Assembly: GCA_030429765.1 (NCBI GenBank)
Contig: JAUIER010000017.1
Location: 1 to 64,000 of the forward strand
Origin: a bacterium
Lineage (GTDB): Bacteria; Omnitrophota; Gorgyraeia; Zapsychrales; Zapsychraceae
Reading direction: 5' to 3'
Length of the DNA stretch: 64,000 nt
The translations under genes and the position numbers were made by a program. Each line of letters starts with the position of its first letter. The first letter of the stretch is position 1. Below are positions 1 to 64,000 of the stretch, one piece after another. The notes under the pieces were generated by a model that saw only the letters and a list, made by a program, of their open reading frames with translations, was not told the origin of the DNA and did no database searches.

Positions 1-151
1 TGATGTTCACGGTGTAACCCTTTTGCACATCGATCCCGGGCATCAGCGACTGCTGAAGCTCAGCCAGCGCAAACTCGATCGGAATCTTTTTGGCGAAACG
101 CTGATACTTGCGTTTTTCGGTGGTCGTATCGACCATGTCTTTTTGGTTCAT
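1..151 (-). CDS. PilZ-domain protein, N-terminal fragment
   Basis: Fifty codons of a gene that runs off the left edge of the window. The ATG at 151 overlaps the stop codon of the M48 peptidase gene by four bases (ATGA), so the two are probably translationally coupled. The visible N-terminus carries an RxxxR motif (RKYQR, residues 14-18) followed by a beta-strand-like stretch (IPIEFAL), which is how PilZ cyclic-di-GMP-binding domains begin. The second PilZ motif (D/N-x-S-x-x-G) would lie just outside the window; the last visible residues (GYTVNI) are where it would start. If correct, this is a c-di-GMP effector in the cytoplasm. A diguanylate cyclase is encoded at 18176. The call is limited by the truncation. 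Confidence 0.65.
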   Translation of the reverse strand, partial: MNQKDMVDTTTEKRKYQRFAKKIPIEFALAELQQSLMPGIDVQKGYTVNI

Positions 152-1260
152 GTATTATTTGCCTGAAAGGCCTCCGCAAAGGCAATGCGCTTCTTCAACG
201 GAGGATGATCGTAAAAAAATATTTCGGCCCAACGGGCGGGTTCCATCTCACTGAGATTCTGCTCGCCGAGTTTGGTCATTAACGAGATAAAACTCGCGGA
301 ATCATTCGTCGTTTCCAGACTGAACCGATCGGCCCCGCGTTCAATCCGGCAGCTAAACCAGTTGGACAATGGTGTCATGATGACTCCCAATGCCACAAAT
401 ACCAGGATCACCAGCGGTAATCCGGCGATATCATCCAATCCTGAGAATCCAAAATAACTATTTAGCCCTTTCAGTATTCTATCAACTACAAACAATCCGC
501 CAAGGATAAATATGGAATTTGCGGCAAACAGTTTGATCAGGTCATGATGCTTGTAATGGCCGAGTTCATGCGCCACGACCACCTCAATTTCCGCGTCAGA
601 GTAGTTTTCGATCAATGTATCGGCGAGCACCACCCGCCGGGACTTTCCCATCCCGCAGACAAAGGCATTGGCCTTACGGGTTTTCCAGGAGAAGTCAATG
701 GCATAAACCTCCTTGAGCGGAACCCGGCATTCATCAAACAGGCGGCGGATCCGGTCTTTTAAACCCTGATTATCGATCGGAATGTATTTGTAGAATAACG
801 GAATGATCACCGTGGGCAACACCCGGGCGAGCAGAAAGCTAAAGGTTATCCAGATAGCACCAGCGTACATCCACCAGCTCTGAGGCGCGGCCCTGAGCAG
901 ACCGTACATCAGACTGAGCAGCACGATTGAGACAAGCCCGCTCAAGGCCCCCGCCTTGAACTGATCTGTCAGCCACTGACGGATGTTTTGATTGGAAAGT
1001 TTGTAGCGGTGTTCCAGCCAATAGCCCGAATAAAACTTCAAGGGCAGATGAATGAGCGTGAAACTGCCCAGTAGGATGAACAGATAGATGAGATTACCCA
1101 GATAAAAATGATCGTGGACGTCAAAGGACCAACGCCTGATCTGCAGACTGATCCCGCCAAAGAGCAGGATGAATAACCACAGGGCATCCAGTAAAACGCC
1201 AGCGAAGTAGATCTGATATTTTCGGGTATGGTAGGATTTTGCTGCGCCAGCTTCAGCCAT
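148..1260 (-). CDS. M48 family membrane zinc metallopeptidase (Ste24/CAAX protease type)
   Basis: Integral membrane protein of 370 residues with about six hydrophobic segments. The zinc motif HELGH lies near residue 231 (VVVAHELGHYKHHD), and the downstream third ligand is in an ERGAD motif near residue 307, as in M48 peptidases of the Ste24 type. In eukaryotes this family trims CAAX proteins; bacterial members such as HtpX and Ste24 homologues are membrane protein quality-control or general endopeptidases. The length fits Ste24-like proteins better than the shorter HtpX. Its start overlaps the end of the TPR gene by 8 bases and its stop overlaps the PilZ gene by 4, so it belongs to the lrp operon. 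The substrate is unknown. Confidence 0.88.
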   Translation of the reverse strand: MAEAGAAKSYHTRKYQIYFAGVLLDALWLFILLFGGISLQIRRWSFDVHDHFYLGNLIYLFILLGSFTLIHLPLKFYSGYWLEHRYKLSNQNIRQWLTDQFKAGALSGLVSIVLLSLMYGLLRAAPQSWWMYAGAIWITFSFLLARVLPTVIIPLFYKYIPIDNQGLKDRIRRLFDECRVPLKEVYAIDFSWKTRKANAFVCGMGKSRRVVLADTLIENYSDAEIEVVVAHELGHYKHHDLIKLFAANSIFILGGLFVVDRILKGLNSYFGFSGLDDIAGLPLVILVFVALGVIMTPLSNWFSCRIERGADRFSLETTNDSASFISLMTKLGEQNLSEMEPARWAEIFFYDHPPLKKRIAFAEAFQANNT

Positions 1261-1657
1261 TGGCCTGTTCGTTTACGCGGTTTCGCTTGCTGGTCAACGC
1301 GGAGTAGTATTTTTGAAACCGCTGGTCTTTTTTGAGATTCCGTAAATCTTTATCGGCATCGAGATGATCAAAATCTTCATAGCCGCATTTGATCGCCTTC
1401 TTGATCGTGCGAAACGACAGATCCACCTTGTTGACCAGTGAATAGCTGCAGGCCAGATTATAGAGAATGATGGGATTCTCCGGATCGATCTGATACATCT
1501 TCTCGTCGAGAACCAGTCCGTCCTCGTAACGGCCCACCTTGGTATAGAGGTCCGCTAAAAGCGCCATCGCATCAAAAAAATCCGGCTTTTTGGCAATCAG
1601 CCCTTCATAAAATTGGATTTCAAACGCATCAGTTTTGCTAATTCGCTTCTTCGCCAT
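1253..1657 (-). CDS. Small TPR-repeat protein
   Basis: A 134-residue protein without signal peptide or membrane segment. Residues about 20-90 form two to three helical tetratricopeptide-like repeats (for example FDAMALLADLYTKVGRYEDG and NPIILYNLACSYSLV), followed by a lysine-rich tail with a TPR-repeat-end-like segment (DKDLRNLKKDQRF). TPR proteins are interaction scaffolds; no enzymatic motif is present. It lies 13 bases after the aminotransferase gene and overlaps the M48 peptidase gene by 8 bases, which suggests co-translation and perhaps a role as partner of the membrane peptidase. That role is inference from position only. Confidence 0.75.
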   Translation of the reverse strand: MAKKRISKTDAFEIQFYEGLIAKKPDFFDAMALLADLYTKVGRYEDGLVLDEKMYQIDPENPIILYNLACSYSLVNKVDLSFRTIKKAIKCGYEDFDHLDADKDLRNLKKDQRFQKYYSALTSKRNRVNEQANG

Positions 1658-1670
1658 CTAATCACCTTCA

Positions 1671-2822
1671 TCATTTCAGAAATTCGCCGATCCTTGTGAG
1701 AGCCTCTTTGAGATTGTCATAACTTGACGCGTATGAAATACGGACATAACCTTCGCAGTCATGGCCAAACGCTACCCCCGGCACCAGCGCAACCTTCTGT
1801 TCCTTCAGGAGGTTTTGCGCGAAATCCATCGATGACATCCCGGTATTTTTGATGGACGGAAAGACGTAGAACGCACCCTGTGGCATATGACAGGTCAACC
1901 CAAGATCATTGAGCCCTGATACAACAAAGCGCCGCCGTCGATTATACTCCCGCTTCATTTCCTGAACACTTTTGGTGCCGTTTTTCAACGCCTCACACGC
2001 GGCTATCTGCCCGGTGATCGAGGCGCACAGCATTGTGTATTGATGGATCTTGGTCATCGCGTCAATAATCGGCTTGGGACCACAGGCCCATCCGATGCGG
2101 AATCCGGTCATCGCGTAGGATTTTGAAAATCCGTTCATATAGATCACACGTTCCTTCATCCCCGGCAGTGCCGAAATCGGGGTGTGATCGAAGTCATAGG
2201 TCAGTTCATCATAAACCTCGTCGCTGATCACCAAAAGGTCCAGCTTTTTGATCACTTTGCATAAGGCATTCAATTCCGCCTTGGTGTAGGACGCGCCTGT
2301 TGGATTACACGGATAATTCAGCATAATCGCGCGCGTTTTCTTGGTGTACGCCTTTTCAATCTGCTCCGGCGTCACCTTAAATCCATCCTCCACCCGGGTC
2401 TGAATCACGATCGGATCGCCGCCCGCCAATTCAACCACCGGTCCGTATGAAACATAACACGGCTGATGAATGATCACCGCGTCACCGGGATTCAGGATCG
2501 CCCGCACCACCAAATCCAACGCCTCTGAAACACCCACGGTAATTAACGTTTCTTCATCAAAATCATATTTCACCCCGAAGCGATGACTCATGTGACGGCA
2601 AATCTCTTTGCGCAGCTCCGGCATCCCCTTGTTGGATGTATAAGATGTAAATCCCTGTTCCAGCGAGTGAATCGCCTCCTCACGGATATGCCACGGCGAC
2701 ATAAAATCAGGCTCGCCGACACCCAGCGAAATAACGTCCTTCATCCCGAGAACCAGATCAAAAAACGCGCGGATCCCCGACGGTGCCAGATTTTCAACTT
2801 TTTGCGATATTTGGTATTTCAT
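1671..2822 (-). CDS. Class I/II PLP-dependent aminotransferase
   Basis: 383 residues, full length for fold-type I aminotransferases. Visible landmarks are the substrate-binding N-terminal segment (ISLGVGEPDF), the Asn of NYPCNPTG (near 168) that contacts the PLP ring, the ISDEVYDEL aspartate, and the Schiff-base lysine in NGFSKSYAMTGFRIGW (near 233). This is the aspartate/aromatic aminotransferase-like family (AspC/PatA group). Genes of this type are often found next to an Lrp/AsnC regulator, as here (9 bases downstream of it). Likely role: transamination of an amino acid sensed by that regulator. The exact substrate cannot be read from sequence; PatA-like (acetyl-diaminopimelate) or aspartate activity are both possible. 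Confidence 0.88.
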   Translation of the reverse strand: MKYQISQKVENLAPSGIRAFFDLVLGMKDVISLGVGEPDFMSPWHIREEAIHSLEQGFTSYTSNKGMPELRKEICRHMSHRFGVKYDFDEETLITVGVSEALDLVVRAILNPGDAVIIHQPCYVSYGPVVELAGGDPIVIQTRVEDGFKVTPEQIEKAYTKKTRAIMLNYPCNPTGASYTKAELNALCKVIKKLDLLVISDEVYDELTYDFDHTPISALPGMKERVIYMNGFSKSYAMTGFRIGWACGPKPIIDAMTKIHQYTMLCASITGQIAACEALKNGTKSVQEMKREYNRRRRFVVSGLNDLGLTCHMPQGAFYVFPSIKNTGMSSMDFAQNLLKEQKVALVPGVAFGHDCEGYVRISYASSYDNLKEALTRIGEFLK

Positions 2823-2831
2823 AGATCTTCC

Positions 2832-3317
2832 TTAATATGAGATATTCAGACGCTTGTCATCATCTTTTTTCTTGAGAATGTGACCGTCTTCCTTGTATTT
2901 TTTCAGCAGAAAATGTGTGGCCGTGCCGCGGACCTGATCGAGCGACGACAGTTTGGTGGCGACAAAATTTGAAACCGTCTGCAGATTTTCACCCTCAACC
3001 ACGACCAGTAAATCATACGCACCCGATACCAGATAACAGCTCACCACCTCTGGAAAACTGTAAATACGCTCCGCCACGGCCTCAAATCCAACCTTTTTTT
3101 GCGGTGAAACACTGACCTCTATCAGCGCGCGGACACATGGACGGGCCCCTTTCAATTGATCCTGATCAATCACGGTCTTATACGCCAAAATCGTGCCGTT
3201 ATTCTCATACTTCTTGATCGCGGATTTGACCGACGATTCCGATTTTCCCGTCATTTTGGCAATCTCAGCCGGCGTCACCCGGGCATTGTTCGATAGTATT
3301 TCCAGTATTTCGTCCAT
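2832..3317 (-). CDS. Lrp/AsnC family transcriptional regulator
   Basis: 161 residues: an N-terminal winged helix-turn-helix (residues about 1-50, including TPAEIAKMTGKSESSVKSAI) and a C-terminal RAM ligand-binding domain (about 70-145, with SCYLVSGAYDLLVVVEG). This is the classic feast/famine regulator arrangement, in which amino-acid binding changes the oligomer and DNA binding. The ATG at 3317 is preceded by a good ribosome-binding site (CAGGAG, 6 bases spacing). A promoter with extended -10 lies at 3394-3421. It is first in an operon with the aminotransferase and so likely controls amino-acid metabolism and its own transcription. Confidence 0.9.
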   Translation of the reverse strand: MDEILEILSNNARVTPAEIAKMTGKSESSVKSAIKKYENNGTILAYKTVIDQDQLKGARPCVRALIEVSVSPQKKVGFEAVAERIYSFPEVVSCYLVSGAYDLLVVVEGENLQTVSNFVATKLSSLDQVRGTATHFLLKKYKEDGHILKKKDDDKRLNISY

Positions 3318-3393
3318 GGATAGCTCCTGTTTAAGCGGTTGCTGATTCGCTGTACGGCCGCTCCTGTGCGGTTAGGCCCGTAAAGCAGTAGCC

Positions 3394-3421
3394 ATTATAG
3401 CATGGAAGCCCAAAATGCCAA
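3394..3421 (-). promoter_or_regulatory. Sigma70-type promoter, extended -10, for the lrp operon
   Basis: On the minus strand, TTGGCA (3416-3421) and TATAAT (3394-3399) are separated by 16 bases, with a TGC immediately before the -10 (extended -10 motif). The predicted start site lies about 70 bases upstream of the lrp ATG. It is the only promoter-like match I saw in front of this five-gene operon. Confidence 0.65.
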
Positions 3422-3466
3422 TTTTTATCCCTGATATCGGAAACGGTGTGGAATTAGGCAGGATTT

Positions 3467-4462
3467 CTAAAATTCGAAATAGTTGATCTGGTCGGACAGC
3501 TGCTGGATCTTGGCCTGAAGCTTCTGGTTTTCGCGGTCATAGAAGATGATCTCTTCCAGCAGTTTCTTTTTGCGTTCCTGGCGGGACAAGGACGTCGCGA
3601 CGGTATCCGTCAACTGATCGTGCTCGTTGACCATGTGATGAACTTCGGAGCGAAGCCGGATTTTTTCATTCTCGATCTGGGAGATCAGCTCTTCGCCCGA
3701 TTTTTCCTTGAGCTTCTTTTTATCACGGAGGATTGATACTTCGCGCTCGCGAAATTCAGCCTGACGGGCCAGCTCCTCGGTCTGCTTTTTCAGACGCGTA
3801 TTTTCCGCTTCGAGTTCCGGCACTTTTTCCGGGGCAATCTTACCTAAACCTTCGCGTTTGCTGATTTCAAACAACAGCTCTTTCTCGTTTTGCAGGGACT
3901 CCTGGACCTGCAGCTTCAGGGCCTCCGTCTGCCGTTTGATCTCATTGATGCGATCCGTGCGTTCAACCTTCTTGAGCTTGAGCTCCAGCTCGAGTTCTCG
4001 ACGGTGATACTGAAGGTCCGATAATTGAAGTTCCAGCAGGGCCTTCTGCTCATTGGCCTTCAACAACTTTTGCCGGAGCAGCTTTTGTGAATCCTCCTGC
4101 GGCGGCTGGATAATCGGCTGACCTTGCACCGATTTCATCCGCTCCGGCACCAGCTGGTTTAATCTGGGCTCCGGCTCAAATAAATTCGGCTGCCGGGCTT
4201 CGCGGACGGCCATCGTGACGGGAATATTTTTTTTGGGCATTTGCTGCCACTGCTGGAGCACCTCGGCGTAACGCGCCTCAAGACCCTTGTTGATCTTGAT
4301 CATCTCAGCGATATCTTTTTTGACCGCGTTCATCCGGTCGTATCGGCTGGTCACCGGTCCGGACAACGGCTCGTAATTGCGTTGAGCCAAGGCCTCGGTT
4401 GGAAAAGCCAACATCCCGACGGTTAACACAAGCAAATATGGATGGAAGGTATAATGCGTCAT
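3467..4462 (-). CDS. Secreted or periplasmic coiled-coil protein, unknown function
   Basis: 331 residues. An N-terminal signal peptide (TFHPYLLVLTVGMLAFPTEALAQ) is followed by a proline-rich linker (about 90-120) and then a long coiled coil rich in Leu, Glu, Lys and Gln with a heptad pattern from about residue 125 to the end. No enzymatic motif and no C-terminal membrane anchor were seen. It lies downstream of pabC in the same direction. A TATAAT with a poor -35 (TTGCTC, 16-base spacing) sits just before its ATG, so it may have its own near-leaderless promoter. A structural role in the envelope is possible, but I do not recognise the family. Confidence 0.7.
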   Translation of the reverse strand: MTHYTFHPYLLVLTVGMLAFPTEALAQRNYEPLSGPVTSRYDRMNAVKKDIAEMIKINKGLEARYAEVLQQWQQMPKKNIPVTMAVREARQPNLFEPEPRLNQLVPERMKSVQGQPIIQPPQEDSQKLLRQKLLKANEQKALLELQLSDLQYHRRELELELKLKKVERTDRINEIKRQTEALKLQVQESLQNEKELLFEISKREGLGKIAPEKVPELEAENTRLKKQTEELARQAEFREREVSILRDKKKLKEKSGEELISQIENEKIRLRSEVHHMVNEHDQLTDTVATSLSRQERKKKLLEEIIFYDRENQKLQAKIQQLSDQINYFEF

Positions 4463-4516
4463 TGTCTTTTCATTATATTATTGATTTACATGAGAGCAAC
4501 TGGAAACTGGGGAATT

Positions 4517-5347
4517 TCAATGGTTTAGACCTTGATCCCACATCGCCTGCAAAGCGGCGGTGACACCTGAAGCCGGACGCGCATAACGCCGGCCGTCGAA
4601 CTCGGAGACAGGCTTGATTCCCATCGCGGAATTCGTCAGAAAAATAGCCTCCGCGCGTTTCAACTCTCTGAGTGCATACGGCCCCATTTGCACGGGAATC
4701 CCGATACGGCGCGCGGTCCGGATCGTCCACTGCCGGACAATCCCGTTGAGACATCCGCAACGGGTCGACGGGGTATAAAGCTGCCCCTTGCGTAACCAGA
4801 ACACATTACTGATCGATCCCTCAACCACGTGCCGGTCCGGGTTCAACAAGATCGCCTCATCATATCCCGCTTCCCGGGCGTGCATCCTTGCTGAATAAAA
4901 TGGTTCATACTCGATCGATTTCAGATGCGAAAATCGGTGATATGGACGGACCAACGGCGATATCTCGACTCGAAATGTCTTTCTTGATGGAGATACAGGC
5001 TGCGCCACAATGCAAACAAATAGCTGACCTTCGTCTTTGAATGCCGCCAACCGCAGCCGCCCTGATGTCAATTGATTGAGATCGATCGCCCGCGCGACAT
5101 CGGCCTTGAGTTTTTTAATCGAATACGGCAGCTTGATGCGATAGGCCTTGAGCCCCCGCTGGAATCGTTCAAGATGCTCCGTCCAAAAGACAACGGTCCC
5201 GTGATGAATCAAAAAGGTCTCAAAGACCCCCTGCCCCCGGACGATACCCGGCGTTAAACCGGTCAGCAACGATGCATCGGCCTCAATCCATTGCCCGTTC
5301 AAAAATATAATCGTCTTGCGATTCTTTTTCATATCATTCCGTTTCAA
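4517..5347 (-). CDS. pabC: 4-amino-4-deoxychorismate lyase-like class IV aminotransferase
   Basis: 276 residues, usual length for fold-type IV PLP enzymes. Landmarks: an N-terminal FETFLIHHGTVVFWTEHLERF segment, the PLP lysine in HLKSIEYEPF (near 141), the VVEGSISNVFW loop with the conserved Glu, and CGCLNGIVRQ. Family members include branched-chain aminotransferase, D-amino-acid aminotransferase and PabC. The 14-base overlap with the pabB gene directly upstream makes aminodeoxychorismate lyase (release of pyruvate to form p-aminobenzoate for folate) the best reading. A glutamine amidotransferase subunit (PabA) is not in the window. Confidence 0.82.
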   Translation of the reverse strand: MKRNDMKKNRKTIIFLNGQWIEADASLLTGLTPGIVRGQGVFETFLIHHGTVVFWTEHLERFQRGLKAYRIKLPYSIKKLKADVARAIDLNQLTSGRLRLAAFKDEGQLFVCIVAQPVSPSRKTFRVEISPLVRPYHRFSHLKSIEYEPFYSARMHAREAGYDEAILLNPDRHVVEGSISNVFWLRKGQLYTPSTRCGCLNGIVRQWTIRTARRIGIPVQMGPYALRELKRAEAIFLTNSAMGIKPVSEFDGRRYARPASGVTAALQAMWDQGLNH

Positions 5348-6731
5348 ACAAATACTGAAAACAGGCCTCTATACCGCGCGCCTTGACCAGTGTTTCGTCG
5401 TACTCCCGCTGCGGTGTTGAGTCCGCGACAATTCCGCCGCCCACCTGATAGTAATATTTATTCTTTTGGGCGAGGATCGTACGGATCAGGATATTAAAAT
5501 CCATGCCGCCGTTAAAACCGATGTAGCCCAACGCGCCGGTATAGATCCCCCGACGGTGCGGTTCCAATTCTTCGATGATCTCCATCGCCCGGATCTTCGG
5601 ACAACCAGTGATCGATCCGCCGGGAAAACAGGCCGTCAGCACATCAAACATATCGTATTGCTTTCTGACCCGGCCCTCGACCGTTGACGTTGCCTGAAAG
5701 ACCGTCGCATATTCTTCAATGGTCCGCATATCCGTCACCTCAACCGATCCATATTCGCACACACGGCCCAGGTCATTACGCTCGAGATCGGTAATCATCA
5801 ACAACTCCGCAATCTCTTTTTTAGATCGCAGCAGTTCATCCCGCAGCCGGCGGTCTTCGGCCGGAGATTGGCCGCGCGGACGCGTCCCTTTCATCGGCTG
5901 GGTACTCAGCCGACGGCCCTGCAAGCGCAAATATCGCTCAGGCGAACTGCTGATGATCTGAAACGGTCCGGCATCAAAGTAAGCGCCGAATTGTGACGGC
6001 GATATTTCGCGAAGCCCTTGATAAATCGTCACGGGTTTTACCGGACGCGACTGGTTAATATACTCAAAGCGCTGCGACACATTCACCTGATAGATATCAC
6101 CGGACGCGATATAGTCCAATGCCCGCTGAACGGTCCGTCGATATTGGGCAGGCGTAAAATTTTGACGGATGGACACCCGCCGTTTGCCCTGCCGATCCGT
6201 CGAACGAGATTCACTAATTTTGGACGGCGATTTTATGACGTGCGCCACCCGCTGCTTCATCTGATTGAGACGCTGCCGGGCGCGTTTGGCACGACGGCTG
6301 ACAGATGTCTCGGGAAATCCGGTCGATGCAAAATGCAGACGCCGCGTGTAATGATCAATCGTCATCACCGCGTCATAAAATCCAAATAAACAGTCCGGCA
6401 GTTTCAAATCGTCCACGGACTGACGCTTGATCCGTTCCTGAAACAGACCGTGATCGTAACCGAGATATCCCACAATCGCGCCCGGCAGAAAATTCTGAAC
6501 CCGTGATTGGAAACGATACGGCTGAAACGCTCGACGAAGTCTGTCAAGATCAGCGTGCGCTTTGTGCTGATACACATCAAACGGATCACACCCCAGGAAA
6601 GAATAACGCCCGCCATTCCGGCCGCTCAAACTGCTATCCAGCAAAAAACAATAGGGCTCTCGCGACATGGCCTTGAGCAATTGGAAGGGATCACCGTCAA
6701 ACGCGACGGTCTCGTGCAGGTAGTTTTTCAT
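5334..6731 (-). CDS. pabB: Aminodeoxychorismate synthase component I
   Basis: 465 residues from the ATG at 6731. A longer reading frame from 6800 exists but would overlap the yjbQ gene, and the family starts near MKNYLHETV. The chorismate-binding domain fills the C-terminal half: QPMKGTRPRG (near 277) contains the lysine typical of PabB rather than TrpE, followed by MITDLERNDLGR, the GGSITGCPK loop, and GIYTGALGYIGF. The enzyme aminates chorismate to aminodeoxychorismate using ammonia from PabA. It overlaps pabC by 14 bases, so the two are translationally coupled and act in consecutive steps of p-aminobenzoate synthesis. Confidence 0.88.
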   Translation of the reverse strand: MKNYLHETVAFDGDPFQLLKAMSREPYCFLLDSSLSGRNGGRYSFLGCDPFDVYQHKAHADLDRLRRAFQPYRFQSRVQNFLPGAIVGYLGYDHGLFQERIKRQSVDDLKLPDCLFGFYDAVMTIDHYTRRLHFASTGFPETSVSRRAKRARQRLNQMKQRVAHVIKSPSKISESRSTDRQGKRRVSIRQNFTPAQYRRTVQRALDYIASGDIYQVNVSQRFEYINQSRPVKPVTIYQGLREISPSQFGAYFDAGPFQIISSSPERYLRLQGRRLSTQPMKGTRPRGQSPAEDRRLRDELLRSKKEIAELLMITDLERNDLGRVCEYGSVEVTDMRTIEEYATVFQATSTVEGRVRKQYDMFDVLTACFPGGSITGCPKIRAMEIIEELEPHRRGIYTGALGYIGFNGGMDFNILIRTILAQKNKYYYQVGGGIVADSTPQREYDETLVKARGIEACFQYLFETE

Positions 6732-6747
6732 AGTTGTACAGGCAGGT

Positions 6748-7164
6748 TTATTCCCCGATAAATTGCAGGACGAGCTGGCGATTGCGGGGACGATTATCAA
6801 AATCGATGAAGACGATCTGCTGCCAGGTTCCCAAAATCATCTGGCGGTCATTAAACGGAATCGTCACCGACGGTCCAATCAGAGATGAACGCAGATGCGA
6901 ATGACCATTGCCGTCGCCCCACGCGCGATCGTGTTCGTAGTGACCGGCCGGGATCAGCCGGTCCAGCACGTCTTTGATATCCTGTTTGAGCCCGGGCTCG
7001 TACTCAATCGTTGTCATCGCGCCGGTTGATCCGATCACGCTGATTGTAACGATCCCCGAACGCATCTCAAGCCCGCTGAGGACCTCCGCCACTTCATCGG
7101 TAATGTTGATCACATCCGCGTCACCGCGCGACGACAGTTTTAACCGTCGGGATTCGACCGGCAT
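6748..7164 (-). CDS. yjbQ: YjbQ/UPF0047 family protein
   Basis: 138 residues, matching the usual length of this small globular family. Recognisable signatures are GIVTISVIGSTGAMTTIEYE, the HDRAWGDGNGHSHLRSSLIG metal-site region and the end GTWQQIVFIDFDNRPRNRQ. The E. coli homologue has been reported to have weak thiamine-phosphate synthase activity, but the true function is unsettled. It lies 3 bases after the tRNA-binding protein gene and 16 bases before pabB, inside a long co-directional run. Confidence 0.9.
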   Translation of the reverse strand: MPVESRRLKLSSRGDADVINITDEVAEVLSGLEMRSGIVTISVIGSTGAMTTIEYEPGLKQDIKDVLDRLIPAGHYEHDRAWGDGNGHSHLRSSLIGPSVTIPFNDRQMILGTWQQIVFIDFDNRPRNRQLVLQFIGE

Positions 7165-7166
7165 AG

Positions 7167-7487
7167 CTATTTAACCCGGCTCCCCAGGGCCACATCTCGT
7201 TCCGGGGACAGCAGCGCGATACCGTTTTCGTCTTTAGCGGCCAATAGCATCCCCTGGGATTCCTCACCGCGGATGACCGCCGGTTCCAGATTAGCCACCA
7301 CCACAATTTTTTTACCGACGAGTTCCTCGGCGGAATAGCCGCCGCGAATGCCGGCCACCAGTTGACGCTGTTCATCACCTAAATCAATTTGCAGGACAAA
7401 TAAACGGTCCGCGTTGGGATGGTCCTTGGCCTCTTTGATCTCGGCCACCTTGAGTTCGATATTCATGAAATCCTGAATTGTTGCCAT
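7167..7487 (-). CDS. Tr-type tRNA-binding domain protein (MetG C-terminal / CsaA-like)
   Basis: 106 residues made of one OB-fold tRNA-binding domain: DFMNIELKVAEIKEAKDHPN, then the RQLVAGIRGGYSAEELVGK and EESQGMLLAAKDE segments typical of the C-terminal domain of methionyl-tRNA synthetase. As a free-standing protein it could be the beta subunit of MetRS, as in organisms whose metG lacks this domain, or a CsaA-like chaperone. The match to the MetG beta form (start IELKVAEIKEAKDHPNADRL) seems better. No metG is present in the window. Confidence 0.85.
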   Translation of the reverse strand: MATIQDFMNIELKVAEIKEAKDHPNADRLFVLQIDLGDEQRQLVAGIRGGYSAEELVGKKIVVVANLEPAVIRGEESQGMLLAAKDENGIALLSPERDVALGSRVK

Positions 7488-7495
7488 TTTTCACC

Positions 7496-8236
7496 TCAAT
7501 GTTCACTGTTGTTAGATTGACATAGAAACGCCAGCGTCGCGCAATCCTGCATCGGAAGTTCTTCACCCAAACACATCAGCCCCTTCAAGACCTCATCGCT
7601 GAATCCGACCATCAGCGACTGCGGGACAAACTTCGCGAAAAGCCCCTCTTTTTCGACGATCTCAAGTCCGGCCGCCCGGATATCCGTCTCGGCCGCCTCG
7701 GCCGTATACACCCGTCGATGGCCTAACTGATCGTCCGTTGAACCCATATCTTCGACCGAGCTCTGCAGCCCCATACATACCGCGAGCCGACGATGAAACG
7801 AATTGGCATTCGGTAAGATCACGATAATCCGGCCGCCGGGGTTGGTCCATCCCTGAATCCGCTGCAGAACCGCCACCGGGTCTTCGACATGTTCCAAAAT
7901 AAAAGACGCGATCACCGTATCCATCTGATACGGCGGGTCAAACTCCTCAAAGAGACTTTGAAACGGCGTAACCTGATCCCCATACCTGGCTGTCGCCTGA
8001 TCGAGCAACGCTTGCGAGGCATCTACAATATACGAATGACCGCATTTTTTCAAGATATGCCGCGTCCAGACATCATCCCCGAATCCCATCTCCAGGATTT
8101 TGTCACCGTGCAGCCACGCCTGTAACCGTCCCGAGATCATGGCCAGCAGTTTCTGATCAACCATGCGGCCCGGGTCGGCTTCGATGTAAGATTGAGCAAT
8201 ATCTTCGAGATTGTTCTTTTCGTTTTCCGTATCCAA
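7496..8236 (-). CDS. Class I SAM-dependent methyltransferase
   Basis: 246 residues. Motif I is LEMGFGDDVWTRHIL (about 42-56), motif II carries the acidic residue in IVDASQALLDQA, motif IV is MDTVIASFILEHVEDP and motif V is NPGGRIIVILPNANS. This is the generic Methyltransf_11/25 type seen in sugar, lipid and secondary-metabolite clusters. It lies between the GT2 glycosyltransferase gene and the housekeeping genes, so a surface-glycan substrate is likely. The exact target cannot be deduced. Confidence 0.82.
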   Translation of the reverse strand: MDTENEKNNLEDIAQSYIEADPGRMVDQKLLAMISGRLQAWLHGDKILEMGFGDDVWTRHILKKCGHSYIVDASQALLDQATARYGDQVTPFQSLFEEFDPPYQMDTVIASFILEHVEDPVAVLQRIQGWTNPGGRIIVILPNANSFHRRLAVCMGLQSSVEDMGSTDDQLGHRRVYTAEAAETDIRAAGLEIVEKEGLFAKFVPQSLMVGFSDEVLKGLMCLGEELPMQDCATLAFLCQSNNSEH

Positions 8237-8255
8237 CGTCTATCCCCTGTTGCGA

Positions 8256-9149
8256 CTAGTTTAAATCGATTATGTCATGCACCACATACACGCCCCGGCC
8301 GGAGGCCGCTTCCAGTGTTCGCCAGATATATTCCCCGACGATACCGATTGATAAATTGGTAATCCCGGCACACAGCAGGATCAATCCGGCCACCAGATTG
8401 GCCGACAACACCAAAACCAACACGCCGGTCGCCAATAGAATCATCCCCATGTAGCTGATCCATCGAATCGGTGCGGAGGAAAAAGACACCAGCGAATCGA
8501 CCAGCAATTTAACATTCTTCGCGAAGGTCCAACGCGAACGCCCTTCGGTGCGCGGCTGCTTTTCATAGGGTAAAAAAGATTGTTTGTATCCCAATTTAAC
8601 GATCTGCAACAGCACCGAGGAGTTCAATTCAGCATGCGCGTTCAGCTCGTCCTTGACTTTGACACTGATCATCGCCACCTCTAAACCTCGGTCCGGATAC
8701 TCCGCGAAACAGAGTGAACGCATCAGCGCGCTGTACATCCGCGAACCCAATCGCTTAAATCCGGGATCCTGACTGTCTGACCGGCTCAGCCACACGACAT
8801 CAAATCCGTTTAAACATTCCCGATACAACTTACCGACATACTCAAACGGTGTCTGCAGATCCGCCGCGAGAAACGTGGTGTAATTTCCGCGCGATTCCCG
8901 GAACCCCGCCCGCAACGCCGCATGTGATCCGAAATTTCTGGAAAATTTGATGACCCGCGCTGCATATCCCGTATGCCCGGCCTGCTTGAGACGGTTGACC
9001 GAATCATCCGTTGAGCCGTCGTCGACAAAGATGATCTCAACCTTCAGTCCGTCGAGCTGTTTGACATACTCATTGGCCGCCGCGACCAATCGGTCGATGT
9101 TGTTTTCTTCGTTTAGAAAAGGAATAATGATGGTGATATCGAATGTCAT
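8256..9149 (-). CDS. GT2 family glycosyltransferase, polyprenyl-phosphate type (ArnC/GtrB-like)
   Basis: 297 residues. The N-terminal GT-A domain begins with ITIIIPFLNEENNIDRL, followed by VEIIFVDDGSTDDS, KFSRNFGSHAALRAGF and the nucleotide/metal motif LAADLQTP. Two C-terminal membrane helices (about 225-285) end in GEYIWRTLEAASGR. This arrangement matches enzymes that transfer a sugar from an NDP-sugar to undecaprenyl phosphate at the inner membrane (ArnC, GtrB, DPM1 relatives). It is embedded in a sugar-modification run and likely loads the sugar made by the epimerase, oxidoreductase and aminotransferase genes upstream. Confidence 0.86.
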   Translation of the reverse strand: MTFDITIIIPFLNEENNIDRLVAAANEYVKQLDGLKVEIIFVDDGSTDDSVNRLKQAGHTGYAARVIKFSRNFGSHAALRAGFRESRGNYTTFLAADLQTPFEYVGKLYRECLNGFDVVWLSRSDSQDPGFKRLGSRMYSALMRSLCFAEYPDRGLEVAMISVKVKDELNAHAELNSSVLLQIVKLGYKQSFLPYEKQPRTEGRSRWTFAKNVKLLVDSLVSFSSAPIRWISYMGMILLATGVLVLVLSANLVAGLILLCAGITNLSIGIVGEYIWRTLEAASGRGVYVVHDIIDLN

Positions 9150-9155
9150 AATGAA

Positions 9156-9695
9156 TTATATCTTGATCGCATGAAACGCAGCATATTTCTCCAGCACGGC
9201 TTGGAAACATGCGGGATCAAACTCAAACCATGTCTCGGTATCGGTGACACGTGTCACCCGTGAACCGAAACCTTTGTGAAAATTGATCACTTTCTGATTG
9301 GGATTCTGGACGCCAAAGTACAACGATTGCAATCCCAGTTGATAAAAGGCCGTATGGTACATAAGCATCGCCGATTCAAACGGCACCACAAACGGGGCCT
9401 CCGGATCGATAATCCATCGCCCCCACTCAGCCCGCTGTTGTTCGCGATCAATGTCATAAATCGCGATCGTTCCCAGGGCCCGCCCCTCCAGGTCTTCGAT
9501 GATCATGTTACAATCATCGGGATCGTCCTGTTTGTCCCGGATCCATTGTTCCTGCAGCTCGACGGAAGGATCCGTCGGACCGACATACTGATTCAACGCC
9601 GGATTTAAACGCAGACCTAAAACAAAGGGCGCGTCGGCCAATTCGGTTGAGCGCAACCGAACCGCTTTACCGACAACAGGCTCCGAGAGTTTCAT
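9156..9695 (-). CDS. GNAT family acetyltransferase (RimJ/RimL-like)
   Basis: 179 residues with the GNAT pattern: GKAVRLRSTELADAPFVLGLR at the start, the central LEGRALGTIAIYDIDREQQRAEWGRWI strands, and the cofactor-loop region around LQSLYFGVQNPNQKVINFHKGFG. In amino-sugar pathways related enzymes (for example PseH and WecD types) N-acylate an aminosugar. It overlaps the acyl carrier protein gene by 4 bases, which suggests that it may use an acyl-ACP instead of acetyl-CoA. That substrate is inference. Confidence 0.8.
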   Translation of the reverse strand: MKLSEPVVGKAVRLRSTELADAPFVLGLRLNPALNQYVGPTDPSVELQEQWIRDKQDDPDDCNMIIEDLEGRALGTIAIYDIDREQQRAEWGRWIIDPEAPFVVPFESAMLMYHTAFYQLGLQSLYFGVQNPNQKVINFHKGFGSRVTRVTDTETWFEFDPACFQAVLEKYAAFHAIKI

Positions 9696-9934
9696 GTCCG
9701 CTCCTGAATCGCCGTGACAATATCCTCAACCGTACGAAACGCAATCATCTGATTCATATCAAAGTTCACACGCATATCCTGCTCAATCTTCAGGAAAAGA
9801 TTCAGCCGTTCCAATGAATCAAAATTTTCGATCTTCTCGATCTCGGTTGCAGCACTGATCTGATCTGCCGTCGTTCGAAAGACATCCGCAATAATCCGGA
9901 CCACCTGATTGTAAGTTTCGGATTGTGTCATCAT
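9692..9934 (-). CDS. Acyl carrier protein
   Basis: 80 residues, the usual size of a stand-alone carrier protein. The phosphopantetheine attachment serine is in NFDSLERLNLF (residue about 39). The helix following it is typical of carrier proteins, but the motif DSLERL differs from the fatty-acid-synthesis form DSLDTV, so this is a specialised carrier. It sits between an FkbH-like gene (4-base overlap) and a GNAT gene (4-base overlap), a triad known from polyketide and glycan clusters in which FkbH loads an acyl or glyceryl group on the carrier. Confidence 0.88.
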   Translation of the reverse strand: MMTQSETYNQVVRIIADVFRTTADQISAATEIEKIENFDSLERLNLFLKIEQDMRVNFDMNQMIAFRTVEDIVTAIQERT

Positions 9935-11574
9935 GAGGCCAATCTGTAGTTGTTTGAGACCAGGTCATCAATCGGCGCCCGGTATTGATGTTCACCCTTG
10001 GCGGTAAACCCGCACTTTTCATAAAACCCCGAGGCCGGTCGATTCTTGGGGGTCGGGACAAACTCCGCGGTGACCGACGTCATACCCCGCCGGCGAATCG
10101 CCTTCAAAATCTTATCCATAAACGCGTGCTCGACATCCCGTCCCAGGACGCGGCAGCTCAACAAAAACGTATCAATGTGCGCCCGTTCGGCCCCGCCATC
10201 ATAACGTACAATCGCCAGCCCCACAATCCCCTCGTCGCCGAATTTATCCGCATATCGTAATGCAAACACACCCACATCGGGCTCATTCAAAAACTCCTCC
10301 AACTCCTGCAGCTGGTAACGCCGAGTCGTCAGATTAAATTGATTGGTCTTGGCCGTCAATTGATGATAGCGCTTGAGCTCGGACACATCATCCTCGATGA
10401 CATCAACTGTAATTTGTAGTGACTTGATATACGATTTAAGGTCCAGCCCCTCGGCCTGTATGTCCCGCTTGATCTTTCGATCATACTGTTCGGTCTTCAA
10501 CTGATCCGATTCGGTCAACTCAACACGTCCAAAATATTCATAGATGACATCTTCCACCAGCCAGCGCTGCAGCTGGGCCACGTCCCTGGGAAAATCCGGC
10601 ACGGCAACTTCCGGCATGGTTTCACGGATCAGCATCCGTTCCTGCGGTGAATCATCGATAAAGACAAGGCTATCTGTACCCAGGTTCAGTTGCCCCGCGA
10701 TCGCCTGCATATTCTCCGCTTTATTGTTCCAGTTAATATGCGGCACAACAAAGTCTTCCCAGGCCAGCGCCATCATCCGGTTCTTGGCGAAAATCTCCCG
10801 CACATCGTCTTCATTGTTCTTGGAATTGATGGTCAGCAGCACGCCAAGCTGTTTCAGCGCGCGGATCGTTTTCTGAACATCCCGATAGACCTTTCCGACG
10901 CCATCTTCTGAAAGCTCGACGCCATTCACGCCATTTTCCCCGACGATACCGCCCCAAAGTACGTTGTCCAGATCACAAACCAGAACTTTATAAACCTTAC
11001 CCGCCACCGCCCGATCAAGACGTTTCAGCTCCCGGCAAAGACATTCAAATCCGAGATTGGTATAGCGGATACGGCCTAGGTACCAATATTTTTCATCACA
11101 TAGTGATTGATACCCGTAAAGCCGGAACAGCCTTTGGGCATCAAGCACATGAACACCTTTCAACTCAGAGAGTGATTGATTCAACTGCTGCTCGATGTTT
11201 GAAAATGAAAAATCGCCTCTTGGTTCCAGAAAATTTGTAAATAACGACGGCGGCAACACCAAATTCGAGACGATGACATTTACGGATGGATGCTCTACCT
11301 GCCACGCCTGGATGGCCTGTGTCACTTCCTGCCATCGCTCCTTCAACTGTTCCGCGTCGGGTAATGTAAAGAGCAAATCTTTAAACAGCTCCTGTGCGTC
11401 GAGATGCACCCAAACTGTATGGTATTGTCCGGTGTTCAGCGACGACCCCGGATCCAGCAAGTCTCTAAGATGCTGTCCGTATTCACAGATATACGGCTCG
11501 TCCCAGCCCTCCGTCGACAGCACGTTCTGTGCCGGGGCCATATTGATGTTACTCAATAACGCGAGTTTATTCAT
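9931..11574 (-). CDS. FkbH-like HAD-IIIC phosphatase/acyl-loading protein
   Basis: 547 residues with the three-part FkbH architecture: an N-terminal SGNH-hydrolase-like region (1-180), a HAD-IIIC domain (about 195-330), and a C-terminal GNAT-like domain (about 420-540, with GFYEKCGFT). In the HAD domain the nucleophile motif is VLVCDLDNVLWGGIVGENG, motif II LTINSKN and motif III LVFIDDSPQERM. FkbH proteins of the methoxymalonate pathway take 1,3-bisphosphoglycerate, dephosphorylate it and load glyceryl on an ACP. An ACP gene overlaps its stop codon by 4 bases, so the same chemistry is plausible. The end product here is not known. Confidence 0.85.
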   Translation of the reverse strand: MNKLALLSNINMAPAQNVLSTEGWDEPYICEYGQHLRDLLDPGSSLNTGQYHTVWVHLDAQELFKDLLFTLPDAEQLKERWQEVTQAIQAWQVEHPSVNVIVSNLVLPPSLFTNFLEPRGDFSFSNIEQQLNQSLSELKGVHVLDAQRLFRLYGYQSLCDEKYWYLGRIRYTNLGFECLCRELKRLDRAVAGKVYKVLVCDLDNVLWGGIVGENGVNGVELSEDGVGKVYRDVQKTIRALKQLGVLLTINSKNNEDDVREIFAKNRMMALAWEDFVVPHINWNNKAENMQAIAGQLNLGTDSLVFIDDSPQERMLIRETMPEVAVPDFPRDVAQLQRWLVEDVIYEYFGRVELTESDQLKTEQYDRKIKRDIQAEGLDLKSYIKSLQITVDVIEDDVSELKRYHQLTAKTNQFNLTTRRYQLQELEEFLNEPDVGVFALRYADKFGDEGIVGLAIVRYDGGAERAHIDTFLLSCRVLGRDVEHAFMDKILKAIRRRGMTSVTAEFVPTPKNRPASGFYEKCGFTAKGEHQYRAPIDDLVSNNYRLAS

Positions 11575-11953
11575 CCTGAGATTCCAGCAACTCCACTAAT
11601 CCGTAAGATAAGTACACAAAGGCCACGCGCCGTCCGTCAAATAGTTTGGCGGCCTTGGGATAACTGACAATCAATCCGCCATTGGCCTTCATCTGTTCAA
11701 GCGTTTGATCAAGATCCGCAACTTCATAACAGACATGACCATATTGAATGCCCTTTTCCAAAAGTTTGGCCACCATCTCGCCGGAGATCAATTCAAGATG
11801 TGTCCCGTCTTCGATGGTCAGCATGCACAAATGGGCTTGCTGCAATTCATCAAAGACAATCGGCGTCTGATGATTGACTTGATGGACCCGTTTGATCCGG
11901 GAGATCTGATCTTCGATATTGTCACAAACGATGCCGATATGATGAAATTTCAC
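11567..11953 (-). CDS. VOC/glyoxalase-fold protein
   Basis: 128 residues forming the two beta-alpha-beta-beta-beta units of the vicinal-oxygen-chelate fold. Likely metal ligands are the His of MKFHHIGIVCDN, Glu in HLELISGEMV, His in GHVCYEV and Glu in GLVELLES, the arrangement of methylmalonyl-CoA epimerase relatives. Similar small VOC proteins accompany FkbH-like genes in glycan clusters. Its gene overlaps the FkbH-like gene by 8 bases. It may epimerise or otherwise act on the acyl group before or after loading on the carrier. Function is inferred only from fold and position. Confidence 0.75.
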   Translation of the reverse strand: MKFHHIGIVCDNIEDQISRIKRVHQVNHQTPIVFDELQQAHLCMLTIEDGTHLELISGEMVAKLLEKGIQYGHVCYEVADLDQTLEQMKANGGLIVSYPKAAKLFDGRRVAFVYLSYGLVELLESQDE

Positions 11954-11962
11954 GCTGTCCTC

Positions 11963-13009
11963 CTAACTTAGCACTTCTCCAATCAAATCCGAACCGACCG
12001 TCATATTTTCCTCAAGTAGGGCCTGTCCGACGCGCAATCCGCCGGCTTGCAGGCGGATGACCGGTTCCACCCCCACATCCGACGGTAAAATTCCCATATG
12101 GCCGGCCTCAACATGCTCAGGAAAAAAACTGATACCGCTTTGCCGCACATCTTCCTCACATATGTCACCGGCGAACCTTAACAACGTGGCCTCGGGAAAC
12201 CGAACCGCCAACTCATCCGCTTGAATCGCACCCGTATGGCCGATCCATGTCAGATCAAAGGGATAGGCCGTAAAAATAATACAACGGACGTCTTTATAAT
12301 TCTTGGAATGCTCCACCGACGGGAAATTTCCCAGCCAGTCGATACCGCTTGGATAATCCTTTTGATTTTCTGATGAATCGATCACTCCAACCTGAAAACC
12401 CCGTTCAATCAATGTCCTGGCAATGTACGGTCCGAATTCATTGTTGCAGATCAAGACGACCTTGGGTTCCGCGAGTTCCAAACCGGCCCGACGAATCTGC
12501 TCCAGGGCCATCTCCCCCAGAAAGTCAAACACACCGACGGCCGGATGACGTTCATTGGTGGCCCCAACCCGGATCCCGGCCTGCCGACAAAAATCCAGAT
12601 CAAGATCGGCTTCACGGTATTCCCACGCCTCGTACATCAACGCGATCACGGCATCTGACTTCAACGACTTGAGTTTATCCGCATTCAAGGGACGCAGATG
12701 CCCGCTGTTCGTGACGATGTCCACTTGATTAAGCGTGTCGTCGGTGAGTTCGGTCATCAGCTGAATGTTCGACAAATCCCAGGACGTGCACAACTCCCGA
12801 ATCTCCCCAAATATCTCGTCGACGCTTCCGTATTTAGTCGATTTCCCGTAGGCAAAAACCCGCGCCCCGGCCATAGCCGCCAACAACGGGGTGACCACGT
12901 ACGCGCCGTTGGCCGCCTCGGTCAAAACGGTTCGCCCGGACAAATCCAGCCCCAAATCGTCGATGGCTTTGTTGAGCGCCCGATGAAGTTCGTCGCAAGA
13001 CACTTGCAT
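11963..13009 (-). CDS. Unrecognised Rossmann-fold protein in a sugar/acyl cluster
   Basis: 348 residues that I do not place in a named family. There appear to be two nucleotide-binding-like halves. The first begins LSGRTVLTEAANGAYVVTPL and contains VIALMYEAWEYREADLDLDF. The second begins PKVVLICNNEFGPYIARTL near residue 180, with an acidic strand end (VGVIDSS) that would suit NAD. The domain order loosely resembles the D-2-hydroxyacid dehydrogenase or adenosylhomocysteinase pattern, but no catalytic Arg/Glu/His set is evident. It sits 9 bases before the VOC gene and 2 bases after the DegT gene. It may prepare the acyl or sugar precursor for the FkbH/ACP set. Confidence 0.6.
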   Translation of the reverse strand: MQVSCDELHRALNKAIDDLGLDLSGRTVLTEAANGAYVVTPLLAAMAGARVFAYGKSTKYGSVDEIFGEIRELCTSWDLSNIQLMTELTDDTLNQVDIVTNSGHLRPLNADKLKSLKSDAVIALMYEAWEYREADLDLDFCRQAGIRVGATNERHPAVGVFDFLGEMALEQIRRAGLELAEPKVVLICNNEFGPYIARTLIERGFQVGVIDSSENQKDYPSGIDWLGNFPSVEHSKNYKDVRCIIFTAYPFDLTWIGHTGAIQADELAVRFPEATLLRFAGDICEEDVRQSGISFFPEHVEAGHMGILPSDVGVEPVIRLQAGGLRVGQALLEENMTVGSDLIGEVLS

Positions 13010-13011
13010 CC

Positions 13012-14253
13012 TCAGCTCACCGCCAATTTCAATTGTTCGACGATGAACTCAATACCTTTGTCGGACAGGGTGTGATATACAGGAAGAATAATCGTCTCCG
13101 CGCGCGCGGTTTCCGAATTCGGCAGATGCCACATTTTGTTTTGATACGGTTCTTCCAGATGGGCGTTCATGATGCCCGGACGGGTGGCAATATCTTTATC
13201 GAGCAACCACTGCATGATCTCATCACGGGTGCGCGCGGCCCCTTCACCGACCCTGACCGGACAGCTCTGCCAATTAGTGTGAATCCCGGCACCCTCTTCC
13301 GGCAAGCTCAGACAATCAACATCCGCCAGGGCCTTTCGATAGGCTCCGACAATGGATCGCCGCCGCTCGACGAGGGCCGGCAATTTTTTGAGCTGTTCCA
13401 ATCCCATCGCGGCCTGAACATCGGTCATGCGGTAATTGAAGGCCGTTGTCACATACTGTTCCATCTGAACCAACCGCGATTCATGCCGCTGAACGTCCGA
13501 CAGATCCATCCCGTGATGTCTTAACAATTTGACCTTACGCCATATATCTTCATCGTTGGTCGTGATCATGCCGCCTTCGCCGGTGGTCATGACCTTTCGC
13601 GGATGAAATGAAAAACATGCCGCGTGACCGTGCGGTCGTCCGATCTTCTCAAATGTCTTACCGACGTCAAACGATATTTCACTCCCCGCCGCGCAGGCCG
13701 CGTCCTCAATAACCGGAACGTCATACTCACTCGCGATCTCCAAAATCGATTGTAAGTCACACGGCATCCCCATTTGATGCACGACGAGAATGGCGCTCAC
13801 CCGTCCGATATGCTGTTCGACATAATTCAACGGCGTTTCTTCGGCCGCTAGCAACTGACTCACATTCTGAAAATACAGCCCGTCTTTGCGTTGATCACAC
13901 TGATTTGTTAAAAACCGGCGCAGACTGTCCGGACACATATTGTAGGTCGCCAGATCGATATCGATGAACACCGGCTCGGCACCGCAAAAGCGGATCGCAT
14001 TCGCTGTTGCGATAAACGAATGACTGACCGTGATCACCACATCTCCGGGCCGCACACCACAGGACTGTAATGTTAAGTGCAGGGCGGATGTACAGCTGGA
14101 CGTGGCGCAGGCAAACTTCGCACCGACAAAATGCGCGAATTCTTCTTCAAACTCCGCCACCTTCGGGCCTTGTGTCACCCAGCCACTCAGGATCACATCG
14201 CGTGTCGCGTTGACCTCATCTTCGGTTAAATAGGGTTTGGCTACGGGGATCAT
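13012..14253 (-). CDS. DegT/DnrJ/EryC1/StrS family sugar aminotransferase
   Basis: 413 residues. The start motif is MIPVAKPYLTEDEV, followed by FACATSSCTSALHLTLQSCG, VIEDAACAAGS and the PLP-binding lysine in FSFHPRKVMTTGEGGMI (near 218). The family aminates NDP-keto-sugars with glutamate or glutamine. It overlaps the epimerase gene by 4 bases. The Gfo/Idh oxidoreductase and the epimerase upstream would supply the keto-sugar, so the pathway makes an aminosugar that the GNAT enzyme can acylate. Confidence 0.9.
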   Translation of the reverse strand: MIPVAKPYLTEDEVNATRDVILSGWVTQGPKVAEFEEEFAHFVGAKFACATSSCTSALHLTLQSCGVRPGDVVITVSHSFIATANAIRFCGAEPVFIDIDLATYNMCPDSLRRFLTNQCDQRKDGLYFQNVSQLLAAEETPLNYVEQHIGRVSAILVVHQMGMPCDLQSILEIASEYDVPVIEDAACAAGSEISFDVGKTFEKIGRPHGHAACFSFHPRKVMTTGEGGMITTNDEDIWRKVKLLRHHGMDLSDVQRHESRLVQMEQYVTTAFNYRMTDVQAAMGLEQLKKLPALVERRRSIVGAYRKALADVDCLSLPEEGAGIHTNWQSCPVRVGEGAARTRDEIMQWLLDKDIATRPGIMNAHLEEPYQNKMWHLPNSETARAETIILPVYHTLSDKGIEFIVEQLKLAVS

Positions 14254-15233
14254 ACCGCATGCTCCTTGTGAACTGTTTCATCCAGCCACTTCACGAGGCT
14301 TTTCAGCCCGTCCATCAACGGAATCTGCGCCTCGAATCCGATCATCTCCCGGGCCTTGCTGACGTCGGCAAGTCGACGCATCACTTCAACCTTGTTTCTC
14401 TCCTCTGGCATCGGAACAAACTTGGGACGTATATCAGAATTCATCACCTCAAGCAATGCCAGACATAATTCCTTAAGAGATGTCTCTTCGCCGCGGGCGA
14501 CATTAAAGACCTCATTGCAGACATCAGATTTCATCGCGAGAATATTGGAGCGGGCAATGTCGCCGACATACACAAAATCCATGGTCTGATCGCCTTCGCC
14601 GAAAATCAGCGGCTGCTCGCCCTTCTTGATCAAGTGATACCAACGGATCAGGACCTCGGTGTATTTGCCGAAGGTATCCATGCGCGGTCCGTAAATATTG
14701 AAAAATCGCAACGCGTTAAAGTTCAATCCGTACATACTATGAAACGAACGCAGCATCAATTCATTGGCCATCTTGGCCGCGCCGTATAATGTGGAATTGT
14801 TATACGGATGCTGATTCTCCGTCGTGGGAAATTCATCGGCCTGTCCATACACCGACGCCGATGACGCGAATACAACTTTCTGAATCTTGTGATTCACACA
14901 CGCCTCTAGCACATTGAATGTCCCGTCATACATCGTCGTTAACGCCTCGCGCGGCTCGGCCGCGCAATGTGTGATCCTGAGCGCCGCCAGATGAAAACAC
15001 AGATCAATCCCTTGAAACGTCTGATCCAGAATGCCGGTATCCCGAATATCGCCTTCGATAATCCTGACCCGTCCGGTTGCCAGTGAATCTGAAATATTCT
15101 CACGACTACCACGGAAGAAATTATCCAACACCACAATTTCACCGACATCCTCGGCGAGTAACTGTTCAATAATGTAAGAACCGACAAACCCGGCGCCGCC
15201 GGTGATCATAATTCGCTTATGTGCAAGATCCAT
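14250..15233 (-). CDS. NAD-dependent sugar epimerase/dehydratase (extended SDR)
   Basis: 327 residues. The dinucleotide-binding motif MITGGAGFVGSYIIEQL (about 9-25) is followed by the acidic VVLDNFF, the catalytic serine in FASSASVYG (near 122-130) and YGAAK (near 147), the YxxxK pair. The downstream segment FGEGDQTMDFVYVGDIA is the substrate loop of UDP-glucose 4-epimerase and dTDP-glucose 4,6-dehydratase relatives. Its start codon overlaps the stop of the Gfo/Idh gene by one base and its stop overlaps the DegT gene by four, so the three form a coupled aminosugar pathway. Epimerase or dehydratase chemistry cannot be distinguished by eye. Confidence 0.88.
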   Translation of the reverse strand: MDLAHKRIMITGGAGFVGSYIIEQLLAEDVGEIVVLDNFFRGSRENISDSLATGRVRIIEGDIRDTGILDQTFQGIDLCFHLAALRITHCAAEPREALTTMYDGTFNVLEACVNHKIQKVVFASSASVYGQADEFPTTENQHPYNNSTLYGAAKMANELMLRSFHSMYGLNFNALRFFNIYGPRMDTFGKYTEVLIRWYHLIKKGEQPLIFGEGDQTMDFVYVGDIARSNILAMKSDVCNEVFNVARGEETSLKELCLALLEVMNSDIRPKFVPMPEERNKVEVMRRLADVSKAREMIGFEAQIPLMDGLKSLVKWLDETVHKEHAV

Positions 15234-16237
15234 TAGATATGAACCACCTTTCCTGAATTTTTCAACGATTCATCCGTCGCCTCCAGCATACGGACCACCC
15301 TCAATCCCGCGTGTCCGTCATTGATCGGCGTTTGATCTTTTTCGATGCATTCAACCAGATGCAGCAGTTCCTGCTTTAAGGCCTCGGCGTGCGGAATATG
15401 CGGTGAATGCATATCCCCCAGCCGATAATCGATGAGTGATTTGTAAATACCTTCCTGCGTATCAACCGCCACACCCTTGTCATAAATCTTGATCTTCTCG
15501 TCGGTCTGCAGATCGTCCCAGACAAGCATTTGCTTGCTGCCGCCGATGAGCGTGTGACGGATCTTGACCGGTGACAGCCAGTTAAAGGTGAAATGCGCGA
15601 TCATCTTGTCTTCAAAATACATCGTAACGTAAGCGATATTTTCGATGTCGCGTCCAAAATGATCAATCCCCAACGCGCTAATGCTCACCGCTTTTTTCTC
15701 CAGCAGAAAATCCAGGATCGAAAAATCATGCGGGGCTAAATCCCAGATCACATTGACATCCTGCTGAAATAATCCCAGATTCACGCGGGTCGAATCGTAA
15801 TAATAGATCTCGCCGAGCGATCCGTCATTGATCTCACGGCGAATCCGCTGGACCGCCCCGGTAAACAAAAATGTGTGATCGACCATGATCTTGCAACCGC
15901 GTTGCTCGGCCAGCGTGATCAGTTCTTCCGCCTGTTTGGTATTAAATGTGAACGGCTTCTCCACAAAGATATGTTTGCCGTGCTCAAGGGCCCGCTTGGC
16001 TAGATTATAGTGCGTCGACACCGGGGTGATCACCGCGACCACATCAATATCCGGATCCTGGAATATTTGATCGGGATCAGCGGTTGTGTCAATTCCGGGA
16101 TAGAACGCGGCGGCGCGTTCCAGTTTCGCCGGGTCGAGATCGCAGATCATTTTGACATCAGTTTCTTTGATCGCGACGAGATTGCGGACCACATTTGGAC
16201 CCCAATATCCGTAGCCGATCACACCAAAAGTCAGCAT
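15233..16237 (-). CDS. Gfo/Idh/MocA family sugar oxidoreductase
   Basis: 334 residues. The N-terminal Rossmann motif is GVIGYGYWGPNVVRNL (5-20), and the signature EKPF (near 95, GKHIFVEKPFTFNTKQA) marks the family lysine and proline. The C-terminal alpha/beta substrate domain carries DLAPHDFSILDFLL with the catalytic-region histidine. NDP-sugar 3-dehydrogenases of this family work with DegT aminotransferases to make 3-amino-sugars. It is the first gene of the long cluster, 69 bases after the -10 box at 16306. Confidence 0.88.
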   Translation of the reverse strand: MLTFGVIGYGYWGPNVVRNLVAIKETDVKMICDLDPAKLERAAAFYPGIDTTADPDQIFQDPDIDVVAVITPVSTHYNLAKRALEHGKHIFVEKPFTFNTKQAEELITLAEQRGCKIMVDHTFLFTGAVQRIRREINDGSLGEIYYYDSTRVNLGLFQQDVNVIWDLAPHDFSILDFLLEKKAVSISALGIDHFGRDIENIAYVTMYFEDKMIAHFTFNWLSPVKIRHTLIGGSKQMLVWDDLQTDEKIKIYDKGVAVDTQEGIYKSLIDYRLGDMHSPHIPHAEALKQELLHLVECIEKDQTPINDGHAGLRVVRMLEATDESLKNSGKVVHI

Positions 16238-16305
16238 ATGATTTTTTTCGATTAAATAGGTGAATTTATGAGCACATAGACTCTTCGCATTCTATATGTG
16301 TTTCA

Positions 16306-16333
16306 ATTATACAGCCAAATCAATCCCGAACAA
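16306..16333 (-). promoter_or_regulatory. Promoter for the surface-sugar gene run
   Basis: On the minus strand a perfect -10 TATAAT (16306-16311) is preceded by TTGTTC (16328-16333) with 16 bases between. It faces the first gene of the cluster at 16237. No other comparable promoter was noticed between 16237 and 4517, so it may drive the whole run. Confidence 0.55.
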
Positions 16334-16396
16334 AGCAACAACTTGACAATTTGAGTCTGTGATTCCGTTTGCTACCTCAAAAAAACAGATTGCCGG

Positions 16397-16426
16397 CTGA
16401 CGACGGCACAACCATCGTGTTATACT
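16397..16426 (+). promoter_or_regulatory. Extended -10 promoter for the GT-C-like gene
   Basis: TATACT (16421-16426) is preceded by TGT (extended -10) and by a partial -35 CTGACG (16397-16402) with 18 bases spacing. The ATG follows at 16453. It is divergent from the promoter at 16306-16333, so the 215-base intergenic region is a two-way control region. Confidence 0.5.
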
Positions 16427-16452
16427 GGCATTAAATTGAGATCGATCAAAAA

Positions 16453-18093
16453 ATGACAGAATCACCACACTCAAAAAGCCAGTTGTATCTCTTATTTACC
16501 GTCGTGCTGGGCCTGATCACGCTGCTCCCGCAATGGAATTTTCAGTCGGCCATGGCCGTCGGGGACCACGGGCTCAATCTCTACGCGTTTCAGCGCACCG
16601 CGATGGGTGAAACGCCTTATCAGGATTTCTGGTGGGCGTACGGACCGTTATTTCCCTATTATTATGCCGGATTCATGAATCTGTTCGGGGATACGATTTG
16701 GAGTGTATTCATCGGACGGCTGATCCTGATTTTCACGTCGGGGCTATTCGCCTACCTGACCCTTGTCCGCTTCACCCATCCGTTGATCGCGATGGCGGCC
16801 AGCGGCTTTTTCTGGATCTATTTTCCAGATTTCTTTTATAGCTACAACCATACCGGGATCATCACCCTGTTTTTTGTGATCACGTATCTGATCTTTTCCT
16901 ATTTTCACCGACCCTTGGCAAGATATTTCTGGCTGGGCCTGCCCTGCCTGTATCTGATGAGCCTGGCCCGCATCAATATGGGTTTCGGTATGCTCTTTGG
17001 GTTTGTGATGCTGCATTTTCTCACCGACCGGTTTGTGCATGACCTGAAAACCACCCAGCATCTGCCGCGTTATTTTCTGGGGACCATTCTCGTCGTGACC
17101 GGATCGGGCCTGACCTATTGGTGGTTCCTGCAGGGATTACCGGAATACGCCGTGCATCAATGTCTGCCTTACTTCAGCAGTGTTTACTATGAACCGCCCA
17201 AGGAGGATCCGTTTTACTACAAGTACCTGTTCTATCTGCAAATGATCGGAGTGCTCGTCACCAAGACCTGGCGCTATCTGTTTTTCTTTTTGCTGCTGGT
17301 GACGGTCTCGATCCAGATGCTGTTTATCTTGAAACTGCCGGAGAGGGCCGGCAATCCCAAACGGCCGATGCGCTTCTCACTGGGAGCCACTCTTCTTCTG
17401 ATGATCATCGCCTTTCATGAGTTTCTGCTCGGTAACCAGATCTACCGGATCAACTGGATCATGCCGTTTCAGATCCTGCTTTTTGCCCTGTGTATCTACT
17501 TTGCCAGCAAGAGCTTTCACCCCAGAATCAGAAATCTGCTCTACATCACGGTGTTGCTCATTCCCCTGGTGGACATCGCCCGTTACAATTTGATCGTCCG
17601 TTCACTGAAAATCCCTGAACAATACATTCAAGTCGCGCGCGGGGGCGTCTACACCAAAAACCCGGAGATCTGGCACCGCACCGTGGAGGAAGTAACCAAT
17701 TTTCTCAACACGCATCTGGACCCGGAAGAAACTTTCTTTGCCATGCCGTACGAACCGCTTTATTATTTTTTAACAAAGCGCAAATCACCTAGCTGGCATA
17801 CACTTCTGATGGAAGGCAGTTTATTGTCAGACGAGCAGGAACTTGCCATGATTGAGTCCCTGAAAGACCCGCAAGTCAAGTACGTGCTTTTGTCCAACCG
17901 TTATTATTCACGGGAAGCCCATCACGGCACGCTCGGGGAAACCCATCTGATAGATCTGGCCGAGTATGTGGATAAAAACTTCGAGACCGCCGAGACCTTC
18001 GGTCAATGGGACCTCGAAGCCGGCTGGAATTTCCATCACGGGGTCAAGATCCTCAAGCGCATCCCTCAGGAAGATCCAGAAGCCAAACCGTAA
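16453..18093 (+). CDS. Polytopic membrane protein, probable GT-C glycosyltransferase
   Basis: 546 residues with about ten hydrophobic helices between residues 8 and 385, and a soluble C-terminal domain of about 160 residues. A periplasmic first loop contains VGDHGLNLYAFQRTAMGETPYQDFWWAYGP, which is typical of GT39/GT83-like glycosyltransferases of the GT-C fold; the acidic GDHG region near residue 36 may hold the catalytic Asp. Such enzymes transfer sugars from polyprenyl-phosphate donors on the periplasmic side, which would pair well with the GT2 enzyme at 8256-9149. There is no strong ribosome-binding site. The GT-C assignment is from the overall pattern. Confidence 0.65.
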   Translation: MTESPHSKSQLYLLFTVVLGLITLLPQWNFQSAMAVGDHGLNLYAFQRTAMGETPYQDFWWAYGPLFPYYYAGFMNLFGDTIWSVFIGRLILIFTSGLFAYLTLVRFTHPLIAMAASGFFWIYFPDFFYSYNHTGIITLFFVITYLIFSYFHRPLARYFWLGLPCLYLMSLARINMGFGMLFGFVMLHFLTDRFVHDLKTTQHLPRYFLGTILVVTGSGLTYWWFLQGLPEYAVHQCLPYFSSVYYEPPKEDPFYYKYLFYLQMIGVLVTKTWRYLFFFLLLVTVSIQMLFILKLPERAGNPKRPMRFSLGATLLLMIIAFHEFLLGNQIYRINWIMPFQILLFALCIYFASKSFHPRIRNLLYITVLLIPLVDIARYNLIVRSLKIPEQYIQVARGGVYTKNPEIWHRTVEEVTNFLNTHLDPEETFFAMPYEPLYYFLTKRKSPSWHTLLMEGSLLSDEQELAMIESLKDPQVKYVLLSNRYYSREAHHGTLGETHLIDLAEYVDKNFETAETFGQWDLEAGWNFHHGVKILKRIPQEDPEAKP

Positions 18094-18109
18094 ATAACAT
18101 AGAATCCGT

Positions 18110-18137
18110 TTTGCATCCCTGACGAATCACTTATAAT
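18110..18137 (+). promoter_or_regulatory. Promoter for the diguanylate cyclase gene
   Basis: TATAAT (18132-18137) with TTTGCA (18110-18115) 16 bases upstream. The predicted transcription start is near 18144, about 32 bases before the ATG at 18176. Confidence 0.55.
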
Positions 18138-18175
18138 ATTTATATTAGTGTAATTTACGTATCCCGTGATGGAAT

Positions 18176-20641
18176 ATGATCAAGAAAGCTCTCCACATAG
18201 CCCTGCTGATTGTCCTCTGGTGCGTCCCCGCGCATGCCCAGATGACCAACCAAACGTTTCCGGACGGCAGCCCCCACGTCACCTTCACCCAATCGCCTGA
18301 TAAACGCACCGTCGTCCGCACTGAATTCTATCCTAATGGTCGTATTAACAATGTCGGTACCTTCATCGATGAAAAATTGACCGGCCTCTACAAAAAATTT
18401 TTTGAGAATGGGCAGAAATATATCGAGATTGAATATGACCAAGGCATTGAAAACGGTTTTTTCAAGGAATATTACTCCAATGGCGTGCTGAAATCGGATG
18501 GTGAGTACATCAATGGCCGCATCAATGGCCGTCAAAACATCTATTTTGAGAACGGGATCCTCTCTCAGGTGGCGACCTATGACAATGACGTCCTCAATGG
18601 TGAGACCCGTATCTATTTTCCCGGCGGACAAATCCGTCAGATCTCCAACTACAAAAATGGCAAACTCCACGGATCGTTCCGTATCTATCATGAGAACGGA
18701 ACGCTGCTGTCATACCGCAACTACGCGGATGACCGGCAGCAAGGCCCGTTCTTTACCTACTATGACAACGGGATTTTACAGGAAAGCGGTATATTCGAAA
18801 ATGATCAGATCGTTTCTTTGCTCTCCTATAACATCAACGGTATTCTGGTACGGGTGGTAAATTTTGTGGGAGGCATTAAACAGGGTGAATACTACGAATT
18901 TTACGACAACGGGGTCATCAAAAAACGCGCCTTTTATGAATACGATAATGAGATCAGCGCGCAGTACTATGATGCGTCCGGTGAGTCTCTGAATCATACA
19001 ACGCTCGATACCTCTCCGGACAACCAGGCCTTCGGCTCATTCAGCACGGATGAGATCATTATCTTTGGATGTGCCTTGCTATTTGCCATCCTGGGAACCG
19101 CCATGGTCGTTAGCGGATACTATCGCGTGCGACGCCCCAAACCGGTTTTGACGCAAGACGCGATTATATCGGACGGGACAGCCTCGGCCGAAGGATCAGA
19201 ATCTGAGAGTGATCAAATGGAACGGGATCTGATCGATCCGGCCGGACATAAAATGTACAGAAGCGTCGTCGAGACTGTTGTCAGCGGCATCTACGTGACT
19301 GATGCTTCAGGAGTCTTGATTTACGGTAATAACACCTTCGCTCAATTGCTTGGCTATAAAACCAAACCCGAAACCGTCGGACTCAATCTCGACGAAATCT
19401 TCAGTGCGGCAGCCAAAGATCGTCAGAATTTTCTCCAAAGCCTGAAACGGTCCAATTCGATCAAAGACTTTATTTTTGAATTGCGCAAATCCGACGGATC
19501 AATATCCACCTTATCAACATCAGCGAACCAGATATTTAATGATCGCGGCGATATCATCGGCATCCAGGGCGTGGTCATGGATATCACGGAAAAGTCTCAA
19601 CTCGAAGACGCGGTTCTCGCCGAGAAGAAGAAGCTTGAATTATTGATGAACTTTTTTGAGACCATCGACACCATCCGCGAGATGTCAAAACTCACTGAAT
19701 ATGTCATTCAGGAGATCAGTGAAATCCTCGAATCCGATCGCTGTTCACTCATGATCACGGATGAAACGACCAATTCTCTCAAAGTCTGTGAGTCCAAGGG
19801 AATCGCGGACGACATCAAGGCCCAGACCAGTATCGGCTGGGGCGAACCCATCGCTGGAAAAGTGGCCAAGGAAGGCCGACCGATCCTGATCCGTAACATC
19901 GAGTATGATGAAGAATTCAAGGGGCATACCAAACCCGGCTACCAGGGCCGTTCACTGATCGCCGCCCCCTTGATCAACAACGACAAAGTCGTCGGAGTGC
20001 TATGCGTCACAGATAAACGCAAAGAAATTAAATTCGGTGAACCATACAGCAGCATCGACCTGAAACTTTTAATCGCGATTGCTTCAAAGGTCGTGATTGC
20101 CCTAGAGAACGTTCAGATCTACAAAGACTTGAATCTGCTGTCGCATACCGATCCGATCACACAAATCTACAACTACCGGTTGTTTAATCAAAGTCTGGAC
20201 CAGCAGATCGCCCGTTTTAACCGCGACAAAAAACCGCTGGCCATCTTTATGATGGACCTCGACAGCTTTAAGTCATATAACGACGAGTACGGCCATGTGG
20301 AGGGTGACGAACTGCTCAAAAACCTCGGGAAGATCCTGAAAGACAAATTACGTGAAACCGATATTGTCTGCCGGTATGCCGGCGATGAATTTTGTGTAGT
20401 CCTGCCGGATACCGATGTCGAAGGGGCCCGGTTGGCGGCAGAGAAAGTTGTGACGGGAGTCCGGAAATTCCCGCACTTTAAACGAACCGTCACCATCTCC
20501 ATCGGCATCGCTCCTTACGAAAGCGGTCTGGATAAAAAAGATTTCATCAAGCGCGCCGACAGCGCCCTCTACGAAGCCAAACACTCGGGTAAAAATACGG
20601 TTCGGATATATCAGTATCCTAAAGATTCCACTACTTCATAA
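18176..20641 (+). CDS. MORN-repeat / PAS / GAF / GGDEF sensor diguanylate cyclase
   Basis: 821 residues. A signal peptide (MIKKALHIALLIVLWCVPAHA) leads to about ten MORN-2/YwqK-type repeats (about 40-275, recurring ENG/SNG turns as in FFENGQKYIEIEYDQGIENG), then a transmembrane helix (about 290-312), a PAS domain (about 360-470), a GAF domain (about 490-635) and a GGDEF domain (about 655-815). The active-site motif is AGDEF near residue 735, a common functional variant. It is preceded by an RETD inhibitory I-site exactly five residues before it, so the enzyme is probably active and feedback-inhibited by c-di-GMP. The MORN part should lie in the periplasm, which is an unusual sensory domain. 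Confidence 0.9.
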   Translation: MIKKALHIALLIVLWCVPAHAQMTNQTFPDGSPHVTFTQSPDKRTVVRTEFYPNGRINNVGTFIDEKLTGLYKKFFENGQKYIEIEYDQGIENGFFKEYYSNGVLKSDGEYINGRINGRQNIYFENGILSQVATYDNDVLNGETRIYFPGGQIRQISNYKNGKLHGSFRIYHENGTLLSYRNYADDRQQGPFFTYYDNGILQESGIFENDQIVSLLSYNINGILVRVVNFVGGIKQGEYYEFYDNGVIKKRAFYEYDNEISAQYYDASGESLNHTTLDTSPDNQAFGSFSTDEIIIFGCALLFAILGTAMVVSGYYRVRRPKPVLTQDAIISDGTASAEGSESESDQMERDLIDPAGHKMYRSVVETVVSGIYVTDASGVLIYGNNTFAQLLGYKTKPETVGLNLDEIFSAAAKDRQNFLQSLKRSNSIKDFIFELRKSDGSISTLSTSANQIFNDRGDIIGIQGVVMDITEKSQLEDAVLAEKKKLELLMNFFETIDTIREMSKLTEYVIQEISEILESDRCSLMITDETTNSLKVCESKGIADDIKAQTSIGWGEPIAGKVAKEGRPILIRNIEYDEEFKGHTKPGYQGRSLIAAPLINNDKVVGVLCVTDKRKEIKFGEPYSSIDLKLLIAIASKVVIALENVQIYKDLNLLSHTDPITQIYNYRLFNQSLDQQIARFNRDKKPLAIFMMDLDSFKSYNDEYGHVEGDELLKNLGKILKDKLRETDIVCRYAGDEFCVVLPDTDVEGARLAAEKVVTGVRKFPHFKRTVTISIGIAPYESGLDKKDFIKRADSALYEAKHSGKNTVRIYQYPKDSTTS

Positions 20642-20697
20642 CATATTCCCTCGTCAAATTGACATTAAATCCAAAAACTACAATCATAAATCCGACA

Positions 20698-21492
20698 TTA
20701 AACCTCCTCGTAAACTGGAACAATAAACGGTTTTTGAAATTCTTTACCTCGATGAACTTTGACGGCTATCCCATATGTCTTTTCAATTAAGTCACTCTGA
20801 ATAACACTCTCCGTGGGACCTTGTGCCAGAATCCTGCCATTTTTCATTAAGGCGATTCTGTCCGCAAACGTTGCAGCCAAATTGACATCATGCAGTACAC
20901 AGAAGACTCCGACATTTTTCTTAGCGAATCTTTTAATAAATGTCATCATTCCGTATTGATGTTCAATATCCAAACTTGACGTCGGTTCATCCAGAAATAA
21001 GTATCGGGCCGCATTTTTCTCATCACTATTCCAAATTTGAGCCAGTACACGGGCGAGTTGAACCCTTTGCTTCTCGCCTCCGGAAAGTGTGTTAAATATT
21101 CGGTCTTTGAACTGATACGCGTCCGTATGCCTTAGGGCCAACTCAGCCACTTCATAATCACGCGCACCATCATAACCGTGAGAATGAACATACCGCCCCA
21201 TCAAAACAATATCCATCACTTGAAATCGAAATGAAACATCAATATTCTGTGACAATACCGCCCTTTTTAAGGCCAGCTCATGCATAGTCCACTGTGAATA
21301 ATTCCTGCCTTCAATTTGTAAACAGCTGGCTTCAGGTGTCAACTCGCCTGCAAGACTCTTTAATAACGTTGTCTTTCCGGCTCCATTCGAACCTAAGACG
21401 GCCACAAATTCCCCTGCACACAGGCGCACACTGATGTCTGTCAGTATTTGGGTCCCGCCAATTGAATAGCTTATGTTCTGCGCTTGGATCAT
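20698..21492 (-). CDS. hmuV: Heme ABC transporter ATP-binding protein
   Basis: 264 residues. Walker A GSNGAGKTTLLKSL (about 34-47), Q-loop region AVLSQNIDVSF, signature LSGGEKQRVQLARVLA, Walker B RYLFLDEPTSSLD and the switch histidine in CVLHDVNLA are all present. This is the FecE/HmuV type ATPase that energises heme or siderophore import. Its ATG is one base after the permease stop codon and it is last in the heme operon. It faces the diguanylate cyclase gene convergently; only 56 bases separate the two, without an obvious terminator hairpin. Confidence 0.93.
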   Translation of the reverse strand: MIQAQNISYSIGGTQILTDISVRLCAGEFVAVLGSNGAGKTTLLKSLAGELTPEASCLQIEGRNYSQWTMHELALKRAVLSQNIDVSFRFQVMDIVLMGRYVHSHGYDGARDYEVAELALRHTDAYQFKDRIFNTLSGGEKQRVQLARVLAQIWNSDEKNAARYLFLDEPTSSLDIEHQYGMMTFIKRFAKKNVGVFCVLHDVNLAATFADRIALMKNGRILAQGPTESVIQSDLIEKTYGIAVKVHRGKEFQKPFIVPVYEEV

Positions 21493-21493
21493 G

Positions 21494-22546
21494 TTAGAAT
21501 ATCTTTTTATTTCTCAGAATTAACATAATAAAAAACGGCCCTCCGATAAGACTTGTAATAACTCCAATCGGCAATTCCGCGGGGGCAACCACCGTACGCG
21601 CCATCATATCGCTTAGTAACAATAGTATGGCCCCGACAAAAACACTAATCGGAATTAAGAATCTGTGATCAGCGCCAAACATCAGGCGTACTAGATGGGG
21701 TACGACTAATCCGATAAATCCAATGCTGCCGGAAACTGAAACTGAGGCTCCCACTGAAAGCGTCACGAAGAATATAATACGTTTTTTCAAACGCTCAATA
21801 TCAAGCCCCAAGTGTGAAGCCTCTCTTTCCCCGAGCGCCAGCAGATTTAGCTGCTTAGAATCTCGTATAATATAGATGGTCGAGATCATGACTAGAATAC
21901 CAAGAACACCCGTTGACGACCACATAGCCCCACCCAATGAACCCAACATCCAGAACGTGATCATTCGCAGTTGCTGGTCATCGCCCAGAAACTGGAGCAA
22001 GCCAATACCGGCGAATGTAACCGCCTGAATCGCGATGCCCGACAAAAGCAAATTGGATACAAGAATACGCCCTGAAAAATTGGCGATCTTTATGACAATA
22101 AGTGTGGCCAACATGCCGCCTAAAAAGCCAATTCCAGCCAGAACATACAACCCCATTGCTTCGGGAAGCATGTCGATTAAAGGTCGTCCAAAGACGATCA
22201 TGGAGGCAACGGCAAGGGCTGCTCCCGAAGAAATTCCGATTAACCCGGGATCGACCAGCGGATTTCGAAAAAGTCCTTGGAGAGCTGCCCCCGACGAAGA
22301 CAATGATGCCCCGACTAGAACAGCCGCCAGAATTCTTGGCAAACGAATATTGAGAATCACAGACTCCTGAGCAGCGGTAAATTGGGCCAATGAGAAGCCT
22401 ATTTTCTCTAGAAGTATACTGATAACCTCCATCGGAGTTGCACTCATCGGTCCCACTCCAATAGCTAACAAGGCAACAACCAACAGAAACACTGTAAATA
22501 CAGAGTTTAAAATTACCAGCTTTCTACGTTTAACCACGTACATCAT
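21494..22546 (-). CDS. hmuU: Heme ABC transporter permease (FecCD family)
   Basis: 350 residues with about nine hydrophobic helices. FecCD landmarks include LPRILAAVLVGASLSSSGAALQGLFRNPL, PGLIGISSGAALAVA and FIGLVVPHLVRLMFGADHR, the last being the ATPase-coupling region. Its ATG overlaps the hmuT stop codon (TAATG), which suggests coupled translation. It would carry heme across the inner membrane with HmuV. Confidence 0.93.
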   Translation of the reverse strand: MMYVVKRRKLVILNSVFTVFLLVVALLAIGVGPMSATPMEVISILLEKIGFSLAQFTAAQESVILNIRLPRILAAVLVGASLSSSGAALQGLFRNPLVDPGLIGISSGAALAVASMIVFGRPLIDMLPEAMGLYVLAGIGFLGGMLATLIVIKIANFSGRILVSNLLLSGIAIQAVTFAGIGLLQFLGDDQQLRMITFWMLGSLGGAMWSSTGVLGILVMISTIYIIRDSKQLNLLALGEREASHLGLDIERLKKRIIFFVTLSVGASVSVSGSIGFIGLVVPHLVRLMFGADHRFLIPISVFVGAILLLLSDMMARTVVAPAELPIGVITSLIGGPFFIMLILRNKKIF

Positions 22547-23382
22547 TAGTTCCTGGATCGCAACTCTTTGGACAACTCTTTAATCGCGGCAGGCGTTCTA
22601 GGAGTGAATCCAAGGAGATACATGGTATCCATTACAATAATGTCATCCGCCTCGGCGGCCCTTGTCAGATTGATTCCTGGCAATTTCTTAAAATTCTCCA
22701 GGCCGCCCAATGAATCAACCACCATGCTGGTCGTTAATAGGATGTCAGGATTTACCTCTCCCATAAATTCCGGATTGAGAGGCTTATATCCTTCATACTG
22801 CGTAACGACATTGACTCCGCCGGCATATTCAATCATGGAATGAGCCGCGGTATTTGTTCCGGACACCAACGGCGACCCGGAAGATGCGTGAAAAACAAAT
22901 AAAACGCGTGGCTTACTTTCTTTACTATCCTGATCAAGGGATTCTTGAGCCTGTTCTTTAAGCGTTCTAATGAGATTGTCCCCTTTCTCCGATATTCCCA
23001 GAAGCTTCGACACCTTCTCAATTTTGGCGTAGATCCCGTCCATTGAATAATCCTCCTCCAGCGTGACCAATTGAACGCCTGATTTCTCAATCATTTTTAG
23101 TACTGTCGGTGGTCCAGCCTGCTTGGTCGCGATTACCAAATCAGGCTCCAAAGATAAGATTCCCTCAGATGATAAAGCGCGCTTGTATCCCACTTTGGGA
23201 AGCGTATGGACGGTTTGTGGATAAACACTTGTGGTATCGACACCAACCAAGCGATCTTCTTCGCCCAACGCATAGATAATTTCCGTCACCGCTCCATCGA
23301 CCGAAACTATCTTCTCAACTTCAGCTCCGGCAATGTTCCCGCTTACAATTACTGTCAATAGTGCGAATAATAGTTTTTTCAT
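22546..23382 (-). CDS. hmuT: Periplasmic heme-binding protein
   Basis: 278 residues with a signal peptide (MKKLLFALLTVIVSGNIAGA) and a type III periplasmic binding protein fold. Heme-protein signatures are VEKIVSVDGAVTEIIYALG, the probable heme-ligand tyrosine in VGYKRALSSEGILSL (near 66), and ALSSEGIL, which is typical of HmuT/PhuT/ShuT. A ribosome-binding site (GGAG) precedes the ATG. Delivers heme from the outer membrane receptor to HmuUV. Confidence 0.93.
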   Translation of the reverse strand: MKKLLFALLTVIVSGNIAGAEVEKIVSVDGAVTEIIYALGEEDRLVGVDTTSVYPQTVHTLPKVGYKRALSSEGILSLEPDLVIATKQAGPPTVLKMIEKSGVQLVTLEEDYSMDGIYAKIEKVSKLLGISEKGDNLIRTLKEQAQESLDQDSKESKPRVLFVFHASSGSPLVSGTNTAAHSMIEYAGGVNVVTQYEGYKPLNPEFMGEVNPDILLTTSMVVDSLGGLENFKKLPGINLTRAAEADDIIVMDTMYLLGFTPRTPAAIKELSKELRSRN

Positions 23383-23385
23383 TGT

Positions 23386-24441
23386 TTAGCTCCGATTTAA
23401 TTGGTCGACAATCTCCCGCCATAAATCAAGTTCGGGGATGCCGGGTTTGCGTTTACCGAACAACAATGCGATATTCTGATTGTCCTTATCATACAGTTCC
23501 AATGATGTGACGATTCCGTCTTGAGTTGGCTTTTTCACGACCCACGCTCCGGCAATAGCATCTTCCCTTAAATGAAGATTGAATTCCGGATCAAGTACGT
23601 TGTACCAGGTTCCGAATTCTTTCAGATTCTTGACCGGACCCGTATGAATTTGTATACAGCCTGAATTTCCTACAAAAATCATTATCTCGCAATTCTTCTG
23701 TGCGGACAGATTTAATAGATCACGCAAAGAACCCGATTCAACTTTATAGGCATATTCTTCACCGATCAGCCGCAATGCTTGCACACGGCCTACACTGTAT
23801 TTTTTCAGCATGGGAAAGAAATCATGTGTATCCTTTAATGCCGACCAAGCAGAACGAAAAGCTTCGACATCTATCTCACTATCCGGTTTATCAACAGCCG
23901 GCGCCGCTTTTTCCTCAACCGTGATCTGTGCATCCTGATCTGCAGATTGAAAATGCTCAACGTATTCTTCATAGGCCGGAAAGCTGCTGTCCTGTACAAG
24001 ATAAATCTTGTGAATGGCCATACCATCTTTGGCAAAAAACTGCAGGCTATGTCGTAGACCGGATTGAGCTTCTTCTTGCACAGCAAATGCAAATTTCCAA
24101 CCGCTCATAAACAGGCGTAGATCAATGTCCGGATTAACAAATATTCCATGAGGCTTTCCGATTTTACCGTTTTCATATACACCTTTTCGCTCATGAACCG
24201 CATAGTCATTTCGCGTTAGAGCCATCACTTTACCCAATTTCTTCACGGCGGGAAGCATTTCTTGCCAATTCTCCTGTAACCGTGTGACACCATCTCCGGT
24301 CCTGGAAGCCACAATTTCCGCTTCTGTTACTCCAATCTGTTCTGCGGCATCACGCACTCGGAGTTTAGGTTGTGACTTCTTCAGCTGAAGATATCTTTCT
24401 TTAATAAAGGCAGGTGAAATAGTATTATTGTCTGTTTTCAT
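23386..24441 (-). CDS. hmuS: Heme-handling/degrading protein HmuS (HemS/ChuX family)
   Basis: 351 residues from the ATG at 24441, chosen because AGGAGG lies five bases upstream. An in-frame start at 24465 would overlap the receptor gene. Two tandem HemS-type halves are visible. The first contains the likely heme-ligand histidine in NDYAVHERKGVYENGKIG (near 90), then HGIFVNPDIDLRLFMSGW; the second contains KNCEIMIFVGNSGCIQIHTG and FGTWYNVLDPEFNLHLRED. Family members bind heme in the cytoplasm and either deliver or break it down. It lies between the receptor and HmuT genes, the usual place. Confidence 0.92.
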   Translation of the reverse strand: MKTDNNTISPAFIKERYLQLKKSQPKLRVRDAAEQIGVTEAEIVASRTGDGVTRLQENWQEMLPAVKKLGKVMALTRNDYAVHERKGVYENGKIGKPHGIFVNPDIDLRLFMSGWKFAFAVQEEAQSGLRHSLQFFAKDGMAIHKIYLVQDSSFPAYEEYVEHFQSADQDAQITVEEKAAPAVDKPDSEIDVEAFRSAWSALKDTHDFFPMLKKYSVGRVQALRLIGEEYAYKVESGSLRDLLNLSAQKNCEIMIFVGNSGCIQIHTGPVKNLKEFGTWYNVLDPEFNLHLREDAIAGAWVVKKPTQDGIVTSLELYDKDNQNIALLFGKRKPGIPELDLWREIVDQLNRS

Positions 24442-24458
24442 TTTTCCTCCTGAGTTAA

Positions 24459-26462
24459 TTACCATTTTAAGACGGTTGTAAATCCCGCGACAAAATTCCT
24501 TCCCGGTGCATTGATACTCGATAAATGCTCACGGTAGGTTTTATCCCCGATATTCTCGATTCCGAAATGAATTTTTGTATTATCAAACCCCGGCAACTTT
24601 TGTGACAGTTTTATATTCCATACCGCATATCCACCTGTTTCTACTTCTTCTGTCGGTACATCACTTTTTTTCTCAGCCCAAACGCTTTCAACATTCGCGC
24701 GAAATCCACGATCTTTATGTTCATAGGTCAAACCCCATCGTCCATTTTTTGGCATGACAGATCCCAATGAAGTGTTGTCCGTTATATTATCGCCTTTCGC
24801 TATTTCAAATGTGGCGTACGTTGAAAATCCATTTCCAAAGTCATAGGCCAAATAATTCTCGATACCCCAAATCTCAACATCATTGACGTTATCGACAGTT
24901 GTGGTCCCGGCAAAAATGTTGACACTGGAGTCAATGAAATCTTCGGCATCAATCCGATAGTAGATACTTTCAAAATCAAATCCATTCCAGCTACCCCGAA
25001 TCCCGATGTCCAGATTGTCACTTTCTTCCGCGACCAAATTCGCATTCGGCACAAATGTATTTCCAAAGAAGTGTAGACCATTCTGATACAATTCCAACAG
25101 TCTTGGAGCCCGAAAACCTTTACCATAACTGGCGAAGACTTTGATATCGTCAGTGACGCTATACAAAGCGCTGATCTTTGGACTCACCTGGTCATCTTCG
25201 TTGTCATTCTGTCCGGAAGTTTCCGACTTGTAGGAGTCCCAGCGGACACCAGGAATAATGGATAATTTTTCATCCAGCAACACAATTTCATCCTGGATAA
25301 ACACGGCCCCGGCTGAAAAATCCCCGTTGGGATAATTCCCTATCGCTGAAGTTGACGTTGTCGTTGTTCTTAACGACTCTGTCTGGTCTTTGTAATACTC
25401 GATACCGTAGGTAATCTCATGCAGGATGGCTCCTGTTTCAAAAAAGTTTGTGTTTTTAAGCTCTAATCCGAAGGTATCTGTTTCGCGATCTTCAATCCGA
25501 AAAGTCAGATTTTGCCGATCTTCACTCACCTCTGTCTGTTGGTAGTAAATTTTGGCGGCAAATCGGGAAAAAAAGCTATCATCGTCGGCGTCGTTTTCAT
25601 AGCCGACACTGAACAGCTCACGTTTGGTGTCCCGTCTAAGTAATGGATTTTCTGTCGATATATCCCGCGTATCCGGGTTACCGGGTATCGTGGACTTGTC
25701 ATCAAACAAGCTGTAATTAATACTGATATCACTAGAATCAGTGGGATGATAAATGAATTTTCCAAGCGTTTCGAAACCTCGCTGCTGTGTGTTACCGAGG
25801 TCTGTATCGTCGCCCAACTCGGTTTCATCATCTGATTGCCAATGGCTGGTATTGACAATAACTTCGAATTCCGGCGAGGGCATAGCAAATAGACTCGCAT
25901 TCTTTCGATATCCATCGTTCACCGAATTGTAGTTAAAGCCCGTTCGAAACCCCCAAGTCTCGCCTTCATTTAAATAGTCGCTTGCATCTTTAGTTGTCAA
26001 ACTAATAACCCCTCCGATCGCGTCCGATCCGTACAGAGCCGATGCATTTCCACGAAGAACTTCTACCTGCTTCAAACTCTCTGGATCGACAAAAATTCGC
26101 CCTTTATGACCTGTTAGAAAATTTACTCGCGAACCGTCAATGCGAACCTGTACTCGTGCATCGCCTAGACCACGGATGTTCACGGTTTCTCCCAACGCAC
26201 GGGGACCTCCATCAATATTTACGCCTGGCACTCTGCGTAAGACATCGGCAATGTCTTGAGATAAATCATTTTCTATATCTTCTGAATTGAATACGCTTAT
26301 AGCTTGGTGGGAATCGAGTAATGTATTCTGAGTCTTGGTACCTATAACTACAATCCTATTCCATTGACTCGATTGTTCCTCTGCTGACAAGGATGTGGTA
26401 AAAAAAAGCGCCAACTTGATAGCGAGAAGAAGCGAAAATACAGTTTTCCTGTAATTTTTCAT
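24459..26462 (-). CDS. hmuR: TonB-dependent heme receptor
   Basis: 667 residues: signal peptide (about 1-27), a TonB-box-like RIVVIGTKT (about 36-44), a plug domain (LRRVPGVNIDGGP, VNIRGLGDARVQVRIDG, NASALYGSDAIGGVISL) and a 22-strand-type barrel ending in FVAGFTTVLKW with a terminal aromatic residue. The FRAPRLLELY segment and a following NPN/PNANL-like stretch are typical of heme and hemoglobin receptors (HmuR/HutA/HemR). Imports heme through the outer membrane, powered by TonB/ExbBD, which are not in the window. The hmuR symbol is by operon context. Confidence 0.9.
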   Translation of the reverse strand: MKNYRKTVFSLLLAIKLALFFTTSLSAEEQSSQWNRIVVIGTKTQNTLLDSHQAISVFNSEDIENDLSQDIADVLRRVPGVNIDGGPRALGETVNIRGLGDARVQVRIDGSRVNFLTGHKGRIFVDPESLKQVEVLRGNASALYGSDAIGGVISLTTKDASDYLNEGETWGFRTGFNYNSVNDGYRKNASLFAMPSPEFEVIVNTSHWQSDDETELGDDTDLGNTQQRGFETLGKFIYHPTDSSDISINYSLFDDKSTIPGNPDTRDISTENPLLRRDTKRELFSVGYENDADDDSFFSRFAAKIYYQQTEVSEDRQNLTFRIEDRETDTFGLELKNTNFFETGAILHEITYGIEYYKDQTESLRTTTTSTSAIGNYPNGDFSAGAVFIQDEIVLLDEKLSIIPGVRWDSYKSETSGQNDNEDDQVSPKISALYSVTDDIKVFASYGKGFRAPRLLELYQNGLHFFGNTFVPNANLVAEESDNLDIGIRGSWNGFDFESIYYRIDAEDFIDSSVNIFAGTTTVDNVNDVEIWGIENYLAYDFGNGFSTYATFEIAKGDNITDNTSLGSVMPKNGRWGLTYEHKDRGFRANVESVWAEKKSDVPTEEVETGGYAVWNIKLSQKLPGFDNTKIHFGIENIGDKTYREHLSSINAPGRNFVAGFTTVLKW

Positions 26463-26557
26463 CTGTGAATCCTTTCACATCTTCTCTAAAGTTCTCTGGA
26501 TGTCCAGTCGGCATTTAGAATTTGTCCTGTTTATACAGCTCCATGGGTATGGTAGCT

Positions 26558-26704
26558 TTAACTAAATCTTTTCTTAACTTTCTTTTCAATCTGAACAACT
26601 TTTGAATCATGAACAACTATAAGAACCTCTCCGAAGTCCACACTCTCTATCGAATCGATAATCTCATCGATAACTTTCTGCTCTACCCTTCGTTTTTCAT
26701 TCAT
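26558..26704 (-). CDS. YezD-family (DUF2292) small protein
   Basis: A 48-residue gene. It starts by ATGA overlap with the stop of the 29-residue gene before it. The sequence is a short charged helix (EQKVIDEIIDSIES) followed by the family's strand pair DFGEVLIVVHDSKVVQIEKK, closely matching the YezD/DUF2292 consensus (xxYGSVxIxVHDGKVVQIE). The function of this family is unknown; in Firmicutes and Proteobacteria it often lies next to sulfate, iron or other nutrient uptake genes. Here it is 95 bases before the heme receptor. Some members may bind RNA or protein, but this is not established. Confidence 0.82.
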   Translation of the reverse strand: MNEKRRVEQKVIDEIIDSIESVDFGEVLIVVHDSKVVQIEKKVKKRFS

Positions 26705-26790
26705 GGTTTAATAAAAAACGCAAGGGACACAATGGCCGAAATCGGCACCGTAAATATAAAGAACATGATACAAATGGCTTTGAAACTCAC
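26701..26790 (-). CDS. 29-residue single-helix membrane peptide
   Basis: Small reading frame with a GTG start preceded by a strong ribosome-binding site (AAAGGAG) about 7 bases upstream. It encodes an almost entirely hydrophobic helix from residues 4 to 27 with a KP end. It overlaps the YezD gene by ATGA and follows the 76-residue gene by 2 bases. The ribosome-binding site plus tight overlaps on both sides argue that it is translated. It may be a membrane-anchored accessory of the heme system. I do not recognise a family. Confidence 0.6.
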   Translation of the reverse strand: MSFKAICIMFFIFTVPISAIVSLAFFIKP

Positions 26791-26792
26791 GT

Positions 26793-27023
26793 TTATTCTC
26801 CTTTCATGAATTTTTTGAGACGATTTGAAATCTGCATATCTTCTATATTTTCTTGATCAAAGTTTGTCACCTTATCAAATAGATGCTCGAGTTCAACCGG
26901 CATTTTGATCGTCACCTGATCCAGGACATTTCCATCGGCATCAGTATTTCGCGCCTGAAACTTTAATGTTCCATTCTTGATAAAAACCCGGCATTCGTTT
27001 GCATCTAGACAAATGTAAGACAT
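26793..27023 (-). CDS. Small unrecognised protein at the head of the heme operon
   Basis: 76 residues, no signal peptide. It is translated from an ATG with TGAGGA upstream. The chain has a short strand-rich start (MSYICLDANECRVFIKNGTLKF), a Gly/Asp turn and an acidic, helical C-terminal half. It is not the usual HemP motif (no LRxTRxGKLIL). It directly precedes the 29-residue and YezD genes in the same direction, so it is likely part of the heme uptake operon, perhaps a small regulator or heme-binding peptide. Function unknown. Confidence 0.6.
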   Translation of the reverse strand: MSYICLDANECRVFIKNGTLKFQARNTDADGNVLDQVTIKMPVELEHLFDKVTNFDQENIEDMQISNRLKKFMKGE

Positions 27024-27049
27024 AATTTTTCCTCATTGTTTGCTTTGTC

Positions 27050-27090
27050 AAAAAAAAGACCCACCTCTCCTGTAAATGAAAAGTGGGCTC
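27050..27090 (-). terminator. Terminator-like hairpin in the leader of the heme operon
   Basis: On the minus strand an 11-base-pair stem (GCCCACTTTTC paired with GAGAGGTGGGT, with G-U pairs) is followed by an eight-base U tract, only 27 bases before the first gene of the heme operon. Either it ends an upstream short transcript, or it attenuates the operon. Confidence 0.7.
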
Positions 27091-27110
27091 TGGATTCGGC
27101 TCTTCGTCGC

Positions 27111-27164
27111 TCAATAAGTCTCGTGTTTGAGTTCGGAAGGAGTCATTCCGCGATGTTCAATCAT
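27111..27164 (-). other. 17-codon leader reading frame with AraC-tail-like residues
   Basis: An ATG-to-TGA frame between the heme-operon promoter and its hairpin. Its residues include HRGMTPSELK, the form seen at the C-terminal end of AraC/XylS helix-turn-helix domains (GxTPSEYR). It could be the fossil tail of a regulator whose terminator is the hairpin downstream, or a leader peptide. Upstream codons in the same frame (back to about 27241) stay open but do not clearly match AraC. No ribosome-binding site is evident. Confidence 0.25.
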
Positions 27165-27245
27165 ATATATTCTTGAACGGTGCAGAATGAAGATCTCCTG
27201 CCTCTGCAATATTGTTGCTACAACAAATACGTCATAGAACGCCTT

Positions 27246-27280
27246 ATTTTAAACGGAAAACTCTTTTTGTCAATAGTTTT
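27246..27280 (-). promoter_or_regulatory. Promoter of the heme uptake operon with an overlapping inverted repeat
   Basis: On the minus strand TTGACA (27268-27273), 16 bases, then TAAAAT (27246-27251). An inverted repeat AAAACT-N12-AGTTTT (27257-27280) overlaps the -35 element and could be an operator. It is not a clear Fur box. The transcript would run about 220 bases to the first gene, through the hairpin. Confidence 0.6.
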
Positions 27281-27315
27281 TAACTCTGCTCGAGCTTGGT
27301 GCGGTATTTTAACGA

Positions 27316-30300
27316 TTAGTCGACAATGATGATAGCCCCGCGCAACGGTCCGAAGACCCAACGCGGTGATCCTTCTTTGGTGTCCGTATTTCCAGCATCC
27401 GTGGAGTTCAATGTCTTGATGTCGTTACTGAGAGCCTCTGAATCCTGAACATTCACAAAACGTACCGTCTGCGCCGCGCCCGTGACATCGACATTGAAGC
27501 GTGCCCCCACCGACGACGACCGGAGCAGAAGCTCATTGCTGGCATCGAAACCGCCGATATCCAATGTGTTGTTTACCGTCACGGTTGATTTTCGACCAAA
27601 CGTCAGGGTTCGCGATGGACCGGCTGTCAAATTCTTCGAGAAGTTATAGAACGTTTCGGACGCCGGGATCCAGTGATCGTTGCCATCAAATACCACCGTA
27701 CCGGACCGGGCGTTGAAGACCCCGCCAAAGTTTTCCCAGTCTCCGCCGACATTGACTTGATAGTTGGCGGCCGCATCCGTATCCAATGTTCCGGCGTTGA
27801 GTCGCAGGGTTCCGTCCACATCCAGATTGGATGCCAGGGTGTAGGTTCCTAGTCCGGTCGATGGCTGATCCCCGTTGGCTAATCGCTGAATTTCAGCCGC
27901 ACTCAAGGCACGATTATAAATCCGAACATCATCTATTTCACCATTCCAGGCTCCCGCCCCGGCCGACTCACCGCCTAGTTGGAAGTCAATCGAGTTGCTT
28001 AGATCGGCCAGCGTGGCATCAGCGGATGTATCCGGCGTCCCTCCGTTCACATAAAGGAAATGTTCCGCACTTGATCGGCCTGCCGCAATATGCTTCCAGG
28101 TTCCATCCATCACGGTCGGCGTTGCCACCGTATCAGTGCTTCCCGGACCTTCATCAATGCGCAGGAAGAATCCTCCACCCGTGGTAAAACGCAATTGATA
28201 TCCTCCTACATTACCATCCCGGTTATCGATGACCTTTTGATCCTGGGTTGTATCTGAACTCCGGACCCAAACCGACATGGTAAACTCTTCACCGGCCTCG
28301 ATATCCAGCCGCTTGTTGATGTTATAATCAGTCACCGCCAGAACATCATTACCGCCGTCGAATTGTAAGCTCGATGGATTGCGGAACTTAATCGTACTGG
28401 TCGTGTTATTTGTACTGGTTGGCGCATTGACCCAGTCAAGGTGATTATCATACCCACTATAATCCAGCGATGGCGTCGCGACCTCATCGAGCGGCCAGTA
28501 GGCGATAAGGCCGTCATTCACAATCACATTCTGGAACGTTCCTCCACCGGATGTATTGATTGTTGAACCTGCGCCTGTGCCTGTAAACATCACCGTCGAA
28601 GATGAGTTGGTAAATGTCCCGCCGGTATGCGTAAATGATCCGTCAATTTCCACGACATCCGTGGGTGCGGTATATGTCCCATCCGAAATGTTGACGTCGC
28701 CCGCGTGACGGAAGCGCGTCGACGTACCGGTGAACGTCCCGAATGGCGCGTTGATAAACATATTGGAATTCATGACTACCGGCTCGATCACCGTGGATGT
28801 GGCATAGCTCAAGTCACCCAGCGCTATTGTGTAGCCGCCCGTTGCGGCCGTATCATCTTGCAGTTCCCAACCTCCATTAAATCCGACAATGGAAACCGAT
28901 CTAAAGGTCTCTGATCCGGATAGAATCTGATTCCCTGTGACTCCGCCGTCAAAGATCACCACTCCGCTGTTTGGCATGAACTGACCACCATGGTTCAGCC
29001 AGCTGCGCGCGACATTGATCTGCCGATTGCTGCCGGTATCCAACGTGCCGTCATTCAGAGAAAGTGTTCCATTGACATCGAGATTGTCCTGAAGCGTGTA
29101 AGTTCCCAGACCGGTCAGCGGCATGGTTCCATTGGCGATATCTTGAATCTCGGCGTCAGCCAGGACTCGTCCGTATATTCGAACTTCATCGATATACCCG
29201 TCGTAATCACGGTTGGTATCACTAGCGCGAATACCTATCCGCACCGGCTCTGTCGTCTTCCCAATGTCTCTGGTGAGAACAGCCGTCCCCTCACTGACAC
29301 CGTTGACAAAGAACTCAACATTGAACCCGTTGATTGTTGCCGCGACGTGCTGCCATTCATTTAGGGTGATTATTTCATTATTACTTTGAACAAAATCCCT
29401 GTTGCCCGCATCATTCTCAACGATGAACACCAAGGCATTGTCCATCGGCCCCGAGTCATCCACGCGGAAGGCCCAACCTCCGTCGAATCCATCACCTCCC
29501 CCATGATCGATAATACGCCCCTGATTCGCCTCACCGAAGTCATGCGGATTTATCCAGGCCATGACAGTCATGGTATCATCTTCTTGATCCAGCACATCTG
29601 AGTCTGGAATTTCGATATAGTCATTTGTTCCGTCAAACTCAGCCGCGCCCGGATTATTGTACCGGATCACCGTGCTCGTTCCGGCATATGATGACACGTC
29701 ATTAAACCAGGTTCCATGATGCCCATATCCGGAATAATCCAGCGCCGGCGACGCGCTTTCATCGAGTTTCCAGTAACCAACCAATCCGATCGAACTATTT
29801 ATGATCAGATTATTGAATGATTCGCCGGACGATGTAATTGTGAGCGCGGATGTTGTCCCGACAAACATAACCGTCGTATCCGTCGCGGTGAAGTTTCCGC
29901 CGGTAGCATCCCATGGTCCTCCCACATGAATATCAGTGTTCCCACCGGCACCTGCGGCGGCGTTCAGATCCCCGTTAATATCCATCGTTCCGGTCAGATA
30001 AATATTGTAACCATCCGTAATCAGGAAGTCCGTTGCCATAACTTTGAGGGATGTGGCGGACATATCGGTCAGCAATGTTGTCGTGTCCGGTGATTGACCG
30101 ATAACCAAACGACCGACATCCTGCAGCGGATCCGTGTAGTCGGCATAGTACAGATCGCCATCGAGGGTGAGCGTTCCGATATTTGATTTGATGAAACTTG
30201 TTCCCGCATCCAATATAAAGTTGCCGGCCACATTCAAATCACGTTCATTTTGATTAAACTCACCTGCCTGCAGCCGGAAGGTCCCGTTGACATCTACGTT

Positions 30301-33300
30301 ATTGTACGCTGTAAACTGGTTACCAGCATTATTCAGGATTAAATTATAGAATGTGCCTCCAGATAAAATTGGTGAACCAGAGTCATCATCCTCACCAATG
30401 AGTATGACCGTATTACCGGTATTACTATAATTTTGCGATCCCATCGTGGTAAACGCGTCACCCGCCAGGACAAATGTCCCAAAGTTCACAAAAGATGCAC
30501 CCGAGGTCACGGTAAATGTATCATTGGTCCCACCGACGGTGAGCATGTCATCGGCACCAATCACAAAGTACCCCTCATTCTGAATCACGAGCGATCCTAC
30601 AACCGTCATATTCGCATCCTGATCATCAAGGGTTGTTACAACACCACCCGCGGTATATGGATTTGTATTGCCGTTGTTATCGATGATCAAGATACCATTG
30701 CCTGAGCCTTGCCCAGACGTCTGCTTATAGATTGTACCCGCAGCTCCATCAAAGTTGAAAAGGCCGGTTCCCCCATAGGCCGTAATCGTTCCGCCGGTTT
30801 CAAACGTATTAAAATCACTGCCACCGCCCGTCAGAACCAGCGCCACACGTCCGCCCCCTCCATTTCCACGCGTACTTACTCCGCCGCCACCACCGCCTCC
30901 ATCCGCGATAATTGTTCCTGTTCCGGCGAGGCTATCCGTTGTCAGGAAGATGCTTCCTCCCGAACCGCTACCACCGGCGCCACCGACCGCACCCTGGGCC
31001 GAGAATGTTCCGTCGATGGTGGTTATGCCAGTTACAGTAAGGATGGCAGCGCCACCACCGGAGCCAGCGTACGGACTGGCGGCACTGCCGCTTCCAGATC
31101 CCAGATCGATTGGCGCGGTAATCGAACCATATGTTTGCGCGTCCTGATCGTCATCTTCATTATGATCACCGCCAATACCACCATACGCCCCTCCATTGGT
31201 TGTGGTCGATGGAGCACCCGGTCCATAACTCGGGTAATATCCCATACCATCAACATTGATTTCCCCGGTACTTGCGACATTCAGCGCCCCGGTAATCGTC
31301 AGATTGAGATCATAGAGATGATTCTGTGTGTTTCTTGAATGGGAAAGAATTCCATTTGTGATCGTCCAGTCTCCGGTGACAGACGATACGCCATCCGCAT
31401 TGAGCGTGTATCCTGTCAACGTAAATGGTGCAGGGAAGGTCACACCTGTATCATCCAAAATGCTGACAAAGGCCGTGCGCTTATCATCCGTAACCAAGTT
31501 AACGGTTCCAAAGTTAATGGTGTCATCGGCATCAATCCCCAAATTACCATGATTTCGAACCACAACAGCGGCAAAATCATTTAAGTTTACGCTCGTCGGC
31601 ATGAGTGTAAGGATCGTGCCGGTGACGATCATGTCATTATTATTGTTGTCGATTATCAACGTCCCCTGACCTGAAAGCACCGATGGAGATTCCCAATATA
31701 TTGTCCCCGCAGCTCCTGAATCACGACCCTCGGCATCTCCCCCATAAGCCCGCATGGTTCCGGTAAAGCTCATGAAATCAGCCCCGGCTCCCGTCAAATC
31801 GACGGCAATTCGGCCGCCACCGCCGGCGCCCCGCGTGACTATTCCCAAAGATCCACCATCGACGGACAGTGTCCCTGTTCCCTGCAGATATCCTGTTGTC
31901 AAATTGATCGTTCCACCCGATCCGGCCCCAACAGATACAGCATCTCCTTGGGCACTGATCGATCCATCAATCGTCGTCGTTCCGCCAACCGTAATGATAG
32001 CAGCCCCACCACCGCTTGCATCGGTTCCACCACCGCTTCCGATATTGACAGGAGCGGTAATAGATCCGTAAACGCTTCCAACGATACCAGCTAGATTATG
32101 ATCACCCCCTTGTCCGCCATAACTACCCCCTTCGTTTATTCCTGCCCCTGGTGTACCCGGACCAAACCCTGCATCATAGCCCAATCCATCAACATTGATC
32201 TGCGCACCCGCCGCGACGGTTAGATCGCCGTCAATCTGCATGACCAGCTTATTGGTTTCGGTGGTGGTATTATCCAGATGCGTCAATGTGCCGGTGAGAA
32301 TATTGACATCCCCATTCAGTCCGGCCGCATCATCCAGCACGAGAGTGCCGCTTAAAACGACCGTTCCGGTGAATGCGCCGGAGGTCTGCAGCCCGCCGAT
32401 CGTTAACGTCCCGCTCGGTGTGTCGATGGTATTTGATCCTGTCAGGAAGAAGGCCTCTTCGAGATTATCGTCCGGATAGCCGTCGTCACCGTCAGACGAA
32501 TCGCGCACGCTCCAGTTGCCCTGATCCTCCCACGTGGTGGCATCCGAACTGCCAGTCCATTCGTAAATCTCTCCCAATGAAATAATCCAGTGAGGCGAGG
32601 CCTCCGGTGCGTCGGTGTTCGTATTCTCGATTGACCGCACCGCCAATAGATCACTAGTGACGGTTTGTGAATCCTGAATATCCATCCATCGCACCCGCTG
32701 ATTGCCGATCGCGACGTCAAAGGTCGATCGCGTTCCCGGATTGGTACTGACAATATTGACCCGATCTGAATCGTCCAGCCCCTGGAATGTAATCGTCCCG
32801 TTTATCGTAAATGTGGTTCCGGCCTCAAACGCGATAATAGAATCCACCCCGTTATCCGTCTCGTCATACTTGGCGATGCTGTAGAACGTTGTCGCCCCGG
32901 TGACTGTTTGATTATCGCCATCAAACTCCACCGTTCCCGTACGTGGTGTAAAGGTATCATTGTTAATCCAATTGCCGGCCAATTGGATCGAATGGTTATC
33001 TGTGGATGCATCCAACGTGCCGTCGGTAAGACTGAGATTCCCGTCGATATCCAAGGACGAATACTGATTGAATATCGCGGTTCCTCCCGGCGCGTCGTTA
33101 AATTGAACATGATAGAATGTCTGCAGTTCCTGAATATTGACCGTGCCGGATTGCGCATCAAAGATGACCGTGGATGTTCCTTCATTAAAGACACCCCCTT
33201 GATTCAACCAACTTCCAGCCACATTGATCAGACGGTTAGACCCAACATCGAGCGTTCCGGAGCTTATTATTATATTTCCATCGACATCTAGATTGGTTAA

Positions 33301-36300
33301 TAGTGTGGTGCTTGACTGAGACAATGCTGGCGCTGCTCCACTTGAAATACGTGTAATTTCGCTTGGCGAAAGAACCCGGTTATAAATCCTAAAGTCATCA
33401 ATGATAAACTCACCCTGGAACTGACTGTTGTTGTTATTTCGTGCGCCAATCGTCAAACTTTCCGGACTTACAAAACGCGGCTGTGTCGTCCCCGATCCCT
33501 GTTCAACCCCATTGATATAAATTCGATGCTGTTGACTTGGACTTGTTTGACTTGTCAAAATCACATTAAACCATTCGTCCTGTACAAATGTATAACTTCC
33601 AATATCGGTCCACGTTGGAGTGTTCCACACGTAGGCTGTCAATTGTGTAGTTCCATTAAATTCCATACTGATTCCGCCGACCTTGAGGTAACCGCCTAAT
33701 TCGAAAATCCGGTCAAAATTGACGTTCCCGTGACCCGACGGAATACGTAACCAATATGAAACTGTCAAATTCTCGGAATTGTACAAATTATTCTCGGGTA
33801 CGAATATGTAGTCACCGGATCCATCAAAACTGACGGCTCCCGGATTACTAAATTGAATCGTACTCGCCGTACTGGCAAAACTTGTTGTGGTGCCGCTCCA
33901 TGTTCCGTTATTGGCATACCCGCTGCTGTCCTGAACCGGCGAAGATGTTTCATCCATCCTCCAGTAACCCACCAGACCATCATTAATCGCGAGGTCATTG
34001 AATGCTGTGCCGGCCGTTAGATCGATGGTATTGTTGCTGTCCCCAACAAACATCACCGTCGATGAATTTGTATTAAATGTGCCGCCGCTATGCGAGAATG
34101 TACCAGAAATTTCCAACACATCACTTGGAGCTGTAAATACTCCGGATTCGATGGACAATATTCCATCACTTCTGAAACGTGCTGATGTTCCAATGAATGT
34201 TCCGCCATTGATCAACAGTGTTCCATAGGAGGTGATCGTCGGCACATCATCATCATTGGAGTAGGTCAGCGTTCCACTAGACACATCAAACGATGATGTA
34301 GTTGCAACATCATCATTCAGACTCCACTCGCCTGTTCCCGCCAAATCCGCGTTCGTGAAGGTCTCTGAACCTGACAGGATGATATGTCCAGTCGTTGTTC
34401 CATCAAAAGTCACGGTTCCATTACCCGGCTCAAACGATCCGCCGTAATTAATCCAGCTTCCGGCGAGATTGACGGCATAATCAGAACCGACATTGAATTC
34501 TCCCGCCGCTATCACCAGATCACCGTCGATATCAACCGCCGTCTGCAGAGTGGTTTGTCCAATCGCAGTACGCGGCATATCACCCTTGGCCAATCGCTGG
34601 ATTTCTAACGGTGTTAGTACTCGACGATAGATTCGAACATCATCCAACCGGCCATCAAACTCCCGATTCTCCGGAGATAATGATGATTCCCCACCGATAA
34701 TAATATTCCCCGGGTCAACCGTCGGTGTTCCGGTATCCGTCAGATCGGCTGCCACCTGAATCCCATTCACGTATATGAGGCGCTCATTGTTGGCATTGTC
34801 AAAAACACCGGCAACATGATACCAACGAGCAGATGAGCTAATAACAGATGATGCCGTTAGCGTGGATACATCCATCCCGCGAACAAAGAAGCGGACGCTT
34901 TGATCACCCCCGTCTCCGTAGGACAAGGCCCAACCCAGTCCATTATCGTCATCGGCTACCAGCCGCCCAATTTGCGAAAGTGTATCCGGACGGATCCACA
35001 GACTCACACTGAAATCTCCTTCCTGCAGATTTTCGGACATGCCGGTATTGAGCACGTCATTCGTCCCGTCCAGTAATATACTTCGTGGATTGACAAAATT
35101 TAGTGGTGCCACATTGGTTGCGTTGGCGGGACCATCTTCCCAGGCCGCATGATTTCCATACCCGCTGTAATCCTGGGATGGATCAGCCAGGTCATCCATG
35201 CTCCAGTATCCGATAAGCCCATCATTAATCATGACATCATTAAACGCCGCGCCGGACGGCATATTGATGGCGTTCGTCGTCGTTCCGACAAACATCACCG
35301 TGGATGAATTAGTATTAAAGGTGCCGCCGCTATGCGTGAATGTACCGTCGATCTCCAGCACATCCGTTGGTGCATTGAACGTTCCGGCACTGATATTCAG
35401 TTGACCCACATTCCTAAAACGAGTTGACGTTCCATTAAATAATCCGCCATTCACATTGAGTGTACCATTAAGTGTTATCGGCTCAAGATTGTCCGCTGAG
35501 CTATAGGTCAAACTTCCGGTTGATACCACGAAGGACTGACTGACATAAACATTATCCTCAAACTGCCACTCGCCCACTCCTGAAATTTCGGCCTGATAAA
35601 ATGTTTGCGACCGCGTGACAATACTGTTGCCGGAGGATGTGCCATCAAATAACACCGTGCCATTGTTGGACACAAACCGTCCGCCATTATTGATCCAGCT
35701 GCCACCCACATTAATCGCGCGGTCGGAACCGGTATCCAGTTCACCGGTATGAATGTAGATGTCATCGTCGACATCCAGATCCGTCTGCAACGTGTATTCA
35801 TTGGTAGAAGCTTGCGGCAATGTTCCAGCCGCCAGTCGGGTAATCTCCGTCGCGCTTAACACACGATTGTAGATGCGCACTTCGTCGATTAAACCGTCAT
35901 AGTGCTCCTGCGCTCCTCCGATACCACGTCCAATCTTGATTGGCTGCGTCGCACCCAAAGCCGCGGTTTTAGAACTTGTACCATCAGGCACACCATTCAG
36001 GTATAAACGAACCGTTTGACGGTCATAGGTCACGGCCAAATGATACCAGGTTCCTGAACTCAAGGCCGTATTGGCATTGGACTCAGTCACCAGTGGTGAC
36101 ACCCGGAATCCCCATTCGCCGCCGCCGGCGGTATAGCCCTGCGCCATAAATCGCCAATCCGTAGTTGAGCCCGTGGAATTCGCCCGTGTAACAATAATGG
36201 TTTCGGCGTTCAACGGTGTCCCCGGATTCACCCAGGCCGTAACGGTGATGGCTTCCGTTAAATTCAGCGACTCATCACTACCGCAGTCCAGATGGTCCGT

Positions 36301-39300
36301 ATCCGCTTGGTCGAATTCTAAACTGGCCGGATTGACATAGTCCACATCCGGCGTCTGATTACTGGTTGTTGGACTATTAACCCAGGTACAATGATTGCCG
36401 TAACCGCTATGGTCGAATGTCGGTGTGACGATCTCATCCATCTTCCAATAGGCGACGAGGCCGTCGCTGATGACCAGATCATTAAACACCGCCCCGCCGC
36501 TCGAGTCAATCAACCCGCCGGTTGTGCCGCCAAATATGACCGTCGATGAACTGTTATTAAACGTTCCGCCGGAATGGATAAATGAGCCGGTGATTTCCAG
36601 CAGATCCGTTGGCGCGGTATACGTTCCGGCTGATATATGAAGATCTCCATCATGACGGAACTGATTGGCATTTCCGATAAATGTTCCGGTCGGCCCTCCG
36701 CCCGGCAGAAGCGTGTCGCCGATGATGGATATCGGTTCGATATTGGTATCCGTCGAGTAGCCCAACGAACCATTGCCGCGCACCTGCAGCTCGCTGCTGA
36801 CAGGCAGATCATCCAACAATGTCCACGTACCCGCGTTTGCTAGATGCAGATTGTAGAATGTCTGTGTACCCGAAAGTATTTCAAGCCCAGACCCGGTACC
36901 ATCCAGCGTCGTCAAGTTTAAGTTCGGTGTGAAAATTCCACCATTATTAATCCAACTGCCTGCCACATTAATGTTTTGATTGGCACCGCTATCCAGTTCT
37001 CCCGCGTTGATGGTTAATGATCCGTCGACATTCAACGCGTCCTGCAATGTATAGGTACCGCCGCCGACGCCCGGCATGTATCCATTTGCCATACGGGCAA
37101 TCTCAGCCGCCGTGAGCGCACGGTTGTATATGCGTATTTCATCCAACTCCCCATCATACTCACGCTGCGTTGAGTGATTCCAGCTACCGATACGCATCGT
37201 AGTATTCACATTCGGAGGCAAAGCGTGTGCACCGCGGGTATAAGACGAAGTCGTTATTTCAACACCGTTGATGTAAATTGCTGAATCCGAATTGGTCACA
37301 ACGGCGGCGATATGATTCCAGGTATTCAAGGCATAATTTTCCGTACTCGTTGTACTGTATGAGTTGTCATTCACCATGATAGCCGCTTGCTGTGAATCCG
37401 GCCTTACATACAAGGCATATCCATTTACAGCATTGCCATTGTCCGACTTGTCTACGATTCGTTGGAAGTCGTCGCCGCCGCCATGCTGATAGAACCAAGC
37501 GGATATTGTGAATTCTGTATTGAACAACATCAGCGGATGATCGGAGTTAATTGTTCCCAATTCCAGATAGTCATTGTCACCATCAAAGTTCATCGACCAG
37601 AGGTTTTCATACTTAGAGAGACTTGGTGTATTTGAAAGATTCCCCGCCCCGTTAGTCCAAACCGCATGACTGGTATACCCGCTTGAATCAATCGCTGGAG
37701 AAGATGTTTCTTCAAATTTCCAATATCCCACAAGTCCGTCATTGATCATGAAATTGTTAAAGGTCTTGCTATCGGCAGTGATGGTCAATCCTGCCGTCGT
37801 ACCCGTCATAATGACCGTTGAGCTCGAACCGCTAAAGACCCCGCCGGTCATATCCCAATCGCCGCCGCCGTAAATCGTGGAGTTTCCACCCGTATCCGGT
37901 GCTGCATCGAGGGTGTCATTGATATCAATATGACCACCGACGTGCATGTCCTGCCCGACGAGGTCCAGTGTTCCGTTGTCCAACGATAGCGATCCCGTCA
38001 ATCGAAGTGTATCCGCTAATTGCAATCTTCCGTCGCCGGGACCCCCACCATCATTTAACTGTAAATTGTATAACGCTTGCCCATTGGTCGTCATAGCCGC
38101 CGAACCGCTTGTCCGATCAAAAACTACCGTACCTGCTCGAGGTTCAAACTGTCCGCTGGTCACCGTCCAGTTGCCAACAAAGTTGATCGAATTATTCTCA
38201 GAAACATTAACGTCCAGCGTACCGCCGGCCAGCCGAACGTTTCCATTCACATCCAGGGAGTCTTCCAGTACCCACGTTGTCGTGGCCGATGGATTGACAA
38301 ACTCAATGTCGTTAAATATCACGCTACCCGAGGTAAGCGTATATGTCTGTGTCGCGGTGGTTCCGGTAAAATCGACCTTGGAATTGGTATTGGTAAACGT
38401 CCCGCCGGTTGAATCCCAGGCCGCGCCGACATCAATCGTTACATCTCCATCTGTGCCGGTTGACGCATCCAGTGTTCCATCCAGATCCACCGATCCGTCT
38501 ACCGTTAACTCATACCCGTCCAGATCCAGTGTGCCTTGCTGGATCTTGAGATCATTGTTGACGGTGATATCCGTGTTCGCCGTAAACGTGTTGCCCGCGC
38601 TGTTGACGACAAGATCATAGTATGGTTGAATCGCAGAGAATACCGATGTTGATGATGACCCGGTGTACTCTACAGCCCCGCCGGAATTAGTCCATGCTCC
38701 CGCATTGATTGTGATATCTGTGTCCGTGGCGTCTGATTCAATCCTTAGGGTTCCATCACTGACAATCACAAAGTCGCCGCCGGCGTCTCCTATGGTCACT
38801 GGTGCGGTTCCCGTGAGTATTTGCCCACCCAACAAATTCAAGGATCCGTTGATGCTGAACGAATTATCATTCATATCCAGAGTACCGGATGTCACGTACA
38901 GGACATCATCGACGATGATCGTGCCCGTGCTGACCGTCGTCGTTCCGCTCCCTAATGTTGTTAAGTTATAGAAGGTGTTATCCCCGCTGATCGTAGATCC
39001 CACCCCACTGGTTGAAGTAAACAGCACGGAAGATGTGGCCGGATCAAACGTACCGTTGTTCACCCAATCTCCGTCTGTAATCCTGACACCTGCGGTTCCA
39101 TTAATGTCAAATACACCGTTGATCGTGATATCCCGGGCAAACGTATTCTGATTATTCGTCATACGTAAGGTATTGTTAGCAAGGATACGGATCTCTTCGT
39201 CAGAATACACGTCACCCGGATCCATCACCAGAGTTCCGATATTGGATACAAAAATGAGGTCTTCGTCGTCATCATTGTCAAACTCGGCCAAATCAGTGAC

Positions 39301-42300
39301 ACTGACAACGGAATTGTCGTCGGACCCGATAATCAACACATTGGAATTCAGTACCATCCCCGTGATATTTCCGGTACCGTCGTACAAGGTCACAGAGGTT
39401 GCCTCCAGGGCCTCCGCGACACCTTCAGCCCATACGTGGATTATTTCGTCCGTCGCCAGACCCGGTACACCAGATATCGTCCACGAACCGTCACCGGCCG
39501 TCGTCGTGGCTGGTAAATTCTGGAACGAACCGGTGGCCGCCACACGAATGGTTGTCCCCGGCGGAAGATCAGACGATCCGGAGATATCAATGGTACCGCT
39601 TAACGCAAAGATCCAATGAGGCGTTCCTTCGCCGGAATCATTGTTGCTGGTATCCAGTGAATTAGTTCCAAAAATGTCATTACTTCCGATAACCTCGGAG
39701 TCGGATACATCGATAAAATCTACATTGCCCTGACCTGACGAGATAGCAATATTCCAACGGCTGCCCGGTACACTACTTCGCAATGTCACCCGGTCATTTA
39801 CATCCAATCCCATCATGACCAGAGTTCCCTGGATGACGATCGTATCTCCAGCGGTAATTGTCAACTGAGGATCCAGGAAGTCATTGGAATTCTCCACAAC
39901 AATCCAATTATAGAAGGTCGTGGATCCATCAAACATAATTGCATTACCATCAAAATTCACTGTTGACGTACCGGCATTAAACACACCGTTGTTGGTCCAG
40001 TCGTCTCCCACATTGACATATGACGTCTGCGCATTAAAGATATTGTCTCCCGACGAGTCTGACGTTCGGAATGTTACATCTCTCGAGATAAGGACCGTGG
40101 ATGATTGCGCGTTAAACGTGCTGTAGCGATCGGTTTGTCCAGACGTTCCCAGATCAAAATCTCTGGAGGCAAATTGATACCCCGCGGTATCAAAAGTATT
40201 CGAATCCGCCGCGGCGAGCGCTCCGATACTGAAATCACCCAGGCGGATCGATCCGTCCAGGGTAAACGTCGCCCCGTCATCAAGGAAGAATCGTATCGGT
40301 GTGTTTCCGTAATTTCCGTTACCGGTGGTTCTTGATCCGCCATAGAAATCCACCCGAAGATCACCGCTAAACGATTGCGCGTTCCATATCATCCCGTTAT
40401 TTGTAATGGTTGACGTATCATAGAACTGTACGGTCCGAGAATTACCGTCAGTACGTATGGTTGATGTAGCGTTTCCAGTATTGAACTCGCCGGTTCCGCC
40501 TATCGCCATATTACCGATCAATGTCGTCGTGATACCGTCCTGCTGGGTTACGTCGTGGAAACTATTACCGGAATTGGCATTTGAAATATTGGATGAGGCG
40601 TTTAGCACTACATTCGATGTCCCGCGGGAGAACAATCCCGAGGTATTTGCAATATAAAGATCATCATTCAGTGTGATCACGGACGAGTTAGCCGTAAAGT
40701 TTCCACCTTGAATTCGGAAGCTGCCGTTGGTGGTTAGCTGATAGTTGCTACCGGTCGTGTCAAAAGTTCCGCCCACGAGCAGGAACTGACCTATACTTTC
40801 ATTTGACTGCATGTCAAACGTGGCACCGGCTCCGTTAACCTTGATGTTTTCATAAGCCCAATCCTGGACCATGACCGTGCCGCCTGTCGCCGTGAATTCT
40901 ATCCATGCACCTCCGGTAAACGATGGCTGCGCCGCCACAAAAGTCTGATCTCCATCCAACCGCAAAGTCCCACTGACCACGAACGCCGTGGCACCCAGTG
41001 TAGTGACGTTACTGTCATCCAGATCAAAGGCGGCTCCCGCGTCCACGGTGATATCGTCGTTGATGTTCAGATCGCCCACCATGAGCACATCATTGAACGT
41101 ATTAGATATCTGGATATCCCCAAAATCACCGGATCCGGTTTGGGCTATTGTCTGCGCCGATGTCCCCTGCATCACAATCGTCAGGTCATTCTCTATATCA
41201 GCCGTACTGCTGTTGACGACATTTCCGGAAACCGATAGCGAATGCGTGTCTGTGGAATCGGCATTGAGTCCGCTGGACGCATTGGTCAGGTTGATGGTAA
41301 GGTCATTCCCGATAACCTGATTATCACTCACGACCAAATTGCCGGCCAGGGTGCTATTTACATACATGTTGTAGAATGTCGTGACTCCGAAGATCACCAT
41401 GTCGCCCGTCGAATGCGGGATGAATTCCACCGTCGACATCTGCTCGACAAACAATCCATTGTTAACCCAGTCAAAACTGCCTCCTGAAAGCGTCAGATCA
41501 TAGTTACTGATCGTGGCATCCAAGACCGCTCCGGAAGCAATCGTCAATGTCCCCCGAACATCCAGATCAGAACTCAGACTGACCGTGGAAGTCGTATTCG
41601 AAATAGTGAGACCACCGATGTATCCATCATTTATATTCGTTATCGTCTGGGCCAATGTCCCCGTCATATCCACGATCAAGGCATCTTCCAGGCCGCCACC
41701 CGCGCCGGCCCCGCCGTCCGCCACCGTGGCATCTCCCCAAAGCATCAAGCTGTAGCTGTTTGCCCCTGCCGCCAGGACCGTATTACCGCATCCCGTGCCT
41801 GCTGTAGTGATATCCAGATCATTGCGGATGACCATGTTCGCGCTGATGGTTGTCGTCGAACAACCGGTATTGTTCACCGTCAAGCCATAGAATGTCGTCG
41901 CGCCGCCTATCGATATTGCCGCATTACTCGTGGCAAAAACCGTACTGCTGGCCGCGATAAACGCGCCATTATTCTGCCAATCGCCGTCATTCAACTGAAT
42001 CACATTAGTGCCCGTGACATTGAGCGTTCCATTAATGATCAACTCTTCTGTTACCAGATCCCAACCAGAGTCTAATGTCAGCGTGTTATTGGTCAGAATA
42101 TTTAGGGTTTCATCTGTGTACGTATTTCCGCCCTGAATATCCAATGTTCCGCTGTTAGCCGTGAACATGATGTCCTCGTCGTCATCAAAGTCGTAGAGCT
42201 GCAGATCGGTCATATCGACATTGACCAAATCATCACTTCCAATAGACAGGCTGCCCGTCGTCAGGACCATGCCGGTGACATTCCCTATGCCATCGTACAG

Positions 42301-45300
42301 CGTGACCGCCGTGGTTTCATTGATGTCGGCAACCCCGTCCGCCCAGACCACCAGCGGCCGATCCGTCTTCAGAACGGCATTGCTGATCGTCCAGGCTCCG
42401 GCGGCTGTGGTTGTATTTTGATCCAGCAGACGTCCATCGACGGCAATGCGAAGTAGCGTTCCGTCACCCAGATTAGTTGAACCGGATACATCGGCCGTCA
42501 CACCAAAGAACCATTCCGGTGATCCTTCATCACTGTCGGTATTACCGCCATCGATAGAGTCACCCGCGATGATATCCGTGCCGAGCGCCTCGGAGTCCGT
42601 GACCATGACATAATCCACCGTAGGTGTGCCTGTGACGCTGATGTTAAATCGCGTAGACGGAATCGAACTCACAAGATTGATACGGTCATCCGTATCCGCT
42701 CCATCCAGTGTCAAAGATCCCTGTACAATAAAGGTCTCGCCGCCGCCGAATGTCAACGTCGAATCAGCTCCGTCATTGACTTCAACTTTATTGAAGTGAT
42801 AGAACGTCGTTGATCCTGAAATGGATTGATTCACGCCGTCAAATGTCACGGTTCCGGTTCTTGGGATGAATGTTCCGTTGACGGCATCCAGCGTCCAGTT
42901 GCCGGCCACATTCACACCAAAGGCCCCGGCATTGACGTCAAATGTCCCGTCCGTAATCTGCAAGGATCCGTTGACATCCATCGCGCTGGACAATTGCACC
43001 AGCAGGTCGGCTCCATTGTCCGAGTCATCGATGACGACATTGTTAAATGACGTCCCGGATGCATCCACCAAACTGGTTGAGGATGTACCGCTGAAGATTA
43101 CCGTTGAACTGCTGTGACTGAATGTTCCGGCACTAAATGTGAAGTCCGCATCTAATAGCAGATCTCCCGTCGGGGCGGTGTATGTACCGGAAGAAATGGT
43201 CAAATCGCCGCCATGTCTAAAGTCGGTAGATTGCCCGCTAAAGGTTCCGCCGGTGAGAGTTGTTGCCCCATTTACGCTAATGGGCTCTATAACGGTACTT
43301 GTCGCAGGAGACAGGGTTCCGGCGCTAAGATCAAAGATATTCACACCCATATTATCTTGTAGCGTCCATGTTCCGGAACCGGCGATGTCAACATTATTAA
43401 ATGTGTGTGATCCATTGAGAATCAATTTCTCCGTTCCTGTCCCATCAAATTCAACCAAACCACTATTCTCCACAAAAATACCTCCATTATTCATCCAGCT
43501 TCCAGCCAGGTTAATCTGACGGTCGGCCCCCGTGTTCAATGTTCCGTCGTTGAGCGTCAACGTTCCATTGATATCCAGATTGTCCTGCAACGTATAAACC
43601 CCCAATCCGGTTCCAGGCATATTACCTGCGGCGATCCGGGCTATCTCAGAGGCGGACAATGCGCGCAAGTATACCCGAACCTCATCCATCCGTCCGTTGA
43701 GACTTCTTGCACCCCCCTGATCAGCACCAATCCGAATCCCCTGATTTGTCGCCTTAACATGACTGATTCCTACACTTGAGACTGGACTAAAGGAGTCCTC
43801 CACACCATTAACATACAACCGTAATCCATTGGCGCTATTGGCTTCGAATGTGAACGCCAAATGAATCCAACTACTGGTGTTGGTAATTCCCACCGATCCT
43901 TCCATGCGTGCGGATGTTCCATCTGTATCCGTGACCAAGAATGTTACTGTGTCAGCCCGTCCGGAAGTAAACGCCGACTCATCACGCCATATCAGCAATG
44001 ATGCATCTCCGATAAAGGTATCTTTGGAAATCAACACCTGATCACTCCCCAGATCCAGCACCTGAACCCACAACGTTATGGTGAATGACTCAGTCAAATC
44101 AAATTCATTGATATCTCCAAAGTCGATATAGTCTGTCGATCCGTCAAATTCAGCCGATCCCGGATTGTTAAAGGCCGTCAAGGCGTTGACGGTACTTGAC
44201 TGGTTGACGCCACCGCCCCATGTACCGAGATATCCGTTTCCTGTAGCGTCCATCGACGGTGACAATAACTCATCCAATTTCCAATAAGCAAGCATTCCAT
44301 TAGTTCCATTGAGTGTAAAATTATTGAACGATTTGGAGTCGGATGTTATCGTGAGTCCAGTTGTCGTTCCGGCGAAGACAACAGTGGAATTAGTACTTGT
44401 AAATGCTCCACCGCTGGCATCCCATGATCCACCGACATAAACCGAAGAGTTTCCGCCAGCTCCCGCTGAGGCGTCCAGTTCGTCATTGATATCCACATTC
44501 CCATCGACATGTAATTCATAACCATTGACATCAAGCGACCCGTCCTCAACTCTTAAAGTGCCGCCGACATTCATGCGGCCTGAAACCTGGACAATCAAAT
44601 CTGACCCCCCGTCTCCGTCGTCAACCACCACATTCGCGAACTGCCCGATGGTTCCTGTGGTCGCCATCGTTACCACAGATGTACCGGCGTTTGCATTGAA
44701 TGTCACCGTGCTGGTCCCCAGATTTAAGGTGCTACCGAAGCTCGCGTCCCAATCCCCGCCCACAAAGATTTGGGCCTGATCTCCCTCCAAGGTGTTCTGC
44801 CATCCGCCGGCACTTCTAAAGCGGACATTGCCGCCGATCGTTAATGTCGAGTCATTCAAGATCAGGTGACCGATGCGCGATCCCGAGCCGTCGCCGATGT
44901 CCAAATTGCCTGAAAGCGTAATCGAATAATCATTAACTGATGTATCAACCGTGGCCGTTCCACTACTGTTTAAGTCTGCGATATTCATGTTCGTCGCAAC
45001 AACATTTCCATTGAGGACATACGTTTCAGCCGATACACGGAAGAACAGTGGCCCTTGATAATCCGCACCGACAACAGTATCCGTTCCATCCTGATACACA
45101 AATCCGGAGTTACTTAACGTGGCCGCGGGATCGAGAATCATTGGAACTCCGGCATCCCGGTCAAGACGCACCCGCAAACCGTCCAACGTTCCCGGACCAA
45201 TCGTAATGATATCGTGAGTATAAAGATCATTATTGATAATCTCATTGGTTTGTCCCAAAGCCGCAACTTTGATCGCGTACACACCCGATGTCGCCACTTC

Positions 45301-46509
45301 GATATCGCCTGATCCGATCATATCAATCACACTGGTGCCATAGTCAAAGGCCGATCCCACCGGTGATAAAAAGTCGTTGGACAATGTGATCGTTGATCCG
45401 CGGGCTTCAAAACTTCCGCCTTGAATTCTAAGCGTTCCGGTACTGGTGAGCGGATTGTCCTCCACGGCGTTGGTATCAAAGGTCCCGCTCACTAGCTCAA
45501 ATGTTCCGTTGACGACAAAGGCATCCTCCAACTCCCAGGTGGTGCCGCCTCCATTGTCATCGAACTTGACATTATTGAATGATTTGGAATCGGAAATAAT
45601 ATCAAATGTCTGAACCGCACTGGTTCCCGAAAAGACAACCGTGGAGCTCGTGTTAACAAACATTCCGCCGGTCATATCCCATAATCCGCCCGCAAATACT
45701 GTCGTGTTGCCTCCCGGTCCCGGGGCCGCGTCTAATGTTCCGTTAATGTCAATCGTTCCGGTGATCGTGACATTGTATCCGTCTGTGATCAAAGCGTCGC
45801 CCGCATCAATCACCAGCGATGTCGCTAACAGGTCAGAGGTCAATGTTGTGGTGTCCGGCGATGACCCGACCGCTAATCGACCAAGGTTCTGCAATGGAAT
45901 GGTGTTGTCACCGAAGTATAGATCTCCGTCCAGTGTAAGTGTACCTGAAGTCACTGATGCCGTGTAGGCCGCGTCGGATCCGATCGTGAATGTGCCCGAC
46001 ACATTTAGATTACTGCCTGCACCCCGGGCAAATGTCCCGGCTTGTATATTGAACGGTCCATTAATATCCACATTCGCGCCGGAATCTCCCTGGCTGAACG
46101 TACCAAACGATTGCATCCATCCGGCCGATCCAACAGTAAGCGTGACCCCATCCTCTAATGTAATAGTTCCGCTATAAAACTCATCAATCACAATACCCGC
46201 GGCGGATAGATCGACATTGAGGGAGACAGAATTTGTACACGTGTCGGTGAAATGAATAATATCGCCCGCGCCCGGCACGCTGGCTCCGCCTCCTGTATTA
46301 CAGGCGTTTCCACTGGATGCTGACCAATAGATCGGATCGCCGAAATTCTCTCCGGGATCGCCCACCCAATAGCGGTTGGCCTGCGCATCGGCACTGGTCG
46401 CTGTGAAAAGCGACAGCATCAGCATCACGCACACGAATGGCCACTGTCTCATCCGTTGCCAGATCAGTCGGCTGTACTCAATCAAATTGTAGAGCGCCTT
46501 AGTCATCAT
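27316..46509 (-). CDS. Giant secreted repeat protein with seven LamG domains
   Basis: 6,397 residues. An extended signal peptide (hydrophobic core VCVMLMLSLFTATSADA) is followed by a chain dominated by Thr, Ser, Gly, Asn and Asp, mostly short parallel-strand repeats (FNNVxxDD, SSTVxFxGT, SGTLDxxxN) that look like a beta-helix or filamentous adhesin. Seven concanavalin-like LamG domains are embedded in it, together with two glycine-rich units and four EGSPxW modules. It has almost no Cys. The C-terminus (RGAIIIVD) has no sorting signal, outer-membrane barrel or recognisable type IX tail. The ATG at 46509 overlaps the recombinase-like gene by ATGA, with GGAGG 10 bases upstream. Probable role: surface adhesion or polysaccharide binding. 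Confidence 0.85.
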   Translation of the reverse strand: MMTKALYNLIEYSRLIWQRMRQWPFVCVMLMLSLFTATSADAQANRYWVGDPGENFGDPIYWSASSGNACNTGGGASVPGAGDIIHFTDTCTNSVSLNVDLSAAGIVIDEFYSGTITLEDGVTLTVGSAGWMQSFGTFSQGDSGANVDINGPFNIQAGTFARGAGSNLNVSGTFTIGSDAAYTASVTSGTLTLDGDLYFGDNTIPLQNLGRLAVGSSPDTTTLTSDLLATSLVIDAGDALITDGYNVTITGTIDINGTLDAAPGPGGNTTVFAGGLWDMTGGMFVNTSSTVVFSGTSAVQTFDIISDSKSFNNVKFDDNGGGTTWELEDAFVVNGTFELVSGTFDTNAVEDNPLTSTGTLRIQGGSFEARGSTITLSNDFLSPVGSAFDYGTSVIDMIGSGDIEVATSGVYAIKVAALGQTNEIINNDLYTHDIITIGPGTLDGLRVRLDRDAGVPMILDPAATLSNSGFVYQDGTDTVVGADYQGPLFFRVSAETYVLNGNVVATNMNIADLNSSGTATVDTSVNDYSITLSGNLDIGDGSGSRIGHLILNDSTLTIGGNVRFRSAGGWQNTLEGDQAQIFVGGDWDASFGSTLNLGTSTVTFNANAGTSVVTMATTGTIGQFANVVVDDGDGGSDLIVQVSGRMNVGGTLRVEDGSLDVNGYELHVDGNVDINDELDASAGAGGNSSVYVGGSWDASGGAFTSTNSTVVFAGTTTGLTITSDSKSFNNFTLNGTNGMLAYWKLDELLSPSMDATGNGYLGTWGGGVNQSSTVNALTAFNNPGSAEFDGSTDYIDFGDINEFDLTESFTITLWVQVLDLGSDQVLISKDTFIGDASLLIWRDESAFTSGRADTVTFLVTDTDGTSARMEGSVGITNTSSWIHLAFTFEANSANGLRLYVNGVEDSFSPVSSVGISHVKATNQGIRIGADQGGARSLNGRMDEVRVYLRALSASEIARIAAGNMPGTGLGVYTLQDNLDINGTLTLNDGTLNTGADRQINLAGSWMNNGGIFVENSGLVEFDGTGTEKLILNGSHTFNNVDIAGSGTWTLQDNMGVNIFDLSAGTLSPATSTVIEPISVNGATTLTGGTFSGQSTDFRHGGDLTISSGTYTAPTGDLLLDADFTFSAGTFSHSSSTVIFSGTSSTSLVDASGTSFNNVVIDDSDNGADLLVQLSSAMDVNGSLQITDGTFDVNAGAFGVNVAGNWTLDAVNGTFIPRTGTVTFDGVNQSISGSTTFYHFNKVEVNDGADSTLTFGGGETFIVQGSLTLDGADTDDRINLVSSIPSTRFNISVTGTPTVDYVMVTDSEALGTDIIAGDSIDGGNTDSDEGSPEWFFGVTADVSGSTNLGDGTLLRIAVDGRLLDQNTTTAAGAWTISNAVLKTDRPLVVWADGVADINETTAVTLYDGIGNVTGMVLTTGSLSIGSDDLVNVDMTDLQLYDFDDDEDIMFTANSGTLDIQGGNTYTDETLNILTNNTLTLDSGWDLVTEELIINGTLNVTGTNVIQLNDGDWQNNGAFIAASSTVFATSNAAISIGGATTFYGLTVNNTGCSTTTISANMVIRNDLDITTAGTGCGNTVLAAGANSYSLMLWGDATVADGGAGAGGGLEDALIVDMTGTLAQTITNINDGYIGGLTISNTTSTVSLSSDLDVRGTLTIASGAVLDATISNYDLTLSGGSFDWVNNGLFVEQMSTVEFIPHSTGDMVIFGVTTFYNMYVNSTLAGNLVVSDNQVIGNDLTINLTNASSGLNADSTDTHSLSVSGNVVNSSTADIENDLTIVMQGTSAQTIAQTGSGDFGDIQISNTFNDVLMVGDLNINDDITVDAGAAFDLDDSNVTTLGATAFVVSGTLRLDGDQTFVAAQPSFTGGAWIEFTATGGTVMVQDWAYENIKVNGAGATFDMQSNESIGQFLLVGGTFDTTGSNYQLTTNGSFRIQGGNFTANSSVITLNDDLYIANTSGLFSRGTSNVVLNASSNISNANSGNSFHDVTQQDGITTTLIGNMAIGGTGEFNTGNATSTIRTDGNSRTVQFYDTSTITNNGMIWNAQSFSGDLRVDFYGGSRTTGNGNYGNTPIRFFLDDGATFTLDGSIRLGDFSIGALAAADSNTFDTAGYQFASRDFDLGTSGQTDRYSTFNAQSSTVLISRDVTFRTSDSSGDNIFNAQTSYVNVGDDWTNNGVFNAGTSTVNFDGNAIMFDGSTTFYNWIVVENSNDFLDPQLTITAGDTIVIQGTLVMMGLDVNDRVTLRSSVPGSRWNIAISSGQGNVDFIDVSDSEVIGSNDIFGTNSLDTSNNDSGEGTPHWIFALSGTIDISGSSDLPPGTTIRVAATGSFQNLPATTTAGDGSWTISGVPGLATDEIIHVWAEGVAEALEATSVTLYDGTGNITGMVLNSNVLIIGSDDNSVVSVTDLAEFDNDDDEDLIFVSNIGTLVMDPGDVYSDEEIRILANNTLRMTNNQNTFARDITINGVFDINGTAGVRITDGDWVNNGTFDPATSSVLFTSTSGVGSTISGDNTFYNLTTLGSGTTTVSTGTIIVDDVLYVTSGTLDMNDNSFSINGSLNLLGGQILTGTAPVTIGDAGGDFVIVSDGTLRIESDATDTDITINAGAWTNSGGAVEYTGSSSTSVFSAIQPYYDLVVNSAGNTFTANTDITVNNDLKIQQGTLDLDGYELTVDGSVDLDGTLDASTGTDGDVTIDVGAAWDSTGGTFTNTNSKVDFTGTTATQTYTLTSGSVIFNDIEFVNPSATTTWVLEDSLDVNGNVRLAGGTLDVNVSENNSINFVGNWTVTSGQFEPRAGTVVFDRTSGSAAMTTNGQALYNLQLNDGGGPGDGRLQLADTLRLTGSLSLDNGTLDLVGQDMHVGGHIDINDTLDAAPDTGGNSTIYGGGDWDMTGGVFSGSSSTVIMTGTTAGLTITADSKTFNNFMINDGLVGYWKFEETSSPAIDSSGYTSHAVWTNGAGNLSNTPSLSKYENLWSMNFDGDNDYLELGTINSDHPLMLFNTEFTISAWFYQHGGGDDFQRIVDKSDNGNAVNGYALYVRPDSQQAAIMVNDNSYSTTSTENYALNTWNHIAAVVTNSDSAIYINGVEITTSSYTRGAHALPPNVNTTMRIGSWNHSTQREYDGELDEIRIYNRALTAAEIARMANGYMPGVGGGTYTLQDALNVDGSLTINAGELDSGANQNINVAGSWINNGGIFTPNLNLTTLDGTGSGLEILSGTQTFYNLHLANAGTWTLLDDLPVSSELQVRGNGSLGYSTDTNIEPISIIGDTLLPGGGPTGTFIGNANQFRHDGDLHISAGTYTAPTDLLEITGSFIHSGGTFNNSSSTVIFGGTTGGLIDSSGGAVFNDLVISDGLVAYWKMDEIVTPTFDHSGYGNHCTWVNSPTTSNQTPDVDYVNPASLEFDQADTDHLDCGSDESLNLTEAITVTAWVNPGTPLNAETIIVTRANSTGSTTDWRFMAQGYTAGGGEWGFRVSPLVTESNANTALSSGTWYHLAVTYDRQTVRLYLNGVPDGTSSKTAALGATQPIKIGRGIGGAQEHYDGLIDEVRIYNRVLSATEITRLAAGTLPQASTNEYTLQTDLDVDDDIYIHTGELDTGSDRAINVGGSWINNGGRFVSNNGTVLFDGTSSGNSIVTRSQTFYQAEISGVGEWQFEDNVYVSQSFVVSTGSLTYSSADNLEPITLNGTLNVNGGLFNGTSTRFRNVGQLNISAGTFNAPTDVLEIDGTFTHSGGTFNTNSSTVMFVGTTTNAINMPSGAAFNDVMINDGLIGYWSMDDLADPSQDYSGYGNHAAWEDGPANATNVAPLNFVNPRSILLDGTNDVLNTGMSENLQEGDFSVSLWIRPDTLSQIGRLVADDDNGLGWALSYGDGGDQSVRFFVRGMDVSTLTASSVISSSARWYHVAGVFDNANNERLIYVNGIQVAADLTDTGTPTVDPGNIIIGGESSLSPENREFDGRLDDVRIYRRVLTPLEIQRLAKGDMPRTAIGQTTLQTAVDIDGDLVIAAGEFNVGSDYAVNLAGSWINYGGSFEPGNGTVTFDGTTTGHIILSGSETFTNADLAGTGEWSLNDDVATTSSFDVSSGTLTYSNDDDVPTITSYGTLLINGGTFIGTSARFRSDGILSIESGVFTAPSDVLEISGTFSHSGGTFNTNSSTVMFVGDSNNTIDLTAGTAFNDLAINDGLVGYWRMDETSSPVQDSSGYANNGTWSGTTTSFASTASTIQFSNPGAVSFDGSGDYIFVPENNLYNSENLTVSYWLRIPSGHGNVNFDRIFELGGYLKVGGISMEFNGTTQLTAYVWNTPTWTDIGSYTFVQDEWFNVILTSQTSPSQQHRIYINGVEQGSGTTQPRFVSPESLTIGARNNNNSQFQGEFIIDDFRIYNRVLSPSEITRISSGAAPALSQSSTTLLTNLDVDGNIIISSGTLDVGSNRLINVAGSWLNQGGVFNEGTSTVIFDAQSGTVNIQELQTFYHVQFNDAPGGTAIFNQYSSLDIDGNLSLTDGTLDASTDNHSIQLAGNWINNDTFTPRTGTVEFDGDNQTVTGATTFYSIAKYDETDNGVDSIIAFEAGTTFTINGTITFQGLDDSDRVNIVSTNPGTRSTFDVAIGNQRVRWMDIQDSQTVTSDLLAVRSIENTNTDAPEASPHWIISLGEIYEWTGSSDATTWEDQGNWSVRDSSDGDDGYPDDNLEEAFFLTGSNTIDTPSGTLTIGGLQTSGAFTGTVVLSGTLVLDDAAGLNGDVNILTGTLTHLDNTTTETNKLVMQIDGDLTVAAGAQINVDGLGYDAGFGPGTPGAGINEGGSYGGQGGDHNLAGIVGSVYGSITAPVNIGSGGGTDASGGGAAIITVGGTTTIDGSISAQGDAVSVGAGSGGTINLTTGYLQGTGTLSVDGGSLGIVTRGAGGGGRIAVDLTGAGADFMSFTGTMRAYGGDAEGRDSGAAGTIYWESPSVLSGQGTLIIDNNNNDMIVTGTILTLMPTSVNLNDFAAVVVRNHGNLGIDADDTINFGTVNLVTDDKRTAFVSILDDTGVTFPAPFTLTGYTLNADGVSSVTGDWTITNGILSHSRNTQNHLYDLNLTITGALNVASTGEINVDGMGYYPSYGPGAPSTTTNGGAYGGIGGDHNEDDDQDAQTYGSITAPIDLGSGSGSAASPYAGSGGGAAILTVTGITTIDGTFSAQGAVGGAGGSGSGGSIFLTTDSLAGTGTIIADGGGGGGGVSTRGNGGGGRVALVLTGGGSDFNTFETGGTITAYGGTGLFNFDGAAGTIYKQTSGQGSGNGILIIDNNGNTNPYTAGGVVTTLDDQDANMTVVGSLVIQNEGYFVIGADDMLTVGGTNDTFTVTSGASFVNFGTFVLAGDAFTTMGSQNYSNTGNTVILIGEDDDSGSPILSGGTFYNLILNNAGNQFTAYNNVDVNGTFRLQAGEFNQNERDLNVAGNFILDAGTSFIKSNIGTLTLDGDLYYADYTDPLQDVGRLVIGQSPDTTTLLTDMSATSLKVMATDFLITDGYNIYLTGTMDINGDLNAAAGAGGNTDIHVGGPWDATGGNFTATDTTVMFVGTTSALTITSSGESFNNLIINSSIGLVGYWKLDESASPALDYSGYGHHGTWFNDVSSYAGTSTVIRYNNPGAAEFDGTNDYIEIPDSDVLDQEDDTMTVMAWINPHDFGEANQGRIIDHGGGDGFDGGWAFRVDDSGPMDNALVFIVENDAGNRDFVQSNNEIITLNEWQHVAATINGFNVEFFVNGVSEGTAVLTRDIGKTTEPVRIGIRASDTNRDYDGYIDEVRIYGRVLADAEIQDIANGTMPLTGLGTYTLQDNLDVNGTLSLNDGTLDTGSNRQINVARSWLNHGGQFMPNSGVVIFDGGVTGNQILSGSETFRSVSIVGFNGGWELQDDTAATGGYTIALGDLSYATSTVIEPVVMNSNMFINAPFGTFTGTSTRFRHAGDVNISDGTYTAPTDVVEIDGSFTHTGGTFTNSSSTVMFTGTGAGSTINTSGGGTFQNVIVNDGLIAYWPLDEVATPSLDYSGYDNHLDWVNAPTSTNNTTSTIKFRNPSSLQFDGGNDVLAVTDYNINKRLDIEAGEEFTMSVWVRSSDTTQDQKVIDNRDGNVGGYQLRFTTGGGFFLRIDEGPGSTDTVATPTVMDGTWKHIAAGRSSAEHFLYVNGGTPDTSADATLADLSNSIDFQLGGESAGAGAWNGEIDDVRIYNRALSAAEIQRLANGDQPSTGLGTYTLASNLDVDGTLRLNAGTLDTDAAANYQVNVGGDWENFGGVFNARSGTVVFDGNDHWIPASETFYNFSKNLTAGPSRTLTFGRKSTVTVNNTLDIGGFDASNELLLRSSSVGARFNVDVTGAAQTVRFVNVQDSEALSNDIKTLNSTDAGNTDTKEGSPRWVFGPLRGAIIIVD
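30650..32310 (-). repeat. Two glycine-rich units in the giant gene
   Basis: Copy A (about 31610-32310) and copy B (about 30650-31375) share the order: DGxGYxxxxGPGxP, AYGGxGGDHN, GSITAP, SGGGAAIxTV, TTIDGxxSAQG, GAGSGG, RGxGGGGRxAxxLTG, AYGG, GAAGTIY, LIIDNNxN. They look like a duplicated domain of about 230 residues. Similar GGGGRIAV stretches occur in other large bacterial surface proteins. Confidence 0.75.
39050..42635 (-). repeat. Paired modules of about 220 residues with EGSPxW signature
   Basis: Copies at about 41965-42635 and 39050-39730 share DSEx(n)EGxPxWxF, GDGTxxRxA, TAGxGxWTIS, VWAxGVAxxxxxTxVTLYDGxGNxTGMVL and DGDWxNNG in the same order. Two shorter copies of the first part lie near 32545-32700 and at the C-terminus (27316-27470), so the module ends the protein. 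Confidence 0.7.
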
Positions 46510-47594
46510 GATTGATCAGCCTCCGAGGATTCATTTCGAAGACCGAAATTTAATTGTCGGATCGCGTCCGAACCTTTTAATTGATTCAATTGGCCGGCGA
46601 TGGTCTCGACATGCTGGTCCGATCCGCCCATCAATTGCTTTACAGTGACAAGATCAACGCCTTGACGGATCAGTTGGGCGGCAAATGTATTGCGCAAGAC
46701 ATGCACGTGCGAGACATCATCCAGCCCGGCCATCCGGGCCACTTTGATAATCTCGTTACGCAGATAATTTTTAGACAGCCTGCGTCCTTTGCGATCGGCA
46801 AAGACCAGCGACCGATCAGAGGTATCGTGTTGTATGTCGGATAAGATCTGAATGACCTGCGGATGCAGCGGCAGCGTTCGGACATGAATGGCTCCATGCG
46901 TCTGTCCGCCCCGCACATGAAGTTGTCCCGCGCTCAGTTCGATATCGTCCCAGGTCAGCTGTTCAAATTCACGCTTGCGCAATCCGGTAAACAAGAATGT
47001 CTGGAGCAAACGTTGCTGATAGGCGTCCGCGGCATCCAGCAAACGCTCGATCTCATCCGCTGTGAGATAACGCGTGTTTAAAGATTCATCCATGTCCAGA
47101 CGCGACACATCTTCGGCCGGATTGTTAATCAGCCAGCCGGACTTCTGCGCCATCCGGAATATCTTTTTGAGTAGAAGAATCTCCGAATTAACCGTCCGGG
47201 GCTGAACCTGCTGCTTCAAACGGCTGGATTGATACTGTTGAATGATTTGCGGTGTAATTTGATTTAAGGACGAGATGGGTTGCGATTGTCCGGACAGGAA
47301 CATCGCGAAGTTACTCAAGATGGCCCGATAACGATCCTGCGTGTTCGGGGACTTGGTTGAACCTTCGGCGTGGAAATACCGGTCGCACAAACCGGCAAAA
47401 TCTATATGTGAACCGGGCGCGGAACCTTCCCGCGCCTGAATTTGTTGCGTGATCTCGTGCAACAGCTGCTGGGCCTCGGCATGGGACGTACCGGCACTTC
47501 GACGCACGCGCTTACCGTCAATGCGGTAATCGACATAGTACCTGTTTCCCCTTTTACGGATTGAAGCCAAATGGACCCTTGAATATGCGCCCAT
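46506..47594 (-). CDS. Tyrosine-recombinase-like protein lacking the catalytic tyrosine
   Basis: 362 residues with the XerC/D architecture: a SAM-like N-terminal core-binding domain (about 65-165) and a catalytic domain (about 175-345). The first arginine is present in FTGLRKREFEQL (near 203), and the HxxR motif in HVHVLRNTFAAQL (near 295). The usual LGH motif is replaced by MGGSDQ, and the following segment HVETIAGQL has no tyrosine where the nucleophile belongs; none occurs after it. The hairpin lysine is also not evident. It is therefore probably not a strand-transferase. It may bind DNA or regulate. The stop overlaps the giant gene by ATGA. The ATG at 47594 has no clear ribosome-binding site; a TTG near 47570 preceded by AAGGG is an alternative. 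Confidence 0.85.
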   Translation of the reverse strand: MGAYSRVHLASIRKRGNRYYVDYRIDGKRVRRSAGTSHAEAQQLLHEITQQIQAREGSAPGSHIDFAGLCDRYFHAEGSTKSPNTQDRYRAILSNFAMFLSGQSQPISSLNQITPQIIQQYQSSRLKQQVQPRTVNSEILLLKKIFRMAQKSGWLINNPAEDVSRLDMDESLNTRYLTADEIERLLDAADAYQQRLLQTFLFTGLRKREFEQLTWDDIELSAGQLHVRGGQTHGAIHVRTLPLHPQVIQILSDIQHDTSDRSLVFADRKGRRLSKNYLRNEIIKVARMAGLDDVSHVHVLRNTFAAQLIRQGVDLVTVKQLMGGSDQHVETIAGQLNQLKGSDAIRQLNFGLRNESSEADQS

Positions 47595-47612
47595 AAAGTC
47601 ACACTTATGGGC
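47589..47612 (-). promoter_or_regulatory. Inverted repeat over the start of the recombinase-like gene
   Basis: GCCCATAA and TTATGGGC, 8-base perfect arms separated by 8 bases. One arm contains the annotated ATG. A TTGACA lies 18 bases upstream (47630-47635) but without a good -10. It could be an operator, or a hairpin that controls translation. Confidence 0.45.
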
Positions 47613-47645
47613 ACAGTTTTTCCTGATTTTGTCAACCTATTCTTC

Positions 47646-47764
47646 ATATTCTAATATTTTTGAGGCATTTATGATATATTTTTCTATATTTTGTGAATAT
47701 TTTTTTATATTCATTTTTCATCGAAATTTAGGACAAATTATTGAAATAAACGGGATTAGAATAT
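47646..47764. repeat. A/T-rich intergenic tract with paired 10-base inverted motif
   Basis: The intergenic region between the recombinase-like gene and the giant multidomain gene is very A/T-rich. ATATTCTAAT at 47646-47655 reappears inverted as ATTAGAATAT at 47755-47764. Between them lies TGAATAT-T6-ATATTCA (47694-47713), a 7-base-arm palindrome. Possible protein-binding sites or a relic recombination site. No gene seen. Confidence 0.4.
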
Positions 47765-47817
47765 TTGATGTGATCTACAAATGACGAGGGGTAAAAAGCG
47801 TAGGTTGGGACAGACCG

Positions 47818-50800
47818 CTATCCAATCGCGCCGCCCAATTGGTCTAGCCGAAGGGCCATTGGATCCAGTTGAGGAACCCGACCGACCTCGGTGGGGCCTT
47901 CCTGATCGATCAACCCCAGGAGCATCGGCAGGCTCGGGGCCGGTGAGATGTTAATGATGATCGGGACAAATCCATTGATCTGCTCAAGATTGACCGCGGG
48001 AGCGGTTGACGGCAGATTCAGCTCAATGAAATCCCCTTCCACATTTAATTCGAGGGCGGATGGATTTAGGTCAATCCCCCCTTTGTTCTCTGACTCAAGA
48101 GTGTCTTCCGGCTTGGTCAGCATGGCAAAATCTAAATCTTCGGTGATGGACTCCAGTGCAAACAGTCCCAATAGTATTCCGAGATTGTTCACCTCTTGAC
48201 GCATCTCGCGCTCAATAGACTGTCCAATCTCCAATGCCCTAGCAGCCATCTCTTGTCGTAGAGCGTCATCCTGCAAAATTTTGGCAAGCTTGGTGTCCGA
48301 GTACGTCTGCACGGCTTGACCGGCAACAAAAGTATCCAATACCTTTTTGTTTAAATTCCATCCGCCAGGCATATTCATAAAGGCAATGCCCTGCATAGCC
48401 AACTCCATGATATTTCGATCATGTCCGATAATGCCGACGCCGTTATTGCGCGCTAAAGCATACAAAGTCCCTAATTCACCGACAGAGGTCACCGTTAATA
48501 TATCCGCATCAGATAAGTCTTCATATGGCCGACCCGCATCCTTATCGGCCTGCGTTCGTTGTCGGACAACATACTGATCTTTGTACACCGACAGACGAGA
48601 CTCGTCGGATGGCTGACGGAAGCCCATAATCAAGAGCGGCTTTTTCGCGTTATCCTCTATACCGTCGATCAACTCTTTGAAACCTCGCATGATCGGCCCG
48701 GTTTCCAGAGTACCGGGTGACCCCACGACGATGACCGGTCGATCACCAATATTCATCTCAGTCCTTAAAGAGGATACGACTTGATCGGAAACGTAGGCCA
48801 CTCGCCCTTTCACCGACTCCAGATTCAACCATCCCTTCAAAGGCTTTTGAGAAACATCCGAACCTTCATCCTTAAATTCAATCCGCACAAACGCATCTTC
48901 ATCATATGTCTTCGTGCTCGACATGGACATGGTCTCCACACCCGGGAATGTATTTTCAATTAACGTCTTAACTCCGGCATCGGCATCCTTGGACCGAACA
49001 TAACCAATAACAATAGACTCAGGACTTAACTCAAGAAAATCCATCACACTCTTGATCGCATTGATCCGCGCTTGTCCGTTCGCCACCATCAACAGTCGCT
49101 TATCGATAAGACCCAAAGCGGTTTCCAATGTTTTCCCCGTTTTGATAAATCTCGGTGACTGGACGTGATGTGTGGACAGCATATGCTCGATCAACAGCCT
49201 GACACCTCGATTCACCCCGTACTTAATCATCATCCGCGCCGCAGCAACGCGCAATGCGTGTACTCGATTCTTATCCGTTACGATGTCTAGCAACTGGCCT
49301 TCAAGTGATCTGACGACGTCACTACTATTCACCGCTCTAATCGCCGCAAGCGCCAATTCCACTTTCTGGACCGGTGTCCGAATATCCTTGAGAAATGCCC
49401 GCACCTTACCCACAATCAATTGAACAATCTCCTGATCCAAGTGCTCGGCATGCTCAGCAAGCACAAGTAAACTTTGCTCGACAATAAATGAATCGTAGTC
49501 ATCTTCGTTTTCGATAACATTCACCAGCAAGGCATATTCCTTGGCCTTTGCCAGTCTGTGCAACATTTCGATATATTCTGGTTGAAACATCGCAAACATA
49601 CTGGATCGGTCCGAGATATTGTAGTTCCCTTTAAGTCGATCGAGCGATCGTTTATCCATAATGAGTCGATGCTCGTCAAGGCTCGATATCATTGCCTCAT
49701 CCGCGTCAATCTGATCAATAGAATGGATCAATTCATAATAAATCCCTCTTTCCCGGTCGACGATAATCCCATCTTCATCCTGTGTGACGGCGACACGTTT
49801 GGGGATGAATTCAAACAAGCGGTTTTTGCCGGAACCGAAGATCGATTGTCCAAGATAATGCCGGACCTTATTCGCGCTGACCGCACGCTCGATTTGCGAT
49901 TTAACATCTGTGTTAATAAAGCGGGTGGCTGAACGTTCAAGCGCCTGATACATACGCTGCCAAAAGTCCTGATCCTCGCCTTTATCGTCAGCCAGGGTAT
50001 TCAGCGAAATAGCAGGTAAAACATAGTTACCCAGATCCGGCGAAATAAAAATATGGCGAATGCTAAACCTATCCGCGTCACGCTCAAAGACAATGAACAA
50101 TCCGCCTCCGCCCTTTTCACCAAGACTGCCCTGTCCGGAGGGATCATACTCCCGGTTAAATTTGGCCTTCAAATGCGCATGCAGCACAAAAACGTCATCT
50201 GATATCTTCATCAAGGCGTGATGAAACTGCGACGAGAATCCCTGCGGCAAGTCCGGATCCAGCGCGAAATCAAATGTTTCCGGATCCAGAATCTTGAGAT
50301 CAGCTTTGATCTCGTCCTCCATCGGATCGCGATTTTCGTATAGTTCGATATGCTCCTTATGGCGATGACGGTATTCCTCATCGATCGCAAGCAATTTATT
50401 CTTCGCCCTTTCACGCTTTGCCAGGACATCCTCAAGCGAAGGTGTCAACATCGCCGGATCACCTAGTCGAAAGATATCTTGATCCAAAGTACCTCCATGA
50501 TCGTTCTCAATTGACTTCAACGCATCACTCACCGCCGCATATTCAGTAGAGAATAGACCCAATGCCAGGTCCAAGTGAGGTATATTTCTCTCAATTATTT
50601 CTTGAAGGGATCGCGGATCTTGACGAAGTCCTTCAAATATCCATTCAGGTATCGCATACGAATACTGCCCGCGGTCCGAAGAATAAAAAATTCGCAACAA
50701 TCCCATACGATTTAAAACGCCCCATTTATCTTTTTCCCGAGATACTTCTTCTGTTGTTGTGAGCTGTGAAGTCCACCGGCGAGGTTGAAGATTCGGATTA

Positions 50801-53800
50801 TGGCGATTCTCCCGAATATATTCCAGTTCTGCGCGTAAAATTGCGTACCAGGAACTTCTCAGCGTTGTCATAACAATCCGCTGACCGTTAAGCCGGAAAA
50901 GATCGGCGATATCTTCCTCAAGAACAGCGGTCATCGCGGCATCGGAGGACGCATTTGTTTCCACCCGTCCATCGCGGACAAACTTGATTCGCTCATTAAT
51001 CCTGTCTATCTCCAGCTCCAACGCCCGCATCTGATTGTACCTGATCAATCCGGTGACACTTCCGTCGGGATTTTTCAACCGGGCAACACGTTTTCGCAGT
51101 TTATCTTTTTCCCGCAGCAATGCATCGATATCATCACCGCCTTTCATCGCCGAGTCGACATCATTTTGCCGGACCCAATCTTCATCATCAAATGCCAGCT
51201 TCATATTTGTCTGCGAGCGCCACCAGTTTCTAAAAAACTCCGACCGGCTGCTGTCTTTCGTCGCGACAAGCACTACCTTGTCCACCGCCTGATCATCTGT
51301 GTAGAATTCATAGTCAGCCAGCCCTTGAAAGCGGACCACCGCAACATTGATAATACCTTTGTCCGTCCTCACATTCGGCCGTCCATAAACCCGGCCCAAT
51401 CGACTGGACTCTATGCTCCGGACCACATCGCCTTCCTGCAGCTGATAGCCTTCTTTCAATGTTTGTTCCACCGGAAATCCCACACGTTCATTCATCACGC
51501 GACCCATATCTTTGAGCTTCGTTGAAAATACACGGACACTCCCAATCCTGGATAAATATCGGTAGCTGTCAACCCTGACCCTTTTACTTTCAAGGTCCAT
51601 ATACCAATCCAGATCCAATGTTTTGAGGTAGGAATTCAACTCCGTCATGCGCCGGACATCTTCAACTCTGCGTCCGGATTGCATATCAAAAACCTGGGCT
51701 GGTTTACTATCGTCGGTCAAGACATCCACGACATAAACACCCAAATCACTCAACCACAGGATATCAACCGGCGCCTTCTGATTGCGCCGCTCCAGCCGCA
51801 GCAATTTTTTATTAAGCATGATATTGCCTTCGCGGTCCAGCACCTTACCGGTGATGATACCGTTAAAGTCGTCGAGTTGATTGGCGAGCCGCGACAGCGT
51901 GGAAAATTGCGCCCGGAAAGTTGTAAGATCGCGGTAGACGGTAAATTGATGCGTCTGCAGCAAATCGTCGGCATTTCCCCGCAGGGCCAGCGCCACAATC
52001 GCACCATGCTGATTGACTACGGGCTTACCATACACATTCAACCGCTGCCGCTCAAATTGATCAACCAGGATCATCGTTCCGTCCTCAAATGCCATCGTGG
52101 CAAATCCTTCACCCTTGGGGAGTTTTTGTTGACGGTCAGGCCCAAAGGACTGAAAGTTTTCCTGACGTCCGCGAACATCGACATTTTCGATAGCAAAGAC
52201 CTGATTGATATCATCAAACGCAAACTGCACCGCCGACTGGATCACCTGACCATTTTGATCGCGGGCCGCTTTGATGATGTAATCCGACCCGTCGGCTGTC
52301 CGGACAACCACCGGCCAACCGTCTTCGTATTTGACATCCACCGTCTGACCGATTTCAATAGCCGGGGACATCACCTGGATCACCGAATCGCCTGCCTGCA
52401 CATACTTGGCCTGATTATTCGCCCCTGCTCCACCGACAATCGCCGCCTCGATCCAGCCGCTGATTTTCCGTCGGGCCGATGAATCTCCTAGATGTCGATT
52501 TTCAACGCCAAGCGGAACGCCCTTGGCCTGTGTTCCGCCGACCAGTAGACCAATCGGTTCACCGGCATCATCACGAATCCACTTCCAGCTCATCACCCGC
52601 TTGGGATCATTGCGGTAATAAATCGTCTCCAATTCATTGTCCTCATCAAACACAAATGTGTGACGATGCGTGCGCACAAAATACACCGGCATAAAACGCC
52701 CGTTGATGCTGATCTCATCTTGGTAATCCTTCCTCACCGACGGTGTAAACCGCTGCATTTTCTGAGTAACAATCCCCTTGCTCCGGATCTTGTACTCCTT
52801 TAAGACACGCTGAACAACGGCCGGTGTCACACCGTGCTCCGCCGCGATCTCGGTTTGTGATTTTGGAATGGTTTGATTGCGCAGCTTCTTCATCTTGGCA
52901 CGAAATTCCCGGGTGGCCTCGGTCTCCACGAATCTTCCGGTTTGGGCTGAGCGGATTTCCGAAACCATCGCCGCGTCTGTGGCCTCGTAAACAGATTCGT
53001 AGAAAAATAATCCCGGCACCTTGGCAATATCTTTGCGCTGGCTTCGCAGCAGTCGCAACGGAACCTCAACCGGCCGGTCGGATTGTTTACGGAGCTTGTA
53101 CATGTAGGCCGGATCCTCAAACGCCGCGTCGTTAACCGGTTCAGACACCGCCTTACCGGCGAACGCGAGCAACAAGAGTTGTTCAATCACGCGCAAACTC
53201 GCGTCCTGTTTTTCTCCGTTGGTCAGCCCCGGCAACTCCTGCTCCTGCGGCAGGTAAATATCTTCCAGATAAAAAGCGGTAACACCTCCCTGACTCAGAT
53301 AATCATTATAGAGATCGATCATGATCCCGATCTTGTCCCGGAAATACATCTGCGTTGATGTTTCCAAAATGATGTAATCATATCTTTGACCGCCCAGCAC
53401 ACGTGACAGGTCGTCGTCCGCGTTCAAGTCCATCAACACCGGACGAATACGTCCCAGGGCCTCCGCCATCTCTGCGTCCCCCGCTATCGATCTAAACTTC
53501 TCCCGGATCATATCCGGACGATACAGCCCCGCCTCTTTATTGACGGCCGTTATGCTTAGGTGCGGATATTGCAGCGCCATCTCCGCCGCCGTAAACCCGC
53601 GTCCGGCCCCGATCAACAAGACGGTCTTCGGCGCGCCGTTGTCGGTGTCAAAATTGTCGGAAATCTGATAGCGCATATCGATCATCTGATAATCACGGGT
53701 GACTCGGAACTCGGCCCCATACGGATTATCCGCCGTTGGAAAGTCAAGTTCGGCGGTGGTCATGGCCGCATCGGATGCGGCCTCTGCGGCCAGCACCCCC

Positions 53801-55659
53801 TGCTTGACCTCGTCGAGGATTTGCGCCGGAGATTTATCCTCGGGATAAACCGGCGGCGCAAACGAAACGATCATGCGCGATGGAAAATCTCCGCTCTCCC
53901 GAAACGGCAAAATAGGAATGCCGAACTGTTTGGCGATGCGTACAAATCCCGGCCGCCATCGGCCTACATCACTTAAGAAATCATCCGCGTCGATTTGGCT
54001 CAAATCTTCCCACGAATCCGATCCCGGATAAATCCCGAGAATCGCCTGCCGCTCCTGCAACGTTTGCAGCATTTTGCGCAAACCGGTGATGCCGTATTTT
54101 TTCTGCATCGTCAAAATGATGCCGTGATTCTCCATCCAGTTGGTGATCCAGAACAATAATTTTTGGGATAACGGCCCCAGACTGTTTTGCTGCGACCGTA
54201 CAACAAATGTCGGCAGCTGACCGCTGGTCAGATATATCTCGGTGACCAGCAGCAATCCGTCCAGTCCATTCCCCAGATGATTTCCCGCCATAATAAAACT
54301 GCCCGTTGACGGCATATGCTCCAGTCCGCGCAGCGTCACACTCTTTCCGAGGAACATCCGGTAGAACAACAACCACGGCTGAAGGATGCGCGGAAGACGT
54401 TGCCGGACACGATCGGTTCCCCTCTTGTCGATTTCAGCGTCGAGGAGACGCCCGGCGACACCCGCCGCATCGCCCAACCGGGTACGGACCCGCACATTCG
54501 TCCCGTCGAGATTGACGGCATCCGTAAATGCCGAAGGATCCACCGTCTTCATCGCCAAATCCAGCGTGGTGTGATCCACCCCGCCCGAAAAATACTTACG
54601 CGGTGTTACCTGTTTGGTGACAGGGTCTTCGTCTTCACGGATATAATCGTACACCCCTTTCTTGAAGGAACGCACGTACTGCTCATAAATTTTCTGATTG
54701 ATGGCGGGGTCATTGATCTCAACCCCGTCGGTCTTGGATTGATTAACGTAGTACTGGCCCAATAAACTGGCCTTGAGATTCTTTTTGTACCATGTGGCCA
54801 GGATCATGGAGTGATAGATTTGCCGCAGATTGGCGAAGGTGCGGCCGTGATTAATCTCCCGTTCGATCTCCGGGATCAATACGTCGCGGACCACCTCGGC
54901 CGTCACACCGGTCACAATGTCTAGATCCTGGACCTTTACATCACCCAACCCGTGCCGGGTGCTGTTACGGTTAATCGACAGGGCCAGATAATCTTCCTCG
55001 AGCATCACCTTGAGATGCGTGTTCACCACGTAAACAGATTGATCACGGACAACCACATCGGCACGCTCGGGCACGATCCAGATCTTGTTGAACGTATTCA
55101 TCGGAATATCGGTGGTGCCGTATTCCTGCTGCGCGCGTTGATGCACACGCCGCCAAAACTCGCCGCCCAATTCATCTTCGGGATACATCAGTGACGCGGA
55201 TAATTGTTTAAGAAGATAGTCCTGGGCCAGCAGGTCACGGCCCATTTGCGTGTGACCAAAATCATCAGGGATGATCCGGTTTTTCTCGTACGGCGAAAGG
55301 TTGACCCACATCTGATCCTCAGGTACGGTCAGCGCGGCCAGAAAATATTTGATGAGCTTGGTGGATTCGGCGCTGAGATCCTCACCCGATAAATGATCAT
55401 CTCCGGTGTCCACGATAAAATCGAATTCCAGCGGCTGATCAGGAAGGATGGTCATCCCCCGGATAATCGCCGGATTATAGGCGGATGTGGCCGGCACCAT
55501 GGTCCCGGGCTGCGGCAGGTTCAGGATCGTCGCCGGCCGGATCTGGGCAAACGCCGCCCTAGGCGGCATCAGCAGGCTGACCACCAATGTGGTCACCACC
55601 AGCCAGACAACCGATCGATAAACGAGTCCAAATTTTCTATCTATATGTCTCATATACAC
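47818..55659 (-). CDS. Giant multidomain (polyprotein-like) envelope protein, Omnitrophota type
   Basis: 2,613 residues. A signal sequence (about 1-38) and an N-terminal domain (about 40-400, MWVNLSPYEKNRIIPDDFG) are followed by a degenerate PlsC-like acyltransferase (about 435-620; NHLGNGLD has five instead of four residues between His and Asp). Next are a SAM-methyltransferase-like domain (about 675-830, VLLIGAGRGFTAAEMAL), an HTH-like stretch (about 925-960), beta-rich and coiled-coil parts, another HTH-like region after 1570, and a Kdo-transferase-like GT-B half (about 2285-2480, TSVGELGTLYALA). The tail holds GGIDLNPSALEL and GFVPIIINISP. DAAM linkers occur near 626, 895 and 1570. The start is either GTG at 55659 or ATG two codons later. 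A multi-enzyme scaffold or processed polyprotein is inference. Confidence 0.75.
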   Translation of the reverse strand: MYMRHIDRKFGLVYRSVVWLVVTTLVVSLLMPPRAAFAQIRPATILNLPQPGTMVPATSAYNPAIIRGMTILPDQPLEFDFIVDTGDDHLSGEDLSAESTKLIKYFLAALTVPEDQMWVNLSPYEKNRIIPDDFGHTQMGRDLLAQDYLLKQLSASLMYPEDELGGEFWRRVHQRAQQEYGTTDIPMNTFNKIWIVPERADVVVRDQSVYVVNTHLKVMLEEDYLALSINRNSTRHGLGDVKVQDLDIVTGVTAEVVRDVLIPEIEREINHGRTFANLRQIYHSMILATWYKKNLKASLLGQYYVNQSKTDGVEINDPAINQKIYEQYVRSFKKGVYDYIREDEDPVTKQVTPRKYFSGGVDHTTLDLAMKTVDPSAFTDAVNLDGTNVRVRTRLGDAAGVAGRLLDAEIDKRGTDRVRQRLPRILQPWLLFYRMFLGKSVTLRGLEHMPSTGSFIMAGNHLGNGLDGLLLVTEIYLTSGQLPTFVVRSQQNSLGPLSQKLLFWITNWMENHGIILTMQKKYGITGLRKMLQTLQERQAILGIYPGSDSWEDLSQIDADDFLSDVGRWRPGFVRIAKQFGIPILPFRESGDFPSRMIVSFAPPVYPEDKSPAQILDEVKQGVLAAEAASDAAMTTAELDFPTADNPYGAEFRVTRDYQMIDMRYQISDNFDTDNGAPKTVLLIGAGRGFTAAEMALQYPHLSITAVNKEAGLYRPDMIREKFRSIAGDAEMAEALGRIRPVLMDLNADDDLSRVLGGQRYDYIILETSTQMYFRDKIGIMIDLYNDYLSQGGVTAFYLEDIYLPQEQELPGLTNGEKQDASLRVIEQLLLLAFAGKAVSEPVNDAAFEDPAYMYKLRKQSDRPVEVPLRLLRSQRKDIAKVPGLFFYESVYEATDAAMVSEIRSAQTGRFVETEATREFRAKMKKLRNQTIPKSQTEIAAEHGVTPAVVQRVLKEYKIRSKGIVTQKMQRFTPSVRKDYQDEISINGRFMPVYFVRTHRHTFVFDEDNELETIYYRNDPKRVMSWKWIRDDAGEPIGLLVGGTQAKGVPLGVENRHLGDSSARRKISGWIEAAIVGGAGANNQAKYVQAGDSVIQVMSPAIEIGQTVDVKYEDGWPVVVRTADGSDYIIKAARDQNGQVIQSAVQFAFDDINQVFAIENVDVRGRQENFQSFGPDRQQKLPKGEGFATMAFEDGTMILVDQFERQRLNVYGKPVVNQHGAIVALALRGNADDLLQTHQFTVYRDLTTFRAQFSTLSRLANQLDDFNGIITGKVLDREGNIMLNKKLLRLERRNQKAPVDILWLSDLGVYVVDVLTDDSKPAQVFDMQSGRRVEDVRRMTELNSYLKTLDLDWYMDLESKRVRVDSYRYLSRIGSVRVFSTKLKDMGRVMNERVGFPVEQTLKEGYQLQEGDVVRSIESSRLGRVYGRPNVRTDKGIINVAVVRFQGLADYEFYTDDQAVDKVVLVATKDSSRSEFFRNWWRSQTNMKLAFDDEDWVRQNDVDSAMKGGDDIDALLREKDKLRKRVARLKNPDGSVTGLIRYNQMRALELEIDRINERIKFVRDGRVETNASSDAAMTAVLEEDIADLFRLNGQRIVMTTLRSSWYAILRAELEYIRENRHNPNLQPRRWTSQLTTTEEVSREKDKWGVLNRMGLLRIFYSSDRGQYSYAIPEWIFEGLRQDPRSLQEIIERNIPHLDLALGLFSTEYAAVSDALKSIENDHGGTLDQDIFRLGDPAMLTPSLEDVLAKRERAKNKLLAIDEEYRHRHKEHIELYENRDPMEDEIKADLKILDPETFDFALDPDLPQGFSSQFHHALMKISDDVFVLHAHLKAKFNREYDPSGQGSLGEKGGGGLFIVFERDADRFSIRHIFISPDLGNYVLPAISLNTLADDKGEDQDFWQRMYQALERSATRFINTDVKSQIERAVSANKVRHYLGQSIFGSGKNRLFEFIPKRVAVTQDEDGIIVDRERGIYYELIHSIDQIDADEAMISSLDEHRLIMDKRSLDRLKGNYNISDRSSMFAMFQPEYIEMLHRLAKAKEYALLVNVIENEDDYDSFIVEQSLLVLAEHAEHLDQEIVQLIVGKVRAFLKDIRTPVQKVELALAAIRAVNSSDVVRSLEGQLLDIVTDKNRVHALRVAAARMMIKYGVNRGVRLLIEHMLSTHHVQSPRFIKTGKTLETALGLIDKRLLMVANGQARINAIKSVMDFLELSPESIVIGYVRSKDADAGVKTLIENTFPGVETMSMSSTKTYDEDAFVRIEFKDEGSDVSQKPLKGWLNLESVKGRVAYVSDQVVSSLRTEMNIGDRPVIVVGSPGTLETGPIMRGFKELIDGIEDNAKKPLLIMGFRQPSDESRLSVYKDQYVVRQRTQADKDAGRPYEDLSDADILTVTSVGELGTLYALARNNGVGIIGHDRNIMELAMQGIAFMNMPGGWNLNKKVLDTFVAGQAVQTYSDTKLAKILQDDALRQEMAARALEIGQSIEREMRQEVNNLGILLGLFALESITEDLDFAMLTKPEDTLESENKGGIDLNPSALELNVEGDFIELNLPSTAPAVNLEQINGFVPIIINISPAPSLPMLLGLIDQEGPTEVGRVPQLDPMALRLDQLGGAIG

Positions 55660-55766
55660 TTACACCTCAGGCTTTGCCGTAAAACCGACACACCCATAGG
55701 TCGACATCAAATACAATTTGAACTAAAGTTGGATTGGTACTTCGATTGGGGAAATTTGGTAAGACA

Positions 55767-55791
55767 ATAAGTATTACTTATATTAGTAATA
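55767..55791. promoter_or_regulatory. Overlapping palindromes at the giant-gene promoter
   Basis: ATAAGTATTACTTAT (55767-55781) is a perfect 15-base palindrome. A second inverted repeat, TATTACT-N6-AGTAATA (55772-55791), overlaps it and the -10 box. The position at the transcription start suggests an operator for a dimeric repressor. Confidence 0.5.
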
Positions 55792-55816
55792 TAGCACAAG
55801 GCGCGCAGGTCGTCAA
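55788..55816 (-). promoter_or_regulatory. Promoter for the 2,613-residue protein gene
   Basis: On the minus strand TTGACG (55811-55816), 17 bases, TATATT (55788-55793) with TGC before it (extended -10). It leaves an untranslated leader of about 120 bases to the start at 55659. Confidence 0.65.
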
Positions 55817-55869
55817 AATATTGTGGGGTGGGGTGAAATGGATGAAATGTAGCGCACTCGCCTTAGTTC

Positions 55870-56820
55870 TTAAGGCCTCGTATATTCGTCCATGAGAATC
55901 TTAACTGTAAAACCGCCGATCATTTCATCATTTAAGAAATAGATCCAATCATTCAATTCAGAAATCGGAGCAGAAACCTTGTCACCCAACTTATAACTTT
56001 TAAGATACACCGGGTCGTTACCTAATCGTCCATAAACAAAGCCATCTTCGATTCGATCAACATTAACCCAAATAAATTCAGTGGAGTCGCCTTCTTTAAA
56101 GGGAAACTTAGCCGAAAAATTAGATTTATCGCTCGCCTCATCGCTAAATACTGTAACAAACTCCGACCACCGCCGACGCGCCTCTTCAGTTGCAGCCTTC
56201 ATTCGTGAGTCATCGGAATCTATGTCAACAATCGGGGCCTCCTCCATTTCAGATAATGCCTCGATGGGGTTTCGACTGAGCAACTTCTCTCGCGTACCAG
56301 TAGAAACCACATCACATATGTCAAATTGAGGAAGGCAGACCATGAGTACATTCTTATCCAAGAGTTCAGCGGCAAGCCTCCCCATATCCTGATAGGCTTC
56401 AACTGTACTCTCTTCCGGAACATCCCCCATTATATCAACGGACATCCAAGCTTTATGCGCTTTAAATGCCTCACGAAACCGAACCTCTTTGACCTCCTTA
56501 AGAAAATCTTCCGTCACGTCAAAATATGTTTCGTTAAAACTATTTATCAAAAAAGCCTTGTTCATATCTCTAATGACAACAAAACTCATATTGTCCTTAG
56601 CAGCAACAAACCCATGCTCTTCTGAATCTGCTTCTAAATGAATATCAAAGGCTGTATTCACCTTTTCTAAGAGTTGATCTTCAGCCAACGGCTCCGTCCG
56701 ATCCTTGAGAAAGACAATAGAAATAATTGGATGGTTTTCTTCAGCAGAAACTATCAGCCTGGTAAAGGCAATTATCGCCAGTCCAAGGATTAATATATTA
56801 ATTTGCTGGCGTGTACCCAT
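55870..56820 (-). CDS. Secreted or anchored DUF2314-domain protein
   Basis: 316 residues with an N-terminal hydrophobic segment (INILILGLAIIAFTRLIVSA), probably a signal peptide. The C-terminal third (about 205-315) matches DUF2314: TEFIWVNVDRIEDGFVYGRL, LKSYKLGDKVSAPISELNDW and IGGFTVKILMDEY. The family includes E. coli YegJ and has no known function. The middle is acidic and unassigned. It is last in an A/T-rich run of five genes. DUF2314 proteins often occur near mobile or toxin-related loci, but nothing here proves that. Confidence 0.7.
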   Translation of the reverse strand: MGTRQQINILILGLAIIAFTRLIVSAEENHPIISIVFLKDRTEPLAEDQLLEKVNTAFDIHLEADSEEHGFVAAKDNMSFVVIRDMNKAFLINSFNETYFDVTEDFLKEVKEVRFREAFKAHKAWMSVDIMGDVPEESTVEAYQDMGRLAAELLDKNVLMVCLPQFDICDVVSTGTREKLLSRNPIEALSEMEEAPIVDIDSDDSRMKAATEEARRRWSEFVTVFSDEASDKSNFSAKFPFKEGDSTEFIWVNVDRIEDGFVYGRLGNDPVYLKSYKLGDKVSAPISELNDWIYFLNDEMIGGFTVKILMDEYTRP

Positions 56821-56913
56821 TTGTAGACCGCGCTCCTAAGCACTTAAAATTTTCTTCCCATACCAAACCCATGCTCATGCCAATCCCATTTACATTTTTC
56901 ATATTTAGTCAAC

Positions 56914-57153
56914 TTATTCCATCTTATTTGTTTTGCAGATACTCACCCAGATTGGCCAAGAAATCAATACCCCGGAAATTATAAGTAGGATTATTGGATA
57001 CAATGGCCCGCCAGGTTCACCAAAGGGATTGTTATCGTTTGCCATTTGTGTGCCCACGGGGTCAACTAAGGCAATTATCGATAATAAGCATATACTGATA
57101 CCCATTAGAATACTTAAAAAAGCTACCAGAATTAATATTGTTTTAATCAACAT
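56914..57153 (-). CDS. Small two-helix membrane protein, unknown
   Basis: 79 residues from the ATG at 57153. A longer frame to 57213 exists, but it would overlap the preceding gene, and the TAG of that gene lies just 7 bases before this ATG. Two membrane helices (about 5-28 and 51-70) flank a short loop rich in Asn, Gly and Pro. No motif recognised. Same strand as its neighbours. Confidence 0.5.
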   Translation of the reverse strand: MLIKTILILVAFLSILMGISICLLSIIALVDPVGTQMANDNNPFGEPGGPLYPIILLIISGVLISWPIWVSICKTNKME

Positions 57154-57160
57154 CCTAATT

Positions 57161-57676
57161 CTATCTCGCTGTATCCGTTTTCGGATCATAAACAAAACTT
57201 TTATCTTTGCCATCCAATATATCAGGTATAACTTCTAGTTTTGCTTTCTCCTTGTCTTGAAAAAACTGGCGGCCATCAACCCAGTCCCCGTCATCCCATA
57301 TGGCAACAGCATCCAGAGTTCCGTTTTCAACAACATTGGCAGAACCAAATTTGTCAATTTCAGGAAATTTTATTAGAACGGAAACAGATACAAAATCATC
57401 AATCATATCATATGTGACTTCCTTGGCTCCAATAACAGGCCTCTCAGCCGTTTCATCAAAATCGTCTTCACCCTCTCCACTGAGATCATTTACCCAAATA
57501 GGATTTTCTAACATGTCATCGAGTGTAATGTCTTCCAGCATTTTAAGCGAACCTAACTGATATTGTTGATCCATTCTATGAACTCCTTTTAATTTTGGTA
57601 TCACCAGAGAAGCCAGAACACCTATCAGAACAATAGGTATTATTAATTCGATGTCAATCATCCGGTTAAATCGCAT
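57161..57676 (-). CDS. Pilin-like N-terminal helix protein, unknown
   Basis: 171 residues. The N-terminus MIDIELIIPIVLIGVLASLVIPKL resembles the hydrophobic helix of type IV pilins (glutamate at the fifth position of the mature form), but the glycine that prepilin peptidase needs at -1 is not there. The remaining 130 residues are acidic with a short WDDGDWVDGRQFFQDKEKAK segment and no known motif. It may be a pseudopilin-like or membrane-anchored protein of its own family. ATG choice is uncertain: a second ATG six codons in (MIDIEL) is possible. Confidence 0.5.
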   Translation of the reverse strand: MRFNRMIDIELIIPIVLIGVLASLVIPKLKGVHRMDQQYQLGSLKMLEDITLDDMLENPIWVNDLSGEGEDDFDETAERPVIGAKEVTYDMIDDFVSVSVLIKFPEIDKFGSANVVENGTLDAVAIWDDGDWVDGRQFFQDKEKAKLEVIPDILDGKDKSFVYDPKTDTAR

Positions 57677-57716
57677 TACTTAGTGTATTACCTTGTAGTG
57701 TTTGGTTATATCTTCT

Positions 57717-58946
57717 TTATCTACTTAGTAAATCTTTTAAAAGTCTTTTACTATTACGATGGCCTGGTTTTAAATCTAAAGCGATCTTTACATGTCGAAT
57801 GGCATCATCTAGATTCCCATCAATAAATGAATATCCCATAGCCAAACAATAATTCGTTAAGTAGTTGTCAGGCATAATCTTGTTTGCTTTCTTTAACATT
57901 CGAATAGCATTATCCAAATCCTTTCCGTCATTTCCCCTACGACCAATTAACATCAAACTGTAATCCCGCAATATCAGAACACTATCTGGTTCTTTTTTAA
58001 GGATTTTCTTAAATATAAACTCTGCTTCATCATTTCTTTTCCAGTCATCTAAACTCGAGGCATATTTGCTTAATACTCTCAGACTATAAGGGTCAATTTT
58101 AACTGATTTCTTAAAATACTTTTCTGAATTCTTTTGATCATTAAGAAATGCATAGGTCATGGCCAAAATTAAATTAGCATCCGGCAATAAAGGATCAATT
58201 GATAGCGCTCTCTTGAAAAGTTTTTCGGCCTTTCGTAAATTTTTCTCATCATCAGAACCTGTGCTTGTTGAGAAGATACACATGCCTAACGACTCTAAGG
58301 CAAGACTATGATCCTTATATAGAGATATTGATTTTTCAAAATACTCTATTGCTTCTTTCCTTTTATTCCTTTGTTTTAACTCCATTCCACGTCTGTAGGC
58401 CAAATGAGACTCCACCCAATTTTCAAGCCCATCAATTTCTTTTTTTGAAGGTCTATTATGCACCGGATCGGGATGATCCAATGATTTGGACCAAAGCTTA
58501 CCTCTCCAATAATCGGCGAATTCCTGCGCCTTAGTTTCGCTGGCAAATTTCCGATTGACGTTCTTTGCCTTTGAATCAATAATCTGCAAATGACCAAGCT
58601 CATGCAGAAATACATCATATAACATAAATCTCCGTATCGCCCTGATCGGCCACTGACTCCCCTTAACAGCTCCAAAAGTACGATGAGATTGACCTGGCGT
58701 GGACTGAATAAGTTTAGAGATACTAAACCGGATTGGCATCGCACAAATTGTAATCTCTTTTCTACCACGTTTCGTTGTATATCCGTAACAACGATTACCT
58801 CTGGCATCATCTTTAAAATGTACTTTTTTTAACCGACTATATAAATCTTCTGGCAGCCTAGACAACAGAACTTTAACATCTTCCTCATTTATATAATGTC
58901 TTCTATGCGAAGCACATTTATGTTTTACAAACTCTATATAACGCAT
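57717..58946 (-). CDS. HExxH metalloprotease-like protein fused to TPR repeats
   Basis: 409 residues. Residues about 1-180 contain an FLHELGHLQIID motif (near 115-120, HExxH) in a domain that also carries YTTKRGRKEITIC, typical of small cytosolic zinc metallopeptidases. The remainder (about 190-409) comprises about six TPR repeats (for example RKEAIEYFEKSISLYKDHSL and LRKAEKLFKRALSIDPLLPD). There is no signal peptide. The pairing of a possible protease and protein-binding repeats is interesting; its target is unknown. It follows the 114-residue gene by 22 bases. Confidence 0.75.
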   Translation of the reverse strand: MRYIEFVKHKCASHRRHYINEEDVKVLLSRLPEDLYSRLKKVHFKDDARGNRCYGYTTKRGRKEITICAMPIRFSISKLIQSTPGQSHRTFGAVKGSQWPIRAIRRFMLYDVFLHELGHLQIIDSKAKNVNRKFASETKAQEFADYWRGKLWSKSLDHPDPVHNRPSKKEIDGLENWVESHLAYRRGMELKQRNKRKEAIEYFEKSISLYKDHSLALESLGMCIFSTSTGSDDEKNLRKAEKLFKRALSIDPLLPDANLILAMTYAFLNDQKNSEKYFKKSVKIDPYSLRVLSKYASSLDDWKRNDEAEFIFKKILKKEPDSVLILRDYSLMLIGRRGNDGKDLDNAIRMLKKANKIMPDNYLTNYCLAMGYSFIDGNLDDAIRHVKIALDLKPGHRNSKRLLKDLLSR

Positions 58947-58968
58947 GTTTTACTCTTTCTAAGATAGT

Positions 58969-59313
58969 TTATTTTGTCTCAGGTGGTCCGCATCTAGGCA
59001 TGTTGGGATTTAGTAATTTACATACTGCAATGTTAATATCGTCCTGATCACAAAAATACTCTTCAATTTTACCAAATTCCTTATAGGCCCCCCAGTTAAA
59101 TCCAGCCTCTATATCATTATAATAGAGGCACTGATTCCCTATTATCCCAACGACCCAGAAGCCACCGCCCTCATTTCCCCAAGGATCGAGTTGCCATTTA
59201 ACGGGAGATACTTTGATCTTGTTCCATAGACTTAACTTGTCTTTAGAAAGTTCAACTACATCTGAGCAAATCATATCATTCAAGGCTTCTAATGTTATTG
59301 GCTTCCAAGTCAT
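58969..59313 (-). CDS. Small unrecognised cytosolic protein, immunity-like
   Basis: 114 residues from the ATG at 59313 (GGGA about 8 bases upstream; a TTG two codons earlier is the alternative). The chain MTWKPITLEALNDMI...VSPVKWQLDPWGNEGGGFWVVGIIG...VLYYNDIEAGFN looks like a known small conserved hypothetical family often found beside toxin or secretion loci, but I cannot name it. No signal peptide or membrane helix. First gene of the five-gene A/T-rich cassette, just after a strong promoter and a hairpin. Confidence 0.6.
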   Translation of the reverse strand: MTWKPITLEALNDMICSDVVELSKDKLSLWNKIKVSPVKWQLDPWGNEGGGFWVVGIIGNQCLYYNDIEAGFNWGAYKEFGKIEEYFCDQDDINIAVCKLLNPNMPRCGPPETK

Positions 59314-59334
59314 ATTCAAAATCCCGTGTTAGAA

Positions 59335-59376
59335 ACAAAAAATCCCCCGTCAAAGCAGCGCATTCGCAGGGGGATT
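59335..59376 (-). terminator. Hairpin plus U tract immediately after a consensus promoter
   Basis: AATCCCCC and GGGGGATT (59369-59376 and 59341-59348) pair perfectly around a 20-base loop, followed on the minus strand by TTTTTT. This has the form of an intrinsic terminator, but it starts within about 7 bases of the promoter's -10 box, so it lies at the very 5' end of the transcript. It may protect the mRNA end, act as an attenuator, or terminate transcripts coming from cusA. Confidence 0.6.
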
Positions 59377-59381
59377 GGTTT

Positions 59382-59410
59382 ATTATATTCTTTTTAAAGC
59401 TGACTGTCAA
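59382..59410 (-). promoter_or_regulatory. Perfect sigma70 consensus promoter for the five-gene cassette
   Basis: TTGACA (59405-59410), exactly 17 bases, TATAAT (59382-59387) on the minus strand. The gene at 59313 starts about 69 bases downstream of the -10. The 279-base gap between cusA and that gene holds this promoter and the hairpin at 59335-59376. Confidence 0.8.
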
Positions 59411-59592
59411 AAAAGCAAAAACGGTGTCCGCTGGCGTCCAAAATAGGTAGAATGAAATGAGTCTCATATGTTCCGTTATGATGATGGATTTAAAGAATAG
59501 ACGGCTCGATGATACTTTGGCTACGATTTATACAAAACAGCCTACGATCCCTGCTCACGAGTAAACTCCTTTTTAGCCAATTATTGATTCAA

Positions 59593-62500
59593 TTAATTCC
59601 TCTCCCGATGATTCTGACTCGGTTTGTTGAGTAATTCGCGTTCTTTCAACCAGCAAAAGCCGACCGGCACCATAAATACAGAGATTAAGGCGACCATCAT
59701 CCCTCCGACAGACGGCAGGGCCATGGGGATCATGACATCAGAACCCCGCCCCGCTGATGTGAGGATAGGCAGCAAGGCGAGTATTGTCGTGGCCGTTGTC
59801 ATTAAGCACGGCCGAATGCGCCTAGTTCCCGCCTCGAGAGTGGCCTGACGAATTTCGTGGACCGTCTTGGGCTGTCTCTCATCAAAACTTTGCGTTAAGT
59901 AGGTTCCCATCACCACCCCGTCGTCGCTGGCGATACCGAAAAGCGCCAGAAATCCAACCCAAACAGCGACACTCAGATTAAACGACTGCATATTAAATAG
60001 CTCCCGGAAATAACTGCCGAAGACAGGAAATTGCAGAAACCATTCCTGCGCGTATAGCCACAGCAAAATAAATCCACCGCTAAAAGCTACCAATATACCA
60101 CTAAACACCAAGAACGTTGTCGATATGGACTTGAACTGTAAGTATAGAATGATAAAGATGGCAAAGAGACTCAGCGGTAGGACAATCGCCAGCTTCTTTT
60201 CGCTGCGCACTTGATTCTCATAACTTCCGGCAAACTTATAACTGGTGCCCTCGGGCAGTTCCAGCTCGCCGGATTGTATTTTTTCATTCAGATAGTTCTG
60301 GGCGGCATGAACAACATCCACTTCAGCCGCGTCAGCCAATTTATCAAACAGCACATAGCCGATTAAGAAAGTATCTTCGCTTTTGATCATTTGCGGTCCG
60401 CGCGTAAACTTCAATGTCGCCACCTGCGATAACGGAATTTGAGCCCCCTCTTTGGTAGGAACAAGGACATCTTGCAAGTCTTCAATGGAATCTCTCAGCT
60501 CACGCAAATATCTGACTCGAACGGGATAGCGTTCGCGCCCTTCAACCGTCGTCGTGACCCGCATGCCGCCGATCGCCATTTCAATAATATTCTGCACATC
60601 CCGGATGTTAACGCCGTAACGGGCGATTTTCTCCCGGTCAATAACAAACTCCAGATAGGGCTTTCCAACAATTCGATCGGCGATGACCGATGCCGGCTGT
60701 ACGCCCGGCACCTCCTTCAAAAACTTCTCGATTTGAAATCCGACCCTTTCCAGATCTTCCAAGTTCTGACCTAGCACCTTCACTCCCATCGGGGCACGCA
60801 TACCGGACTGCAGCATGACGATACGGGCGGCGATCGGCTGCAATTTGGGGGCCGACGTTGTGCCCGGAATTTCACCAGCCTTGACGATTTCCTGCCAAAT
60901 GTCATCGGGCGATTTAATATGATCCCGCCACTGCCGCGGACGTTTTCCCGTGGACGGATCTTTGGGCCCGTACTCAGGTTTATAAGTGACAATCGTTTCG
61001 ATCATTGAAAGTGGCGCGGGATCAAGAGGGCTATCCGCGCGTCCAAGTTTTCCGACGACGGAATCAACTTCGGGGATTTGACTCATTTGTATATTCTGTT
61101 TCTGAAGAACATCCAAAACTTCTCCCATTGATGCATGCGGCATCGTTGTGGGCATGTAAAGATACGACCCCTCATCTAGCTGCGGCATAAACTCTTTGCC
61201 TAATCCTGGAAAAGCGTGATTCAAAGTTCTAATCGGCCACACCCGCAGCACGGCCATTTGATCCACGCCGATTTTACTTAATCCTGCTGTTACCGGCGAG
61301 ATAACTGTGGCAAAGCCCAGCCATATTGTCATCCCTGTGATAATGATTAAAAACGGAATAGCGAAGAACAGTCGCTTCCTTTGTAAGAAAAACATCAACA
61401 ATTTAGGATAGATATCCAGGAACTTATAAAAGCAAAAAATAAGGACAAGGATACTTAGCGCCACAAAGGCAAAATTTAAGAGATATCCTTTACCGATCCC
61501 CAAGGGCATCCACGTATAGGTTAAGAATGTCATCACGATACCGACCGCGATCCAATTGATATACCGAGTACAAAAATCCCTAACATGTTCCGGAATTCGA
61601 TGGCCAATCAAATAGTAAATACCCCACCCCATAAATATAACGGAACCCAGAAGGGTAACGCTCCACGTCAACCAGCTCATCACACACATCAGAATGAACT
61701 TATAGTGGATAAACTTACGCCGATCCGGTTGATTTTCCTTCACGAATAATAGCTGGGCCAGGGCCGGTATGATCAACAAGGCAATCACAACCGAGGCAAA
61801 TAAGGCAAATGTTTTGGTAAAGGCCAGTGGTTTAAAAAGCTTGCCCTCTGGTCCTGACATCGTAAAAATAGCCAGGAATGAAATGATCGTCGTAGATACA
61901 GCCGTTAAGATGGCCCCTCCCACTTCCGAGGCGGCACGATAGATAATCTTGGTTGAGTGCTCGGCTCCGTCTGATTCACCGAGCTTCTTGAGAATATTCT
62001 CGCTCATGATAATACCCATATCGACGATCGTTCCGATCGCGATGGCGATCCCGGCCAGCGACATAATATTGGCATCCACATTGAAAAACTTCATCATGAT
62101 AAATACCATCAAAACGGCTAATGGCAATGTGACGGAGATCACGATCGAACTTCTGAAGTGCATGAGAAAAAGCAGCACGACGACAATGGTGATCAGGATC
62201 TGCTGCTTTAAGGCCTCACTCAATGTTCCTAGAGTTTCATTGATTAACTGGGTACGATCATAAAATGGAATAATTTTGACTTTAGAGACTGTCCCGTCTT
62301 TCAGCACTTTAGACGGCAACCCGGGTTCAAGTTGTTTGATTGTCTGCTTGACCCGCTCAATGACGGCCATCGGGTTTTCGCCGTAACGGGCAACGACCAC
62401 ACCACCGATAACCTCTGCCCCTTCTTTATTTAAAGCGCCCCGGCGCAACGCGGGTCCCAAGTTCACCTGGGCCACACTTTTTAAATAAACCGGCACATTG

Positions 62501-63282
62501 TCATTGACCTTCACGACGACATTCTCAATATCCGTCACGGTCTTAACAAACCCGATGCCCCGGACAACATATTCCACACGGTTAAACTCAATAGTCTTGG
62601 CCCCAACATCAATGTTGGCCTTCTTCACGGCCTGGATAATATCGGTTAACGATACGCTATAAGCCCGCATGGCATCGGGGTCGATATCAATTTGATACTC
62701 TTTGACGAATCCACCCACGGAGGCCACCTCACTCACACCTTCCGTTGATTGCAATCCATACTTGATATACCAGTCCTGAATGGAACGAAGCTCATCCAGT
62801 CCAAATCCGTCACCCTCTACTGTGTACCAGAATATTTGTCCCAATGCCGTAGCATCAGGTCCAAGGGCCGGCGCGACATCTTCCGGTAAGTCATTTTGAG
62901 CCACACTCAGCCGCTCCAGGATGCGTGAACGGGACCAATAAAAATCCACTTTCTCATCAAAGATGATATAGATCGTCGAGAAACCAAACGCGGAATAACT
63001 GCGGATGCTTTTTACACCGGGCACCCCTTGAAGGGCGGCGGCCAAAGGATAGGTCACCTGGTCCTCAACATCCTGAGGCGAACGCCCCATCCACTCGGTA
63101 AAGACAATCTGCTGATTCTCGCCAATGTCCGGTATCGCATCAACCGGCACCGGATCACGCGGCACAATACGCTGCTCTACGTTAAATGGCATAACCGCCA
63201 ATCCCCCCAACAGTATCACTCCGATCAGCAGGGCCGTGATCAACTTGTTTTCCAAAAAGAATTTTACAAGTTTATTAAGCAT
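59593..63282 (-). CDS. cusA: CusA/CzcA-type heavy-metal RND efflux transporter
   Basis: 1,229 residues. It opens with MLNKLVKFFLENKLITALLI, and the HME-RND start GWMGRSPQDVEDQVTYPL-like region follows. The proton-relay helix has GTIVDMGIIMSENILKKLG with the charged Asp and Glu, and the periplasmic part contains GMRAPMGVKVLGQN near the metal-binding region. Compared with about 1,047 residues for E. coli CusA it carries an insertion of about 120 residues between roughly 516 and 636 with several extra hydrophobic segments, as I recall for other long CusA/CzcA versions. It is 19 bases after the CusB-like gene. Probably expels Cu(I)/Ag(I); related divalent metals cannot be excluded. Confidence 0.92.
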   Translation of the reverse strand: MLNKLVKFFLENKLITALLIGVILLGGLAVMPFNVEQRIVPRDPVPVDAIPDIGENQQIVFTEWMGRSPQDVEDQVTYPLAAALQGVPGVKSIRSYSAFGFSTIYIIFDEKVDFYWSRSRILERLSVAQNDLPEDVAPALGPDATALGQIFWYTVEGDGFGLDELRSIQDWYIKYGLQSTEGVSEVASVGGFVKEYQIDIDPDAMRAYSVSLTDIIQAVKKANIDVGAKTIEFNRVEYVVRGIGFVKTVTDIENVVVKVNDNVPVYLKSVAQVNLGPALRRGALNKEGAEVIGGVVVARYGENPMAVIERVKQTIKQLEPGLPSKVLKDGTVSKVKIIPFYDRTQLINETLGTLSEALKQQILITIVVVLLFLMHFRSSIVISVTLPLAVLMVFIMMKFFNVDANIMSLAGIAIAIGTIVDMGIIMSENILKKLGESDGAEHSTKIIYRAASEVGGAILTAVSTTIISFLAIFTMSGPEGKLFKPLAFTKTFALFASVVIALLIIPALAQLLFVKENQPDRRKFIHYKFILMCVMSWLTWSVTLLGSVIFMGWGIYYLIGHRIPEHVRDFCTRYINWIAVGIVMTFLTYTWMPLGIGKGYLLNFAFVALSILVLIFCFYKFLDIYPKLLMFFLQRKRLFFAIPFLIIITGMTIWLGFATVISPVTAGLSKIGVDQMAVLRVWPIRTLNHAFPGLGKEFMPQLDEGSYLYMPTTMPHASMGEVLDVLQKQNIQMSQIPEVDSVVGKLGRADSPLDPAPLSMIETIVTYKPEYGPKDPSTGKRPRQWRDHIKSPDDIWQEIVKAGEIPGTTSAPKLQPIAARIVMLQSGMRAPMGVKVLGQNLEDLERVGFQIEKFLKEVPGVQPASVIADRIVGKPYLEFVIDREKIARYGVNIRDVQNIIEMAIGGMRVTTTVEGRERYPVRVRYLRELRDSIEDLQDVLVPTKEGAQIPLSQVATLKFTRGPQMIKSEDTFLIGYVLFDKLADAAEVDVVHAAQNYLNEKIQSGELELPEGTSYKFAGSYENQVRSEKKLAIVLPLSLFAIFIILYLQFKSISTTFLVFSGILVAFSGGFILLWLYAQEWFLQFPVFGSYFRELFNMQSFNLSVAVWVGFLALFGIASDDGVVMGTYLTQSFDERQPKTVHEIRQATLEAGTRRIRPCLMTTATTILALLPILTSAGRGSDVMIPMALPSVGGMMVALISVFMVPVGFCWLKERELLNKPSQNHRERN

Positions 63283-63301
63283 ATCCCTCTATCCTCATTC
63301 T

Positions 63302-64000
63302 TTAGTGATTGTGATGACTTTCGTTGCCGCCGGCCGCTTTGGATTCTGCAACCCCGTACTCTTTTTTAATTTCACCGCAGGCCAGCATCGCCGAGCCGTA
63401 ATACGGATTTCGAATTGCATCCGAACGTTGCAGCCAAAATCCGCCGTCACCCAAGGCCATCGGACAATAACTTAAGTAAAAATGTAAACTCTCGTTGTAT
63501 TCATACTTGGACAGTATTTCCTTGATAATGTCTGAGATGCGACCAAACCTTTCCCGGAATGGCTCCAGCTCATCATCAATTTCTTGCAGTTCATCACGCA
63601 GCTGGAAAACCAATCCACCCAACCCGTCCGTCTGTGGGGTCCATTGATTCTCTTGAACTACCCGTTCAATCTCGGCACGCAAGACTTCATATTGTCCCGG
63701 AATATCGTCGTACTGCTCAGCGGCTAACAATTCGGATAGTTGCAGGTAGGCGCTAAAAGCATCGACGAGTATCCCGGCATTTTCATGGTTGGCCACTACA
63801 CCCGAAATGTTGCCTGCGCCTTCCGTGTAATATCCGTCGGGATTCATCATGCTGGGTTTGGCCTGAATCTGCAGCGCGCTATCGATCTTAAAATTTCCTT
63901 TGATCACGACACGCTCGCCTTCTCTGAGACCGGACTCCACAATATAGTGATGATCCGCCTTGGGACCCAAAACAATCTCGCGCCCCTCGTAGCGATGCAC
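63302..64000 (-). CDS. cusB: CusB-like membrane fusion protein with DUF3347 domain, C-terminal part
   Basis: The visible 232 residues are the C-terminal end of a gene that begins beyond the right edge. The first part (RYEGREIVLGPKADHHYIVE, SGLREGERVVIKGNFKIDSA) is the last beta-barrel and membrane-proximal domain of a CusB-like periplasmic adaptor. After a linker comes a DUF3347 domain (about 85-215) with SYCPMALGDGGFWLQ and NPYYGSAMLACGE, a Cys/Met pattern suggestive of copper binding. The protein ends in a His-rich ESHHNH tail. It is 19 bases before cusA. Periplasmic metal acceptor for the CusA pump. Confidence 0.88.
   Translation of the reverse strand: MHRYEGREIVLGPKADHHYIVESGLREGERVVIKGNFKIDSALQIQAKPSMMNPDGYYTEGAGNISGVVANHENAGILVDAFSAYLQLSELLAAEQYDDIPGQYEVLRAEIERVVQENQWTPQTDGLGGLVFQLRDELQEIDDELEPFRERFGRISDIIKEILSKYEYNESLHFYLSYCPMALGDGGFWLQRSDAIRNPYYGSAMLACGEIKKEYGVAESKAAGGNESHHNH

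What the first reader, a model, noticed from the sequence alone, without database searches (positions are those of the whole stretch)
47818..55659. 2,613-residue protein that looks like a secreted polyprotein of several degenerate enzymes
An acyltransferase-like domain with an altered NHxxxxD spacing, a SAM-binding-like domain, HTH-like segments and a Kdo-transferase-like GT-B end are joined in one chain behind a signal peptide. Cytosolic-type enzymes in an exported protein make little sense unless the signal is a membrane anchor or the enzymes are relics used for binding. DAAM linkers near residues 626 and 895 fall next to domain boundaries; the third, near 1570, precedes an HTH-like region.
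Basis: partly seen in the sequence, partly recalled or inferred. Interest (0 to 1): 0.7.

Follow-up and report, generated by a model that had tools for sequence, protein, structure and literature searches.

The report
Exported chains of metabolic enzymes
This bacterium appears to make about 25 very long exported proteins, each a string of enzyme modules between the same two end pieces, and several carry apparently working sugar-metabolism enzymes that should not make sense outside the cell, which suggests it runs metabolism somewhere outside its own cytoplasm, perhaps in another cell.

Summary
The 2,613-aa ORF is real (minus strand) and belongs to an unnamed Omnitrophota family of about 25 paralogues in this genome: signal peptide, conserved ~330-aa N-domain, variable enzyme/effector-like cargo, ~70-aa GGIDLN C-domain. 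No Pfam, NCBIfam or PDB entry matches the end domains. Paralogues and relatives carry isocitrate lyase, malate synthase, GAPDH, PGK, TIM, aldolase, PGI, glycogen synthase, branching enzyme and glucanotransferase. The family is almost cysteine-free (11 in 54,393 mature residues; ~1.1% elsewhere), yet catalytic cysteines of isocitrate lyase and GAPDH are kept. So the chains are very probably exported and the best-matched cargo active, not relic. P0001's own cargo (PlsC-like, SAM-like, half a GT-B) is species-specific and its activity undecided. Cleavage at linkers and delivery into a host or prey cell are inferred, not shown. 'Secreted polyprotein' holds; 'degenerate relics' is not supported for the family.

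The parts
47818..55659 (-). Whole ORF, 2,613 aa (P0001); probable start ATG at 55653. No cysteine anywhere in the chain.
55546..55653 (-). Signal peptide, MRHIDRKFGLVYRSVVWLVVTTLVVSLLMPPRAAFA|Q (residues 3-38)
   Evidence: max 15-residue Kyte-Doolittle 2.61, AxA|Q; same layout in 22 of 24 paralogues
54565..55545 (-). Conserved N-domain (residues 39 to ~365)
   Evidence: 24-sequence alignment A1, 50-65% identity; 137 of 384 Omnitrophota genomes; no Pfam, NCBIfam or PDB match
54550..54561 (-). DxAM linker 1 (DLAM, residue 367), right after the N-domain
53902..54339 (-). PlsC-like acyltransferase module (residues 441-586), NH-x5-D
   Evidence: PF01553 29.7 bits, cut-off 23
53761..53772 (-). DxAM linker 2 (SDAAMTT, residue 630)
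53020..53682 (-). SAM-binding / Rossmann-like module (VLLIGAGRGF..., approx. residues 660-880)
   Evidence: weak NF006138 E 0.012; 35% identical piece in relative G115
52966..52977 (-). DxAM linker 3 (DAAM, residue 895)
52765..52872 (-). HTH-like segment (residues 930-965), unproven
   Evidence: PF13545 E 0.16, below cut-off
51550..52659 (-). Module shared with one paralogue (residues 1001-1370), unknown function
   Evidence: 31% identity to C1:139196-140287
51145..51156 (-). DxAM site 4 (DSAM, residue 1502)
50932..50943 (-). DxAM linker 5 (SSDAAMTA, residue 1573)
50449..50460 (-). DxAM linker 6 (DPAMLT, residue 1734)
49690..49701 (-). DxAM linker 7 (DEAMISS, residue 1987)
48235..48777 (-). 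GT-B donor-half module, WaaA-like (residues 2295-2475)
   Evidence: NF004386 positions 220-405 of 433, E 2e-6; related to paralogue C5b
48121..48132 (-). DxAM linker 8 (DFAMLT, residue 2510), 17 residues before the C-domain
47875..48081 (-). C-domain GGIDLNPSALEL...GFVPIIINISPAPSLPMLLG (residues 2527-2595)
   Evidence: 25 places in the own genome; alignment A2

Best explanation
P0001 is one member of a large family of exported multi-enzyme polyproteins in Omnitrophota. Seen in the sequence: a Sec-type signal peptide, a family-specific N-domain, a string of unrelated cargo modules joined by short D-x-A-M-L-S-D linkers, and a family-specific GGIDLN C-domain; the mature chains are purged of cysteine, and several paralogues carry central-carbon enzymes with intact active sites. 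Inferred: after export the chain is cut (or at least held flexibly) at the lineage-specific linkers and releases or displays folded enzymes, while the N- and C-domains serve targeting and sorting. Inferred: the enzymes act where cytosol-type metabolites are available, most simply in a host or prey cell or a vacuole-like space, where the set seen across the family (glyoxylate shunt, GAPDH, PGK, TIM, aldolase, PGI, UDP-glucose pyrophosphorylase, glycogen synthase, branching enzyme, glucanotransferase) would turn acetyl-CoA carbon towards glycogen. P0001's own cargo would be a species-specific lipid- or glycan-modifying set. Rough odds: exported modular family with working cargo 0.85; cleavage at linkers 0.5; action in another cell 0.3-0.35.
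For: N- and C-domains recur in ~25 loci of this genome with different middles. All 13 N-domain chains read from 12 loci of four other families of the order also end in the C-domain; N-domain in 137/384 Omnitrophota genomes. Signal peptides in 22/24. Cysteine 11/54,393 in mature chains vs ~1.1% elsewhere; survivors are the ICL CKKCGH, CxxC/CxxxC pairs and one G-x-C-x-G elbow; in three further genomes the ICL chain keeps the KKCGH Cys, in two of them as its only Cys (one in 4,340 aa, one in 2,143 aa), and a GAPDH double module keeps SNASCTTN twice. DxAM 105 vs 8 expected, conserved at protein not DNA level, 0/104 inside domains, 9-31 aa before GGID in 21 of 26; in G309 DAAM sits at the malate synthase/isocitrate lyase joint, and in the window's genome a TIM/aldolase cassette sits at that joint. 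SSP[LIVM] replaces it in other families. Stand-alone, cysteine-bearing TIM and GlgA coexist with exported copies. ICL in the order occurs only inside 2,143-4,340-aa chains. Four relatives have a full-length PGI only inside giant ORFs.
Against: No proteomics, so neither export nor cleavage is observed. No protease was identified. The N-domain model is of medium quality (pLDDT 63.5, pTM 0.71) and matches no solved fold, so its targeting role is a guess. One relative (G248) has a cysteine-containing GlgA with the C-domain but no signal peptide or N-domain, so the C-domain alone is not an export tag. No host is known, and the translocase search was uninformative. P0001's own modules show no proof of activity; one TIM copy is degenerate.
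Confidence: 0.72

Rival explanations
1. The chains stay uncut in the periplasm, on the cell surface or in an internal membrane compartment of the Omnitrophota cell itself, and the linkers are only flexible hinges; the enzymes serve the producer's own extracytoplasmic metabolism (for example surface glycogen or use of lysed prey).
For: Signal peptide and cysteine loss fit any extracytoplasmic site; no host-delivery machinery was tied to the family; some PVC-related bacteria have internal compartments (own knowledge).
Against: Substrates and cofactors such as acetyl-CoA, ATP and NAD are not expected there; lineage-specific linker swaps (DxAM vs SSP[LIVM]) look more like a co-evolving recognition site than a plain hinge.
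Confidence: 0.3
2. Effector polyproteins comparable in logic to MARTX toxins: conserved ends translocate a changeable set of modules into another cell.
For: Cargo turns over fast: P0001's cargo has no full orthologue in 31 other genomes of its family, including its genus, while end domains stay 50-65% identical; effector-like, mostly weak, cargo matches (kinase-like, Fic, GNAT, AceK, HD_4) in paralogues; Omnitrophota are reported to show host-dependent traits (PMC10066038).
Against: No RTX repeats or internal cysteine-protease domain found; much cargo is ordinary metabolism; no known translocation fold found.
Confidence: 0.25
3. Decayed enzyme relics kept as binding or coat modules.
For: P0001's acyltransferase has NH-x5-D and lacks the PEG glutamate, its GT-B is a half; the second TIM copy in C12a has lost its catalytic residues.
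Against: Intact active sites in the strong cargo matches examined and selective retention of catalytic cysteines.
Confidence: 0.12
4. DxAM marks a DNA recombination site for shuffling modules, not a protein signal.
For: Modules appear to be inserted at linkers.
Against: Codons at the motif vary about as in the rest of the genes and the 30-nt flanks are no more alike than random (0.274 vs 0.265).
Confidence: 0.04

Closest known systems
Chlamydia trachomatis exported glycogen enzymes (GlgA, GlgB and others; PMC3722199, PMC4829429)
   Same: A bacterium exports ordinary glycogen-metabolism enzymes so that they work outside its own cytoplasm.
   Different: Chlamydia sends single enzymes without signal peptides by type III secretion (PMC4829429); here many enzymes are fused in one Sec-type precursor with conserved end domains and linkers. 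The destination here is unknown.
MARTX toxins (own knowledge)
   Same: Giant exported chain with conserved ends and a changeable set of internal modules.
   Different: No RTX repeats or internal cysteine protease found; cargo includes housekeeping metabolism; about 25 paralogues per genome.
Giant ORFs of Omnitrophota (PMC10066038)
   Same: Same phylum, very long exported-looking proteins of poorly understood role.
   Different: Those reported are longer than 20 kb and mostly adhesin-like or domain-poor; this family is defined by its own N- and C-domains and carries recognisable enzymes. That description was not found in the papers read.
Polymorphic toxin / Rhs systems (own knowledge)
   Same: Constant trafficking region with variable cargo.
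   Different: Several cargo modules per chain, both ends constant, metabolic cargo; immunity genes were not looked for.

Membership tests
N-domain/GGIDLN-domain exported polyprotein family (defined here) | Signal peptide with AxA cleavage site | tested here: met
   (P0001 and 21 of 23 others)
N-domain/GGIDLN-domain exported polyprotein family (defined here) | Conserved N-domain | tested here: met
N-domain/GGIDLN-domain exported polyprotein family (defined here) | GGIDLN C-domain | tested here: met
N-domain/GGIDLN-domain exported polyprotein family (defined here) | Lineage-specific linkers outside domains and before the C-domain | tested here: met
N-domain/GGIDLN-domain exported polyprotein family (defined here) | Mature chain almost free of cysteine | tested here: met
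   0 of 2,613 in P0001
N-domain/GGIDLN-domain exported polyprotein family (defined here) | Cleavage at the linkers | not testable with these tools
   needs proteomics
PlsC acyltransferase (PF01553) | Profile match over cut-off | tested here: met
   29.7 vs 23 bits
PlsC acyltransferase (PF01553) | NHx4D and FPEG motifs | tested here: not met
   NHLGNGLD is NHx5D; YPGSDS in place of FPEG. x5 variants exist in related families from memory, not tested
WaaA Kdo transferase | Full-length match over curated cut-off | tested here: not met
   26.7 vs 524 bits, C-terminal half only
Type IX secretion CTD proteins | Known CTD profile | tested here: not met
   no such match in the NCBIfam scan of P0001
MARTX toxins | RTX repeats and cysteine-protease domain | tested here: not met
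   no such Pfam match in P0001 or paralogues

The most novel reading that the evidence does not exclude
Omnitrophota export a near-complete gluconeogenic and glycogen-building pathway as self-punctuated polyproteins, cut at a lineage-specific DxAM (or SSP) site, and run it inside another organism's cell or a vacuole-like space.
Probability: 0.3. Interest if true: 0.95.

Novelty: categorically new. Interest (0 to 1): 0.86.

Why it matters
Exported central-carbon metabolism in fused, punctuated precursors would be a new way for a bacterium to work outside its own cytoplasm, and it gives a direct, testable handle on the open question of how Omnitrophota live with or on other cells. The two end domains and the linker are simple sequence marks by which many more such proteins can be found. 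If the linkers are cut, bacteria use true polyproteins on a large scale, which is rare outside viruses.

Tried and rejected
The apparent 24,583-aa paralogue (C19) is an artefact: 24,000 of its residues are a run of N. PDB searches with P0001 as a whole and with its acyltransferase and GT-B regions gave nothing useful. Fold search of the N-domain gave no match with E below 0.19. The C-domain model was poor (pTM 0.18), so it was not searched. The ATP/ADP translocase search found nothing but also rang in no control genome, so it says nothing. Relatives of the integrase next to P0001 are not systematically beside paralogues. The DNA-recombination-site reading of DxAM was tested and disfavoured. 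Literature searches found no description of this family, but the library lacks preprints and most subscription papers.

Full report
What is there. The window holds one open reading frame at 47818-55659 on the minus strand, 2,613 aa, with a GTG start and an ATG two codons later. It begins with a typical signal peptide ending AFA|Q. Pfam supports the acyltransferase (PF01553, residues 441-586, above cut-off). NCBIfam gives a WaaA-like match to the C-terminal half only (residues 2295-2475). The SAM-like and HTH-like segments are weak. DAAM occurs at residues 630, 895 and 1573, with five further D-x-A-M sites.

It is one of a family. A search of the window's own genome (3.31 Mb) found about 25 places with the same first ~365 residues (39-65% identity) and about 25 with the same last ~70 residues, with different middles. 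Several lie in tandem (contigs C27, C12, C23). The cargo of the paralogues shares almost nothing between members. The organism is an Omnitrophota bacterium, judged from its relatives. In the phylum, 137 of 384 genomes hold the N-domain: nearly all of the window's own order, with up to 78 first-look candidates per genome, and a thinner scatter elsewhere in the class. In 12 loci read from four other families of the order, all 13 N-domain chains also ended in the C-domain. No Pfam, NCBIfam or PDB sequence matches the N-domain, and its model (pLDDT 63.5, pTM 0.71) matches no solved fold.

The linker. D-x-A-M occurs 105 times in 56,183 residues of family chains against 8.0 +- 3.0 in shuffles, and 0 times in 14,223 residues of other window proteins; the consensus runs on as L-S-D. 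None of 104 sites falls inside a recognised domain, where 15.8 would be expected (p = 4e-8), and in 21 of 26 members a site lies 9-31 residues before GGID. In G309 one intact 2,143-aa chain reads N-domain, malate synthase, DAAM, isocitrate lyase, C-domain; in the window's genome the corresponding chain (C32 + C12a, each cut by a contig end, so their joining is inferred from this alignment) has a TIM/aldolase cassette at that same linker. The codons are free and the flanking DNA is not alike, so selection acts on the protein. In other families of the class the linker is SSP[LIVM] (28 against 1.0 expected) and DxAM is absent. A linker that is constant within a genome and swapped between lineages suggests a recognition site, for example of a protease; no protease was identified.

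The cargo. In the window's genome: glycogen branching enzyme, two glycogen synthases and 4-alpha-glucanotransferase in one chain; malate synthase, TIM, two class I aldolases and isocitrate lyase in another; AceK, a PEP-utilising (PPDK-type) enzyme, glutamate dehydrogenase and others. In relatives: PGK and UDP-glucose pyrophosphorylase, PGI and phosphoglucomutase, two GAPDH and an acyl-CoA dehydrogenase. Active-site residues read intact for branching enzyme, both glycogen synthases, glucanotransferase, aldolase and isocitrate lyase, and PGI aligns with a solved PGI over nearly its whole length. The assignment of the catalytic residues rests on established knowledge of these families. One of two TIM copies is degenerate.

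Export and activity from cysteine. The mature chains of the 28 own ORFs hold 11 cysteines in 54,393 residues; other ORFs in related loci have about 1.1%. P0001 has none. The 11 are the isocitrate lyase CKKCGH, CxxC or CxxxC pairs in three chains and one G-x-C-x-G elbow. In three other genomes the isocitrate lyase chain also keeps the KKCGH cysteine, in two of them as its only cysteine, and the GAPDH chain keeps both SNASCTTN cysteines. Stand-alone TIM and GlgA in the same genome, presumably cytosolic, have 5/258 and 6/469. This is what one expects of exported enzymes that still need their catalytic cysteine. It argues against both a cytosolic multi-enzyme and pure relics. Depletion is weaker in more distant families of the class (0.26%).

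Own copies and exported copies. TIM and GlgA exist both as normal stand-alone genes and inside exported chains. Isocitrate lyase above cut-off occurs in 4 of 54 genomes of the order and only inside 2,143-4,340-aa chains. Almost every genome of the family has a short stand-alone PGI, while four have a full-length PGI only inside 1,901-2,844-aa ORFs, so at least some cargo looks acquired separately from the resident enzyme.

What P0001 does. Its cargo has no full orthologue in 31 other genomes of the family, its own genus included, apart from a piece of the SAM-like domain in one. It is a fast-changing member. Its acyltransferase and GT-B modules would suit lipid or glycan modification, but NH-x5-D spacing, the missing PEG glutamate and the half-length GT-B leave activity undecided.

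How it compares. The nearest known behaviour is the export of glycogen enzymes by Chlamydia trachomatis through type III secretion (PMC3722199, PMC4829429); the nearest known architecture, from memory, is that of MARTX toxins. Giant ORFs are known in Omnitrophota and have been discussed as adhesins or predation factors (PMC10066038); this family was not described in the papers found.

Limits. Everything here is sequence. Export rests on signal peptides and cysteine loss, processing on the linker statistics, and destination on metabolic logic. The C-domain also occurs once on a cysteine-bearing GlgA without signal peptide in G248, which remains unexplained.

Noticed in passing
27316-46509 (-): 6,397-aa protein with a signal peptide and repeated LamG-like segments, next to an integrase; resembles the laminin_G_3 giant ORFs reported for Omnitrophota.
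   Followed up: partly
46506-47594 (-): Tyrosine recombinase between the two giant genes; six distant relatives in the genome, not systematically beside family members.
   Followed up: partly
L090-L094 (G000:C19:7938-81686): An apparent 24,583-aa ORF with a family C-domain is 24,000 residues of N-run; the real gene there cannot be judged.
   Followed up: yes
L070 residues 630-915 and 1430-1700 of the ORF at 2-9898: TIM appears split or circularly permuted around inserted aldolases; one copy keeps His/Glu, the displaced beta-1 (VVGMNHKTK) follows it, the second copy has lost its catalytic residues.
   Followed up: partly
L118:4848-7601 (G248): Glycogen synthase with the GGID C-domain but no signal peptide or N-domain and with normal cysteine content.
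   Followed up: no
L070, L047 cargo: Exported isocitrate lyase scores best against the longer (~540-560 aa) ICL type, and class I aldolase and PF01704 UDP-glucose pyrophosphorylase are types common in eukaryotes; origin of the cargo not tested by trees.
   Followed up: no
L087 ORF residue 636: G-L-C-H-G elbow keeps the only mature-chain cysteine of this paralogue, as in PHA synthase-like hydrolases.
   Followed up: no
20698-26462 (-): TonB-dependent receptor with an ABC importer (BtuCDF-like) cluster.
   Followed up: no
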